Shown here one piece after another: positions 1 through 43,533 of a stretch of 43,533 bases of DNA (its first letter is position 1; the number at the start of each line of letters is the position of its first letter). Source of the stretch: a virus; IMG/VR virus record IMGVR_UViG_3300042691_003122, positions 1 to 43,533 of that record; one strand, written 5' to 3'. A program made the translations under genes and the position numbers. The notes under the pieces were generated by a model, which saw only the letters and a list, made by a program, of their open reading frames with translations, was not told the DNA's origin and made no database searches.

Positions 1-703
1 GGTACGTCTGGCGATTAAGGCCGGTGAGCGGGTCGATATCCAGCAACCAAGACTGGAACCCGTCATCGTCATTAACTTCACGCCAGTTGGGTACGTAGTT
101 AGTCAGATCAGACCAGAACTGCTGTTCCGCCGACATCTGCTGACGCTGTGATACCGCATGAACCTGCGGGACAACGGTCGCCTGCATCTGCTGGAGGAGG
201 CCCTCGATCTGGGCAAGGCGTTGTGCCACGGGGACGAGTTCCTCGCGGCTGACCTTGCGCATCACATCAATCGACTCACCATACTCGCTGGCCTCCTGCT
301 CAGAGACATAGCGCACAGGCTCTGCCTCCTTCTCAGTCTGGGCAGCCGCAGGCGGCGACTGTGAGAGCGTAGCAAGCAGTTGTTCCATCTGCTGTACGCG
401 CTGCTCCAGTTCGGACTTCTGCCGAACCGTCGCATTGTACGACCCCTGAAGGGAACGCCATCTCTGAGCATAGGTCTCAGAGTTCTCATCTTCCGTGTCT
501 GACGCACCGGCAGTTTGCTCGCCTGCCGGTACCTGAGCAGCGCTGTCGTTATCAACCTCGTCAGCCGGGGGGTCCATGTCTTCGCTACCCACAGCTTCAT
601 CCTCGGTCGGGGCATCCCCCGCCGGAGCGGCATCGCTGTTAAGCTGCTTGTACAGTTCCTGTACGGCTTCGGATTGTTTACGAACTTGCTCTGGAAGTGC
701 CAT
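1..703 (-). CDS. Scaffold-like head assembly protein (partial)
   Basis: The open frame runs off the left edge, so at least 234 residues are present and the C-terminus is missing. It starts MALPEQVRKQSEAVQELYKQ, with GGAG eight bases upstream of the ATG at 703. The N-terminal ~80 residues are very acidic (Asp/Glu/Ala/Pro-rich). A probable coiled coil follows at about 85-115 (SELEQRVQQMEQLLATLSQ), then a second Gln-rich helical stretch. An acidic, disordered, coiled-coil protein encoded just after the portal is typical of phage scaffolding proteins, which line the procapsid and leave or are degraded before packaging. The major capsid protein would be expected next, beyond position 1. Role is inferred from position and composition; no catalytic motif is seen. 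Confidence 0.7.
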   Translation of the reverse strand, partial: MALPEQVRKQSEAVQELYKQLNSDAAPAGDAPTEDEAVGSEDMDPPADEVDNDSAAQVPAGEQTAGASDTEDENSETYAQRWRSLQGSYNATVRQKSELEQRVQQMEQLLATLSQSPPAAAQTEKEAEPVRYVSEQEASEYGESIDVMRKVSREELVPVAQRLAQIEGLLQQMQATVVPQVHAVSQRQQMSAEQQFWSDLTNYVPNWREVNDDDGFQSWLLDIDPLTGLNRQTY

Positions 704-739
704 GTTAATTGCTCCAATCTGTGAGCTTGATTAGTCGGC

Positions 740-955
740 TCATAAGTCAGCCGCTAGGTTGGGGGCATCGGTGGCGAACTTGGTAAGCTCGCCGAGCACT
801 TGGCATCTGCCCTGAAAAATGCCAGTGTTGTCAACCGCTTGAGGCAAGCGCCGAAGCTCTTGCATCTCCCACTCACGCAGCCAGTCCAGAAGGACAGGGA
901 ACTGCCTGACTGAGGCGGCAAGCGCCTTGATCACTTGAGGATCGGGCCGGATCAT
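740..955 (-). CDS. Small conserved-looking head-region protein, 71 aa
   Basis: Start MIRPDPQVIKAL; the ATG overlaps the portal stop codon in an ATGA arrangement, so translation is probably coupled to the portal. The protein is mostly helical with a hydrophobic stretch (VRQFPVLLDWLREWEMQEL) and contains no recognised motif. Position between portal and scaffold suggests a head-assembly accessory. The function is not known and none is assigned. Confidence 0.75.
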   Translation of the reverse strand: MIRPDPQVIKALAASVRQFPVLLDWLREWEMQELRRLPQAVDNTGIFQGRCQVLGELTKFATDAPNLAADL

Positions 956-3006
956 GCCGCCCCACTCACGCGGTTAGTGACCGTGTTTCCTTCCATCCCG
1001 CCTTTGGGTTCTCCGGTAGGACCAGTCGCGGCAGGCGCGGGTTGCTGGGTCTGCTGAGGCATCGCAGCCATCGCAAGTGCAGCCTGTTGCTGGTCATACG
1101 CGGACTTCTCCCGAGACGGGACAACGTCATCCACGGGCATCTGCAACCCTTTAGCCACTTCGCGAAGGATCGCGGCGCGGCCATCCCTACCAATGATTTC
1201 GATGTCGAAAGGATTGGCGGTTGCGTTGAGGAACTCGATGCGGCGCACGTTGACGGTCTCCTTGACCGCAAGGTTGATGGCACCCTTGGCCACCACCTCA
1301 ACGTCGCCCTTGATGGACTCATCCTCATCGTAGCGCATGTTGTACACGAACTGACGCTCGACGATGGGTTTAACGATATCGCTGTCAATGTGCATGACGA
1401 CCTGACGTATGCCTTTACCAGCAGCACCCATCAGCATCGACAGACCCGATGAAGTGCGACCGGCCCCCTGCACATTCAGGTCGCCATACACATAGGCCGG
1501 AATACCTGAGTGGTCGTCTGCGAGGCGGGAGAACTTCTCGTAAACGGCCATCAGTTCGCTTGCGCGAGAGTCCGGCTGCGTGAAACGGATCGCTGGCGCG
1601 GACGACCCAACCGGATCGTTGACCGTCTGCCAGATTTTCCAAGGCGATAGCTGGGTGATATCCTCATTGGCCGGGATGCGTTCGAGGTTGACCTCGACCT
1701 GCGGACCAGAGGCGATCCCCATGTTGTTCACCAGTGCGCGGGCAGCCGCGTTGCAGACACCCTGAAGGTCCTCGATGATCTCGGGGATACCCTTACCCCA
1801 GAAGGCACCGGGGCACTTGATGAAGCTGGTCTTCGAGTAGGGCTTCTCACCCAGCGGGTCGTAGTTCAGAACCGCCTTGATGACGTAGTTACCGACAATC
1901 CAGACGTTGGCGTCGTACTCGCGGGCAGGATCAGGAACCTCGTCCTCGGTCATGCCCCACTCGATGAGCATCTTGCCGCTCACCTTACCCCAGAACTCCA
2001 GCGCGTCGAACTCGGTCGTCGGGCGCATGTAGCTATAGTACTTGCGCTCCTCCTCGTCCTTCTGAAGCTCCACGTCCTCGTTGATCCACGACTGACCATT
2101 GCCGATCTCAAGGACCTTGCGAATGGCGTCGTCATCGTAACCCGGCACACCGATAAGGTCAGACAACTCTGTGCGTGACAGACGGTGATGCTCGAAAACA
2201 TACCCCTCGTTGAGGTTGCTGATCCCCGGCTCCGGGTAAATACGGAACGGATCGACCCGCTCATACTCGGGACCAAGGCGCTCAATGGCCTCGACCTGCG
2301 TGCGACCACTGGTCGTCTTCCACCCGAGCGCCCGCTGCCGACGCACAATCGGCCCCTTGATGAAGGCCGCAGGGAACGTGACCAGATCGGTGATGAAGTC
2401 GTTGAACGCCGTGTTCCAGCCGCCCTGCGCGAACTGGTCCTCGATCTTGGTCTTCATCCGGTCAGCCCTGATCTGGGTCTGACGCAGCACTGCGAAGCGA
2501 TAGTCTTGACTGACCATCTCGCGCAGTTCCATCATCTGCTGTTTCGTCGGAGCTTGTCCGGTGTTCTGCACGATCTCAAGGACCTTCTCGGCGAAGGCAC
2601 CCTGCACTTCGGCAGACTGAGCAGGCGACAAGTCAGGGATCGGTGTAGCATCGAGGTCCCACGGAGGACCGCCGCCTTCGAGGAGAATGTCACGCAACCA
2701 CGACTCAGCGGCACGACACTTCACCTCGGTGATCATCATGTAAATCTCAGAGCCACCTTGGCTTCTGATCTGCTGGAGCTTGTCTGCGTCGTACTCGCCA
2801 TTGCGCTGGCGCATGGCCCGAAGCATGATCTGCTCAATGGGACGCTTGGCCATCTCAGCCACATCCCAGCACTGCCGAAGGTAACCCGTCAAGCCAAGGA
2901 TGACAGGCTGGTTCTGTCGTTCCTGAAGCGCGCGGTCAGCAGCTTCCTTCTCCTGACGAACCAACTCGTCATTCCCGACAACACGAAGGAAGGTTAGACC
3001 AGCCAT
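952..3006 (-). CDS. Portal protein (podovirus type), 684 aa
   Basis: Forms the dodecameric ring at the unique capsid vertex through which DNA is packaged and ejected. Length is close to P22-like portals (about 700 residues). The N-terminal half contains helical wing-like segments (residues ~60-200), and the region around 230-300 has RVDPFRIYPEPG, a motif style common to large portals where the conserved DPxxxxPDP-like turn occurs. The central part (residues ~395-520) contains the CPGAFWGKGIPEIIEDLQGVC segment and long helices typical of the stem and crown. The C-terminal ~45 residues are a Gln/Pro/Ala-rich tail. It lies downstream of large terminase and a 116-aa gene and overlaps the next gene by four bases. 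Identity is by overall architecture and context, not by a catalytic residue. Confidence 0.85.
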   Translation of the reverse strand: MAGLTFLRVVGNDELVRQEKEAADRALQERQNQPVILGLTGYLRQCWDVAEMAKRPIEQIMLRAMRQRNGEYDADKLQQIRSQGGSEIYMMITEVKCRAAESWLRDILLEGGGPPWDLDATPIPDLSPAQSAEVQGAFAEKVLEIVQNTGQAPTKQQMMELREMVSQDYRFAVLRQTQIRADRMKTKIEDQFAQGGWNTAFNDFITDLVTFPAAFIKGPIVRRQRALGWKTTSGRTQVEAIERLGPEYERVDPFRIYPEPGISNLNEGYVFEHHRLSRTELSDLIGVPGYDDDAIRKVLEIGNGQSWINEDVELQKDEEERKYYSYMRPTTEFDALEFWGKVSGKMLIEWGMTEDEVPDPAREYDANVWIVGNYVIKAVLNYDPLGEKPYSKTSFIKCPGAFWGKGIPEIIEDLQGVCNAAARALVNNMGIASGPQVEVNLERIPANEDITQLSPWKIWQTVNDPVGSSAPAIRFTQPDSRASELMAVYEKFSRLADDHSGIPAYVYGDLNVQGAGRTSSGLSMLMGAAGKGIRQVVMHIDSDIVKPIVERQFVYNMRYDEDESIKGDVEVVAKGAINLAVKETVNVRRIEFLNATANPFDIEIIGRDGRAAILREVAKGLQMPVDDVVPSREKSAYDQQQAALAMAAMPQQTQQPAPAATGPTGEPKGGMEGNTVTNRVSGAA

Positions 3007-3009
3007 CTA

Positions 3010-3360
3010 TCAGTAGCCCTTGCAACCCTTCGACATCTTCTTGACCGCCTTGGCCCCGGCCTTCACAATATCGACCTTGTCCGGCATCCACATGGTATCC
3101 TTACTGACGATATCCATCGCGTGGTCGCAGGAGTAACCTTGATTGACCAGATTCGCCGCAGCACGCATGTTGTTGCTGGACGACAGCGCCTTGGTCTTGT
3201 TCATGCCGTACTCGTCGGCCTGTTCCTTGATGGCCTCCATATAGAGGTCACCACCAGTCTTGGTCTTGGTGCCGATCTTATTACCCATATACCCATACAC
3301 AGGCTGCTCGCCCTTGATGCCGGACGTGTCCATCTTTGGGTTTGTCGAGTAAATAGTCAT
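3010..3360 (-). CDS. Hypothetical protein between terminase and portal, 116 aa
   Basis: Starts MTIYSTNPKMDTSGIKG with a GAGGTGC SD-like site just upstream. The first half is Lys/Gly-rich with KIGTKTKTGG. The C-terminus is strongly basic (VKAGAKAVKKMSKGCKGY). No family recognised. It is the first gene after the terminator that follows large terminase, three bases upstream of the portal gene. It could be a small structural or DNA-binding head protein; this is inference from charge and position only. Confidence 0.7.
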   Translation of the reverse strand: MTIYSTNPKMDTSGIKGEQPVYGYMGNKIGTKTKTGGDLYMEAIKEQADEYGMNKTKALSSSNNMRAAANLVNQGYSCDHAMDIVSKDTMWMPDKVDIVKAGAKAVKKMSKGCKGY

Positions 3361-3421
3361 GCCTGCACCTCGTAAGATGTTTGGGTTAACTTAGCACGAG
3401 GTATTGCAGGGGACAACAGTC

Positions 3422-3450
3422 AAAAAATACCCCCGGAGCGGGAGGGGGTA
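3422..3450 (-). terminator. Rho-independent terminator after large terminase
   Basis: On the minus strand TACCCCC pairs with GGGGGTA across a 9-base loop and is followed directly by TTTTTT. This is a canonical intrinsic terminator. It lies between large terminase and the 116-aa/portal genes, so terminase and head genes may be separate or partially read-through transcripts. Confidence 0.75.
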
Positions 3451-3505
3451 CGCTCAACGGGGGTAAGGACTAGGAGTAACGTCATGTCTGACATGTATGG
3501 TTATA

Positions 3506-4894
3506 TCAGGTCCATCCGGCTGCCGCAACCCTTTTGATCTCGCGCCGCTGGGTAACCATCGCACCCTCCCCGGCACTATGCAGATGGAGGCATAGATACT
3601 GCAACGCTTCGGCTACGTGACTGTGCTTGTTCTTCTCGATCATCCCATCGCTCTTGGGTTTGTAGCGGTAACCGCCCATCATGGCAGCCTTGAGCGCAGT
3701 GCAGCGCGGATCGAGCAGAAACCCCGGATCGCCGTCCACCTGCCGCATGAGATACTCATCAACCGCGTTGATCCGCGCCGAGACGTTGTTGGTCTTGGCA
3801 GCCATGACCCTGAGGCCCTCCGCCTTGATAATGTCCACAGCACTGCGCTCGTCAGTCTGCGCCCGCTGGATACCAGCCGGGTCAGTGACCACCATGACCG
3901 GCACGCCGGAGAAGCGCTCGTAGAGCAGCGGCTTGAGCACCGTGCGGATAAATCTCTGGATGCCCATGTCGAAGCTAACCGCCTCGGCGAGGATGAGCGC
4001 CCGCCCCCTCGGGTCCTGCTGCCCGATGACAGCCGCAGGCGTTAACCCCAAGTCCATCCCGACGATGATGGGCCGCACCCCGTTGACAATGGGCCTGAGC
4101 ATCTGCTTGGCCATGTGGTAGTCCGGCCTGAAGTACTTGTAGACCGGCTGCCCTGCGGTGCTGAGGCCGTAGTCCCCGTCGATGAAAACCCGGATGTACT
4201 CTTCCGACCGCCCCTGCGTGTCGTAGTACCCTTCGGGCAGGTTCTCGATATTCTCGGCGTAGGGACTGCGACCTGACGGCTGCTTGAACACATCCCAGCC
4301 ATTGTCGTTGAACGACACGCCGTCTTTGGGGTCGAGGCGTTCCATCATGTAATACCACCAACTATCCATCACTGGCGGGTTGGTGTCACAGAAGGTGCCG
4401 TGCCATGTTGGGCCACCATCCTTAGCGGATGGAAAGCGACCAACGCGCTTCGAGAGCGCGTCGATAATATCAGGGTGAATGTCACGACACTCGTTTACCC
4501 AAGCAAAAGTAGCTTCGAGGGAGTTCAGGTTGGCCACATCGTCTGAGTCATCAAGGGCACGGAACATGATTTCACATTCTACGTCGCCGACTTTGAAGAA
4601 GTAGGTCTTCTTCGTGCGTAGGTATGTACCGCACTGACCGGGCGGAAACCAATCTAAAAATGATTTTATTGTCGTATCTTCTAGCTGCCTAGCAGTCTCG
4701 CGGACGACAATACACCGGGTCCTACGTTTACCAGTTTCATCCGGATGTTGCATGGATGCCCGCCGAATTATCTCGAAACAACAAGTAACTGACTTGCCGC
4801 TGCCCACAGGTCCCATCAACACGCGCATCCGCGCATTGCTCTCCATAAAACGCTTACCGGTAGGCGGCGGCGTATAATTTATGGTTAGTGACAT
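3506..4894 (-). CDS. terL: Terminase large subunit, 462 aa
   Basis: ATP-driven DNA packaging motor and endonuclease. Walker A GPVGSGKS is at about residues 28-35; the Walker B-like ATFAWVNE is at about 128-135, with Glu as the likely catalytic carboxylate. The C-terminal RNase-H-like nuclease has acidic motifs IIVGMDLGL (Asp ~281), VMVVTDPAG (Asp ~338) and KHSHVAEAL (about 423-431). The start MSLTINYTPPPTG at 4894 is chosen over an in-frame ATG at 4951. It has an AAGG-type SD site, and the longer form would add a 19-residue extension not obviously homologous to anything and would overlap the HNH promoter region. Length fits short podovirus-type terminases. A strong terminator follows. Confidence 0.95.
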   Translation of the reverse strand: MSLTINYTPPPTGKRFMESNARMRVLMGPVGSGKSVTCCFEIIRRASMQHPDETGKRRTRCIVVRETARQLEDTTIKSFLDWFPPGQCGTYLRTKKTYFFKVGDVECEIMFRALDDSDDVANLNSLEATFAWVNECRDIHPDIIDALSKRVGRFPSAKDGGPTWHGTFCDTNPPVMDSWWYYMMERLDPKDGVSFNDNGWDVFKQPSGRSPYAENIENLPEGYYDTQGRSEEYIRVFIDGDYGLSTAGQPVYKYFRPDYHMAKQMLRPIVNGVRPIIVGMDLGLTPAAVIGQQDPRGRALILAEAVSFDMGIQRFIRTVLKPLLYERFSGVPVMVVTDPAGIQRAQTDERSAVDIIKAEGLRVMAAKTNNVSARINAVDEYLMRQVDGDPGFLLDPRCTALKAAMMGGYRYKPKSDGMIEKNKHSHVAEALQYLCLHLHSAGEGAMVTQRREIKRVAAAGWT

Positions 4895-4905
4895 CAATCT
4901 GACCC

Positions 4906-4948
4906 TTGCATTAAAACATTTCTTGGTTACAATGAACTCCGTAACCAA
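4906..4948 (+). promoter_or_regulatory. Candidate promoter with overlapping inverted repeat upstream of the HNH gene
   Basis: TTGCAT (4906-4911), a 16-base spacer and TACAAT (4928-4933) form a sigma70-like promoter with a good -10 and poor -35. TTGGTTAC (4923-4930) and GTAACCAA (4941-4948) form a perfect 8-bp inverted repeat with a 10-base loop, covering the -10 and the expected start site. It could be an operator or a 5' hairpin. The element also overlaps the region just upstream of the large-terminase start on the other strand. Confidence 0.4.
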
Positions 4949-4960
4949 CATGGTGATGAT

Positions 4961-5515
4961 ATGCTTAAACCGCTACCCCCTGCAAGCCTCCTTACTGAAC
5001 TCCTCTCGTATGACCCCGAAACCGGAGAGTTCATATGGAAAACCAGACGCCCCGACCATTTCACACCGACCCTTCGCCGCACTACGGAATGGCAGTGCCG
5101 GTGGTGGAATAAGCGTTTTGCTGGTACCATCGCAGGATCACGTGATCCTAACGGATACACCCTGATCCGCGTTAACGGTGTGGACTACCGCGCGCATAGA
5201 CTGGCTTGGGTTATGACCTACAACACCGAGCTTGAGTTTATCGACCACATCAACGGAGACCGTAGCGATAACCGCATTACCAATCTCCGATCTGTTTCGC
5301 ATAGTGGGAATACCAAGAACGCAAAACGCCGAGGCGATAATCTATCCGGTATGACCGGAGTCAGCTTCTTCCGACCCAAAGGGACGTGGCGGGCACGGAT
5401 CAACCACAATGGTGAGACGATTCTACTCGGGTATTTCCGAACATACGAAGAGGCAGTGGCCGCACGTAAAGCTGCCGAAAAAATCTACGAGTACCATGAG
5501 AACCACGGGCGCTAG
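4961..5515 (+). CDS. HNH homing-type endonuclease with AP2 DNA-binding domain, 184 aa
   Basis: Free-standing endonuclease, likely a selfish element. The HNH_3-type core is at residues ~73-122: YRAHRLAW (His79), FIDHINGDRSDN (Asp95, His96, Asn98, Asn103), ITNLR and an Asn-rich SGNTKNAKRR. It is followed by an AP2-like domain at ~130-178 (SGMTGVSFF, WRARI, LGYFRTYEEAVAAR, EKIYEYHE). All expected HNH residues are present, so it looks intact. It is encoded on the plus strand inside the minus-strand packaging cluster, between the small-subunit region and large terminase, which suggests insertion. Its TAG stop overlaps the stop of the converging minus-strand gene in a shared CTAG. The SD is weak (GGTGATGAT). 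Confidence 0.9.
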   Translation: MLKPLPPASLLTELLSYDPETGEFIWKTRRPDHFTPTLRRTTEWQCRWWNKRFAGTIAGSRDPNGYTLIRVNGVDYRAHRLAWVMTYNTELEFIDHINGDRSDNRITNLRSVSHSGNTKNAKRRGDNLSGMTGVSFFRPKGTWRARINHNGETILLGYFRTYEEAVAARKAAEKIYEYHENHGR

Positions 5516-5718
5516 TGTCTCATCCTGCCTTGTTCATATTCCTCGCGCCGGTCTATCGCGTGATGCACCCAGATGCCGGGATCGTCCTCATCCTCCGATG
5601 GGCAGCACCAGCAAGACGGGTCGGCCAAGTGATCCTTCAAGTCACCAAGCGGGACGATGTGGAAGTGTTGCGAGTCATCCGGCTCATAGACCATCGCTGC
5701 TACCCACTCGAACCGCAC
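5512..5718 (-). CDS. Small conserved-looking phage protein, 68 aa
   Basis: Reads VRFEWVAAMVYEPDDSQHFH, then IVPLGDLKDHL, CWCCP and IWVHHAIDRREEYEQ. The CxCCP plus WVHH pattern suggests a compact, possibly metal-binding protein. I recall similar short phage proteins near terminase genes but cannot name the family with certainty. The GTG at 5718 is the start that keeps the conserved-looking RFEWVAAM segment; an ATG at 5694 is the alternative. The longer upstream frame has poor composition. It ends convergently with the HNH gene. Confidence 0.6.
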   Translation of the reverse strand: MRFEWVAAMVYEPDDSQHFHIVPLGDLKDHLADPSCWCCPSEDEDDPGIWVHHAIDRREEYEQGRMRH

Positions 5719-5722
5719 GGCA

Positions 5723-5858
5723 TCAGTCCAGTACCATGACGATGTACTCAAGCCCGTGTTTCTTGGACCTGACAATCTTGGTCCGATAGGACCTGCCATC
5801 TTCGCGGAGCATGGCCTCGGCTGTCGAAGCGCCACTGGCCGTCCGCAACCTCAGGCAT
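5723..5858 (-). pseudogene. Small gene with apparent frameshift after small terminase
   Basis: An ATG at 5858 sits ten bases after the small-terminase stop with AAGG six bases upstream, an ideal SD site. That frame reads MPEVADGQWRFDS and then degenerates to a stop at 5748 (36 aa). The frame shifted by one base reads AEAMLREDGRSYRTKIV, then RSKKHGLEYIVMVLD, and stops at 5723. Joining the two near 5805-5820 gives one coherent ~45-residue protein (WRFDS then AEAMLREDG). The shifted frame alone has an in-frame ATG at 5896 inside the small-terminase gene, but its N-terminus looks non-coding. A real frameshift, programmed frameshifting or a base error are all possible. Confidence 0.45.
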
Positions 5859-5867
5859 GGAACGCCT

Positions 5868-6365
5868 TCATAAGTACTCGTCGGAGTCAACGCCATCGCT
5901 GTCATCCTCAATCACGCGGGGAGTCGCATCGATGACCTTCATGTCGGACGGCGAGGAGCCAAGGTTGATCATGATCTTCACCCCGCCCGTACCGGCATTG
6001 TTGTCGTTCTCGGTGTTCTTCGGTTCGAGACCAGCCCACTTGACCGTACTCTTGATCAGGTCGGCCTTGACGGCTGGGGAGACAGCCGGGTCGTGGATCA
6101 ACATGTAACTTGTCGTCAGGAGTTCTTCCGCCTGTGCCCGCGCTTTGAGTCGGAACGTCAGTCCCTTCTCCTTCACCTCGTCGCGGTAAGTCTCCACGCG
6201 CTTGAGGAACACGGGGTCCTTGTTGAACACCAAGAGGTCGTCCGCGTCGATGCGGTGCCGGTCCTTGATCTCGTCGAGGCTCTCACCTGAACCTTCCAAG
6301 CATAGGGCCACGTCAAACGCGAGGCGGTCGGTCCACTTGGTGAGATGGAGAGGTAGGCTGTCCAT
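5868..6365 (-). CDS. terS: Probable terminase small subunit, 165 aa
   Basis: The N-terminal ~60 residues are helical with an HTH-like DRHRIDADDLLVFNKDPVFL segment. A central helical oligomerisation region follows (~60-115), with a flexible Asn/Gly-rich and acidic C-terminal tail (VIEDDSDGVDSDEYL). This domain order, DNA-binding N-terminus then oligomer core then tail, is typical of small terminases that recognise phage DNA and load it into the motor. It is the first gene of the leftward packaging cluster. No SD precedes the ATG, and a candidate -10 lies only seven bases upstream, so a leaderless transcript is possible. Identification rests on architecture and position. Confidence 0.65.
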   Translation of the reverse strand: MDSLPLHLTKWTDRLAFDVALCLEGSGESLDEIKDRHRIDADDLLVFNKDPVFLKRVETYRDEVKEKGLTFRLKARAQAEELLTTSYMLIHDPAVSPAVKADLIKSTVKWAGLEPKNTENDNNAGTGGVKIMINLGSSPSDMKVIDATPRVIEDDSDGVDSDEYL

Positions 6366-6571
6366 GGTTGGAAAGTAGCATTTTCGCGGGGTTCGTCAAG
6401 GTCAAGGGGGAGGGGGGTGTAGCTAACTATACACGTTGGTTTTTGGGGGTCTCGTTCAGCGCGGAATACTATCCCATGGGGGGCCTGCGTTTCGCCAGTC
6501 CATGTGCCCCCCGGGTCGCCTCTGCCATGGTGCGCAATCGCCACGCGACAAGCCGCGCAATAGGGCATAAC

Positions 6572-6600
6572 TTTACATTCCTGTCACTTTAGGCGATAAA
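6572..6600 (+). promoter_or_regulatory. Rightward early promoter (sigma70-like)
   Basis: TTTACA (6572-6577, five of six to consensus), a 17-base spacer and GATAAA (6595-6600, four of six). The predicted start site is near 6607, exactly where the first leader hairpin begins. This is the best promoter read in the window and would drive the three small genes from 6699 onward using host RNA polymerase, which fits the absence of a phage RNA polymerase. Confidence 0.6.
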
Positions 6601-6606
6601 GGGATT

Positions 6607-6658
6607 GTCGAAACGGAACGCCGCTTCGACGGGCCGGGACCCGAATCCCACCCGGCTC
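6607..6658 (+). other. Two tandem leader hairpins
   Basis: Hairpin one: GTCGAA (6607-6612) pairs with TTCGAC (6625-6630), extended internally by CGG/CCG around an AACG loop with one mismatch. Hairpin two: GGGCCGGG (6631-6638) pairs with CCCGGCTC (6651-6658) including one G-U pair. With transcription starting near 6607 the mRNA would begin with a stem-loop, which could stabilise it or act as an attenuator. No T-run follows, so termination is not obvious. Confidence 0.45.
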
Positions 6659-6698
6659 TCTTTGACAAGCCTCGGGATAGGCAACTGGAGACTTAGCT

Positions 6699-6986
6699 AT
6701 GGCTAAGGTTTATGAAGGTCGGTTCGGCATCAAGGCCAACCGCAAGGGTGAAGTGGTCCTCGGCAAGCTCGTGGACGGCAAGTACTCCGCAGATGATGCG
6801 GCTGTCGTTCTCAAGAAGGTGCAAGCCATCGCCAAGGAGCACAAGCTGGTCGCTCGGGTTTTCAAGCCCGACGCCAAGGGCACGGAACCGGTGATCCTCG
6901 CCGACAAGTGGGGCAATCCGTACCTCGCTCTCCTTCCCAAGCGGGAAGGCGTCAACGCCCCCAAGCGCGCCGCTTGGTTCGACTGA
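6699..6986 (+). CDS. Small early protein, 95 aa
   Basis: Starts MAKVYEGRFGIKANRKG with GGAG upstream. It is a basic, alpha/beta-looking protein (KGEVVLGKLVDGKYSADDAAVVLKK split over two segments) ending NAPKRAAWFD. Family not recognised. First gene after the rightward promoter and followed at once by a UUCG hairpin terminator. Position as the first expressed small gene fits a host-takeover or DNA-binding role, but this is inference only. Confidence 0.7.
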   Translation: MAKVYEGRFGIKANRKGEVVLGKLVDGKYSADDAAVVLKKVQAIAKEHKLVARVFKPDAKGTEPVILADKWGNPYLALLPKREGVNAPKRAAWFD

Positions 6987-6993
6987 CCAAACT

Positions 6994-7024
6994 GGGAGGC
7001 GGGTTCGCCCGCCTCCCTTCCTTT
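6994..7024 (+). terminator. UUCG-loop hairpin terminator or attenuator
   Basis: GGGAGGCGGG (6994-7003) pairs perfectly with CCCGCCTCCC (7008-7017) around a TTCG tetraloop and is followed by TTCCTTT. The ten-bp GC-rich stem with a hyperstable loop is strong; the T-tract is imperfect, so partial read-through to the next small gene is likely. Confidence 0.65.
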
Positions 7025-7039
7025 CTGAAAGGCAAGCCT

Positions 7040-7180
7040 ATGTTCATCGCACGTAAGACCACGGAAGTGGTTCGCCTGACTGATCGCTACGGTCGCCCGA
7101 CCGAAGTGGTTGTTGAACGCAAGCGCAAGGAAGCTACCATCCATCGCCTGCAACAGGTCTATCACTTCCGACTGGCCTAA
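7040..7180 (+). CDS. Small early protein, 46 aa
   Basis: Reads MFIARKTTEVVRLTDRYGRP, then a basic ERKRKEATIHRLQQ segment. AAAGG lies about eight bases upstream of the ATG. Very basic (Arg/Lys-rich), so nucleic-acid binding is plausible. No family recognised. It sits between two strong hairpins, one ending 16 bases before its start and one starting six bases after its stop. Confidence 0.6.
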   Translation: MFIARKTTEVVRLTDRYGRPTEVVVERKRKEATIHRLQQVYHFRLA

Positions 7181-7185
7181 ACCTA

Positions 7186-7207
7186 GGGAGGGGCGCAAGC
7201 CCCTCCC
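7186..7207 (+). other. GCAA-tetraloop hairpin after the 46-aa gene
   Basis: GGGAGGGGC (7186-7194) pairs with GCCCCTCCC (7199-7207) around a GCAA (GNRA) tetraloop. There is no T-run after it, so it may protect or be processed from the transcript rather than terminate it. The same loop recurs at 23667-23688. Confidence 0.55.
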
Positions 7208-7225
7208 GCTTCACTGAGGTGACCT

Positions 7226-7369
7226 ATGTTCCACGTTGTTTGGTACGAAGGCTGGACCGAGAACGTCCACAGCTTTGACACGAAGGACGAAGCCGCTGCA
7301 TTCATCGACCTCACTGGGATGGACCCGGACGAGTTCGAGATCGTGGAGAACGAGTCCGCTGACTTCTAA
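7226..7369 (+). CDS. Small early acidic protein, 47 aa
   Basis: Reads MFHVVWYEGWTENVHSFDTK, continues DEAAAFIDLTGMDPDEFEIV and ends ENESADF. GAGGTGACC SD precedes the ATG. Strongly acidic, the opposite of the neighbouring 46-aa protein, and the sequence looks well ordered with an aromatic N-terminal strand. Acidic mini-proteins of early phage regions can mimic DNA or bind host enzymes, but no specific target can be read here. A clear terminator follows. Confidence 0.65.
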   Translation: MFHVVWYEGWTENVHSFDTKDEAAAFIDLTGMDPDEFEIVENESADF

Positions 7370-7373
7370 CCCC

Positions 7374-7407
7374 AACCCCACTGGCTCCGGCTGGTGGGGT
7401 TTCTTTT
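7374..7407 (+). terminator. Rho-independent terminator ending the first early unit
   Basis: AACCCCAC (7374-7381) pairs with GTGGGGTT (7394-7401) and is followed by TCTTTT. This is the clearest intrinsic terminator on the plus strand. It isolates the three mini-genes at 6699-7369 from the AT-rich region and the long operon that follow. Confidence 0.75.
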
Positions 7408-7505
7408 CGCCCGCTACGCGAGCGCTTTCGCGTCGTCGTACCTCCTCCCATACGTCGGGGGTTTATAGCTCTGCTAGCGCCGCTATCAGGCAGATCACAG
7501 GGGGC

Positions 7506-7537
7506 TGTATAGTTATGTCATGTAAAGTGTATAGTTA
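7506..7537 (+). repeat. Tandem TGTATAGTTA boxes
   Basis: TGTATAGTTA occurs at 7506-7515 and 7528-7537, exactly 22 bp apart, about two helical turns. Related copies are AGTATAGTTA on the minus strand at 7915-7906, TGTATGGTTA on the minus strand at 8078-8069, GTGTATAGTTA on the minus strand at 6434-6424 and TGTATAGTTC at 14821-14830 just before the DNA polymerase gene. Could be -10-like promoter elements (TATAGT) or protein-binding sites. Confidence 0.5.
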
Positions 7538-7620
7538 TAAATACTTGTAATAGAATCAACGGTTTACCACTGGAATAATCAACAATCAAAAAACGCGCGG
7601 AACAAACCGTGAAAATAGAT

Positions 7621-7629
7621 TGTGTATAA
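7621..7629 (-). promoter_or_regulatory. DnaA-box-type site TTATACACA
   Basis: The minus strand reads TTATACACA, which fits the bacterial DnaA consensus TTWTNCACA and equals the E. coli oriC R2 box. It lies beside the palindrome at 7639-7652 in the AT-rich block. The phage encodes a DnaA-domain-IV-like protein (17924-18229) that could recognise it. A single 9-mer match is weak evidence on its own. Confidence 0.4.
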
Positions 7630-7638
7630 TTTTTACAA

Positions 7639-7652
7639 ACTTTACGTAAAGT
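7639..7652. repeat. Perfect 14-bp palindrome ACTTTACGTAAAGT
   Basis: A perfect dyad in non-coding DNA. The half-site GTAAAGTG also occurs at about 7522-7529 (TGTAAAGTGTAT). It is a likely homodimer binding site; the ligand could be the phage HTH protein or a host regulator. Confidence 0.5.
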
Positions 7653-7990
7653 GGGGAGAAAGCCACGGAAATCCAAGGGGTGAGTGAGTGTCTGTATAAT
7701 TAATTTAATATAAACAATATAAATAATCCAACAATTTTTTGTTTAACCCTTTTTTCAGAAGCAATTTTTTGGAACAATATAGGAACAAACATACTACTAT
7801 ACAACCTCTCAACAAACATCACTCCCGTTCGCCTTATTATCTCCAAAAACCTATATTATTTATATCATTCCTTTGTTTTCAGGTACTTACAGTAGATCAT
7901 TTGGCTAACTATACTATATCATTGCGCAGTGTATCGTTTCATTTTAATCGCGCGTTATCAATCAGTTACACCTAACTAAACACAATCCAA

Positions 7991-8208
7991 TCAAATTTCA
8001 AACACGTTTTTATTTTGATTTTAAATTTCCAACGCGTTTTTATTTTGATTTTTACACTACCTCATGGCTAACCATACACTCTGCCGCGCCTCGCCGAAAA
8101 ACCTCGGGATTTCAACGGCTTGCGCCGAAACTTGACGCCGAACGGCGGGAACGATACACTCGTCGCCGAACCGCCGATCAAATTTCAAACACGTTTTTAT
8201 TTTGATTT
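7991..8208. repeat. Three 31-bp dyad repeats flanking four CGCCGAA iterons
   Basis: Copy 1 (7991-8021) and copy 3 (8178-8208) are identical over 31 bp; copy 2 (8021-8051) abuts copy 1 and differs at a few positions, replacing ACACGTTT by ACGCGTTT. Each full copy, with its flanking base, begins ATCAAA and ends TTTGAT around an AAAC/GTTT inner dyad, so each is an imperfect palindrome. Between copies 2 and 3 CGCCGAA occurs at 8092-8098, 8123-8129, 8136-8142 and 8164-8170. Such direct repeats with internal symmetry resemble initiator iterons or operators. Copy 3 ends 37 bp before the first gene of the long plus-strand operon. Confidence 0.75.
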
Positions 8209-8244
8209 GGCTGTTCAGTTACCTTAAACCAAGGAGTGAAGGTC

Positions 8245-8526
8245 ATGAACCGGACCAAAGTTTACACCAGTTTTGCTGATCTCAAGGGTGTCTACACCCC
8301 CAATTTCAAGGCCCTTACTATACGTCCAGTTCGTCGCCACTATCTCAGTGCGGCTGATGCTGTGTATGATTTCACCATTGGCCATGACTTCGTTGTCACT
8401 GACCAGTCCTCCCCTTTCGATGGCTGCCTGATCTCAGTGCTGGATAAGCGGACCCTGAAGGAGCACGGTTATACCGATGCTACCCTCGAATATAACAACG
8501 ACATGTCTGTGGAGATCAAGCTGTGA
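8245..8526 (+). CDS. Hypothetical early protein, 93 aa
   Basis: Starts MNRTKVYTSFADLKGVYTPN; the ATG at 8245 is chosen because AAGGAG lies eight bases upstream, while the in-frame GTG at 8236 overlaps that SD. Alpha/beta composition, no motif recognised. First gene of the 18-kb rightward operon and directly downstream of the dyad repeats. It overlaps the next gene at GTGA, so the two are probably translated together. Confidence 0.7.
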   Translation: MNRTKVYTSFADLKGVYTPNFKALTIRPVRRHYLSAADAVYDFTIGHDFVVTDQSSPFDGCLISVLDKRTLKEHGYTDATLEYNNDMSVEIKL

Positions 8527-8798
8527 ACCCGATGGAACGTACAATCGAACTGTCTATCGACGCTGACAAGCATGTCGAGATGGCTGAGATCGCCGGTAAC
8601 AACGAGCTTCTCAAGGCCATTGGTTACCTGTCTCAGTGGAACATGAACCTCAAGAAGGTTCGTATCATTGGTGGTGTCTATGACGGCAAGCCTGAACTGA
8701 TCGCTACCTATTGGCGATACGACCACAATGAACCCCAACCTATCGCCTATCAGATCGGTGCCGTCTGGCACGGTGATCACTTTGGTTTTCACTCGTAA
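8523..8798 (+). CDS. Hypothetical early protein, 91 aa
   Basis: Starts at GTG 8523 in a GTGA overlap with the preceding stop; GGAG is eight bases upstream. An ATG at 8532 (MERTIELSID) is the alternative but is 17 bases from the SD. The sequence looks globular, with KKVRIIGGVYDGKPELIATY and a C-terminal AVWHGDHFGFHS. No family recognised. Confidence 0.65.
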   Translation: MNPMERTIELSIDADKHVEMAEIAGNNELLKAIGYLSQWNMNLKKVRIIGGVYDGKPELIATYWRYDHNEPQPIAYQIGAVWHGDHFGFHS

Positions 8799-8814
8799 AG
8801 TAAGGATGAAGTCA

Positions 8815-9234
8815 ATGACGGATAACAACACCAAGTCCACTGTCGTATCGGGTTGGGAAGCCCGCTCTCTGGTTCAGGAACGCAAGCTATTCCGCAACAA
8901 TTCCAAGACCGGCAACGGTCCTAAGTACTCCACTTTGTGGGGTGAATGGCTGGGTGATCTCTATGTGGTCTATAGCTATGGCCGACACTGGCCGCTGTGG
9001 ATCAACTGGAAAGGCGTCTGGTTCGGCAACATCGACAGGTACGGTCGGACTACTACCAAGCATTTCTCTCAGACTCATCCCCTTACTGGTTACGTCCCCA
9101 TGTCCAAGCTGGAGATGGAGCATTTTGTTCTGTTCGGTCAGCCTGAGGAGAGTGCCTTGGTAGAGGCAGCACAACTCAAGCTCCTGCCGGATGAACTCGT
9201 GCCACTGGCTGTCAAGGCGAGGATTGCAGCATGA
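8815..9234 (+). CDS. Hypothetical early protein, 139 aa
   Basis: Start MTDNNTKSTVVSGWEARSL at ATG 8815; TAAGGA is spaced eight bases upstream, and the ATG at 8806 lies in that SD. It is Trp/Tyr-rich (WGEWLGDLYVVYSYGRHWPL and WINWKGVWFGNIDRYGRTTT), suggesting a beta-rich compact fold. No recognised domain. It overlaps the following gene at ATGA. Confidence 0.65.
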   Translation: MTDNNTKSTVVSGWEARSLVQERKLFRNNSKTGNGPKYSTLWGEWLGDLYVVYSYGRHWPLWINWKGVWFGNIDRYGRTTTKHFSQTHPLTGYVPMSKLEMEHFVLFGQPEESALVEAAQLKLLPDELVPLAVKARIAA

Positions 9235-9812
9235 CCAAGGAAGAACTGATCGAAAAGTACCGCCATTTCAACGTCGAGCATACCGAGTGGTGGGATTGTA
9301 CCTACGATAATTTCATGGAGGACATGGCCAAGATCGGTATCACAGTGAAGGACATGTCGTTCTCTGGCTTCTGGTCACAGGGGGATGGTGCGTCCTTCAC
9401 TGGCTACGTCAACGATAACAAGTGTTTCTTCGAGGCACACAACCTTACAGAGACCTATCCATACATAACCAAACTCATGTCCATGGGTGGTGACTTCACG
9501 CTGACAATCGAGCGGACCGGCCACCACTACGTCCATGAGAACACTGTCAGCGTCGATCTGTCATTCGCTGATATGTTCTTCGGTATCGCACCACGGGACG
9601 ACCTGCGTAGTGCTGTGGCTGACCACTTAGATAAGCTGCTGGACGCTGAGTATCTGGCTCTGATCGACGAGGTGAACACCATCATCCGTGGGCACTGCCG
9701 CGATCTCTACCGCCGTCTTGAGGAGGAGTACAACTATCTGACCAGCGATGAAGCTGTGTGGGAAGCCATAGTGGCAAACGAGTTAGATCAACCAGAAGAG
9801 GAGACTGTGTAA
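9231..9812 (+). CDS. Hypothetical early protein with FSGFWSQGDGASF motif, 193 aa
   Basis: ATGA overlap with the preceding gene. The central FSGFWSQGDGASFTG motif (residues ~44-58) is one I recall from many phage proteins of unknown role. The N-terminal part is helical and acidic (EELIEKYRHFNVEHTEWWDC), and a long helical C-terminus ends in acidic residues. It ends in a TAATG overlap with the next gene. Function not known. Confidence 0.7.
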   Translation: MTKEELIEKYRHFNVEHTEWWDCTYDNFMEDMAKIGITVKDMSFSGFWSQGDGASFTGYVNDNKCFFEAHNLTETYPYITKLMSMGGDFTLTIERTGHHYVHENTVSVDLSFADMFFGIAPRDDLRSAVADHLDKLLDAEYLALIDEVNTIIRGHCRDLYRRLEEEYNYLTSDEAVWEAIVANELDQPEEETV

Positions 9813-10117
9813 TGCGTGTCGAAGACGAGGAAATCCACGTTCGTTCCATCCAGCCTATCGTGGCCCGTGTCGGAGGTGTGGACTTCGAAGGGCAGAAGGC
9901 TGTCCGTGTAACCATCACGGTTCTACCCAAGACGGGGCAAACTGTCGACGATCTGGACTTGGCTACGGCCAGTTTCGTCCATGCTCAGGAACTGTTCGGG
10001 GTGCTGAACTCTATCGTGAGTGAACTGGAGTCCATTGGCGGACCCGGTGATGCACTCAACGAGGACCTGTTCGAAGAGGCGCAGCTTTTGCTGCGTGATA
10101 TCAAGGAGTACTGGTAA
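9812..10117 (+). CDS. Hypothetical early protein, 101 aa
   Basis: ATG at 9812 in a TAATG overlap, with AGAGGAGA upstream. It starts MRVEDEEIHVRSIQPIVARV, is acidic, and is predicted beta-rich in the first half then helical (VDDLDLATASFVHAQELFGV). It ends DIKEYW and overlaps the next start by TAATG. No family recognised. Confidence 0.65.
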   Translation: MRVEDEEIHVRSIQPIVARVGGVDFEGQKAVRVTITVLPKTGQTVDDLDLATASFVHAQELFGVLNSIVSELESIGGPGDALNEDLFEEAQLLLRDIKEYW

Positions 10118-10287
10118 TGCGTTTGTTTACCCTGCGGCACCACCGCAACGGACCACTGGTCAAGGACCAGTTCGGTGACGTGATCTACTACGACAACAAG
10201 ATGACAGCGAAGCACCATCGTGACCGCATGGGGGGTAAGACGGTGGTGTCATTCGGCCCGGACCACAAGCTCTATGAAGGGAACTGA
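10117..10287 (+). CDS. Small protein upstream of the MoxR gene, 56 aa
   Basis: Reads MRLFTLRHHRNGPLVKDQFG, then DVIYYDNKMTAKHHRDRMGG, and ends KLYEGN. AAGGAG lies about 11 bases upstream of the TAATG overlap. Basic and His-rich, no recognised motif. It ends two bases before the MoxR ATPase gene, so it belongs to the same translation-coupled block. Confidence 0.6.
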   Translation: MRLFTLRHHRNGPLVKDQFGDVIYYDNKMTAKHHRDRMGGKTVVSFGPDHKLYEGN

Positions 10288-10289
10288 TT

Positions 10290-11285
10290 ATGCGTGCTGA
10301 ACTTCTCAAGCAGACTCTCAAGGCTCTCTATCCCATCCAGCGTACTGTGCTGATCGTCGGCCCTCCGGGCGGTGGCAAGACCACTATCGTCCGTGAAGTG
10401 GCTAATGAACTGGATGTTCCTGTCATCATGCGCAACCCTGCGTTGACTCCGGTCGAAGACTTCGGTGCTCCCGATATGCTGGCCGAGGGTAAGTCGTTCG
10501 GTTACAAGATGCCTGACTGGTTCCCCTACAAGGGCAAGCCCGGTACGGAACGTGGTGGTATCTTGCTGTTTGACGACCGGACACAGGCTGGTCCAGATCA
10601 CCAGAAGGCCATCGCTCATCTCTGTCAGGCTCGTGACCTGCATGGTGTACCACTGGCTGATGGCTGGCAGGTGGTGTCCACTGGTAATCTCCAGTCTCAC
10701 CGTGCTGGTGCTGTGCGTACCCTGAGCCATCTGGCTAACCGTGAGACCACGCTGGAGTTCGAGACTGACCTCAACGACAGCACCAAGTGGATGATCGACC
10801 ACAACGTCAAGCCCGAGGTTATCAGCTTTATCCGGTTTCGTCCCGGTCTGCTGCATGACTTCGATCCGCAGCGCGATGCCAACCCGACTCCTCGTAGCTG
10901 GGTCGAAGGTGTCTCCGATGTGCTTGGCACTGTGCCCTACGAGGCAGAATATGAGTGCTTCAAGGGTGCCGTGGGTGAGGGTGCAGCCGCTGAGTTCGTG
11001 GGTTTCATGCGTATCTGGCGCAAGCTACCCAACCCCGATGCTGTCCTGATGAACCCGTCTACGGCTGACGTGCCGACCGATCCGGCTACGCTCTATGCAC
11101 TGGCTGGCTCTATCGCTGCCCGGATCACTGACAGCAATATGGACCGTGCGGTTACCTATGCCGAGCGTATGCCTGCCGAGTTCTCTGTGCTGATGGTCAG
11201 CCATGCGGTGCGCCGTGACCCTGACCTCGCTTCGACCCAAGCGTTTATCAAGTGGTCGCTGGCTCACCAAGACGTGCTGTTCTGA
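10290..11285 (+). CDS. MoxR-type AAA+ ATPase, 331 aa
   Basis: AAA+ chaperone-like ATPase of the MoxR/CobS type. Walker A GPPGGGKT at residues 24-31; Walker B ILLFDD at 91-96, with Asp where most AAA+ proteins have Glu; sensor 1 STGN at 130-133; arginine candidates at 143 (VRTL) and 202 (TPRSWVE, sensor-2-like). The ATPase core covers ~15-210 and a helical lid follows. MoxR ATPases act with VWA proteins to remodel or activate partners, and here a DUF3150-like and a metallopeptidase-VWA protein follow directly. The substrate in a phage is not known; virion assembly, DNA-complex remodelling or host-protein control are all possible. Confidence 0.88.
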   Translation: MRAELLKQTLKALYPIQRTVLIVGPPGGGKTTIVREVANELDVPVIMRNPALTPVEDFGAPDMLAEGKSFGYKMPDWFPYKGKPGTERGGILLFDDRTQAGPDHQKAIAHLCQARDLHGVPLADGWQVVSTGNLQSHRAGAVRTLSHLANRETTLEFETDLNDSTKWMIDHNVKPEVISFIRFRPGLLHDFDPQRDANPTPRSWVEGVSDVLGTVPYEAEYECFKGAVGEGAAAEFVGFMRIWRKLPNPDAVLMNPSTADVPTDPATLYALAGSIAARITDSNMDRAVTYAERMPAEFSVLMVSHAVRRDPDLASTQAFIKWSLAHQDVLF

Positions 11286-11309
11286 TAACAACCTAGTGGA
11301 GTAACAACT

Positions 11310-12164
11310 ATGAAGCTCAATGATCGTGCTCTCCTCGTGTCCCTGTCGATCTCGCAGTGGACTGCCCGCAAACTTGACAAGAAGGCCACCAAGGAAGTGG
11401 CTGATATCAACCGTGCCAGCACCAGTGCTGGTCGCTACAACAAGTCTCTGCTTCCGCTTAACGATCTGCTTGCCAACGTACACCAGAAGACCGGTGTGAT
11501 CCGTGAGAAGTTCGCCAAGAATACCCTGCCTTGGGGTATCGACGGGACCCGGATGCTGCCCAGTGCCAACTACCTCCAGTTCATGCAGGACTTCCGCAAG
11601 GAGAAGGCCGAGTGGCAGTCGCTGGTTACCACCTTCCTCGATAACTACGAGTACCTCGTGGCCGAGGCCAAGCGGTGGCTGGGTGATCTCTATGACGAGA
11701 AGGACTACCCCTCCAAGGAGAGCATCACCAACAAGTTCAACATGGACATGGGTATTTTCCCGGTGCCGAGCAATGACTTCCGTGTGGCCCTGTCCAGTGA
11801 TGAGCTTACCCGTATCCAAGAGGACCTCGAAAGCCGCATGGCAACCATCCAGCAGGAAGCGATGAGCGACTGTTGGCACCGGCTGTACAAGCATGTGGAA
11901 CACATCACCGAGAAGCTGTCCGACCCCAAGAATATCTTCCGTGACAGCATGATCGAGAACGCAAGGGAGACCTGTGACCTACTGACACGTCTGAATATCG
12001 CCGAAGACCCCAACCTCGAAGCCATGCGGCAGCAGGTGGAGCGCAAGTTGCTGGACCACCACCCTGATACCCTGCGTAACGACCTCGATGTCCGTCAGGA
12101 CACGGCAGAGGAAGCGCGCAAGATCATGGATGCCATGGCCACTTTCATGCAGGGAGCGAACTGA
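11310..12164 (+). CDS. DUF3150-like helical protein, 284 aa
   Basis: Lies between the MoxR ATPase and the VWA gene, the usual place of DUF3150 proteins in phage and mobile-element MoxR/VWA clusters. It begins MKLNDRALLVSLSISQWTAR followed by KLDKKATKEV, the expected style of N-terminus. The body is almost wholly helical with long charged segments (~45-75, 155-260) and looks like a bundle or coiled coil. No catalytic motif. Likely an adaptor between ATPase and VWA protein. The family call is from recall of the pattern and the gene order, not a search. Confidence 0.7.
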   Translation: MKLNDRALLVSLSISQWTARKLDKKATKEVADINRASTSAGRYNKSLLPLNDLLANVHQKTGVIREKFAKNTLPWGIDGTRMLPSANYLQFMQDFRKEKAEWQSLVTTFLDNYEYLVAEAKRWLGDLYDEKDYPSKESITNKFNMDMGIFPVPSNDFRVALSSDELTRIQEDLESRMATIQQEAMSDCWHRLYKHVEHITEKLSDPKNIFRDSMIENARETCDLLTRLNIAEDPNLEAMRQQVERKLLDHHPDTLRNDLDVRQDTAEEARKIMDAMATFMQGAN

Positions 12165-13303
12165 TGCAAGTAGCAGTGAAGCGTGAGTTCACCGGCGATG
12201 TCGCCGCCCTCACCCGCCGTCTGGCCAAGGCCAAGACTTCCCTCATCCTAGAGCATCCCTTCGTCGGGACCATCGCTCTCAACATGCCGTTCATACTGGA
12301 CGAGTCTGTCCCCACTGCGGCAACCAATGGCAAGTATGTCAAGTTCAATCCGAGCTTCATCGATCCGCTGTGTGATGAGCAACTCAAGTTCCTCGTTGCC
12401 CATGAGTGCTTCCACCCCATGTTCGAGCATAACTATCGGCGCGGTGAGCGCACTCCGGGCAGGTGGAACCGGGCCTGTGACTATGTGATCAACCACCATC
12501 TGACGCAGGAAGGTATCGGCAAGTTCATCCCCGGTGGTTGCCTTGATCCCAACCTGTTCAACGCAGGCGGTGGCACCAGTGATGGCATCTACAACCTGCT
12601 GCCTGATGATGACGATGACAACGGCGGTGGCGGCGAAGCCTACGATGAGTGCGAGGACGGTGGGGGTAGCCCTGCTGATCAGGCTCAGGCCGCTGCCGAG
12701 ATGAAGGTTCAGGTTGCTCAGGCAGCGCAGGCTGCCAAGATGATGGGTAAACTGTCGGCAAACATGCAGCGACTTGTCGATGCGGTGCTGCAACCCAAGG
12801 TCAACTGGGCTGACGTACTTTGGCGGTTCATGCAGAAGTGCAAGAACGATGTCCGGACCTATGCCCGACCGAGCCGTATCTTCGCAGCGCAGGGTCTCTA
12901 TCTGCCGAGCATCACGGGTGAGACCATGGGTGAGATCGCCTTCTGTGTGGACTGCTCTGGTTCTATCACTCCGCAGCAGATCAATCAGGCGGCAGCCGAG
13001 ATCACCAAGGTGTTCGAACACTTCCGTCCTCGCAAGCTGCATGTGATCTACTTCGACAGCGAGGTGTCCCATGCGGATGTTTACGAGCCGGGTGACACGC
13101 TGGATATCAAGCCTCATGGTGGTGGCGGCACTGCGTTCAGCCCGGTGTTCCAGTACATGGTGGACAACGACATCGAGCCGGTGGCCTGCGTGTTCCTGAC
13201 TGATCTGTATTGCTCCGACTTCGGTCCGGAGCCTGACTATCCCGTGCTCTGGGTCAGCGATGGTGCTGACAAGGCACCGTTCGGCGAGGTGGTGAAGTGG
13301 TAA
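12164..13303 (+). CDS. DUF2201-like zinc metallopeptidase fused to a VWA-like domain, 379 aa
   Basis: The N-terminal domain (~1-130) carries HECFH at 80-84, an HExxH zinc motif, with a further acid/Asn-rich NRACDYVINHH at ~102-112. A low-complexity acidic linker follows (residues ~145-175, Asp/Gly-rich). The C-terminal VWA-like domain (~255-379) has the MIDAS residues DCSGS (263-267), Thr323 in GGGGTAF and Asp347 in FLTDL, so metal binding is intact. It is translationally coupled to the preceding gene and completes a MoxR/DUF3150/DUF2201 triad. In such triads the VWA protein is the expected partner of the ATPase; the HExxH suggests proteolysis of a host or phage target, though activity is not proven by sequence. 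Confidence 0.85.
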   Translation: MQVAVKREFTGDVAALTRRLAKAKTSLILEHPFVGTIALNMPFILDESVPTAATNGKYVKFNPSFIDPLCDEQLKFLVAHECFHPMFEHNYRRGERTPGRWNRACDYVINHHLTQEGIGKFIPGGCLDPNLFNAGGGTSDGIYNLLPDDDDDNGGGGEAYDECEDGGGSPADQAQAAAEMKVQVAQAAQAAKMMGKLSANMQRLVDAVLQPKVNWADVLWRFMQKCKNDVRTYARPSRIFAAQGLYLPSITGETMGEIAFCVDCSGSITPQQINQAAAEITKVFEHFRPRKLHVIYFDSEVSHADVYEPGDTLDIKPHGGGGTAFSPVFQYMVDNDIEPVACVFLTDLYCSDFGPEPDYPVLWVSDGADKAPFGEVVKW

Positions 13304-13548
13304 GCGAGGTGAGTGTAGTGTTTGATGACGATGAACCCGAGGGCCTTGGTGCCCTCACCATCCTGCTTGGGCAGGCGTGTTCTGGCTATGAGATGGGTAC
13401 AGTGGTGACGGCACTGCTGTACCTGCTGGCCGACTGTGCTGCCCAGAGTAACGTACCCAAGCATGAGTTCCTAGCGCAGGCATATGAGAGCCTGTCCAAC
13501 CTGTATGATGACATGGAGAACAGCAATGGCAACCGTTCGCATAACTAA
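13297..13548 (+). CDS. Small hypothetical protein after the VWA gene, 83 aa
   Basis: The protein is hydrophobic and helical (GALTILLGQACSGYEMGTVV, TALLYLLADCAAQ), followed by an acidic C-terminus. It may be a small soluble helical protein rather than a membrane one. The start is uncertain: GTG 13297 overlaps the VWA stop by seven bases; GTG 13318 has a better AGGTGA SD five bases upstream. It overlaps the next gene. No family recognised. Confidence 0.6.
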   Translation: MVSEVSVVFDDDEPEGLGALTILLGQACSGYEMGTVVTALLYLLADCAAQSNVPKHEFLAQAYESLSNLYDDMENSNGNRSHN

Positions 13549-14155
13549 GGAACTGACTGAGCAGATCACCGGTAACGCCCGTGCCAAGTTCACTGATCGG
13601 ATCAGGGCGGTGGAGGCCACTGCCCCGGTAAGCTGGGGTGACTACGTCTACGAGAAGCTATTCGGTAAATACATCCCGCTCATGGAACAACTTCCTGAAG
13701 GGTTCTTTGACTTGACAGACAAAATCATTGTGCAGCGGATCGGTGGGCAGGCAGTAAACCTGCACTTTACACTGTCCTCACGCAAGCGGTGGCCCAAGCG
13801 TTTACCCGCTGATGCCCCGGCAGAAATGAACTACTATGGCGGTGCAATCACCCTGAAAGATGATCTCGTGTGGGGAGAACTCCACGCAGAAGTCGTGGCG
13901 TGGAAGGACAAGTGTGCTGCGATCCGCAAGCAGGCCGAGGAGTTTACGGAAGGGGTGTCCAAGATACTGGCGTCCTACTCGACGCTGTCGCCTGCCCTGA
14001 AGGCATGGCCTCCGCTGTGGGAACTGGTGCCAGAGCATACCAAGAACAAACACAAGGAGATCGTTGAGCGTAAGAAGCCCGAGAAGGAAGTACCTGATAT
14101 CGACACGACCAAACTGACCGCAGTGCTGGCAGCAAGCAAGATGGGAGGACTGTGA
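13526..14155 (+). CDS. Hypothetical protein, possibly Nmad5-like, 209 aa
   Basis: Starts MATVRITKELTEQITGNARA with GGAG eight bases upstream. The opening pattern (ritkeLteqIt.nA..kf) resembles phage proteins assigned to the nucleotide-modification-associated domain Nmad5, but I cannot confirm it. The middle is alpha/beta (VNLHFTLSSRKRWPKRLPAD), and the C-terminal third contains a lysine-rich helix (KNKHKEIVERKKPEKEV). If the Nmad5 reading is right it could take part in DNA base modification; otherwise the role is not known. Confidence 0.6.
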   Translation: MATVRITKELTEQITGNARAKFTDRIRAVEATAPVSWGDYVYEKLFGKYIPLMEQLPEGFFDLTDKIIVQRIGGQAVNLHFTLSSRKRWPKRLPADAPAEMNYYGGAITLKDDLVWGELHAEVVAWKDKCAAIRKQAEEFTEGVSKILASYSTLSPALKAWPPLWELVPEHTKNKHKEIVERKKPEKEVPDIDTTKLTAVLAASKMGGL

Positions 14156-14156
14156 C

Positions 14157-14624
14157 ATGACCAAGAAAGAGATGATCATCCGCACGATGTGCGACTTCCC
14201 CAACCTCAACAAGTGGCAGATTGCCAGCCGCGTGGGGTGCCATCCGACCTATGTAAGTCAGGTCGAGAACCAGTGGCTCAAGGACACTGCCAAGGACGAG
14301 AGACAGACAGAGATGTTTGAGGAGGATAAGCGCGTCGATGTGCAGGATATGAACACGATTGACACCATCCTCGCAGAACGTGGCTCTAGGTATGGCAAGT
14401 TCGAGACCCATGCAGAGATCACGCAGCGGTACAAGCGGTTGACCCACAAGTTCCTGCACAACTCAGGCAAGGAGCTTGACCACGACCAGCAGGAAGCACT
14501 CGACATGATCTTCCACAAGATCGGACGGATCATCAATGGAGACCCCAGTTACATCGACTCGTGGGATGACATCGCTGGCTATGCCAAGCTCGTGGCTGAC
14601 AGACTGAGGGGAGACTCCAAGTGA
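14157..14624 (+). CDS. DUF6378-like protein with N-terminal HTH, 155 aa
   Basis: The N-terminal ~45 residues look like a helix-turn-helix (NKWQIASRVGCHPTYVSQVE). The C-terminal domain (~70-153) reads ILAERGSRYGKFETHAEITQ, then EALDMIFHKIGRIINGDPSY and SWDDIAGYAKLVADRL, the signature I associate with phage DUF6378 proteins, an all-helical family of unproven function. Acidic residues spaced as in all-alpha nucleotide pyrophosphatases make a nucleotide-related role possible, but this is inference. Overlaps the next gene at GTGA. Confidence 0.7.
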   Translation: MTKKEMIIRTMCDFPNLNKWQIASRVGCHPTYVSQVENQWLKDTAKDERQTEMFEEDKRVDVQDMNTIDTILAERGSRYGKFETHAEITQRYKRLTHKFLHNSGKELDHDQQEALDMIFHKIGRIINGDPSYIDSWDDIAGYAKLVADRLRGDSK

Positions 14625-14827
14625 CGGACGAACAGAAAGATATCCTCACAAGGGCAGCGGCTGCCCTCACCGAACAGAACCGGTTGCGCGATGCCATCCG
14701 CAGGAACGACACGGAACTGCGTGCGCTATGCCGAGCCTATGATAAATACTTCGGGTTGTGGGGCTGTGCGCCCCACCACCTTCGCATCGCTGCCGAGAAC
14801 CACGGCCTGCTTGACAAGGCTGTATAG
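14621..14827 (+). CDS. Small helical protein before DNA polymerase, 68 aa
   Basis: GTG start in a GTGA overlap with the preceding stop. It is a helical, charged protein (LTRAAAALTEQNRLRDAIRR, RNDTELRALCRAYDKYFGLW). No family recognised. The coding end runs into a TGTATAGTTC box at 14821-14830, so the box overlaps the stop codon. Confidence 0.55.
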   Translation: MTDEQKDILTRAAAALTEQNRLRDAIRRNDTELRALCRAYDKYFGLWGCAPHHLRIAAENHGLLDKAV

Positions 14828-14865
14828 TTCGGTAGTCTCCCCGCAGAAATAAACGGAGTAGCCCG

Positions 14866-16749
14866 GTGGACATCTATACCATTGATTTCGAAACAACTTA
14901 TGACCGAGACTATTCGCTTTCGAAGATGACCACCGAGAGCTACGTCCGTGATCCCCGATTCGAGGCGATCCTGCTGGGCATCAAAAAGAACAACGGCCCG
15001 GTGAAGTGGATACCCAAGCCGCTGATCGAGCCGTTCATCAAGGCCATCGACTTCTCCAAGTCGGCCATCCTCTGTCACAACACTGCCTTCGATGGGGCTA
15101 TCTTGTCATGGCACTACGGTGTGAAGCCCAAGCTGTGGCTGGATACCCTGTCGATGGCCCGTCCCCTGCACAACGTCACTGTGGGAGGTAGCCTCAAGGC
15201 GCTGGCCCAGTACTACAAGCTGGGTGCCAAGGGCGACGAGGTGGTCAACGCTCTGGGTAAACGCTACGCTGACTTCTCCAAGCAGGAACTGGAGCGCTAC
15301 GCTGAATACTGCGTCAATGACGTGGAGCTAACCTACCAGTTGTGGCTGAAGCTGAAGAAGGAACTGCCGCCCTCTGAGTTGCTGGTGATTGACCAGACCC
15401 TGCGGATGTACACCCAGCCGATGATCGAACTGGATGTGCCCCTGCTGAAGAAGCACCTGACTGACGTGCGCCAGCACAAGGAGGACGTACTCAAGGAACT
15501 GTCTGACATCGTCGGTATGGGTGAACGCTTTGACCCAGCGGCACTGAAGACACTGCTGATGAGCAACCCTCAGTTTGCCAAACTGCTGAACCTGCTGGGT
15601 GTGACAGCGCCGACCAAGACAAGTGCCCGCACTGGTAAGGAGACCTTCGCCTTCAGTAAGACTGATCAGGCTTTCCTCGCCCTGCTTGAGCACCCGGACG
15701 AGCGTGTCCGGGCTGCGGCTGAGGCGCGGCTTGGTACCAAGTCCACGCTGGAAGAGACCCGGACCGAGGCGTTCATCGGGATCGCTGGCCGTGGCCCCCT
15801 GCCGATCATGCTCAATTACTATGGCGCACACACAGGCAGGTTCTCAGGTGGCGACAAGGTCAATCTCCAGAACCTGCCGAGCCGAGGTAACACCACCATC
15901 CGTCAAGCCCTGAAGGCACCGGAGGGATACGAGATCATCGCCTGCGACTCCAGTCAGATCGAAGCGCGCACTGTCGCGTGGTTGGCAGGACAGGACGATC
16001 TGGTGCAGGCGTTCCGTGAGGGACGCGATGTCTATTCCGAGTTTGCCAGCGAGGTCTATGGCCGCACTGTAACCAAGGCGGACTACACTGAGAGGTTTGT
16101 AGGCAAGACCTGCATCCTTGGCCTTGGCTACGGTATGGGGGCTGACAAGTTCCGTAAGACTCTGACCCTTGCCAAAATCTACATCGACGAGAACGAGGCC
16201 GAGCGCATCGTCCGTCTCTACCGCCAGAAGTACTGGAAGATCGTCCAGCTATGGCAGACCTGTGGTCAGGTGCTCAAGGACATGGTGGGCAACCGCAATG
16301 GTACGCTCAAGGAAGTCATCACCTACGATAAGGAAGGCATCCGGTTACCGAACCACCTGCGTATCACCTACCCCGCACTGCGTCAGACCAAGGATGGGTT
16401 CCAGTACATCAATGACGCACGGACATATCGCAAGGCGCTGAAGGACCGGGTTGCTGGTGGCACCCTCGAAGACCTGCCGTGGATCAAGATTTACGGCGGC
16501 AAGGTCACTGAGAATATCGTGCAAGCTCTGGCCGGTATCATCGTGCGCTGGCAGATGACCCTGATCGGACAGGCCGGACACTTCGTGGCCTTCCAAGTTC
16601 ATGACGAGAACGTGTGTGTAGTACCTACGGCCAGTGCTGAAGCTGCCGAGGCAGAGATCATTCGCATCATGTCCACGCCACCGGCATGGGCACCCGACCT
16701 TCCTGTAGCCTGCGAGTCGGGGCGGGCAGATAACTATGGAGAGTGCTGA
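14866..16749 (+). CDS. polA: DNA polymerase I family (family A) with 3'-5' exonuclease, 627 aa
   Basis: Replicative polymerase. Exonuclease motifs: DFETTYD (Asp7, Glu9), ILCHNTAFDGAIL (~65-78) and YCVNDVELTYQL (~145-156), so proofreading looks intact. Polymerase motif A CDSSQIEART is at ~363-372, motif B KTCILGLGYGMGADKF is near 413-428, and motif C QVHDENV is near 577-583. No 5'-3' exonuclease domain, as usual for phage PolA. It starts at GTG with GGAG eight bases upstream. Unlike T7 pol it has no obvious thioredoxin-binding insertion that I can identify. Confidence 0.95.
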   Translation: MDIYTIDFETTYDRDYSLSKMTTESYVRDPRFEAILLGIKKNNGPVKWIPKPLIEPFIKAIDFSKSAILCHNTAFDGAILSWHYGVKPKLWLDTLSMARPLHNVTVGGSLKALAQYYKLGAKGDEVVNALGKRYADFSKQELERYAEYCVNDVELTYQLWLKLKKELPPSELLVIDQTLRMYTQPMIELDVPLLKKHLTDVRQHKEDVLKELSDIVGMGERFDPAALKTLLMSNPQFAKLLNLLGVTAPTKTSARTGKETFAFSKTDQAFLALLEHPDERVRAAAEARLGTKSTLEETRTEAFIGIAGRGPLPIMLNYYGAHTGRFSGGDKVNLQNLPSRGNTTIRQALKAPEGYEIIACDSSQIEARTVAWLAGQDDLVQAFREGRDVYSEFASEVYGRTVTKADYTERFVGKTCILGLGYGMGADKFRKTLTLAKIYIDENEAERIVRLYRQKYWKIVQLWQTCGQVLKDMVGNRNGTLKEVITYDKEGIRLPNHLRITYPALRQTKDGFQYINDARTYRKALKDRVAGGTLEDLPWIKIYGGKVTENIVQALAGIIVRWQMTLIGQAGHFVAFQVHDENVCVVPTASAEAAEAEIIRIMSTPPAWAPDLPVACESGRADNYGEC

Positions 16750-16961
16750 TGGTATACATTGACATGGTTGAACTCACCGTGGGTGCTGCTGCGGTTGGGA
16801 TTATCGGGTTCTTCGCAGGCACACTGTGGGGGATACGTGGCATGAGCCAACTGCTCGCCGATCTGTACGCAATGGAATGCGAACGCGACTACTACCGCAA
16901 CCTTACCCCTGAGCGTGACAAGTCTGGCAAGTTTACCAAGAAGGAGAACATCGATGCGTAA
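16749..16961 (+). CDS. Small single-pass membrane protein, 70 aa
   Basis: ATG 16749 overlaps the polymerase stop (TGATG) with GGAGAG upstream. One hydrophobic segment at about residues 11-28 (VGAAAVGIIGFFAGTLWGI) is followed by a charged cytoplasmic-looking tail ending KFTKKENIDA. It could be an inner-membrane protein of unknown role; holin-like action is possible but the holin candidate lies in the late region. Confidence 0.6.
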   Translation: MVYIDMVELTVGAAAVGIIGFFAGTLWGIRGMSQLLADLYAMECERDYYRNLTPERDKSGKFTKKENIDA

Positions 16962-17136
16962 GTATATCACTGGCTTCATCGTGGGCCTCGCCATGGGCAC
17001 TGTCGTGCCTGCCGCTGCGGCCACCATCGTGGGTGGCACTGGCTACTTGTCGGGCTGGACCGTCACCAAGGACGGGGATGAGATTTGCTACATGCCCTAC
17101 GTCTGGACCAGCATCCGGGAGATCGAGTGTGACTAA
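16954..17136 (+). CDS. Small secreted or membrane protein with signal peptide, 60 aa
   Basis: AAGGAG lies seven bases upstream of the ATG. The N-terminus MRKYITGFIVGLAMGTVVPA is a good signal peptide, with AxA-type residues at ~20-23 for cleavage. The remaining ~37 residues contain Cys and Trp (WTVTKDGDEICYMPYVWTSI). An exported mini-protein inside the replication operon is unusual; a role in envelope modification or superinfection control is a guess. Confidence 0.6.
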   Translation: MRKYITGFIVGLAMGTVVPAAAATIVGGTGYLSGWTVTKDGDEICYMPYVWTSIREIECD

Positions 17137-17162
17137 GGACCTACTGTTTTAGGAGAAGTGTG

Positions 17163-17384
17163 ATGCCGACAGTACACTACAGCCACAAGGAAGACCGCTA
17201 CTGGGTACACGATGGTGATGACATCGTGTGGTTCGACGGGCCGCTGGAGGCGCAGCAAGGCGCACTGGCTATCGACCGCAAGCACGCCATCCTCGCCGAG
17301 GTCAAGCTGATTGCAGCCTACTTCCGCCGCATGGGTATGACCCAAGTGGCCGCATCCATCGAGGCCGGGGACTACAAGAAATGA
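17163..17384 (+). CDS. Small hypothetical protein, 73 aa
   Basis: Starts at ATG 17163 (MPTVHYSHKEDRYWVHDGDD) with AGGAGA eight bases upstream. The N-terminal half is beta-like and acidic, the C-terminal half an amphipathic helix (LAEVKLIAAYFRRMGMTQVA). Overlaps the next gene at ATGA. No family recognised. Confidence 0.6.
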   Translation: MPTVHYSHKEDRYWVHDGDDIVWFDGPLEAQQGALAIDRKHAILAEVKLIAAYFRRMGMTQVAASIEAGDYKK

Positions 17385-17710
17385 CCAACGAAGAACTGGC
17401 CGGGGTGGATGAACTGGTGGGGCGGTTGGAACTGGGCGACCTTGCGGCAATACCCGAAGCCGTTACCGCGCTTCAATCCCTCACCGCCACCGCGCGGGAA
17501 GCCGAGGCGCTGCGTGCGGAGAATGCGAGGCTGCAAGCGCGGGCCGATGCTGCGCGGCGGGATGCGTTGGAGGAAGCGGCGAAGGTGGCGCGCGATTACG
17601 CAAGCAAGGCGGCGCAGCGAGGCTGGGTATTGAAACCGGGCAGCATTGTCACTGCGGCTCGGCACATCGCTACCACTATCCGCGCACTCAAGGGGAACCC
17701 CAATGGATGA
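17381..17710 (+). CDS. Small coiled-coil protein, 109 aa
   Basis: Starts MTNEELAGVDELVGRLELGD. Residues ~35-80 form a predicted Ala/Arg/Glu-rich coiled coil (REAEALRAENARLQARADAA). The C-terminus is a short basic helix ending RALKGNPNG. Coding composition is more GC-rich and Ala-rich than its neighbours. Function not known; an oligomeric accessory protein is likely. Confidence 0.6.
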   Translation: MTNEELAGVDELVGRLELGDLAAIPEAVTALQSLTATAREAEALRAENARLQARADAARRDALEEAAKVARDYASKAAQRGWVLKPGSIVTAARHIATTIRALKGNPNG

Positions 17711-17867
17711 GGACGAACTCACCCTCTATCTGGGCAAGCGGGTTCTGGAAGACGCCGACAAGCTGCGGCTCTTCATGCCAGACTGCTACGCGCGCTTCCC
17801 GCTGGAGTGGTGCGGACACACGTTTGAAGTCCGCGTGATCTACCAAGGCCCGACCGATGACGCCTAG
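17703..17867 (+). CDS. Small hypothetical protein, 54 aa
   Basis: Reads MDEDELTLYLGKRVLEDADK, then LRLFMPDCYARFPLEWCGHT, and ends FEVRVIYQGPTDDA. It overlaps the preceding gene by eight bases. Contains two Cys and a beta-strand-like end. No family recognised. Confidence 0.5.
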   Translation: MDEDELTLYLGKRVLEDADKLRLFMPDCYARFPLEWCGHTFEVRVIYQGPTDDA

Positions 17868-17940
17868 CCTTCGCCACTGGCTGTGGCTAAATTTTGGATG
17901 GGATATCTACGATTGGAACCCCGATGATCTCAGATTTTAG
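17857..17940 (+). CDS. Possible 27-aa micro-ORF upstream of the DnaA-like gene
   Basis: Reads MTPSLRHWLWLNFGWDIYDW and ends NPDDLRF. Its ATG overlaps the preceding gene's end and its stop overlaps the DnaA-like gene's start, an arrangement that would couple translation through the otherwise 56-base gap. An AAGGC site lies about nine bases upstream. It is short enough to be chance. Confidence 0.3.
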   Translation: MTPSLRHWLWLNFGWDIYDWNPDDLRF

Positions 17941-18229
17941 CAAGCAGCCCATCGTTCTGCGTTGTGCAGAGATGTTCTCAATTCATCCACGCGATCTGGT
18001 CGGTGACTTCCGGTTCAAGTTCCTGATGCCTGCCAAGTTTGCATTGTGCACCGCACTTAGGACACAAGGGATGTCCTATCCGAAGATCGGTAAACTCATG
18101 GGTCGTGACCATAGTTCAGTGATCTATGCTGTTGATCAGGCGACATGGCGCATGGGTAAGGACGAAGCATACAAGGCCAAAGTCCTTGAGTTGGCCAGCA
18201 TACCACTGGAGTACGATGATGGCGTTTGA
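17924..18229 (+). CDS. DnaA domain IV-like DNA-binding protein, 101 aa
   Basis: The whole protein corresponds to the DNA-binding domain IV of DnaA, without the AAA+ domain. Matches include FSIHPRDLVGDFR (~18-30; DnaA has VsvddLlG.rR), an ALRTQGMSYPKIGKLMG helix-turn-helix and the signature GRDHSSVIYAV (~60-70; DnaA GRDHTTVLHAC). The Arg, Asp, His and Ser residues that read the DnaA box are all kept. Start MISDFSKQP. It could bind DnaA boxes in phage or host DNA, either as a phage initiator helper or as a competitor of host DnaA. Confidence 0.85.
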   Translation: MISDFSKQPIVLRCAEMFSIHPRDLVGDFRFKFLMPAKFALCTALRTQGMSYPKIGKLMGRDHSSVIYAVDQATWRMGKDEAYKAKVLELASIPLEYDDGV

Positions 18230-18401
18230 CAAACAGACACTCGATAACAGCAGCACATGGCTTGAGAGCGACCGACTGCACCGCAAGGGGATGCTGGTCG
18301 GGAGTGCCAAGCTGTTCAATGCGCTGGTGAAGGAACACCCGAAGATCGTCTTCGCACTCAGGACCAAGCATAGGATAACGGAGAACTGCGATGCTGCTTA
18401 G
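18219..18401 (+). CDS. Small hypothetical protein, 60 aa
   Basis: ATG 18219 inside the end of the DnaA-like gene, with GGAG seven bases upstream. Starts MAFDKQTLDNSSTWLESDRL, then is basic (KLFNALVKEHPKIVFALRTK). No family recognised. Overlaps the dCTP deaminase start, so the three genes are likely coupled. Confidence 0.5.
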   Translation: MAFDKQTLDNSSTWLESDRLHRKGMLVGSAKLFNALVKEHPKIVFALRTKHRITENCDAA

Positions 18402-18936
18402 TCACGACGAGCTTATCGATCTGGTGTCACGTAAAGTGGTACATCCTGTGGATAAGTCAGACATTAACGCTGCAAGCATCGACATACATCTCGGTGATAC
18501 ATTGCTGGTCGAGCGCACACCCAAGGGCTACTACCACCGGATCGTCGATTACCGCAGTCGCACACCGCTTATCATGGACAGACATGTCATGGATGAGGAC
18601 GGCTACGTGCTGGAACCGGGGGAGTTCATTCTGGCCCAGTCCACTGAGACGTTCAACTTACCCACAGATATTTCTGCCGAGTACAAGCTGAAGTCCTCGA
18701 TGGCTCGCATCGGGTTGGAGCATATGAATGCTGGCTGGTGCGATGCTGGATGGAACGGCTCGGTCCTCACCCTCGAACTGAAGAACATGACCCGTTACCA
18801 TTCGATACGCATCCGTCCGGGCGATGCGATTGGGCAGATGATCTTCTTCCGCCACAAGGCGGTGCCTGCGCAGGCGTCCTATGCCACCAAGGGTAGGTAC
18901 AACAACGACACACAAGTCTCAGGGATCAAGTCATGA
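18391..18936 (+). CDS. dcd: dCTP deaminase (Dcd/DUT family), 181 aa
   Basis: Trimeric dUTPase-fold enzyme that deaminates dCTP to dUTP (some members also hydrolyse dUTP). SSMARIGL at 102-109 matches the Dcd SSLARLGL motif; GWNGSVLTLEL at 120-130 carries the catalytic Glu129; the C-terminus has KGRYNNDTQ. Active-site residues appear complete. Supplies dUMP/dTTP precursors for phage DNA. No thymidylate synthase gene is in the window. It overlaps both neighbours. Confidence 0.85.
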   Translation: MLLSHDELIDLVSRKVVHPVDKSDINAASIDIHLGDTLLVERTPKGYYHRIVDYRSRTPLIMDRHVMDEDGYVLEPGEFILAQSTETFNLPTDISAEYKLKSSMARIGLEHMNAGWCDAGWNGSVLTLELKNMTRYHSIRIRPGDAIGQMIFFRHKAVPAQASYATKGRYNNDTQVSGIKS

Positions 18937-19613
18937 ACGAAGAGAAGGGTATCTACCTGTCGCACTCCTATTCCTCCATGAAGCAGTTCGAGAACTGCCC
19001 GCAGCGGTACTACCGCCAGCGCATCCTGAAGGATATCAAGGACGAAGGTGGTGAGGCCAGCAAGTATGGCGAACGCATCCACGAGATGCTGGAGCGCAGG
19101 CTCAGGGACAACGCCGAGCTACCGCAGGAAGCAGCCCACTATGAACCGCTCTGCAAGGGCGTTGAGAAGTTGGCCCAAGGCGGTGAGTTGCACGTCGAGA
19201 AGGAGCTTGTCCTCAACGACAATCACGAGCCGACAGGTTGGTGGGACAAGGACGCATGGCTGAGGTCCAAGCTCGACATTCTGGTACTCAAGGGACACGA
19301 CGCGGTCGTCATGGACTGGAAGACTGGCAAGCGGAAGCCCGACTTCTTTCAGATGGAGATATTCGCAGGTCAGGTGTTCAAGCACTTCCCCGAAGTGCAG
19401 CGGGTCAAGACCACACTGGTCTGGCTGAAGGACATGAAGATGGACAGCGAGACCTACGACAGGAAGACCGACTCGCTCGGTATCTGGGGCGGGATCGCAG
19501 CAGCCACTAGCCGCATCGAGCAGGCGCTGTACTTCGACAACTGGCCCGCCAGACCGAGCGGGCTGTGCAACTGGTGCCCCGCACAATCCACATGTAAATG
19601 GGCGCGCCGCTGA
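18933..19613 (+). CDS. PD-(D/E)XK nuclease with Cys cluster (Cas4/RecB-like), 226 aa
   Basis: Exonuclease-like protein. SYSSMKQFENCPQRYY is at the N-terminus; GERIHEMLE has His50; LDILVL has Asp115; VVMDWKTGK has Asp128 and Lys130; Gln140 is in the QMEIFAGQ helix. Four cysteines (22, 212, 215, 221; CNWCPAQSTC) are placed as in Cas4/AddB 4Fe-4S clusters. Probably a 5' or 3' single-strand exonuclease for replication or recombination ends. ATGA overlap with dcd. No Cas or CRISPR genes are present, so this is not a CRISPR adaptation protein here. Confidence 0.85.
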   Translation: MNEEKGIYLSHSYSSMKQFENCPQRYYRQRILKDIKDEGGEASKYGERIHEMLERRLRDNAELPQEAAHYEPLCKGVEKLAQGGELHVEKELVLNDNHEPTGWWDKDAWLRSKLDILVLKGHDAVVMDWKTGKRKPDFFQMEIFAGQVFKHFPEVQRVKTTLVWLKDMKMDSETYDRKTDSLGIWGGIAAATSRIEQALYFDNWPARPSGLCNWCPAQSTCKWARR

Positions 19614-19770
19614 TTTTGTCACTTGACACCTGTGTATCGTAAGCTACCTTGGGGTTATTCCGCAGCACCGCCGTTCCTGTCCGATCTAGGGAATCGTAAG
19701 GGTAGGGCGGCTTTGAAGGAATACCCTCGGGTGAGCAGACGTGGCTGCAAACCTGCACTGAGGAGTTCTT
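19614..19770 (+). promoter_or_regulatory. 157-bp gap with weak promoter candidate
   Basis: The longest gap inside the rightward operon. TTGACA (19623-19628) is a perfect -35; a 16-base spacer leads to TACCTT (19645-19650), a poor -10. A second transcription start for the VRR-NUC/helicase part is possible. No gene or clear terminator seen. Confidence 0.35.
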
Positions 19771-20073
19771 ATGGGAGCAACTACACCCGAGGGCCGGATC
19801 AAGAAGCGTCTCACCGAGATGCTGCGTAAGCATAAGGTCTGGTACTTCTTCCCCGGTAACAACGGGTTTGGGAAGTCTGGGCTACCCGACATCATCGCCA
19901 TCGTGCGTGGTAGGTTCGTAGGTATCGAGGTGAAGGCAGACAGGACCAAGAAGCCAACAGCCCTGCAATGGAAGACAGGGCACGAGATCAAGGAAGCAGG
20001 CGGTATGTGGTTCCTCGTCTACGATGATGACACCATCACCCAAGTAGAGGCGTTTATCTGTGCTAGTCATTGA
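19771..20073 (+). CDS. VRR-NUC domain nuclease, 100 aa
   Basis: Small stand-alone PD-(D/E)XK nuclease. EGRIKKRLTEML (Glu7), SGLPDIIAI (Asp40), GIEVKA (Glu53, Lys55) and a Gln at 67 form the complete VRR-NUC active site. Phage VRR-NUC proteins cut branched DNA and often lie beside SNF2-type helicases, as here. GAGG lies about eight bases upstream. The next gene starts inside its end. Confidence 0.9.
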   Translation: MGATTPEGRIKKRLTEMLRKHKVWYFFPGNNGFGKSGLPDIIAIVRGRFVGIEVKADRTKKPTALQWKTGHEIKEAGGMWFLVYDDDTITQVEAFICASH

Positions 20074-21613
20074 GAAGGCCAAGGCGATTGCGCTGAAGCT
20101 GAACAACCCCAACCGTATTCTCGACACGATCCCTACCGCCAAGCATATCTCCGTGCGTGGTATGGACCTCGTGGTCGCACCGCATCGGCTTGATGAAGTC
20201 CGTGTCCTCAACAACATGGGGATCAAGGCCCCATCACCCATCCTGCATTACTATGACTGGCCCGGTCGGTTCACGCCGTTCGATCACCAGAAGGAGACCG
20301 CTGCGTTCCTGACCCTCCACCGCAAGGGGCTGGTACTCAACGACATCGGCACCGGCAAGACCCAGTCTGCATTGTGGGCAGCGGACTACCTGCTGAAGAC
20401 CAAGCAGGTGAAGAAGGTGCTGATCCTGTCGCCACTGTCCACACTGGAACGTGTCTGGGGTGATGGTATCTTCCTCGGCTTCCCGCACCGCAAGTTCGCC
20501 GTGCTGCATGGTACGGCAGAGCGCAGGCGCAGGCTGCTGCAACAGGACGTGGACTTCTACATCGTCAACCACGACGGCTTCTCGATCATCGCTGACGATG
20601 CTCATGGTATGTTCGATCTGGTCATCGTCGATGAGGCAGCCGTGCTGCGTAACCCCAGCACCCAGCGGTTCAAGTTCTTCCGTAAGTGGATGGCAGCGAA
20701 CCCTGAGACACGTCTGTGGTTGATGACCGGTACGCCGACTCCGAATGATCCGACTGACGCATGGGCACTGGCCAAGCTGGTGGACAGTCCGAACTGCAAG
20801 TCCACGTTTACTTCATTCCGTGAGCAGGTGATGATGAAGATTGGGCAGTGGAAGTACGTGCCCCGCCCGGAGTCCACCGACATCGTCAAGGACATCCTAC
20901 AACCAGCAGTGCGGTTCACCAGAGACGAGTGCTTTGACCTGCCGGAGACCATCATCCAGACACGTCAGGTTGCGCTGACAGCCGAGCAGCAGAAACACTA
21001 CAAGGCCATGCTCAAGGACTTCATCGCCGAGGTCGGCAGCGATGGTACGATCAGCGCGGTGAACGAGGCAGTCAAGGTCCAGAAGTTGATCCAGATCGCC
21101 TGCGGCGTGGCCTATGGGGATGATGGTCAGGACATCGAGATCGACGCCAGCCCGCGTGTCAAGGTGGTCAAGGAGATCATCGAAGAGGCGGGCGAGAAGG
21201 TGATCGTCTTCGTCCCCCTGACAGGTACGCTCCACATGCTGGAGAAGGAACTGTCCAAGCACTGGACTGTGGGTGTGGTCAACGGTCAGGTCTCGTCATC
21301 CAAGCGTGACGTGATCTTCAAGGACTTCCAAGACAGCAAGGACCCCCACGTCCTGATCGCACATCCGGGCACTATGGCCCACGGCCTCACGCTGACAACT
21401 GCGTCCACCATCATCTGGTACGGACCTGTCAACAGCAACGAGACATACGTCCAAGCCAACGGGCGTATCGAACGGATCGGCAAGAACAAGACTTCGAATG
21501 TGATCCATATCGAAGCGACCGATCTTGAACACCGAGCATACGAGCGGCTGAAGAACAAACAGAAACTACAAGGACTGCTGCTCGACCTAATCCAAGAGGA
21601 AACAAGACGATGA
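20060..21613 (+). CDS. SNF2-type DEAD-box helicase, 517 aa
   Basis: Superfamily 2 helicase/translocase. Walker A IGTGKT is at ~96-101, Walker B DEAA at 191-194, motif III MTGTP at 222-226, and the C-terminal lobe has motif V/VI elements including QANGRIERIGK (~467-477). The GTG start overlaps VRR-NUC by 14 bases. SNF2-like proteins next to VRR-NUC are thought to work together on recombination or fork structures. The N-terminal ~65 residues precede the helicase lobe without recognised motif. Confidence 0.9.
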   Translation: MLVIEKAKAIALKLNNPNRILDTIPTAKHISVRGMDLVVAPHRLDEVRVLNNMGIKAPSPILHYYDWPGRFTPFDHQKETAAFLTLHRKGLVLNDIGTGKTQSALWAADYLLKTKQVKKVLILSPLSTLERVWGDGIFLGFPHRKFAVLHGTAERRRRLLQQDVDFYIVNHDGFSIIADDAHGMFDLVIVDEAAVLRNPSTQRFKFFRKWMAANPETRLWLMTGTPTPNDPTDAWALAKLVDSPNCKSTFTSFREQVMMKIGQWKYVPRPESTDIVKDILQPAVRFTRDECFDLPETIIQTRQVALTAEQQKHYKAMLKDFIAEVGSDGTISAVNEAVKVQKLIQIACGVAYGDDGQDIEIDASPRVKVVKEIIEEAGEKVIVFVPLTGTLHMLEKELSKHWTVGVVNGQVSSSKRDVIFKDFQDSKDPHVLIAHPGTMAHGLTLTTASTIIWYGPVNSNETYVQANGRIERIGKNKTSNVIHIEATDLEHRAYERLKNKQKLQGLLLDLIQEETRR

Positions 21614-22014
21614 CCATCACAGTGGATCAAGCCATCGCCGCATACATGAAGCTGCGTGGTAAGAAGGCTGAGGTTGAAGCCCGCATCAAGGATGAAGTGG
21701 CCCAACTCGAAGCCAACATGGACAAGATCGAGAAGTGGATCAAGACGCAGGCTGACACGATGGGGGTGACCTCGTTCAAAACCCCGCATGGCACAGCGTT
21801 CCTGACCACCAAGGACTACGCCAACGTCGAGAACTGGGACGCCACACTGGCGTTCATCAAGGAGAACGATGCCTACGATATGCTGAACAAGGCGGTGAAC
21901 AAGACCGCAGTGCGCGGCTACATCGAGCAGTACAAGGCTGTACCTCCGGGTGTGAACTACGGCACCAAGATCGAGGTCAGCGTCCGCAAACCAACAGCGA
22001 AAGTGGAGGACTGA
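21610..22014 (+). CDS. Conserved-type phage hypothetical, 134 aa
   Basis: Starts MTITVDQAIAAYMKLRGKKA, a helical coiled-coil N-terminus (to ~50), followed by MGVTSFKTPHGTAFLTTKDY and then AVPPGVNYGTKIEVSVRK. I recall this organisation (coiled coil, GTAF.T.K, LPPGVNY) from many phage replication regions but no function is established. Overlaps the helicase by four bases at ATGA. Confidence 0.7.
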   Translation: MTITVDQAIAAYMKLRGKKAEVEARIKDEVAQLEANMDKIEKWIKTQADTMGVTSFKTPHGTAFLTTKDYANVENWDATLAFIKENDAYDMLNKAVNKTAVRGYIEQYKAVPPGVNYGTKIEVSVRKPTAKVED

Positions 22015-22359
22015 ATGATCAAGCGGATGATACGCAGGTGGCTGGGCATTGCGCCCGAGCCAGATTACTACGAGTCGAAACTCGTAGAGACACGCGAGGC
22101 CCACTCTGTACTGTCTGAGTCTGGCCCTGCCATCATGGCCTACCGGATTAGCAACGGCTACATCGTTCGGACCTTCGACCGGTCGCTTCTTAACAATACG
22201 ATGAAGATGCCCACGCTTACCTATTGCAAGGATCACAACGAGATCGCAGAACACATCGTTGCCGAGCAAGCCCGCTCCGCCCTTGGTGTCGGGCACCAGT
22301 ATGAACTCCCACTGACCAACGTACCCATCAAGGTTCCCGGTCGTCTTGGTCCCGTCTAA
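22015..22359 (+). CDS. Hypothetical protein, 114 aa
   Basis: Starts MIKRMIRRWLGIAPEPDYYE, a basic amphipathic N-terminus that may bind membrane or nucleic acid, then a globular alpha/beta part (IMAYRISNGYIVRTFDRSLL). Ends VPIKVPGRLGPV. Begins immediately after the preceding stop. No family recognised. Confidence 0.6.
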   Translation: MIKRMIRRWLGIAPEPDYYESKLVETREAHSVLSESGPAIMAYRISNGYIVRTFDRSLLNNTMKMPTLTYCKDHNEIAEHIVAEQARSALGVGHQYELPLTNVPIKVPGRLGPV

Positions 22360-22398
22360 CAAGCGTCTAACGTCAACACGCTCACTACAGGAGAACTT

Positions 22399-23388
22399 AT
22401 GAGCACGTCCCTTATTCCTTCCAACATCCAAGTCCCTGCCCACCTCGCTGCCCGCATCGGTCAGCAGTCGGCTCTGGCTGCCTCGCTGGCTGCCGGTCTG
22501 GCTCAGGGTGACAGCTACCCGCGCATCAGCCTCAAGGGGTCGCGCTTCCGCATCGTCGAGGGCAAGACCGAGACTGTACTCGACCAGACCAAGCTGAACG
22601 TGGTCATCGTCGGTGCCAACCCGCGCCTGTCCAAGACCTTCTACGCCAAGCAGTGGGACCCGAACGATGAGCCGAGCGGACCGGACTGCTTCTCGCTGGA
22701 TGGCATTGGCCCTGACGCCTCCGTCCAGAACCCTGAGAACGATCTGTGTGCATCGTGCCCGAAGAACGCTTGGGGTTCGAAGATCAGCCCGACCGGGCAG
22801 CAGATCAAGGCTTGCGCCGACCAGAAGCGCCTTGCCATCGTGGCGGCTGAGGACCCCACTGGTCCGGTCTATCTGCTTCAGGTCACGCCTGCTGCGCTCA
22901 AGGGTCTCAACCAGTACCAGAAGGAACTGACCGTTCGCGGTATCCCGGTGGAAGTGGTCAAGACCACGCTGTCGTTCGATACTGACGCCTCGTTCCCCAA
23001 GCTGAAGTTCGGTTTCGGTGGCTTCCTTGACGCTGAGACCCAAGCTGCTGTGGACGAACTGTTCGGTAGCGATCAGGTCCTTGAGATCACGGGTGAGAAA
23101 ACCGCCAGCCGCCCTGTCGAAGTCCCGGTTCAGGCCCAGCGGCCTGCGCCTGTTGCACCGAAGCCCGCTCCGGTCGAAGTCGTGGAGGAACCAGTTGCCC
23201 CTGCGCCTGAAGCGGCCACTCCGAAGCGTGGTTTCGGTGCAGCAAAGCCAGTGGCTGAAGAGGCTCCGGCTCCCAAGCCTGCGCCCAAGGCCAAGCCCGC
23301 GCCCGTAGCTGTGTCCGAAGGTGGTGACGCCATGTCACTGGCCGACGAGATCGCAGCGCTTGTTGGAGGTATGGATAGCGATGACTAA
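22399..23388 (+). CDS. Cys4 protein with Pro/Ala linker and acidic tail, possible ssDNA-binding protein, 329 aa
   Basis: Residues ~40-235 form a globular domain with SYPRISLKGSRFRIVEG, VVIVGANPRLSKTFYA and four cysteines (97, 117, 120, 139; LCASCPKNAWGSK and KACADQKRL) that could bind zinc. Residues ~238-310 are a Pro/Ala/Lys-rich flexible linker and the protein ends in a short acidic tip (GGMDSDD). Globular domain plus disordered linker plus acidic C-terminus is the layout of ssDNA-binding proteins such as SSB and T7 gp2.5. It lies just upstream of the HTH and primase-helicase genes. Similar proteins occur widely in phages without known function; the SSB idea is inference. Confidence 0.65.
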   Translation: MSTSLIPSNIQVPAHLAARIGQQSALAASLAAGLAQGDSYPRISLKGSRFRIVEGKTETVLDQTKLNVVIVGANPRLSKTFYAKQWDPNDEPSGPDCFSLDGIGPDASVQNPENDLCASCPKNAWGSKISPTGQQIKACADQKRLAIVAAEDPTGPVYLLQVTPAALKGLNQYQKELTVRGIPVEVVKTTLSFDTDASFPKLKFGFGGFLDAETQAAVDELFGSDQVLEITGEKTASRPVEVPVQAQRPAPVAPKPAPVEVVEEPVAPAPEAATPKRGFGAAKPVAEEAPAPKPAPKAKPAPVAVSEGGDAMSLADEIAALVGGMDSDD

Positions 23389-23662
23389 TACCGCAATCGA
23401 CTTCACCAAGGTGGAGGCACTGCGGAAGCACATGCTTCTGACTGTTCAGGACATGTCTGATCTCTTTGGCGTAACTCGTGCGACGTACTATGGTTGGCTG
23501 CGCGGTAAACCGATCCGCAAATCCAATGACGCGACTGTTCGGGTTATGCTAAAGAGGCTGCTCGCGGTTATGACGGAGCACTCATGGCCCATGCCGGAGG
23601 TGATCGCCGCAGACCAGAAGCAGAGGAAGGAGCGCCTCCAGCAGCTACTCAACCAAGACTGA
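23381..23662 (+). CDS. Small HTH (XRE/Cro-like) DNA-binding protein, 93 aa
   Basis: TVQDMSDLFGVTRATYYGWL (~22-41) is a clear helix-turn-helix with the pattern of XRE-type regulators; a basic GKPIRKSND turn and a helical C-terminus follow. Start at ATG 23381 overlaps the end of the preceding gene, with GGAGG upstream. It could regulate the early or replication genes or assist initiation; the dyads at 7639 and 7991-8208 are possible targets. Confidence 0.75.
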   Translation: MTNTAIDFTKVEALRKHMLLTVQDMSDLFGVTRATYYGWLRGKPIRKSNDATVRVMLKRLLAVMTEHSWPMPEVIAADQKQRKERLQQLLNQD

Positions 23663-23666
23663 ACTA

Positions 23667-23688
23667 GTGGGGGGAGCAATCCCCCCAC
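23667..23688 (+). other. GCAA-tetraloop hairpin before the primase-helicase gene
   Basis: GTGGGGGGA (23667-23675) pairs with TCCCCCCAC (23680-23688) around GCAA. Nine-bp perfect stem, GNRA loop, no T-run. It begins five bases after the HTH stop and ends 15 bases before the primase-helicase ATG, so it may protect mRNA or modulate translation. Confidence 0.6.
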
Positions 23689-23703
23689 GGACGCAGGGGC
23701 ATC

Positions 23704-26556
23704 ATGGACACTATAACATTTTTCGGGAAGGTGCTGCCATCTGAAGGTGTGTACGTCAGCGCACAACTGACGCCACGAGGGATGATCCACAAGTTCTACG
23801 ACTCAGTGGAAGACCTGACTCAGGCAGTACAATCCATCAGCCAGCGCGGCGGCAACGTGTACTATGCCGTCTCGTCAATGCAGGACAACTCAGAGCGCAG
23901 CCAGCGCAACACCCACCTTACCCAGACCCTGTTCATCGACGTGGACTGTGGCTCGGACAAACCCTATCCCACTTGGAAAGAAGGGCTGCTCGCCCTCAGC
24001 CAGTTCATATCCGCACTCCAGCTACCCAAGCCCATGATCATTCATTCGGGCAACGGGCTGCATGTGTATTGGATACTGTCCGAAGCGCTTGCGCCTGCGC
24101 AGTGGGGACCATTGGGTCTCGCACTCAAGGCAGCAGCCAAGGCGCATGGGTTCGAGATCGACATGAGCGTGCCGGGTGACAGCGCCCGATTGCTCCGCCC
24201 TGTAGGGACCATCAACCCGAAAGGCGGTGCCGAGGTCAGGCTACTGCTCGATGCACCTGCGGTGGATGCCGATGCGATGCGGGCCGCGCTCAGTGGTTTT
24301 GTTGTACAGACAGCGATGCCGACTCACTTCGGAGTTCCAACACGTACCAGTGCGTTATCACAAGCTCTCGCTGTCGATGCAGAGTTTCCTGACGCCAACC
24401 CGGATGCCGTTGCCTCCAAGTGCCAGCAGATCGCATGGGGTGTGGAGAACCAAGCCGAAGTCTCTGAGCCGTTCTGGTACGCCATGCTGGGCGTTGCCGC
24501 CTACTGCATCGACTCGGAGAACACCGCTGTCGCTTGGTCGAGCAAGCACCCTGACTACGACTACACCAAGACTATGCGCAAGATGGCGCACTGGAAGCAG
24601 TCGGTCACCGGACCAGCCACCTGCAAGAAGTTCATGGAAGAGCGCCCCGCAGGATGCAGGGGGTGTAAGTTCGCAGGTAAGATCACAGCACCCACCCAGA
24701 TCGGCGCACAGTTCAGCACCGTAGAGATATCGGAAGCCGCACCGGACAAGGTCGGTGCCTCCGTACCGCTACCACGCAGCTACAAGCGCACTGCCTCGGG
24801 CATCAAGCAGACTGTGGATGGCACTGACATCGACATCTGCCCGTTCGATATCTACCCCGTTGGCTACGGCAGGGACGAGTCGCTTGGGTATGAGACCGTC
24901 CGCTACCACTGGGATCGTAAGCACGCAGGCTGGCAGGAACTGACGCTGCGCCAAGCATTCCTCACGGACACACGTCTGCGTGAGTTCACAACTGCCGTCG
25001 CTGATCAGGGGATCGTCCTCAAGACAGAGAAGCAAACCGCGAGTTTCCAGTTTATGCTACGTTCGTACATGGACAAGCTGCGCGAGATGCGCGCGATGAC
25101 CAACCTCTATAACAGCATGGGGTGGAAGGACGAGTACAGGCAGTTCGTCCATGGCAACGCGCTCTACCGCCGCCACGATGATGGCACCGTCAGCAGGGAG
25201 AACATCACTCTCTCGACCAGCAGCCAGCGCCTTGGCGGGGAACTCTATGGTACATCTGGCAGCGAGCAGGAGTGGATCAACTTCACCTCCGTGTTGCAGG
25301 CAGCCAATATGCCAGCCCACATGTTTGCGCTTGGCTTCAGCCTCGCCACGCCGCTGATCGAACTGACCGGGCTTAATGGTCTGACCCTGTCGCTGTGCGG
25401 TCAGACTGGTACGGGTAAGACGCTGGGCCAACTCTGGCAGCAGTCGCTGTGGGGTGATCCGCAGAAGCTGCACTTCGCAGCCAAGTTCACGATGAACAGT
25501 CTGTACAACCGGCTTGGGTTCTACTGCAACCTACCGATGACCATCGACGAAGCGACCGTGGTTTCTGACAAGGAGATCGGTGACTTCCTCTACATGGTGA
25601 CGCAGGGCCGGGACAAGGCACGCCTCAACCGCAGTGCTGAGGAGCGGGAGACCAAGCGGTGGGCTACCGGTGTGACCATCTCTACCAACATCCCTTGGTC
25701 CACCAAGCTGACTGCCATGAATAGCGCGACGGATGCACAGTTGATGCGCTTGCTGGAAGTCACGGTCGATCCACACCCGGTATTCGCTGACGGTACGTCA
25801 GGTGGCCGCAAGATTTTCCAGTTCATCACCACCAACTATGGCTGGGTCGGTCCTCGGTTCATCGAATATCTGCTGGCGATGGGGCCGCTGGCTATCAAGG
25901 AGATGATCGACGAGGCGATGAACACGTTCCCACAGAGATATCCTGCTGAGTTCAGCGGTGAAGAACGCTATTGGGAGATCGCCATTGTCCTGACCGATCT
26001 GGCTCTGCGGATCGCCAAGGAACAGAACTGGATCAAGTTCGATCCGGCGATTGCCATCAACTGGGTGCTGGGTCAGACCGGAACCATCCGGCAGAACATC
26101 GTCTCCAACAAGATGGACAGCTTCGACATCCTATCGGAGTACCTCAACGACAACACCCGTCTGGCCCTCACGGTCATGCACACCTACGGGCAGCAGCCAG
26201 CCCCACTGTTCCAGCGGATGCCTCAAGGTGAAGTGCGGATACGCTATGACGTGCGGCGCAACCAGCCGAACGGGGTGTTTGACCATGGCACTGTGACGCT
26301 GGACCGGACCCACTTCCGTAGCTGGCTGTCGTCTCGTAACGTGGACTATCGCCAGATCACCCGAGACCTAGAGTCGGAGAACATCCTGCTCTCGGTCAAG
26401 AACAACAAGGCGTATCTGGGTAAGGGAACCGACATCAAGACCGGCCAGTCCTACGTCGTCCAGATCAACCTGTGCCACCCGAGACTGCGTGGTATCCTTG
26501 ATGAAGCCGATCAAGCCTACGACACGCAAGTGCTCGGGCAGTTGAAAGTGGTCTAG
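23704..26556 (+). CDS. Primase-helicase (AEP-like primase plus P-loop helicase), 950 aa
   Basis: Replicative primase-helicase. The N-terminal AEP/PrimPol-like part has FIDVDCGSD (~77-85, metal-binding Asp pair), HSGNGLHVYW (~114-123, the sGxH motif) and SARLLRPVGTINPKGG (~160). A Cys motif TCKKFMEERPAGCRGC (~305-321) could bind zinc. The C-terminal helicase has Walker A GQTGTGKT at 566-573 and Walker B MTIDEATV (~612-619), followed by an Arg-rich SAEERETKRWATG and ISTNIPW sensor-like segment; the layout is like DUF927-type phage helicases. It ends convergently with the giant late gene, sharing CTAG. Confidence 0.85.
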   Translation: MDTITFFGKVLPSEGVYVSAQLTPRGMIHKFYDSVEDLTQAVQSISQRGGNVYYAVSSMQDNSERSQRNTHLTQTLFIDVDCGSDKPYPTWKEGLLALSQFISALQLPKPMIIHSGNGLHVYWILSEALAPAQWGPLGLALKAAAKAHGFEIDMSVPGDSARLLRPVGTINPKGGAEVRLLLDAPAVDADAMRAALSGFVVQTAMPTHFGVPTRTSALSQALAVDAEFPDANPDAVASKCQQIAWGVENQAEVSEPFWYAMLGVAAYCIDSENTAVAWSSKHPDYDYTKTMRKMAHWKQSVTGPATCKKFMEERPAGCRGCKFAGKITAPTQIGAQFSTVEISEAAPDKVGASVPLPRSYKRTASGIKQTVDGTDIDICPFDIYPVGYGRDESLGYETVRYHWDRKHAGWQELTLRQAFLTDTRLREFTTAVADQGIVLKTEKQTASFQFMLRSYMDKLREMRAMTNLYNSMGWKDEYRQFVHGNALYRRHDDGTVSRENITLSTSSQRLGGELYGTSGSEQEWINFTSVLQAANMPAHMFALGFSLATPLIELTGLNGLTLSLCGQTGTGKTLGQLWQQSLWGDPQKLHFAAKFTMNSLYNRLGFYCNLPMTIDEATVVSDKEIGDFLYMVTQGRDKARLNRSAEERETKRWATGVTISTNIPWSTKLTAMNSATDAQLMRLLEVTVDPHPVFADGTSGGRKIFQFITTNYGWVGPRFIEYLLAMGPLAIKEMIDEAMNTFPQRYPAEFSGEERYWEIAIVLTDLALRIAKEQNWIKFDPAIAINWVLGQTGTIRQNIVSNKMDSFDILSEYLNDNTRLALTVMHTYGQQPAPLFQRMPQGEVRIRYDVRRNQPNGVFDHGTVTLDRTHFRSWLSSRNVDYRQITRDLESENILLSVKNNKAYLGKGTDIKTGQSYVVQINLCHPRLRGILDEADQAYDTQVLGQLKVV

Positions 26557-29500
26557 TACGAGAGGGTGTCGAACGCCCTCTCGATATCTTCGCGGCCAGC
26601 CTTGGGGACAGTACGCAGGGTGCGCTCCTTGGCCGGTCGCTGGGCTTCCTTGAGTGCGCGCATGGACCGGCGACGGAAGTCGGCAATCTCAAGCCCAGTA
26701 CCCTTGGCTCCCTTGTTCCAGCTATCCACTGCCTGCTCGATCTCACGGGCGCGGTCAGCGTTACCCTCCATCGTGGCCTTGATCCAAGCCTGACGGAAAC
26801 CTGCGACAACATCTCTCTGGTAGTCTGTCACGCGGGTAGCGACGCGAATCGCACTGTACTGCTGGGCCGCTTCGCTGGGATAGAACCCAAGCAGACGAGC
26901 AGCGATAACCCCAGCGTGGGCATCATCAGCCACGACATAACCACGACGATCCACGATGGCGTCAGACTTGGCATAGGCAACAGCGTCACCGGCTGCGCGG
27001 AGCATGGTCACTGGAGCCTCACGAGCCACATCGACCAACTGGATACGGTCAGAGAACGGTACCCGCATCAGGTCAGCAAAGAACTGGGCCGAGCCAATCA
27101 GGGCTGAAGGTGCAGGACCAGCGATGTCGGTAAGCTCACGGCCTACGTCCGCACCAGACAGGAGGATACCCGTGCCGGGGAAGACATTCCCCAGCGAGAC
27201 ACGGCCAGCGATGTCGGCAGGGACCGCCGAGTTGACCACACCTTGCAGGAAGTAGGGCGACATGCCGGGGAAGACACCATCGACGAACTTGGCGATCTCC
27301 ATGCGAATGCTGCCGACCTTGAACCCGAGAGCCTGAGCCAGCGTGTCGATCAGGTCTTCGAGGTCTTCAGCGAAGGGCAGGCCCTGCAAACCAGAGAGCA
27401 TCCACAGAGATGCCAGCATGGCGATCTTGCCGCCCCGCGACATGTTCGAGAACAACTGGATCGAGGTAGTCGGGAAGACCTTGTACATGTACAGGAACGA
27501 CTGGATACCCGAACGCCATGCCGGGGGGCGGTTAAGCACCGAGTACTCGCCCATGGTCAGGCTCAGGGCATCGACGGCAAAGCGGCGCGCTGCCTCTTTG
27601 GCCTTGGTCACGCTGCGACCACCAGCAATCTGGCGCTCATACTCAAGTCGATAGGCAGTGAGACCAAGCGTGCGGCGAGAAGCCTGCTCAGTCAGGTTGA
27701 ACGGCAGCATCCACCCGTCGATGAACTTGCGTGCAAAGCCCGACGATATCTGACCGCGAGCCGTGTTGATCAGCGCGTTGGTCTGCGCCGGGATCATGGC
27801 ACCCTCACGGATTTCGCGAGCGATGAACTCAGCCTCATGTGCTGCCAGCCCGTACTTGGTCTGGAGGTCCCTGCTCTTGGCCACGGCGTCGTAGAACTCA
27901 GCCGTGTTGGCCTTCATGTTAGTAATGCCCAGCGCACCGACTTGCTTGGCCGCGATGTGGAACTGAGCAACCGAAGGACCAAGACCGAAGCCACCGCCGA
28001 AGCCATTGCGGGGATTGTAGCTGGCAAGGAATGGCAGACCGTTGGTGTAGGCGCTGATCAGGTTGAGCGCACCAGTGGCGATAGAACCGCCAAGCTGCAT
28101 GATGCTGGTGGCCGCACGAACCCGCGAGACAACCTCGCCGCTTTCGAAGTTCGACTCGGTTACATCACGGTTCTCATCGAGGAACGATACCGTGCGCGAG
28201 GCTTCGTTGTAGAACTGGTTGGTCCGCTTCGGCTTACCCTTCGGGTTGGTCTGCTCGTACATGTACTTGTAACGAGCGTACTCACGCTCTGCGATGGCGC
28301 GCTCTTCCGCAGACAAGTTGGTGTTTTCAGCCGCAGCCTTGAGGTCGGCCAGCAGTTGGGCATCACCATTCCACAGACGCTGCGTGGACTCCATCGACAG
28401 GTTCATAAGCTCGCCCAACTGCGGACGCATGATCGTCTTGGAGATGGTCGAAGCACGCGAGTCTACATGGCGGGAGATCGCCTTGATGGCATCCGGGTCA
28501 GCGCCCGGAGTGAAGGCGCGCAGCAGGCGGTTACGTGCCGAACTGTTCTGCCGGGTCAGGGCAGTGACCACACGCTCAACTTCCTTCGGGGTCAGGACGA
28601 TATCAAGCTGGCGCAGGCCATACACAAACTCGTTGAGGTTCAGTTCCGGAGGGCCAGCGATGGCGTCGAGCGCCGTCTCGGGGACGGCCCGGAAGACCAC
28701 GGTCTGTTTGGTATACTCACCGGCATCCGGACTATAGGCATCGACCTCGTAGGTCTTGTCCTTGAAGATGTCATTGATGCCAGCGGCGATCTGCTGTGCC
28801 TCGCTCTGCTTTTCCACCTGCGAGTAGATAAGCTGCTCGCGATAGGCGTCAGCCAGACGAACGACCTTACCCGTGCGGGGATTGACCGCTTCGACACGGA
28901 CTTGGAACTGACCCTCACGCAGCAACGGGGTGTAGCCAGTGGCCAGCGTGCGCCGGGTGTAGAGGTCAGCGTCAGCGTTCGACACTTCCAGCATCAGGAT
29001 TTGCTTGACCCGGTTCTGGATGGTGAACTTGTTGTCGGCCCCGATCTTCAAACGAGCCTTAAACTCACGCAGCTTGGCGACCATATCATCAGCCGCCCTG
29101 CCCTCGAAGAACCGCGCAACCTCAGCAAAGTCCCGATCCTGACCAAGCGTCAGCGCCTTGTTGATGGCCACGACAAAGTCGTTACCGTTCTGCATGGCTT
29201 CAGCATTGAGCTTGGGATAGCCGCGCTCGTCGAAGGTGATGTCCGCTGTGTAGAGATCGTTGTACGTCTTGATGATGCGGCGCAGCAGATCACGCTCCGC
29301 GTTGGTCAGGCGCTTGTTCTCGACTAGTTCATCGAACTGCTTGAACGCGATCTTCTGGTCTTCGAACAGGCTCTGATAGCGGGCACGCAGAAGCTGAAGC
29401 TCCACGTCATTGACCGTCTCACGCAGGCTGACATACCCACGCCACTCGACGCTTTCTCTGGTCAGGCCGGGGATACCAGCAAAGCGCTCTTCGCGCGTGG

Positions 29501-32500
29501 TTCCGTCCGGAAGCTGGACCTCGTAGGTAAATCCATCGCGTGCCTGTTCGAAGGTGACCATGCCCTGCTTGATGAGCTTGTCGATCTCCGACTGGTTGGG
29601 GACCAGTTCGCCGTCCCTGAACTCATAGAGCGGAGGACCCTTGAGGTCCCGCAGGCTCTTGACCTTGCCGACAGCAAACCGCTGGGCGGCATACATCAGT
29701 TTGTTGATCGAGTCGGTCTGCTCCTCGGTCACCCCGAAGTACTTGCCGAACACGGCGACGTTAAACACTTCGGCGTTGCGCTCGTTGCTGGACACCCGGA
29801 TGCTGGACGTAAGGTCACGCGCCGCTTCGAGGATTTCCTCCAGTCGGTTAAGGCCGGGGTTAAGGCGCGAACGGAAGTTGGCGAGACTCAGGAACTCAGC
29901 CTTGAATCGGTCGAAGCGGTCGGTACTGTTGCCGACAGCGCCTTTCACAGTGGTCCACGCCTGCTCCCAGTTCAGCGGAGCGTTGGCGAGGTTATCCCGC
30001 ATCAGTTCAGCCGCACGGTTGTCTGCGTAGATATCTCCCACTGTGCTGAACCGTCCAGTGGACGCATAGCCCTTGCCATATTCCACGTCTTGCAGGTCAC
30101 CGAAGACCTTGGCCGTGTCGAACATGCTCGACTTGCCACTGCGGACGTATGCGCGTGAGTGCTTCAGGACGTAGCGCACCATCTCATCGCCGAACTTGAT
30201 GCCCAGCTTGTTGAGCGCGCCCTTGACGGCGTTCCAGACCCGAGCCACTACACTGGTATCGAGGACCGCAGCAAAGTCAGAGAGGTACTCTTCGACCGCT
30301 TCAGCCTTGGACTGACCATTGGCCACAGCGATATCCACATCGCTCCGGATTGCGGGGCTGGCCTTGTAGATCGCCTCCATGGCGGCGTTGAACTTGTTCG
30401 CCGGGATGATCCCGCGCAGACCGAAGTGACCAAGGGTTTCGTGGGCCAGCACGAAGTTGAGATGCTGCTGGTTGGCGATCCGGTCCGTGAAGATTACCAC
30501 GTTACCATCGCCGAACGAGTAACCCGCAGCCAGTGCGGTATCGAAGTCACCCTCGGGGCGGGCAGCCACAGCCTTGCGGTAGAGCGCCGGGTTCTTCGCC
30601 TTCATGTCCGCTTGGTTCTTGAACACCGCGACCTTGGGCTTGGTTGCCAGCTTCGATACGAACCGCGAGACGGCCATACGCAGCTTACCCACAGCAGAGT
30701 CAGCGCGATCAGGCTGGTTGAACGAGGCCAGAGCGAAGCGGCCTTCGTCTTCCTTCTTGGCGGACGGTGTGAAGAGGTCACCGACCTTGTCGAACTTGGC
30801 CTCGCCGTCTTCGGTGAAGTAGTCCTTCAGCGGGTAGCCATTGACCAGTGTGTCGCGGTCAGCCTCGTTGGTCTCAGCGTAGAGGTCCTCAAGCGCAAAC
30901 GGCAGGCTCGGGTATTCTTCCTTGGACATCGACGACTGCGAGAAGGTGAACGGACGCTCAAGGTTGAATACCTTCAGGTTGCTCGCCAGCAGCGCAGCCA
31001 GCTTGGACAGAGCCGTATCGGTAAGGACAGGCTTGCTCTCGTAGGTCGCCTTCTTGGTAACAGCGGGTTGCGGCTCAACCGCAAACATTTCTTCGGCCTG
31101 CGCCCGGAGTGCGTCGTCCTTGATCTTACCGAGGTTGGTGACCTTGTCCTTCGCCTTGGCCGGGAACGCCTTGGTCAGATCGTTGTCCAGCATGAACTGG
31201 AACCACGGACCATCAGCCGGGAGGGTGTCCTCGCGCAGCATGATATCGCGGAACGCCTTGGCCAGCGAGGGCTGGTGCCACTTGGAGATCGGTCCCTTGA
31301 GGAACTCACGCGCCTTGGTCTGGATCGCCTTGCGGCCTTCGACAGTGCCAGTGCTCAGACGCTCAAAGAACGCAAGCTCCAAGATGTCGTAGTATGCGTC
31401 ACGCACGTCGTCGCGGTTCGTCTTCGAGGTAGCTTCCTCAACGAACGTAATAGCGTCATCAATACGCGCAGCATCAGTCATCTCACCGCGAGCTACCGCA
31501 GGGGGAGGCGCAGCCTTCAGAACTTGAACAGCTTCTCGCGGTTGCTTCTGAACAGGTGCGGCTGCTTTTTCGGCTTTGACCGCTGGCTTGGCGACAGGCT
31601 TTCCGGAAGCCGCTGCAACTGCTCGTCCGACAGGCCGCTTGAGAGCTTCTCCGCGAGTTGCGGGTTGCTGCGCTGTAGGAACCGTAGCTGCTTTTGGCTT
31701 TTTAAGACCACTAGGTTTACCTCCTGTTGGCGGGGTGGGTGTAGGCGTGATGGCACCAGTGACCACTGTGCGCGGTGGGGTGCGAGTCAGACGTGCTTCG
31801 TTCTCGGCCTGTACCAGTTCGGTACGGATTTGCCGGAGATCATCGCGGGTAAGCTCACCAGCCTGCGCCATGTTGAGCGCATCGATCCACTGGTTCTGGA
31901 TTTCGGGGAGGAAGTTGGCAAACGGCTTGGGCCGACCGCGACCGGCAAGGGCGCGCCATTCCTCAGCAGCCTGTGCAGGGGTAGTACCAAACTCAGGTTC
32001 GGGCAAAAGCGTGCCCTCAGTACCGACCACTTCGAGGAACGGCTGCGACTCAGCAAGACGCTGCTGGAGGGTATTGAGACCCGTTACAGGAACACGCGCA
32101 GCCTGTGCTTGCTCGAACTGGGCCTGCCGCTGCGCGGCCATCTGCGCTTCCTGCTCACGCTGCTGAAGCGCCCGAAGCACAGGGTTGTCGGCGAGAGTCC
32201 CAGTGGGGGCAGCTTCGGGCTGGGCATAGCGGAACGGAGCCAGTCCGGTCTCGAACGGCAGGACATCTTGGATTTCGGTGGTCGGTGCAACCGGAGCCAC
32301 GCCAGTGGCGAAGGGTAATTCAAGCTGAGGCGAGGGACCTTCTGGCGCAACACCGAGATCAACACCCTCAAACATCTCCGGCTGCGTCGGAACCGCAGTT
32401 GGCGCGATAGGAGTCGGAGCGACACCGCCGCCACCGATAAGGGGAAGTTCACCTTGCTCCGGACCATAATAAGGTAGCCGCTTGAGCGGAGCCGGAAGTT

Positions 32501-33860
32501 GTTTAGGCGGCGCAGGCAACGCCAAAGGTTCGGGGTTAGCACCGCCCAGCAGATCAGCGGGTTTCTTACCCTTGAGGTTGGCAACGCCGCCGAGCGGGGC
32601 ACCAATGGCTGCACCGGCAGCGAAGGACTCGATAAGCCGCTGGACGTTCTCAGGCTTGCTCAGGTCCTGATCGGAGAGACCAAGGAGTAGGGCTTCCTGC
32701 CCGAGTTCCGTAGCACCTTCAGCCGCGCCACCGATTGCACCGCCCACAGCACCACGGCGCAGGAGTTCAGCACCGCGACGAGGCAGAGAAGTGCCAGCAG
32801 CCATAGCCCGAGGAGCGGCAACGCCGCCAAGAACGCGACCAGCCAGCAGGAACTCAGGAAGTGTTTCGAGCGCAGCATAAGGCAAGGACCCCAAGAGCGC
32901 GGTCATCCGCGCATTGACATCGTCCGGGTCGGCACCCTGCTCGCGCATCTCGCCGTAGATATCTGCCGTACCCGTAGCGATGTTATTCGCGTAGGAAGCA
33001 ACAGTGGCACCAGCGATACCAGCCGCGCTCCGTAGTATCTTGCGTTCAGCAGCGTCGAGGACTTCACCCGCAGCCTGCTTGCGCGCTGCGGCAAGGACCG
33101 CTTGCTTGAACGAGGACTTACCCGCCAGACCAGCGATGGCACCCCCAAGCGTACCAAGACCCGGACCACCGGAGAGAGTGCCCGCAGTGGCACCGGCAGC
33201 AGCGACAGCGATGGACTCCAGCAGGTTGGGACCCTGCGCACCGAGGTTGGCTACGAACCATTCGATGGCGTCACGGCCAGACTCGATATCGCTGAACTGA
33301 CGCTCGTAGGGTGCAGTCTGCCGAAGGTCTTCCATCTGCTGGGCGACAATCCGCCCGCCAGTTTCTTCAGCGCCTAGGAACTGGAGACCACGACCAGCCA
33401 GAAGCTGGCTTACATCGACACCGCGACCGAACCCCTTGGAGAACAGCGTGCCGAGGCTAGGTTCCTTGATCCCTTGGAGGTAGCCAGCATAAGCCTGCGG
33501 GTCCACGGGGACCCAATCGCCAGTGGGCAGCGCCGTACCCGGCTGACCCAAGAGGGCTTCGCTCTCGATGGCGCTCTGCGCATCGTCCTTGGAGAACGTG
33601 CGACCCTGCACAAAGAACTCGCCACGAGACGGGCTGAACGCGATAGTCGGCTGTGCCTGTTGTACCGGAGGGGGTGCAATCTCGGGGACACGAACCTGCG
33701 CACGGGCAGCTTCGCCCATGGCGTTAATCGAAGCCACGCTCTGCTGGAGCGCGTCAAGGCCGGTGACCTTGGTGGGTGTACGGTTGACCAGAGGATTAAG
33801 GTCAGAGCCACCCGCCGGAGCCGCCAACGGGTTAAGGATCGACAGACCGGCCTGAGCCAT
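26553..33860 (-). CDS. Giant polyvalent virion protein with metallopeptidase motif, 2435 aa
   Basis: Starts MAQAGLSILNPLAAPAGG with GGAGG upstream. Probably an ejected internal virion protein. A glycine-zipper-like hydrophobic segment lies at ~215-255 (AVAAAGATAGTLSGGPG and GAIAGLAGK), useful for membrane passage. A long Pro/Ala-rich low-complexity region lies at ~450-800. HETLGHFG at 1140-1147 is an HExxH-type zinc metallopeptidase motif, with EEYLSDFA downstream. Long helical regions follow; the C-terminal ~600 residues resemble the large polyvalent or PLxRFG-type proteins of podovirus-like phages. No RNA polymerase motifs of the N4 type were recognised. Expressed with the internal-virion genes upstream. 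Confidence 0.8.
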   Translation of the reverse strand: MAQAGLSILNPLAAPAGGSDLNPLVNRTPTKVTGLDALQQSVASINAMGEAARAQVRVPEIAPPPVQQAQPTIAFSPSRGEFFVQGRTFSKDDAQSAIESEALLGQPGTALPTGDWVPVDPQAYAGYLQGIKEPSLGTLFSKGFGRGVDVSQLLAGRGLQFLGAEETGGRIVAQQMEDLRQTAPYERQFSDIESGRDAIEWFVANLGAQGPNLLESIAVAAAGATAGTLSGGPGLGTLGGAIAGLAGKSSFKQAVLAAARKQAAGEVLDAAERKILRSAAGIAGATVASYANNIATGTADIYGEMREQGADPDDVNARMTALLGSLPYAALETLPEFLLAGRVLGGVAAPRAMAAGTSLPRRGAELLRRGAVGGAIGGAAEGATELGQEALLLGLSDQDLSKPENVQRLIESFAAGAAIGAPLGGVANLKGKKPADLLGGANPEPLALPAPPKQLPAPLKRLPYYGPEQGELPLIGGGGVAPTPIAPTAVPTQPEMFEGVDLGVAPEGPSPQLELPFATGVAPVAPTTEIQDVLPFETGLAPFRYAQPEAAPTGTLADNPVLRALQQREQEAQMAAQRQAQFEQAQAARVPVTGLNTLQQRLAESQPFLEVVGTEGTLLPEPEFGTTPAQAAEEWRALAGRGRPKPFANFLPEIQNQWIDALNMAQAGELTRDDLRQIRTELVQAENEARLTRTPPRTVVTGAITPTPTPPTGGKPSGLKKPKAATVPTAQQPATRGEALKRPVGRAVAAASGKPVAKPAVKAEKAAAPVQKQPREAVQVLKAAPPPAVARGEMTDAARIDDAITFVEEATSKTNRDDVRDAYYDILELAFFERLSTGTVEGRKAIQTKAREFLKGPISKWHQPSLAKAFRDIMLREDTLPADGPWFQFMLDNDLTKAFPAKAKDKVTNLGKIKDDALRAQAEEMFAVEPQPAVTKKATYESKPVLTDTALSKLAALLASNLKVFNLERPFTFSQSSMSKEEYPSLPFALEDLYAETNEADRDTLVNGYPLKDYFTEDGEAKFDKVGDLFTPSAKKEDEGRFALASFNQPDRADSAVGKLRMAVSRFVSKLATKPKVAVFKNQADMKAKNPALYRKAVAARPEGDFDTALAAGYSFGDGNVVIFTDRIANQQHLNFVLAHETLGHFGLRGIIPANKFNAAMEAIYKASPAIRSDVDIAVANGQSKAEAVEEYLSDFAAVLDTSVVARVWNAVKGALNKLGIKFGDEMVRYVLKHSRAYVRSGKSSMFDTAKVFGDLQDVEYGKGYASTGRFSTVGDIYADNRAAELMRDNLANAPLNWEQAWTTVKGAVGNSTDRFDRFKAEFLSLANFRSRLNPGLNRLEEILEAARDLTSSIRVSSNERNAEVFNVAVFGKYFGVTEEQTDSINKLMYAAQRFAVGKVKSLRDLKGPPLYEFRDGELVPNQSEIDKLIKQGMVTFEQARDGFTYEVQLPDGTTREERFAGIPGLTRESVEWRGYVSLRETVNDVELQLLRARYQSLFEDQKIAFKQFDELVENKRLTNAERDLLRRIIKTYNDLYTADITFDERGYPKLNAEAMQNGNDFVVAINKALTLGQDRDFAEVARFFEGRAADDMVAKLREFKARLKIGADNKFTIQNRVKQILMLEVSNADADLYTRRTLATGYTPLLREGQFQVRVEAVNPRTGKVVRLADAYREQLIYSQVEKQSEAQQIAAGINDIFKDKTYEVDAYSPDAGEYTKQTVVFRAVPETALDAIAGPPELNLNEFVYGLRQLDIVLTPKEVERVVTALTRQNSSARNRLLRAFTPGADPDAIKAISRHVDSRASTISKTIMRPQLGELMNLSMESTQRLWNGDAQLLADLKAAAENTNLSAEERAIAEREYARYKYMYEQTNPKGKPKRTNQFYNEASRTVSFLDENRDVTESNFESGEVVSRVRAATSIMQLGGSIATGALNLISAYTNGLPFLASYNPRNGFGGGFGLGPSVAQFHIAAKQVGALGITNMKANTAEFYDAVAKSRDLQTKYGLAAHEAEFIAREIREGAMIPAQTNALINTARGQISSGFARKFIDGWMLPFNLTEQASRRTLGLTAYRLEYERQIAGGRSVTKAKEAARRFAVDALSLTMGEYSVLNRPPAWRSGIQSFLYMYKVFPTTSIQLFSNMSRGGKIAMLASLWMLSGLQGLPFAEDLEDLIDTLAQALGFKVGSIRMEIAKFVDGVFPGMSPYFLQGVVNSAVPADIAGRVSLGNVFPGTGILLSGADVGRELTDIAGPAPSALIGSAQFFADLMRVPFSDRIQLVDVAREAPVTMLRAAGDAVAYAKSDAIVDRRGYVVADDAHAGVIAARLLGFYPSEAAQQYSAIRVATRVTDYQRDVVAGFRQAWIKATMEGNADRAREIEQAVDSWNKGAKGTGLEIADFRRRSMRALKEAQRPAKERTLRTVPKAGREDIERAFDTLSY
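26559..26583. terminator. Hairpin at the convergent operon junction
   Basis: CGAGAGGG (26559-26566) pairs with CCCTCTCG (26576-26583) around a nine-base loop. It lies just after the primase-helicase stop and inside the last codons of the giant gene, with no T-run on either side. It may act as a weak bidirectional or factor-dependent terminator; otherwise the two operons collide. Confidence 0.4.
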
Positions 33861-33862
33861 TT

Positions 33863-35932
33863 TTATCCTCCAGTACCAACACCTACAGTGCGCTGCGGCA
33901 GACCTGTGATGGGACGAGCGGACGGACCGGATACCATACCTTCAGGCGCGCCTTCGATTTGTACACCACCCTTGTCGATAAGCAAGGTCTGACCCTGCAC
34001 CTGAAGGATCGCCTGACCACTACCATCGGGCAGCATCGTGAGCTTCCCGTTGGGGTCCATCTGCCTGACCATCTCGGTAGCCCGAGCGTTATCGCCTTCA
34101 AGGAGTTTAAGCTGGACATCAGCAGCAAACTTGGCAGCAGCCTTGGCTGCCTCCTCGGTCATGCGAAGCTGGCTCTTGAAGAACTCGGTGTTCATCTCGG
34201 CCTGTGCTTCTGCCTGCGTCGTGACATACTGCTTATCGAAGGACGACCGGGCAGCATCGATGATGGCGCTACGAGCCACGCCGCGCTGGGTTACCCGGCC
34301 ATTGACCACGACGTTGAACGTACCATCGGTCTGCGGTTGAAGCTGCACCGGCACGCCAGCATAGTCAGACCACACAGCAGCAAGGCGGCGAGGGTCGTTG
34401 GCCAATGCCAGTTCCTGTAGCCCCTGCATCCCCTGAAGGAACATGAGGCTGTTATCCAGTTCAACCACTTTGAGGCGGGCAGCCGTGAACTCGTTCCCCA
34501 TGCCAGCGCGGCGATACATGTCGGCCATACGCGCCAGTTCCTGACGGTTCTGCATGGCGATCCGCACATCGCGCGAAGTTGCGTTGGGGTTGGCAAGATA
34601 GAAGTTCGACGGATCGATGCGGACCGGCACCGGGGTTGCTTGGGCAGCAGCCATCTGAGGGCCGACACCGGCACCCCCTGCGGGAGCAGCACCACCCATC
34701 TTGCCAGCGGCCCACTCAGCCACCTGACCGACCGTCTTACCACGAAGGACAGTCGGGTTGGCCTTGATCGCACTAGCGAAACCGGGAAGCTGCTCGACCG
34801 GAGTATTTGCGTCGGCGTTCAGCAACGTCTGCGCACCCTTGGCACCAAGGAAGTGGGCAAGGTAGAGCGTGGCATCATTGACCGGAAGACCAGCACCAGT
34901 GAGTGCGGCAGAGTTATCCTGCGTGAGCTTCTGCATGAGACGCTCTTGCATCTCAGGGTTGGTGCGCAGCGCCCAGATGCGATCATCGCTGAGGCCCGTC
35001 TTAGGATTGAGCTTGCGGTAGGTATTGACCCACGTACCCTTGGTGAACTGGTACTTCCCAAATGCCGACGAAGCGCCAGCAAGGTTAGGTGTCTGGTATG
35101 GATTGGCTACACCGCCAGTTTCGGCACCAGCGATCTTCGCGATGGACGTGGAGAGGCCAGCAGTAGGCGCGGGAGCAGCAGCGGGAGCAGCGGGAGCAGC
35201 CGCTGGCATCTTATTATACCGCATGAGTCCCTTGAAGAACTCAACCGGGTTCTTTTGTGCGACCGACAGCATCTCCGGATTACGGCGGAAATACTCACGA
35301 GCGTTCGTAGTGCGGTACCACTGGCTGGCAGAGTCACTCTCTTCCATGCGGCGCTTCTCGGTCTGGGACACGAAAGGCTTACGGACAGTGCTGAGAGGGA
35401 CGTTGGTGGTAGTCGCTATCTGGTTGAGGGTGTTGTTCAGCCGCGTCTCGTTCTGCCCTTCGATCTGGCTACGACGGAAGTCAGAAGTCTCGGGATCAAC
35501 ACGCTTGAAGCCAGCAACGCCAGCGTTGAGGCGGTCAGGTTGCCGGGAGTCAAAGCGAGGAATGGTCACCCCGCCAAGTTTCATCACGCGAGCAGCAGGC
35601 TTCGCCGGGGCGGCAGCAGGAGCCGCAGGAGCAGCGCCGGGAGCCATGGCGGTAGGAGCAGCGGGCATAAGGCCAGCAGCGGCAGTGCGACCTGCGGGAG
35701 CAAACTCAGGTTCGGCAACACGCATCGGTGCGCCAAGGAGCAGCCCCTGCTCAGGCAGTTCAGCAACTGGGGCCTCTAGCTGGATTTGGCGAAACTGTTC
35801 CTGCCGCGCAAGTTCACCACGAGCAAGTTCTGCTTGAAGTCGCTGGAGACGACGCAGTTCGCTCTGGGTCTGGTATGTCTCAATACCTTCGCCGATCCGG
35901 CCTGCACTAGCGAGAAACGAACCAATCGCCAT
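33863..35932 (-). CDS. Internal virion protein with transglycosylase domain, 689 aa
   Basis: Residues ~258-410 form a lysozyme-like lytic transglycosylase domain: IAGAETGG (catalytic Glu271), SSAFGKYQF (288-296), a WVNTY segment and a later LYLAHFLGAKGA. This would open peptidoglycan during DNA ejection. The N-terminus is helical (RLQRLQAELARGELARQ); Ala/Pro linkers (~84-112, 243-257) separate domains, and the C-terminal ~200 residues are helical. It lies three bases upstream of the giant gene, as expected for internal core proteins. Confidence 0.8.
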   Translation of the reverse strand: MAIGSFLASAGRIGEGIETYQTQSELRRLQRLQAELARGELARQEQFRQIQLEAPVAELPEQGLLLGAPMRVAEPEFAPAGRTAAAGLMPAAPTAMAPGAAPAAPAAAPAKPAARVMKLGGVTIPRFDSRQPDRLNAGVAGFKRVDPETSDFRRSQIEGQNETRLNNTLNQIATTTNVPLSTVRKPFVSQTEKRRMEESDSASQWYRTTNAREYFRRNPEMLSVAQKNPVEFFKGLMRYNKMPAAAPAAPAAAPAPTAGLSTSIAKIAGAETGGVANPYQTPNLAGASSAFGKYQFTKGTWVNTYRKLNPKTGLSDDRIWALRTNPEMQERLMQKLTQDNSAALTGAGLPVNDATLYLAHFLGAKGAQTLLNADANTPVEQLPGFASAIKANPTVLRGKTVGQVAEWAAGKMGGAAPAGGAGVGPQMAAAQATPVPVRIDPSNFYLANPNATSRDVRIAMQNRQELARMADMYRRAGMGNEFTAARLKVVELDNSLMFLQGMQGLQELALANDPRRLAAVWSDYAGVPVQLQPQTDGTFNVVVNGRVTQRGVARSAIIDAARSSFDKQYVTTQAEAQAEMNTEFFKSQLRMTEEAAKAAAKFAADVQLKLLEGDNARATEMVRQMDPNGKLTMLPDGSGQAILQVQGQTLLIDKGGVQIEGAPEGMVSGPSARPITGLPQRTVGVGTGG

Positions 35933-35946
35933 GGGGTGTCCCTATC

Positions 35947-37041
35947 TTACGTAGTGGCGGGGCGACCAAGAGCCTGCCCAAACAATGCAGCCAGACCGGC
36001 TTCCTCAGTCCTACGCGCCTCATCGGCTGCGAGACGATCCCGAAGCGCCGTACTGCTCTCTGCCGAGGTGGTCGGATACTGCGACGGGAGTGACTGAATA
36101 CCAGCCTGACGGGCCTGAAGGCGAGCACCGACCCCAGTACCGTAACCCTGCTGATATGCAGCGCCAGCGGTGCGTGCAGTACCAAGGCGGTAGCGACGAC
36201 GCTCGGCTGCAAGCCGCTCGCCGGTCAAACCGCGAGTCCCTTCGGTCTCTTGGATGCCGCCCCGGATCATGGCAGCTTCAGCAGCTTGACGGGCCATATA
36301 TTCCGGATCATAGTACCCGGCTTCTTCGATCAGCTTATTGGCTTGATCCATGCGCTGCTGGGTAAGCGCTGCGTTCATCTGCTGTGCCCGAGCAAGCTCG
36401 GCCTGCTGTGCCCCGGTGATCGCGCCTCCGGGCGTCCTGACAAGGCCAGCAGCAAGAAGGGCTGGGGCGACGACCCCCATGCCACCAGCAGCGCCACCAG
36501 CCGCAGTAGCAGCGCCACCACCAATACCGACAGCCCCAAGCGCCCCACCGACACCGGCACGGACATTACTTACCCCCTGCTGGAGTACGTTGCCCACTTT
36601 CGACGCGGCACCTGAAAGCGTGGTGCCAAGTGTCTGCGGGGCTGCGGCAGTGCCTGCCGCCCGTGCTGCATCGGCGACACGACCTGCGGTTTCAGCAGCG
36701 GTACCGGCAACACCCCCAACCGGGGCAGTCGTCGTGGCCGTGGCGGGGGCAACACCGGCAGCAGGGGCACCTGCGCCGCCCGCAGCCGTCGCTGTCTGTG
36801 ATGTGCCCCCAAATAGTCCTGATTTACCTGCCCCCGCTAGACCCCCGAGTAAGGCACCTGTCTGCCACCCGAGACCACTGACCTGACCGAGGCCCGCGCC
36901 TACGGCTGCGGTTGCCACAGTGGACGCAAGCGCCCCACCGACACCGATTGTCTTGAGCATCGCGCCCGCAAGCTGAGGAGCGAAGGCAGCGATAGCCACC
37001 CCGGCTGCAACCTTCAGGACCGTCTTGACTACCTTACCCAT
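35947..37041 (-). CDS. Ala/Gly-rich internal virion protein, 364 aa
   Basis: The N-terminus MGKVVKTVLKVAAGVAIAAF is followed by several Gly/Ala-rich hydrophobic stretches (~10-80, 140-190) that could cross membranes during DNA ejection. The C-terminal half is helical and charged (ELARAQQMNAALTQQRMDQA, RRYRLGTARTAGAAYQQGYG). Position between GNAT protein and transglycosylase matches T7 gp14-like ejection proteins, though there is no direct sequence signature. Confidence 0.65.
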   Translation of the reverse strand: MGKVVKTVLKVAAGVAIAAFAPQLAGAMLKTIGVGGALASTVATAAVGAGLGQVSGLGWQTGALLGGLAGAGKSGLFGGTSQTATAAGGAGAPAAGVAPATATTTAPVGGVAGTAAETAGRVADAARAAGTAAAPQTLGTTLSGAASKVGNVLQQGVSNVRAGVGGALGAVGIGGGAATAAGGAAGGMGVVAPALLAAGLVRTPGGAITGAQQAELARAQQMNAALTQQRMDQANKLIEEAGYYDPEYMARQAAEAAMIRGGIQETEGTRGLTGERLAAERRRYRLGTARTAGAAYQQGYGTGVGARLQARQAGIQSLPSQYPTTSAESSTALRDRLAADEARRTEEAGLAALFGQALGRPATT

Positions 37042-37042
37042 C

Positions 37043-37480
37043 TTAGTTCCCCAGAGACATTCTGATATGCGCGCAGGATTTGTCGAAACCGAACTTGTTC
37101 ATGTATAGCATAGCTCGTTCTGTCGGAACATAGCTATCAAGAAACTCGACATCATTGGCACGAAGCCAGTCAAGGATAGGCTCCCAGTACCGACGCTTGA
37201 ACATAGTCAGGTGACGACCTGCCATTGCGATGATGTCCGCACACTTGTGCCCATTAGCGTCAGAGAACTGGATGCCGAGGATCGTGGCAAGTTCGTCCCC
37301 CTCGAACCCGGCAAAGATAACCGCCTCGTCAGCACAGATTGCGTTGAAGATGTACTGCGCATCCATGTCAGAAGAGGACATAGCGTTACCACGCACAGAC
37401 TGCTCTGCGAGAGGTGCGATCTCAGGCCAGAGCGAAATGGCCCTGTCCTTGGTAAGCAGTTCGATGCTCAGTTCGCTCAC
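37043..37480 (-). CDS. GNAT-fold protein, T7 gp13-like, 145 aa
   Basis: Reads as an acyltransferase-fold protein: IFAGFEGDELATILGIQFSD strand region and a C-terminal ERAMLYMNKFGFDKSCAHIR that is typical of the GNAT beta-bulge/helix end. Proteins of this type at this position (T7 gp13) help assembly of internal virion proteins and usually are not active enzymes. Overlaps the preceding gene by four bases. Confidence 0.7.
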   Translation of the reverse strand: MSELSIELLTKDRAISLWPEIAPLAEQSVRGNAMSSSDMDAQYIFNAICADEAVIFAGFEGDELATILGIQFSDANGHKCADIIAMAGRHLTMFKRRYWEPILDWLRANDVEFLDSYVPTERAMLYMNKFGFDKSCAHIRMSLGN

Positions 37481-38292
37481 GCCTTGTCCTTGTACTGCTC
37501 AACGAGACGGTCGAAGAACTCGCGCCCCTTCATCTGCACCACGTTCTTGGGGATGACGTACTCACCCTCGTGGGCCATGATCGGAACCGGGGCGTCAGTC
37601 TTACCCTTGACGGTGCCGCCATCTTTCATCGATGGCATCGTGGCTTCAAGCTGTCCAGTCATCGGAGCCTGCCCGCCCATCATCGACTCGCCGCCTTGGA
37701 TCATCTGCTGCGCAGCCTTTGCCACAGTGAGCATAGCGATCATCAGGCCCTCATCGTACTGCATCGGCAGATCGTCCTCGGCAGCAATACCCTGCTGGAT
37801 AGCAAAGCGCCGCACGTAGGGGTACATATCCGGGTTCTGTGCAGCCAACTGGGTAAGCTGGATGATCATGTTCAGTTCCTGCGGAGTGATCTCGCCGGAC
37901 TGGAGACCAGCCATCAGGGTCGCTTGAATTTCCTGAACCATCTGCGGGTTCTGGTTGATCGACTGGTTGAGAAGCTGATCGCGTTCAGCCGGGTTCATGG
38001 GTGCAGAGGGTTGGGCCGGAGCGCCGCCCATCGGCATACCACCGGGACCAATCATCCCGCCTTCCTGAAAGCTGGGCAGCGGCTGGGGTTGCATCGTAGG
38101 CTGGCCACCGAGGGCACCACCGAGGGTGGGTGACGGCGCAGCCGGAGCCATAGGTGCAGCGGGACCAGCGGCTGACATCGGAGCCGCACCAGCGGCGGGC
38201 ATTGCCAAGATACTGGCAAGCGCCGGGGGGAGGTCCAACGAGGTGGTCGAGGCCACCTGCGGGTTCAGTGCTGCCATCACAGGATTTTCCAT
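37477..38292 (-). CDS. Pro/Met/Ala-rich structural protein with GEYVIP C-terminal motif, 271 aa
   Basis: The N-terminal ~100 residues are Pro/Ala/Gly-rich and low complexity. The middle is helical (DQLLNQSINQNPQMVQEIQA, ITPQELNMIIQLTQLAAQNP). The C-terminus holds AHEGEYVIPKNVVQMKGREF, a motif I recall from phage structural proteins where GEyVIp recurs, often near tail or internal proteins. Coupled to the GNAT gene by ATGA overlap. Exact role not known. Confidence 0.65.
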   Translation of the reverse strand: MENPVMAALNPQVASTTSLDLPPALASILAMPAAGAAPMSAAGPAAPMAPAAPSPTLGGALGGQPTMQPQPLPSFQEGGMIGPGGMPMGGAPAQPSAPMNPAERDQLLNQSINQNPQMVQEIQATLMAGLQSGEITPQELNMIIQLTQLAAQNPDMYPYVRRFAIQQGIAAEDDLPMQYDEGLMIAMLTVAKAAQQMIQGGESMMGGQAPMTGQLEATMPSMKDGGTVKGKTDAPVPIMAHEGEYVIPKNVVQMKGREFFDRLVEQYKDKA

Positions 38293-38293
38293 A

Positions 38294-38641
38294 TTACCCT
38301 CGCAACTGTCCGATGAGCGTATTCAGAGTTGCTCGCAGTGTAGCTACATCGTTTGCGAGCGCTTGTACATTCTTGAGTAGTTCGATGTAGTCATCCATCG
38401 CAGGGACAACAGCACCGTCCAAATTAACAGCCGCACCCTGTGCAGTAACCTGACGCATCGTCTGTGCCGGTGCCTGCGTAACAGTGACCGAAGCCTTGGT
38501 GATAGCGCGGCTGGCGTTGTCCTTCTCGCCTCGTGCACCGGTCAGGAGTTCGACGTTCTCCTTGAGCGCATTGAGCATGTAGTACTGCCAGCCCGACATC
38601 TCGGACTGCGGTGGGTTCGGAATTGCAGAGAACCTAGCCAT
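38294..38641 (-). CDS. Small structural-region protein, 115 aa
   Basis: Starts MARFSAIPNPPQSEMSGWQY at ATG 38641, one base overlapping the stop of the 806-aa gene (TGATG), with GGAGG just upstream. Helical C-terminus (DDYIELLKNVQALANDVATL) that looks like a trimeric coiled coil. Likely a small head- or tail-associated protein. No family recognised. Confidence 0.65.
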   Translation of the reverse strand: MARFSAIPNPPQSEMSGWQYYMLNALKENVELLTGARGEKDNASRAITKASVTVTQAPAQTMRQVTAQGAAVNLDGAVVPAMDDYIELLKNVQALANDVATLRATLNTLIGQLRG

Positions 38642-41061
38642 CACGCCTCCTTCAGACTGAGTGGGGTTTCGCCAAGGTGGATAGCACGAACGCGGATATC
38701 GCCGGTCACACCAACCTCGAACGTGTCAGAGCGATACCCAGTCGGTAGCCGGAAGGTATTCATGTCAGTAACCGTCGTAGTCATCAGAAGCTGCTTGTCC
38801 ACCCAGAGCTTGAACGTGATGTTATCGGCAGTGGCCCAAGGAGAAGTATCATCCTGCCATTCCTGCGATGCAGCATCCCATGTGGTGGTGACCTCTGCGA
38901 AGTCAGCGATAACCCGCGCCGCCCCGAGGTTGATCATGTCCGTAGTCTTGATGACCTTGGACTTCCACTCCTGCGTCAATGCGGGCTGGTTTAGGTTATC
39001 CCACTCATACACGTCACCGTTAGTACCGGTCACGCAGAAGAGCCGTCCCTCGATAGGATCGTACCACGAAGCAGTATACGTGAAGTCGAGGTCCACGAAC
39101 TGCCCGCCGATATTCCGATCCGGCTCAAACGCAAATCCACCAGTGGAATGCGAGGCCAGATAGGCGTCCCCGTAGAACTCGCCGACAATGGTGTTGGGGT
39201 CCAGTTCGATCCCCCATGTATCATTGTTGAAGTTCGTCCGCGTGATGATCGTTGGGCCGCTGGCCGGAGAGAACACAGCCAGACCGTCATGGGTGGGGTA
39301 GACCACCCCGTAGTTCATAGCCACGATGCCCTTGCGGTTGAGGCAGGGGTAGAGCGCGTCGATACGCTGGATGCTCATCCCGGCAGCAGGATCACTACCC
39401 GCGACAAGGTACGGATACCCCTTGGTCAGCACCAAGATCGAGCCGTTAATCGGAGCCAGACCCACGATGTCATACTCGAAGGTAATCGTATAAGCCTGCG
39501 GCCAAGCGTGCGGCACAGCAGGTTCGGTGAGGTACAGCTTGTTACCGACGAAGCCAGCGAGGATGTTGTTCTGCGCAGCGATCAAGCCCTGAAGGTCGTC
39601 AGGCGGCGCATCGTACTCGTCCGAGGTCAGGGTGTCGATCAGGTTCAGCGGATCGAAGTCATCCGTAAAGTCGTAGTTCCCGCCATCGCCCCAGTACCGG
39701 GCCGCAGTCGTAGGCGGGTCTTCCGACACATCATGATAGAGCGTACCAGCAGCCACAGTCGTGGTCGCCACATCGGCAGCGACCTGCGCATAGGTGAACG
39801 TGTAGTCGTCAGGGATATCGACAACGATGCCGCCTGTGATATCGAACGAGGCAATCGAGCATCCGCTGATCTTGAACCGATCATCAATCCCGAGGTTGTG
39901 TGGAAACTCCAGCTTGACAGTCGATACGTTGCCGGTGCGGCTGACAGTGGCCAGATCAGTGGGGAACCACAGGGTCTTCAGCCGGAAGTACTCAGTCCCC
40001 GACGAAGTCGCAAGCGTGCGGTAGAGGCGGATACCCCGAACGAAGTTGTTGCCCGTAGGCTTTGCAGTCGGGAGGTTACCGACCGTGATGGTCACGCCCT
40101 CCTTGACGAACACATCCGGTGTCGGGTCAGACGCGATGCTCTCTTCTTCCCACGGCGTATACCATGTGTAGACATACGAGCGCGACTGGGTTGGGCCACC
40201 GAGGTTAATCATGCCCCCAGCGAAGGCAGTCGTTGAGATAGCAGGGCCGGGGCTGAAGTACTCAATCGTGGATGGATCGATGACCGTCGCCTGAATGCCA
40301 GACACGTTGAACGAGGTCATGCTCAGACGGACAGTGCCGCCAGCCGTAGGGGCCACAGGGACATTGACGGTGAAGGTGTTCGGGCCAGTAACGGTAGCCG
40401 TGTAGACCCCATCAATTGCATCGCCGGACGTGAAATCCAAGGCGACCTGCGGAGTGCCAGTCAGGCCATGGCTGGCGATGGTACATGTAACCGTAGTGCC
40501 CACATAGGTGTAGGTCCCGGCCAGATAGCTGAAGCCGGTGACCGTGATGTAGGCACCTTCCTTGAGTCCGTGCGGAGCCGCAGTCGTCAAGGTCGCGGTG
40601 TTGTTGCTGTCCCGCTCATAGGTCGCAGTCGTGGCCGCTGTGAACGGCGTAACCGTGACTGACGGCATGGCCGTTGGGAGCGGCAGCCCGAGATCGTAGT
40701 AGTTGGTGGGGTATGGACCCACGCCGTCAAAGGCCAAGGTGTAGTTGCTGACCTTCGGGACGCCGTCGCCCGTATAGTAGAACCGCTGGTCCGTGATGTC
40801 CGAAGAAGTAACAATCGCGATGTCTACGTCAGTGGTCCATGACAACCAACGGTTGTCACCCAGCGGGTCCTTGAGCGCGTAGAGCGTCTTGATCGTGCCA
40901 GTGCGCCCAGTGTTACCCACAACGACAGGCTGTGGATAGGGGATCAGGTCTCCGGAGTACAGCTTCGTATTGCGCGCGATCTGTCCGGCAGTCTCCGGTA
41001 GGAGTTCCGGTGAAATCTTCGGTGCGATCCCAAAGAAGTTCGTGATCTTCACGCCAGCCAT
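38641..41061 (-). CDS. Large tail protein, nozzle-like, 806 aa
   Basis: Starts MAGVKITNFFGIAPKISPEL and continues LPETAGQIARNTKLYSGDLI. It is beta-rich throughout with many Thr/Asp/Gly turns (e.g. TYVGTTVTCTIASHGLTGTP). Length and position upstream of the internal-virion genes fit the T7 gp12-type tail nozzle, or another large tail-tube protein. No enzyme motif. The identification is by size, composition and context. Confidence 0.65.
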   Translation of the reverse strand: MAGVKITNFFGIAPKISPELLPETAGQIARNTKLYSGDLIPYPQPVVVGNTGRTGTIKTLYALKDPLGDNRWLSWTTDVDIAIVTSSDITDQRFYYTGDGVPKVSNYTLAFDGVGPYPTNYYDLGLPLPTAMPSVTVTPFTAATTATYERDSNNTATLTTAAPHGLKEGAYITVTGFSYLAGTYTYVGTTVTCTIASHGLTGTPQVALDFTSGDAIDGVYTATVTGPNTFTVNVPVAPTAGGTVRLSMTSFNVSGIQATVIDPSTIEYFSPGPAISTTAFAGGMINLGGPTQSRSYVYTWYTPWEEESIASDPTPDVFVKEGVTITVGNLPTAKPTGNNFVRGIRLYRTLATSSGTEYFRLKTLWFPTDLATVSRTGNVSTVKLEFPHNLGIDDRFKISGCSIASFDITGGIVVDIPDDYTFTYAQVAADVATTTVAAGTLYHDVSEDPPTTAARYWGDGGNYDFTDDFDPLNLIDTLTSDEYDAPPDDLQGLIAAQNNILAGFVGNKLYLTEPAVPHAWPQAYTITFEYDIVGLAPINGSILVLTKGYPYLVAGSDPAAGMSIQRIDALYPCLNRKGIVAMNYGVVYPTHDGLAVFSPASGPTIITRTNFNNDTWGIELDPNTIVGEFYGDAYLASHSTGGFAFEPDRNIGGQFVDLDFTYTASWYDPIEGRLFCVTGTNGDVYEWDNLNQPALTQEWKSKVIKTTDMINLGAARVIADFAEVTTTWDAASQEWQDDTSPWATADNITFKLWVDKQLLMTTTVTDMNTFRLPTGYRSDTFEVGVTGDIRVRAIHLGETPLSLKEA

Positions 41062-41104
41062 GGTGTATCTATCTACTCCGTTTTCGTCGGTTCTGATAGT
41101 ATGT

Positions 41105-41338
41105 TCATTGTTTCGGACAATCCGGTGGGTCGTCGCAAAGACAAGCCCATTGACTATTGTGGCGTTCGATCTGCTTCACGGTCTCCGGCGTGTCGGCCTT
41201 GGTGTCGTAGGTGATCGGGCCAGCGATACGGCAGTAGTCACCCTTGATTTCGGCTTCGGTCAAATCGTGCACGCAAGCGCTCGTCGCGCTCAGGATCAGG
41301 GGTAGCGACAGCAGCTTCAGCCTTTTCCACGTTCGCAT
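41105..41338 (-). CDS. Outer spanin (Rz1-like lipoprotein), 77 aa
   Basis: The start MRTWKRLKLLSLPLILSATS is chosen because AGGAG lies seven bases upstream. It is a signal peptide ending with a lipobox-like SAC (Cys22), so mature lipoprotein begins there. The body has YCRIAGPITYDTKADTPETV and ERHNSQWACLC, a pattern I recall from phage o-spanins. Overlaps the putative inner-spanin gene by 101 bases in another frame, the classic Rz/Rz1 arrangement. Fuses outer and inner membrane in lysis. Confidence 0.75.
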   Translation of the reverse strand: MRTWKRLKLLSLPLILSATSACVHDLTEAEIKGDYCRIAGPITYDTKADTPETVKQIERHNSQWACLCDDPPDCPKQ

Positions 41339-41447
41339 CGAGTTGCTCCTGCGCATCCTGACGCCCCTCTTGCCGCAACTTGGACTTATCCCATTCACCG
41401 AACAGGCGGTCGAGGAGCGACAGGAGGAGAGTCAGAAACTTAAACAT
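41238..41447 (-). CDS. Inner spanin (Rz-like), 69 aa
   Basis: MFKFLTLLLSLLDRLFGEWD gives an N-terminal hydrophobic anchor, then a charged coiled coil (KLRQEGRQDAQEQLDANVEK) and a basic tail. It overlaps the Rz1-like gene and is translationally coupled to the holin (TAATG). It is short for Rz (usually ~150 aa), so it could be a minimal spanin or another lysis-cassette membrane protein. Confidence 0.6.
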   Translation of the reverse strand: MFKFLTLLLSLLDRLFGEWDKSKLRQEGRQDAQEQLDANVEKAEAAVATPDPERDERLRARFDRSRNQG

Positions 41448-41617
41448 TAGGTAGTCGGCTTCTTGCTGACCACCGACCACACGGCAACGCCGATGGTGGC
41501 GACAGCGCCAGCCAGAGCCTCGGCAGTCGCGCCATCAAGGTAGCCCTTACCAGCGAGGAAGCCGAAGCCAGCAGCGGCTACAGTACGGATGACGCCAAAG
41601 AGTTGATCACGGTTCAT
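41447..41617 (-). CDS. Putative holin, 56 aa
   Basis: Reads MNRDQLFGVIRTVAAAGFGF, LAGKGYLDGATAEALAGAVA, ending TIGVAVWSVVSKKPTT. Two hydrophobic segments (~7-23, ~34-51) flank a short polar loop; it resembles the small phage holin family known from Pam3 gp28. Lies between endolysin and spanins, as expected. GGAAAG SD upstream. Makes the inner-membrane lesion that releases endolysin. Confidence 0.65.
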   Translation of the reverse strand: MNRDQLFGVIRTVAAAGFGFLAGKGYLDGATAEALAGAVATIGVAVWSVVSKKPTT

Positions 41618-41618
41618 G

Positions 41619-42011
41619 TTACTTTCCTTTCGGGTATGCCTTCCATGACAGTTCCCAATGTGGACCATCACGGAATTTCGCCCAATCACCGCCCCAAGTA
41701 ATAGGGACATTCTCAGCCGCCGCAGCGGCCTTCACGATCTTGGCCAGCCGGTGATAAAGCGGCCAGTCCCAAGATACCTTACCGTCGATCATCGGCGCGA
41801 GATCAACAGCGTGTCCGGTTAGGTGACGCGAGTTCATGGTCCGCGTGGCACCATTCGCCATAAGCTGCTTCTGGCGGTCCAGCGTTCGCAGCCCTTCCAG
41901 TACGGTGAAGTCGAGGTCCGACATCGCCGCAGCCTTCTTGACCACGCGGACTAGGTCGGGGTGGACCCCCTCCAGCCTGCTAAGTGAACGCGCCCCAAGC
42001 ACAATACTCAC
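41619..42011 (-). CDS. Endolysin, M15 peptidase (VanY-like), 130 aa
   Basis: Zinc-dependent peptidase that cuts peptide cross-links in peptidoglycan. SRHLTGHAVDLAP (61-73) carries the His63 and Asp70 ligands; WGGDWAKFRDGPHWEL (106-121) carries the His118 ligand and HWE end, so the active site is complete. No signal peptide, so it depends on the holin. GTG start in a GTGA overlap with the upstream gene. Confidence 0.9.
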   Translation of the reverse strand: MSIVLGARSLSRLEGVHPDLVRVVKKAAAMSDLDFTVLEGLRTLDRQKQLMANGATRTMNSRHLTGHAVDLAPMIDGKVSWDWPLYHRLAKIVKAAAAAENVPITWGGDWAKFRDGPHWELSWKAYPKGK

Positions 42012-42310
42012 GGCAGCACATCCCTACGCGCGAAGGTGATCCGATTGGGTTCGAGCGGGTCCGGACCCCCACGGAAACCGCCATAGCCGGTACCCGAACT
42101 GCTGATCACCTTACCCATCGTGAGGTTCGGCTGAGTGCCAGCGAGTGGGCCACGCACGGGAGTGCGGCTCAGGGCAGCACCGATACCGAATGGTTCGGGA
42201 CGCGGGCGGCTACCGGGAGAGACGCGCATGGCACCCGCAGCATCGGTGGCAGCCGCCTGCTGGGTAGCCTTCTTGCCTTCCTTGCTGGTCCAAAAGTTCT
42301 TAGTGGCCAC
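42008..42310 (-). CDS. Hypothetical late protein, 100 aa
   Basis: Reads MATKNFWTSKEGKKATQQAA then a Pro/Gly/Arg-rich, low-complexity middle (PGSRPRPEPFGIG). Ends DPLEPNRITFARRDVLP. No domain recognised. Sits between the membrane coiled-coil protein and endolysin with overlaps on both sides. Confidence 0.55.
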   Translation of the reverse strand: MATKNFWTSKEGKKATQQAAATDAAGAMRVSPGSRPRPEPFGIGAALSRTPVRGPLAGTQPNLTMGKVISSSGTGYGGFRGGPDPLEPNRITFARRDVLP

Positions 42311-42593
42311 TGCGATCCTCCTTCTTGTTGAGCTTCTCGAACAGGACGTTCAGGGTATCATCGACATGCTTGAAGCTGACTTTCATATCGTGACGCATTT
42401 CGCGCATCTCGGTCTTGATCTCGGTCATGGTTTCTCTGAAGTCGTCGCGGCGCACATAGATTTCAGGAAGGTCCTTCTCGATGGCCCTAATATCGACCTT
42501 GAGGTCGTGGATCGCGTCCCAGACTACCTTCAGTATCCAGCCGATGGCAGCACCAAATCCAGCAAACAACCAGTTTATGATACTCTGATCCAC
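42300..42593 (-). CDS. Membrane-anchored coiled-coil protein, 97 aa
   Basis: MDQSIINWLFAGFGAAIGWI is an N-terminal membrane segment, followed by a long charged coiled coil (KDLPEIYVRRDDFRETMTEI, REMRHDMKVSFKHVDDTLNV). The layout is common in phage lysis or tail regions (XhlA/holin-accessory-like). Precise role not known. Confidence 0.65.
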   Translation of the reverse strand: MDQSIINWLFAGFGAAIGWILKVVWDAIHDLKVDIRAIEKDLPEIYVRRDDFRETMTEIKTEMREMRHDMKVSFKHVDDTLNVLFEKLNKKEDRSGH

Positions 42594-42634
42594 GATCTTA
42601 AATCCTCATCTCATTTGTACGCTGGCAATCTTGG

Positions 42635-43533
42635 TTAGAACACAGCCCGGCAAAGCTCATACGCGTAATTGTCAGATCCGATTTTATCTATGAAAAACGT
42701 GATTGTTCCCGGACCCGTAAACGACACGCCGCCTGCAAGCTGGTTGTACGCAGTGTCGGCAAAAGTCATATTCGCATTGGTTGTGCGAAAAATGACGACG
42801 CGCCCCGTCAAATCCCCGGCGTTAAATCGGTTGACGGTGACAGGTGCTGCTGCCGTGACGGGGAAATAGCTTCCATTGGGGATAGCCAGAATATTTGTCG
42901 TTACATCGGCGTCTGTAAGCGCAGAGGCAGGCTGAGAAAGCGATAGTGCCCCCCTAGACAAAGTAGGAAATTCATAATCGCCATTTGTCTGCGTGATTAC
43001 GCCATAAGCGCCACTATCCACGCCAGCGTCATCAATCTTAATCGTGCCTGCGCCAGTCCACGATCCGCGAGGGTCAAATGCATTTCCAAGCACTGTGATG
43101 CGAGGGTCAGTACCCGTTATCTCGATACCTTTTACGCCCGCTGTTCCAGCAGTGTACGCAATAGAGTTATTAACGACATTTTTGTTATACCCGCCAAAGG
43201 CAGCGCTGGAGGCTAGGGCTATGCCCTTTCCGTTTGCAGTGTCGCCAATGGCAACGATATTACCTTCAATTAACGTGCCTTTATTGCTAGTGCTCAAGTC
43301 CTGAATGACGGTCGCAAAGCCAGCAAAGAACAAATTGTCACGGATGGTATTGTAATCACCAAGATTGTTAACGCCAACACCACCTTCAGCGCCTTCAAAA
43401 TAGCATCCTGAAACAACGCATTTATCGGCATTGGATGCCAAAACGACACCGTTGTAAATGACGGAACCTTCGCACTTATCAATGGCAGCCGAATAAGCAG
43501 TTCCAGCCCCGCCCGCGATTTGAAAACCAGTTA
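42635..43533 (-). CDS. Beta-helix tail spike or fibre tip (partial)
   Basis: The frame is open to the right edge, so the N-terminal part is missing. Repeating motifs such as VVSGCYFEGAEGGVGVNNLG, NTIRDNLFFAGFATVIQDLS and TLIEGNIVAIGDTANGKGIA have the N..I..N style of right-handed parallel beta-helix (pectate-lyase-like) proteins. The C-terminal ~130 residues form a beta-rich cap. Codon use is visibly more AT-rich (AAA, ATT, AAT) than its neighbours, consistent with a recently exchanged receptor-binding tip. Confidence 0.75.
   Translation of the reverse strand, partial: TGFQIAGGAGTAYSAAIDKCEGSVIYNGVVLASNADKCVVSGCYFEGAEGGVGVNNLGDYNTIRDNLFFAGFATVIQDLSTSNKGTLIEGNIVAIGDTANGKGIALASSAAFGGYNKNVVNNSIAYTAGTAGVKGIEITGTDPRITVLGNAFDPRGSWTGAGTIKIDDAGVDSGAYGVITQTNGDYEFPTLSRGALSLSQPASALTDADVTTNILAIPNGSYFPVTAAAPVTVNRFNAGDLTGRVVIFRTTNANMTFADTAYNQLAGGVSFTGPGTITFFIDKIGSDNYAYELCRAVF

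Follow-up and report, generated by a model that had tools for sequence, protein, structure and literature searches.

A giant phage protein, probably of the polyvalent class, with a predicted HExxxH zincin that may process its own chain

The giant gene and its neighbourhood

The window analysed here is the whole 43,533-nucleotide stretch of IMG/VR virus record IMGVR_UViG_3300042691_003122, and its features are collected in Table 1. The 2,435-residue open reading frame of the initial annotation, which named no strand, is a single uninterrupted frame on the minus strand. Comparison with a close relative (L002) yields 541 synonymous and 126 non-synonymous codon differences; the frame is real and under purifying selection.

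Table 1. Features of the giant gene, its product and the adjoining genes (window coordinates).
Feature	Position	Strand	Basis
CDS of giant protein (2,435 aa)	26553..33860	-	ORF; codon comparison with close relative L002
Shine-Dalgarno GGAGG	33867..33871	-	6 nt 5' of ATG, within the 3' end of the upstream gene
N-terminal domain, residues 1-420	32601..33860	-	comparison with relatives
Variable stretch, residues 430-1046	30723..32573	-	greatest length differences among relatives; Pro/Ala-rich to at least 780
GRF before the zincin, residues 1040-1042 (candidate site of processing)	30735..30743	-	motif search
Payload slot, between residues 1046 and 1047, empty in window	30720..30725	-	inserts in relatives
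Zincin-like metallopeptidase domain, residues 1055-1250	30111..30698	-	conservation, AlphaFold2, structure matches
HETLGH, residues 1140-1145, HExxxH zinc motif	30426..30443	-	sequence; synonymous codon variation among relatives
EEYLSD, residues 1190-1195, with Glu1190 or Glu1191 as the expected third ligand of zinc	30276..30293	-	sequence, alignment, model
GRF after the zincin, residues 1269-1271 (candidate site of processing)	30048..30056	-	motif search
PLxRFG domain (NCBIfam NF032893, tail-700), residues 1773-2402	26655..28544	-	128.4 bits
Internal transglycosylase, 689 aa	33863..35932	-	phrog_4067
Internal virion protein, upstream	38641..41061	-	phrog_511
950-aa convergent gene, primase/helicase-like (by eye)	23704..26556	+	4-nt overlap with CDS end

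The internal transglycosylase is, as had been stated, the next gene upstream (phrog_4067, E 1.1e-18, residues 263-408). The giant gene follows it after 2 nt and closes a minus-strand run that also includes the phrog_511 protein. This arrangement recurs among relatives: tblastn places the transglycosylase directly upstream in 54 of 86, elsewhere in 9 and without a match in 23, while among the 45 with enough flanking sequence 44 encode the phrog_511 protein upstream, in the same orientation. In 69 of 73 relatives a homologue of the 950-residue gene is the oppositely oriented neighbour.

Judged from this gene order, the giant protein is probably carried in the particle, and by analogy it would be packaged and ejected with the DNA. 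The same operon slot is occupied in a related phage by JC1 gp69, for which the available part of its description records 51 unique peptides from virions purified on CsCl (PMC9144972). The link is by gene order, and the C-terminal profile of the window family did not match the giant protein of DC1, a phage of JC1's group. In this uncultured virus the product might instead act early inside the cell, or be expressed apart from the structural genes. We consider this very improbable, given the 2-nt gap within the minus-strand run and the finding of the same-slot JC1 protein in virions.

Domain layout, zincin motif and payload slot

The N-terminal domain is shared with a relative (L010) that is 57% identical to the window protein over residues 1-460 and different in its other two thirds. 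Pfam gave no match above cut-off for the window protein, the variable stretch included, and neither PDB sequences nor PADLOC, searched with the full-length protein, yielded any. The PLxRFG domain scores above the curated NCBIfam cut-off of 100 bits. The long helical regions described initially are borne out in the last 556 residues, predicted to be almost entirely helical; a convincing PDB match to the C-terminal structure model was not found. The glycine zipper proposed at about residues 215-255 and the hydrophobic, ejection-like segment did not withstand comparison with chance. Residues 200-260 hold three zipper patterns, a number reached by 942 of 2,000 shuffles of the stretch, and the top 19-residue Kyte-Doolittle mean anywhere in the protein is 1.43, less than the median of the maxima (1.87) from 200 shuffles of the full chain. 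Neither test supports a membrane-spanning or glycine-zipper ejection segment.

HETLGHFG lies where the initial annotation had placed it, from residue 1140, and the acidic EEYLSDFA is found downstream of it, from residue 1190. Its HExxH label does not hold, since four residues separate the histidines of HETLGH, which is an HExxxH motif; a motif scan of the window protein found no HExxH. Composition leads one to expect about 0.004 occurrences of either pattern and one is seen, which, with retention in relatives, puts the motif beyond chance. HE..GH is present in 100 of 104 distinct family proteins (145 loci), the other four ending at contig edges before the site, and this conservation is partly built in, the second viral scan having used patterns with AHE and EEYL (best 80 of 153 kept).

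The 100-row alignment (99 relatives and the window protein) holds only rows with HE..GH, and omits the four truncated proteins and one too short (L096); H1140, E1141, G1144 and H1145 are constant in it by construction. A1188, E1190 and E1191, which this row filter did not require, are kept in all 100 rows and D1195 in 98. In the motif-independent subset of 40 rows (39 relatives and the window protein) the same three residues are kept in 40 and D1195 in 39. The zincin is present in all 39 region-spanning relatives recovered without motif patterns, regardless of payload, and the codons of its conserved sites vary synonymously.

Structure prediction by segment, a check proposed earlier, returned a zincin layout for this segment. 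The AlphaFold2 model, made with an alignment of 65 of the 100 sequences, is ordered as a helix, a strand, two short helices, two strands, the HETLGH helix and the EE-bearing helix. Confidence is 81-97 for the ten-residue blocks spanning 31-160 and 73 for the EE block, and the window linkers that hold GRF have pLDDT below 50. BFVD gave nine matches at E <= 0.001, three of them "Large polyvalent protein associated domain-containing" and one MuF-type. Matches to solved structures were weak (Foldseek PDB best E 0.45; VIA-align best Z 4.3), and a profile search of PDB started from the alignment of the zincin returned two matches, at chance level. No Pfam peptidase exceeded the cut-off for the zincin; a sub-threshold match to PF01435 (M48) was seen in 38 of 65 members (best E 0.0087). 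Among named phages, tblastn with the zincin gave seven records at E <= 1, the best (1e-4) a "DarB-like" protein of a Bacteroides phage. In bacterial genomes 63 stretches fit two short zincin patterns and none was a relative by tblastn; we therefore assign no host to the virus. A zincin fold is predicted, in which His1140, His1145 and either Glu1190 or Glu1191 would bind zinc and Glu1141 would serve as the general base in catalysis. The earlier proposal of a metallopeptidase within a giant, probably ejected virion protein finds support in the zinc-site conservation, the zincin model, the polyvalent structure matches, the PLxRFG domain and the operon slot.

The zincin sits directly after the payload slot. 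In relatives this slot receives an ART-PolyVal domain (203 aa, L005) or a YkuD-like domain by a sub-threshold match (342 aa, L006). For a 244-residue insert in L008 no identification was obtained. Two relatives, L004 and L005, are identical at 2,417 of 2,458 residues (98.3%), and the slot holds 671 nt in one and 65 in the other; the distinguishing cassette is ART-PolyVal (E 1.4e-11), just before the zincin. Pfam found ART-PolyVal in 1 and MORN repeats in 3 of 38 variable regions searched in 38 relatives, and in 0 and 2, respectively, of a second set (50 of 61 relatives). For the window protein itself Pfam found no second enzymatic domain, and its slot is without a recognised payload.

Candidate roles of the zincin

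Our preferred reading, held at slightly better than even, is that of an internal virion protein of giant size, belonging to the polyvalent class, whose HExxxH zincin most likely cuts its own chain. The protein would be packaged with the internal virion proteins and enter the host alongside the DNA. Its architecture would comprise the N-terminal domain, a variable linker in which effectors can be exchanged at residue 1046, the zincin, and about 1,180 more residues including PLxRFG. The zincin would cut in the flexible linkers on both of its flanks, with the two GRF motifs as candidate sites, and thereby separate the N-terminal/payload part from the C-terminal part. GRF occurs 110-170 residues past the first His in 76 of 100 sequences (1.8% on shuffling) and 80-140 residues ahead of it in 26 of 101 (1.5%), the sequences being related and not independent. 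GR(F/Y) in the low-confidence linkers on its flanks is a candidate site of self-cleavage. In Rollin, PalP_Y7, PEp14, F116 and N4 (N4 from 128 residues upstream), no R(F/Y)(S/A) was found between 300 residues before and 330 residues after the zincin motif. N4 vRNAP, alike in layout, is a counterpoint to self-cleavage: in the available parts of two sources it is packaged unprocessed (Iyer 2017, PMC5512222) and, as recombinant protein, gave no evidence of degradation (PMC12633501). A further counterpoint is that the window protein, its slot being empty, has no recognised payload to set free.

The initial annotation had suggested that the protein may cut a host protein, and an effector that cleaves one or more host proteins after ejection is an unlikely, though arguable, alternative. 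Its catalytic residues are conserved, the chain of a sister phage holds another effector, ART, and the accessible text on polyvalent proteins proposes that they are delivered along with the DNA and that they process themselves or act on host targets, the latter as one option for their metallopeptidases (PMC5512222). Yet no host substrate is indicated, the zincin is present in all 39 motif-independent relatives that span the region, unlike the exchangeable inserts, and a conserved linker motif lies on its flanks. Self-processing seems at least as likely as host-protein cleavage, since the zincin is present in these relatives whatever the payload, comes immediately behind the slot and has that motif on either side.

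It is unlikely that the zincin is a structural or regulatory part of an ejection chassis that cuts little or nothing, as perhaps is the C1 domain of N4 vRNAP. By hhalign the zincin has a weak, in-register match to N4 C1, with E 0.0021, probability 13% and score 36.0 (the highest of 25 block shuffles scores 25.8 and the reversed profile 20.1), and the N4 CTD, in a polymerase that is packaged uncut, inhibits the enzyme according to the portions available (PMC5512222, PMC12633501). The HMMER zincin profile, however, has no match to N4-type zincins, and the general base Glu1141, for which a mere scaffold would have no need, is as well preserved as the ligands among all proteins that extend this far.

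A more specific form of self-processing, which we regard as unlikely though worth stating, makes the zincin a self-cleaving connector that cuts GR(F/Y)(S/A) in the disordered flanking linkers, so that the slot enzyme would be released in the host and the C-terminal part retained. The payloads named for it are the ADP-ribosyltransferase, the L,D-transpeptidase-like domain and perhaps the polymerase in N4-type relatives. If true, such a connector would be a general, reprogrammable podophage mechanism of delivery and release. The role of the metallopeptidase in polyvalent proteins was left open in the available text of the 2017 description (PMC5512222), and among the literature matches listed nothing concerned peptidase activity of the window protein's family. 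Two handles, the 98%-identical pair with and without the ART cassette before the peptidase and the linker motif on both flanks, together bring the self-release model within reach of a test on a single purified domain and a single catalytic mutant.

Relation to known systems

DarB-like/PLxRFG giants are found in Parlo, PEp14, Skulduggery, POI1126 and DC1/JC1-type podophages, and the operon slot is of the Parlo and Bcep22 type. In Parlo and DC1 the giant gene has this position too, behind genes for internal virion proteins and acyltransferase, and the C-terminus of Parlo gp81 is homologous to that of the window protein (E 1.2e-24). Sizes vary (Parlo gp81, 3,764 aa; DC1 gp67, about 4,650 aa; PBC5 gp21, about 2,520 aa), and several DarB-like giants are annotated as DNA methylase or helicase. 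By pattern, 11 of 14 named giants have HExxH or HExxGH 1,049-1,467 residues before the C-terminus, and those of PBC5, Atu_ph08 and douglas have neither in the searched range; most have the five-residue HExxH, unlike the HExxxH of the window protein. The zincin profile clearly matches only Rollin (9.6e-11) and PalP_Y7 (2.9e-5). F116 and its relatives (37 Pseudomonas phage records, annotated partly "structural protein" or "PLxRFG domain-containing protein") are 24-25% identical over the C-terminal ~520 residues, a likeness restricted to the C-terminus.

N4 vRNAP (gp50) has the same order of N-terminal domain, cargo, zincin (C1) and large helical C2, as given in the available part of PMC12633501. 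It differs in its RNA polymerase cargo, its canonical HELVH and C-terminal domains without detectable relation. The C-terminal half and N4 C2 have patterns that are alike by eye, but hhalign did not support homology, its scores lying within the shuffled range, both for the last 556 residues (20.0; shuffles up to 26.4) and for the stretch from the zincin on (27.5; up to 29.3).

In M49 (dipeptidyl peptidase III), HEXXGH is followed 22-55 residues downstream by EEXR(K)AE(D), per the accessible part of PMC5667867. HETLGH fits the first motif, and EEYLSD, 44 residues on, fits the second in its EE and D while differing in the R/K and A. Membership of M49 was rejected on this second motif, and the resemblance is probably convergent and limited to the zinc motif. 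No M49 entry was among the matches listed from Pfam, Foldseek, VIA-align or the PDB profile search, which excludes nothing.

The polyvalent HEXXXH set of Iyer 2017 (PMC5512222; compared from the available text) likewise combines a giant chain, late phage genes and HEXXXH with a downstream Glu helix. By sequence and AlphaFold2 the window zincin has the order of that set (helix, three strands, HEXXH/HEXXXH helix, Glu helix), and its gene lies among late/structural phage genes. ART-PolyVal, known in the set, occurs here in a sister protein. Polyvalent proteins of phages join at least two domains with disparate activities in a single chain; the window protein adds PLxRFG to its zincin but has itself no second recognised enzymatic domain, ART-PolyVal or the sub-threshold YkuD-like domain occurring in near relatives. 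Neither the GR(F/Y) motif of the linkers nor a nearly identical pair that differs by ART was found in that text. The giant protein appears to be a further case of this described phage class, the polyvalent internal virion proteins.

The giant gene and its relatives

The giant gene (table) is preceded by GGAGG, located six bases 5' of its ATG and inside the end of the upstream gene. Comparison with the close relative L002 gave 541 synonymous and 126 non-synonymous codon differences; the ORF is therefore a protein-coding gene under purifying selection. The protein exhibits HETLGHFG from residue 1140 and the acidic EEYLSDFA from residue 1190, as the initial annotation had observed. That annotation labelled the motif HExxH. 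With histidines at residues 1140 and 1145, the zinc motif is HExxxH, and HExxH occurs nowhere in the 2435 residues. The observation was a good one, but in addition to this mislabeling its hydrophobic, ejection-like segment with a glycine zipper at residues ~215-255 is unsupported. Residues 200-260 hold three small-xxx-G-xxx-small patterns, a count that 942 of 2000 shuffles of this segment also attained. The peak hydrophobicity of the whole protein (1.43 in a 19-residue window, residues 2146-2164) is below the median maximum of 200 whole-protein shuffles (1.87). The long helical regions were borne out by prediction at the C-terminal end, where the last 556 residues are modeled as helical (pLDDT 82.8), with no PDB match to this model. 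Residues 1773-2402 are a PLxRFG member (128.4 bits, cut-off 100), and the giant protein, with its uncultured family, probably belongs to the polyvalent phage proteins, a class already described.

The relatives came from a first IMG/VR scan (10 loci), a zincin-profile scan (the best 80 of 153 confirmed loci) and an N-terminal-profile scan (57 loci, two of them duplicates of earlier ones), totaling 145 loci and 104 distinct proteins. HE..GH is present in 100 of these; the other four end at a contig edge before the motif position. The alignment of 99 relatives and the window admitted only rows with HE..GH, so that motif is invariant in it by construction. Independent of this choice, A1188, E1190 and E1191 are conserved in 100/100 rows and D1195 in 98/100; in the rows reached by motif-free patterns (39 relatives and the window) the counts are 40/40 and 39/40. 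The codons of the conserved sites differ synonymously among relatives. Bacterial genomes scanned with two zincin patterns yielded no confirmed relative.

Coordinates of the features
Feature	Record	Position	Strand	Remark
Giant-protein ORF	window	26553-33860	minus	2435 codons, ATG start
184-aa ORF	window	4961-5515	plus	adjoins terminase gene; HNH homing endonuclease-like by eye
ART-PolyVal cassette	L005	13208-13816		same place without cassette in L004
L006 insert	L006	13253-14278		sub-threshold YkuD (L,D-transpeptidase) match, His..Ser-x-Gly-Cys motif
Open frame with HEMFH	Itty13 (L160, NC_070969.1)	25574-37910	plus	4112 codons; record annotates three opposite-strand genes there

Genomic setting and named giants

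The minus-strand run of the window comprises an internal virion protein (phrog_511), smaller genes, the transglycosylase and, last, the giant gene, which agrees with the earlier placement of the transglycosylase as the next gene upstream. Of the 45 relatives with room for it, 44 have the internal virion protein upstream, and a convergent 950-aa gene adjoins downstream in 69 of 73. A tblastn match to the transglycosylase was adjacent in 54 of 86, elsewhere in 9 and missing in 23. Parlo, a Serratia phage, and DC1, a Burkholderia phage, likewise have a "DarB-like antirestriction" giant, preceded by genes for an internal virion protein, for an acyltransferase and for virion proteins. The C-terminus of Parlo gp81 is common with the window protein (E 1.2e-24), as are those of the giants of 8P, PalP_Y7, Mel-JY34, RHph_TM3_14A and Rollin. 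The DC1 giant did not match the C-terminal profile, and the Itty13 frame in this comparison ends at the record end, before its own C-terminus. Giant gp69 of JC1, which is in the Bcep22-like group together with DC1, is reported from CsCl-purified virions with 51 unique peptides (PMC9144972).

By pattern count, 11 of the 14 named giants have HExxH or HExxGH at 1049-1467 residues from their C-terminus; PBC5, Atu_ph08 and douglas have neither in the range searched. The zincin profile clearly matched only Rollin (9.6e-11) and PalP_Y7 (2.9e-5) among the named giants, and marginally RHph_TM3_14A and Itty13. The Itty13 giant gene seemingly spans the record start and appears mis-annotated, because the opposite end of the record from the tabulated frame holds a DarB-like match.

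Fold and payload slot

The AlphaFold2 zincin model was built from 65 of the 100 sequences (mutually <85% identical). Its mean pLDDT was 76, with ten-residue blocks 31 to 160 at 81-97 and the block containing Glu1190/1191 at 73. A Foldseek search of the PDB gave no significant match; the first three non-significant rows were M61 aminopeptidase (twice) and MATCAP. The best VIA-align Z was only 4.3, and 32 of the 50 matches listed are, judged by their titles, zincin metalloproteins of about ten families. Anthrax lethal factor provides 17 of these 32 rows, many aligned outside its catalytic domain. Nine BFVD matches had E <= 0.001. Proteins titled "Large polyvalent protein associated domain-containing" account for three of them and "Type I restriction enzyme" for two; a MuF-type protein of phage phi191 supplies one, and the remaining three are others. 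Pfam M48 matched 38 of the 65 members weakly, below cut-off. In the model, a helix and a strand are followed by two short helices, a pair of strands and the helix with HETLGH; two more helices precede the EE-bearing one. This predicted order fits that of the polyvalent MPTase as outlined by Iyer et al. (PMC5512222).

Residues 1-460 are 57% identical to the relative L010, whose last two thirds are unlike. This record (L010/L128, IMGVR_UViG_3300016667_000193) keeps the N-terminal domain, whereas the other two thirds differ and carry a diverged HEILGH, as though the C-terminal part had been swapped. Residues 431-780 are Ala- and Pro-rich, and length varies most in the stretch up to residue 1046. 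At this residue, locus L005 has 203 additional residues, an ART-PolyVal domain (1.4e-11), and L006 has 342, which scanned alone gave YkuD at E 0.0053 (17.8 bits, under the cut-off of 23.4) and contain HG..S.GC. L004 and L005 are 98.3% identical outside the insert (2417/2458 residues), and the slot DNA is 671 nt in L005 where L004 has 65; the two are a natural with/without pair for the cassette. MORN repeats were seen within the linker in 5 of the 88 relatives whose variable regions were scanned.

Proposed action of the peptidase and comparison with N4 and M49

The 101 family proteins, 245,383 residues in all, contain 148 copies of GRF; these are non-independent events because the sequences are related. 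GRF lies 110-170 residues past the first His in 76/100 proteins (1.8% in shuffled stretches) and 80-140 residues ahead of it in 26/101 (1.5%). Of the listed proteins lacking downstream GRF, 13/25 have GRY there. Both GRF copies of the window are in AlphaFold2 segments with pLDDT <50. In counts made without a chance control, R(F/Y)S is near the zincin motif in the named phages Parlo, DC1, Skulduggery, POI1126 and Itty13, and absent there in Rollin, PalP_Y7, PEp14, F116 and N4. We take GRF to be a candidate self-cleavage site.

We favor self-processing over cleavage of host proteins, and we infer all of the functional steps. The zincin would cut its own giant chain, possibly at the flanking GRF motifs. 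This preference is due to the peptidase, unlike the payload, being kept in every region-spanning relative found without it, to its position directly behind the payload slot, and to the linker motif on its flanks. Counter to self-processing, the N4 polymerase is described as packaged whole (Iyer et al. 2017), and a preprint reports the expressed polymerase to be without evidence of degradation (PMC12633501). That the zincin cleaves host proteins rather than its own chain, as initially proposed, we consider the less likely reading.

According to the preprint, the N4 virion polymerase begins with an N-terminal domain, which is followed by the cargo, zincin C1 and helical C2. The two zincins gave a weak in-register hhalign match with E 0.0021 and a probability of 13%; its score was 36.0, compared to <=25.8 for 25 block shuffles and 20.1 for the reversed profile. 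The hhalign score of the C-terminal parts was inside the shuffle range, and HMMER found no match of the family zincin to N4-type proteins. The zinc motif also resembles that of M49, given as HEXXGH followed 22-55 residues downstream by EEXR(K)AE(D) (PMC5667867), but is without the R/K and A of the latter. A pentapeptide version is on record for some DPP III enzymes (PMC5805324, PMC9820243), so five- and six-residue zinc motifs can coexist in one family. Judged by its motifs, the present family also seems to mix both, with HEMGH in Rollin and HELGGH in PalP_Y7.
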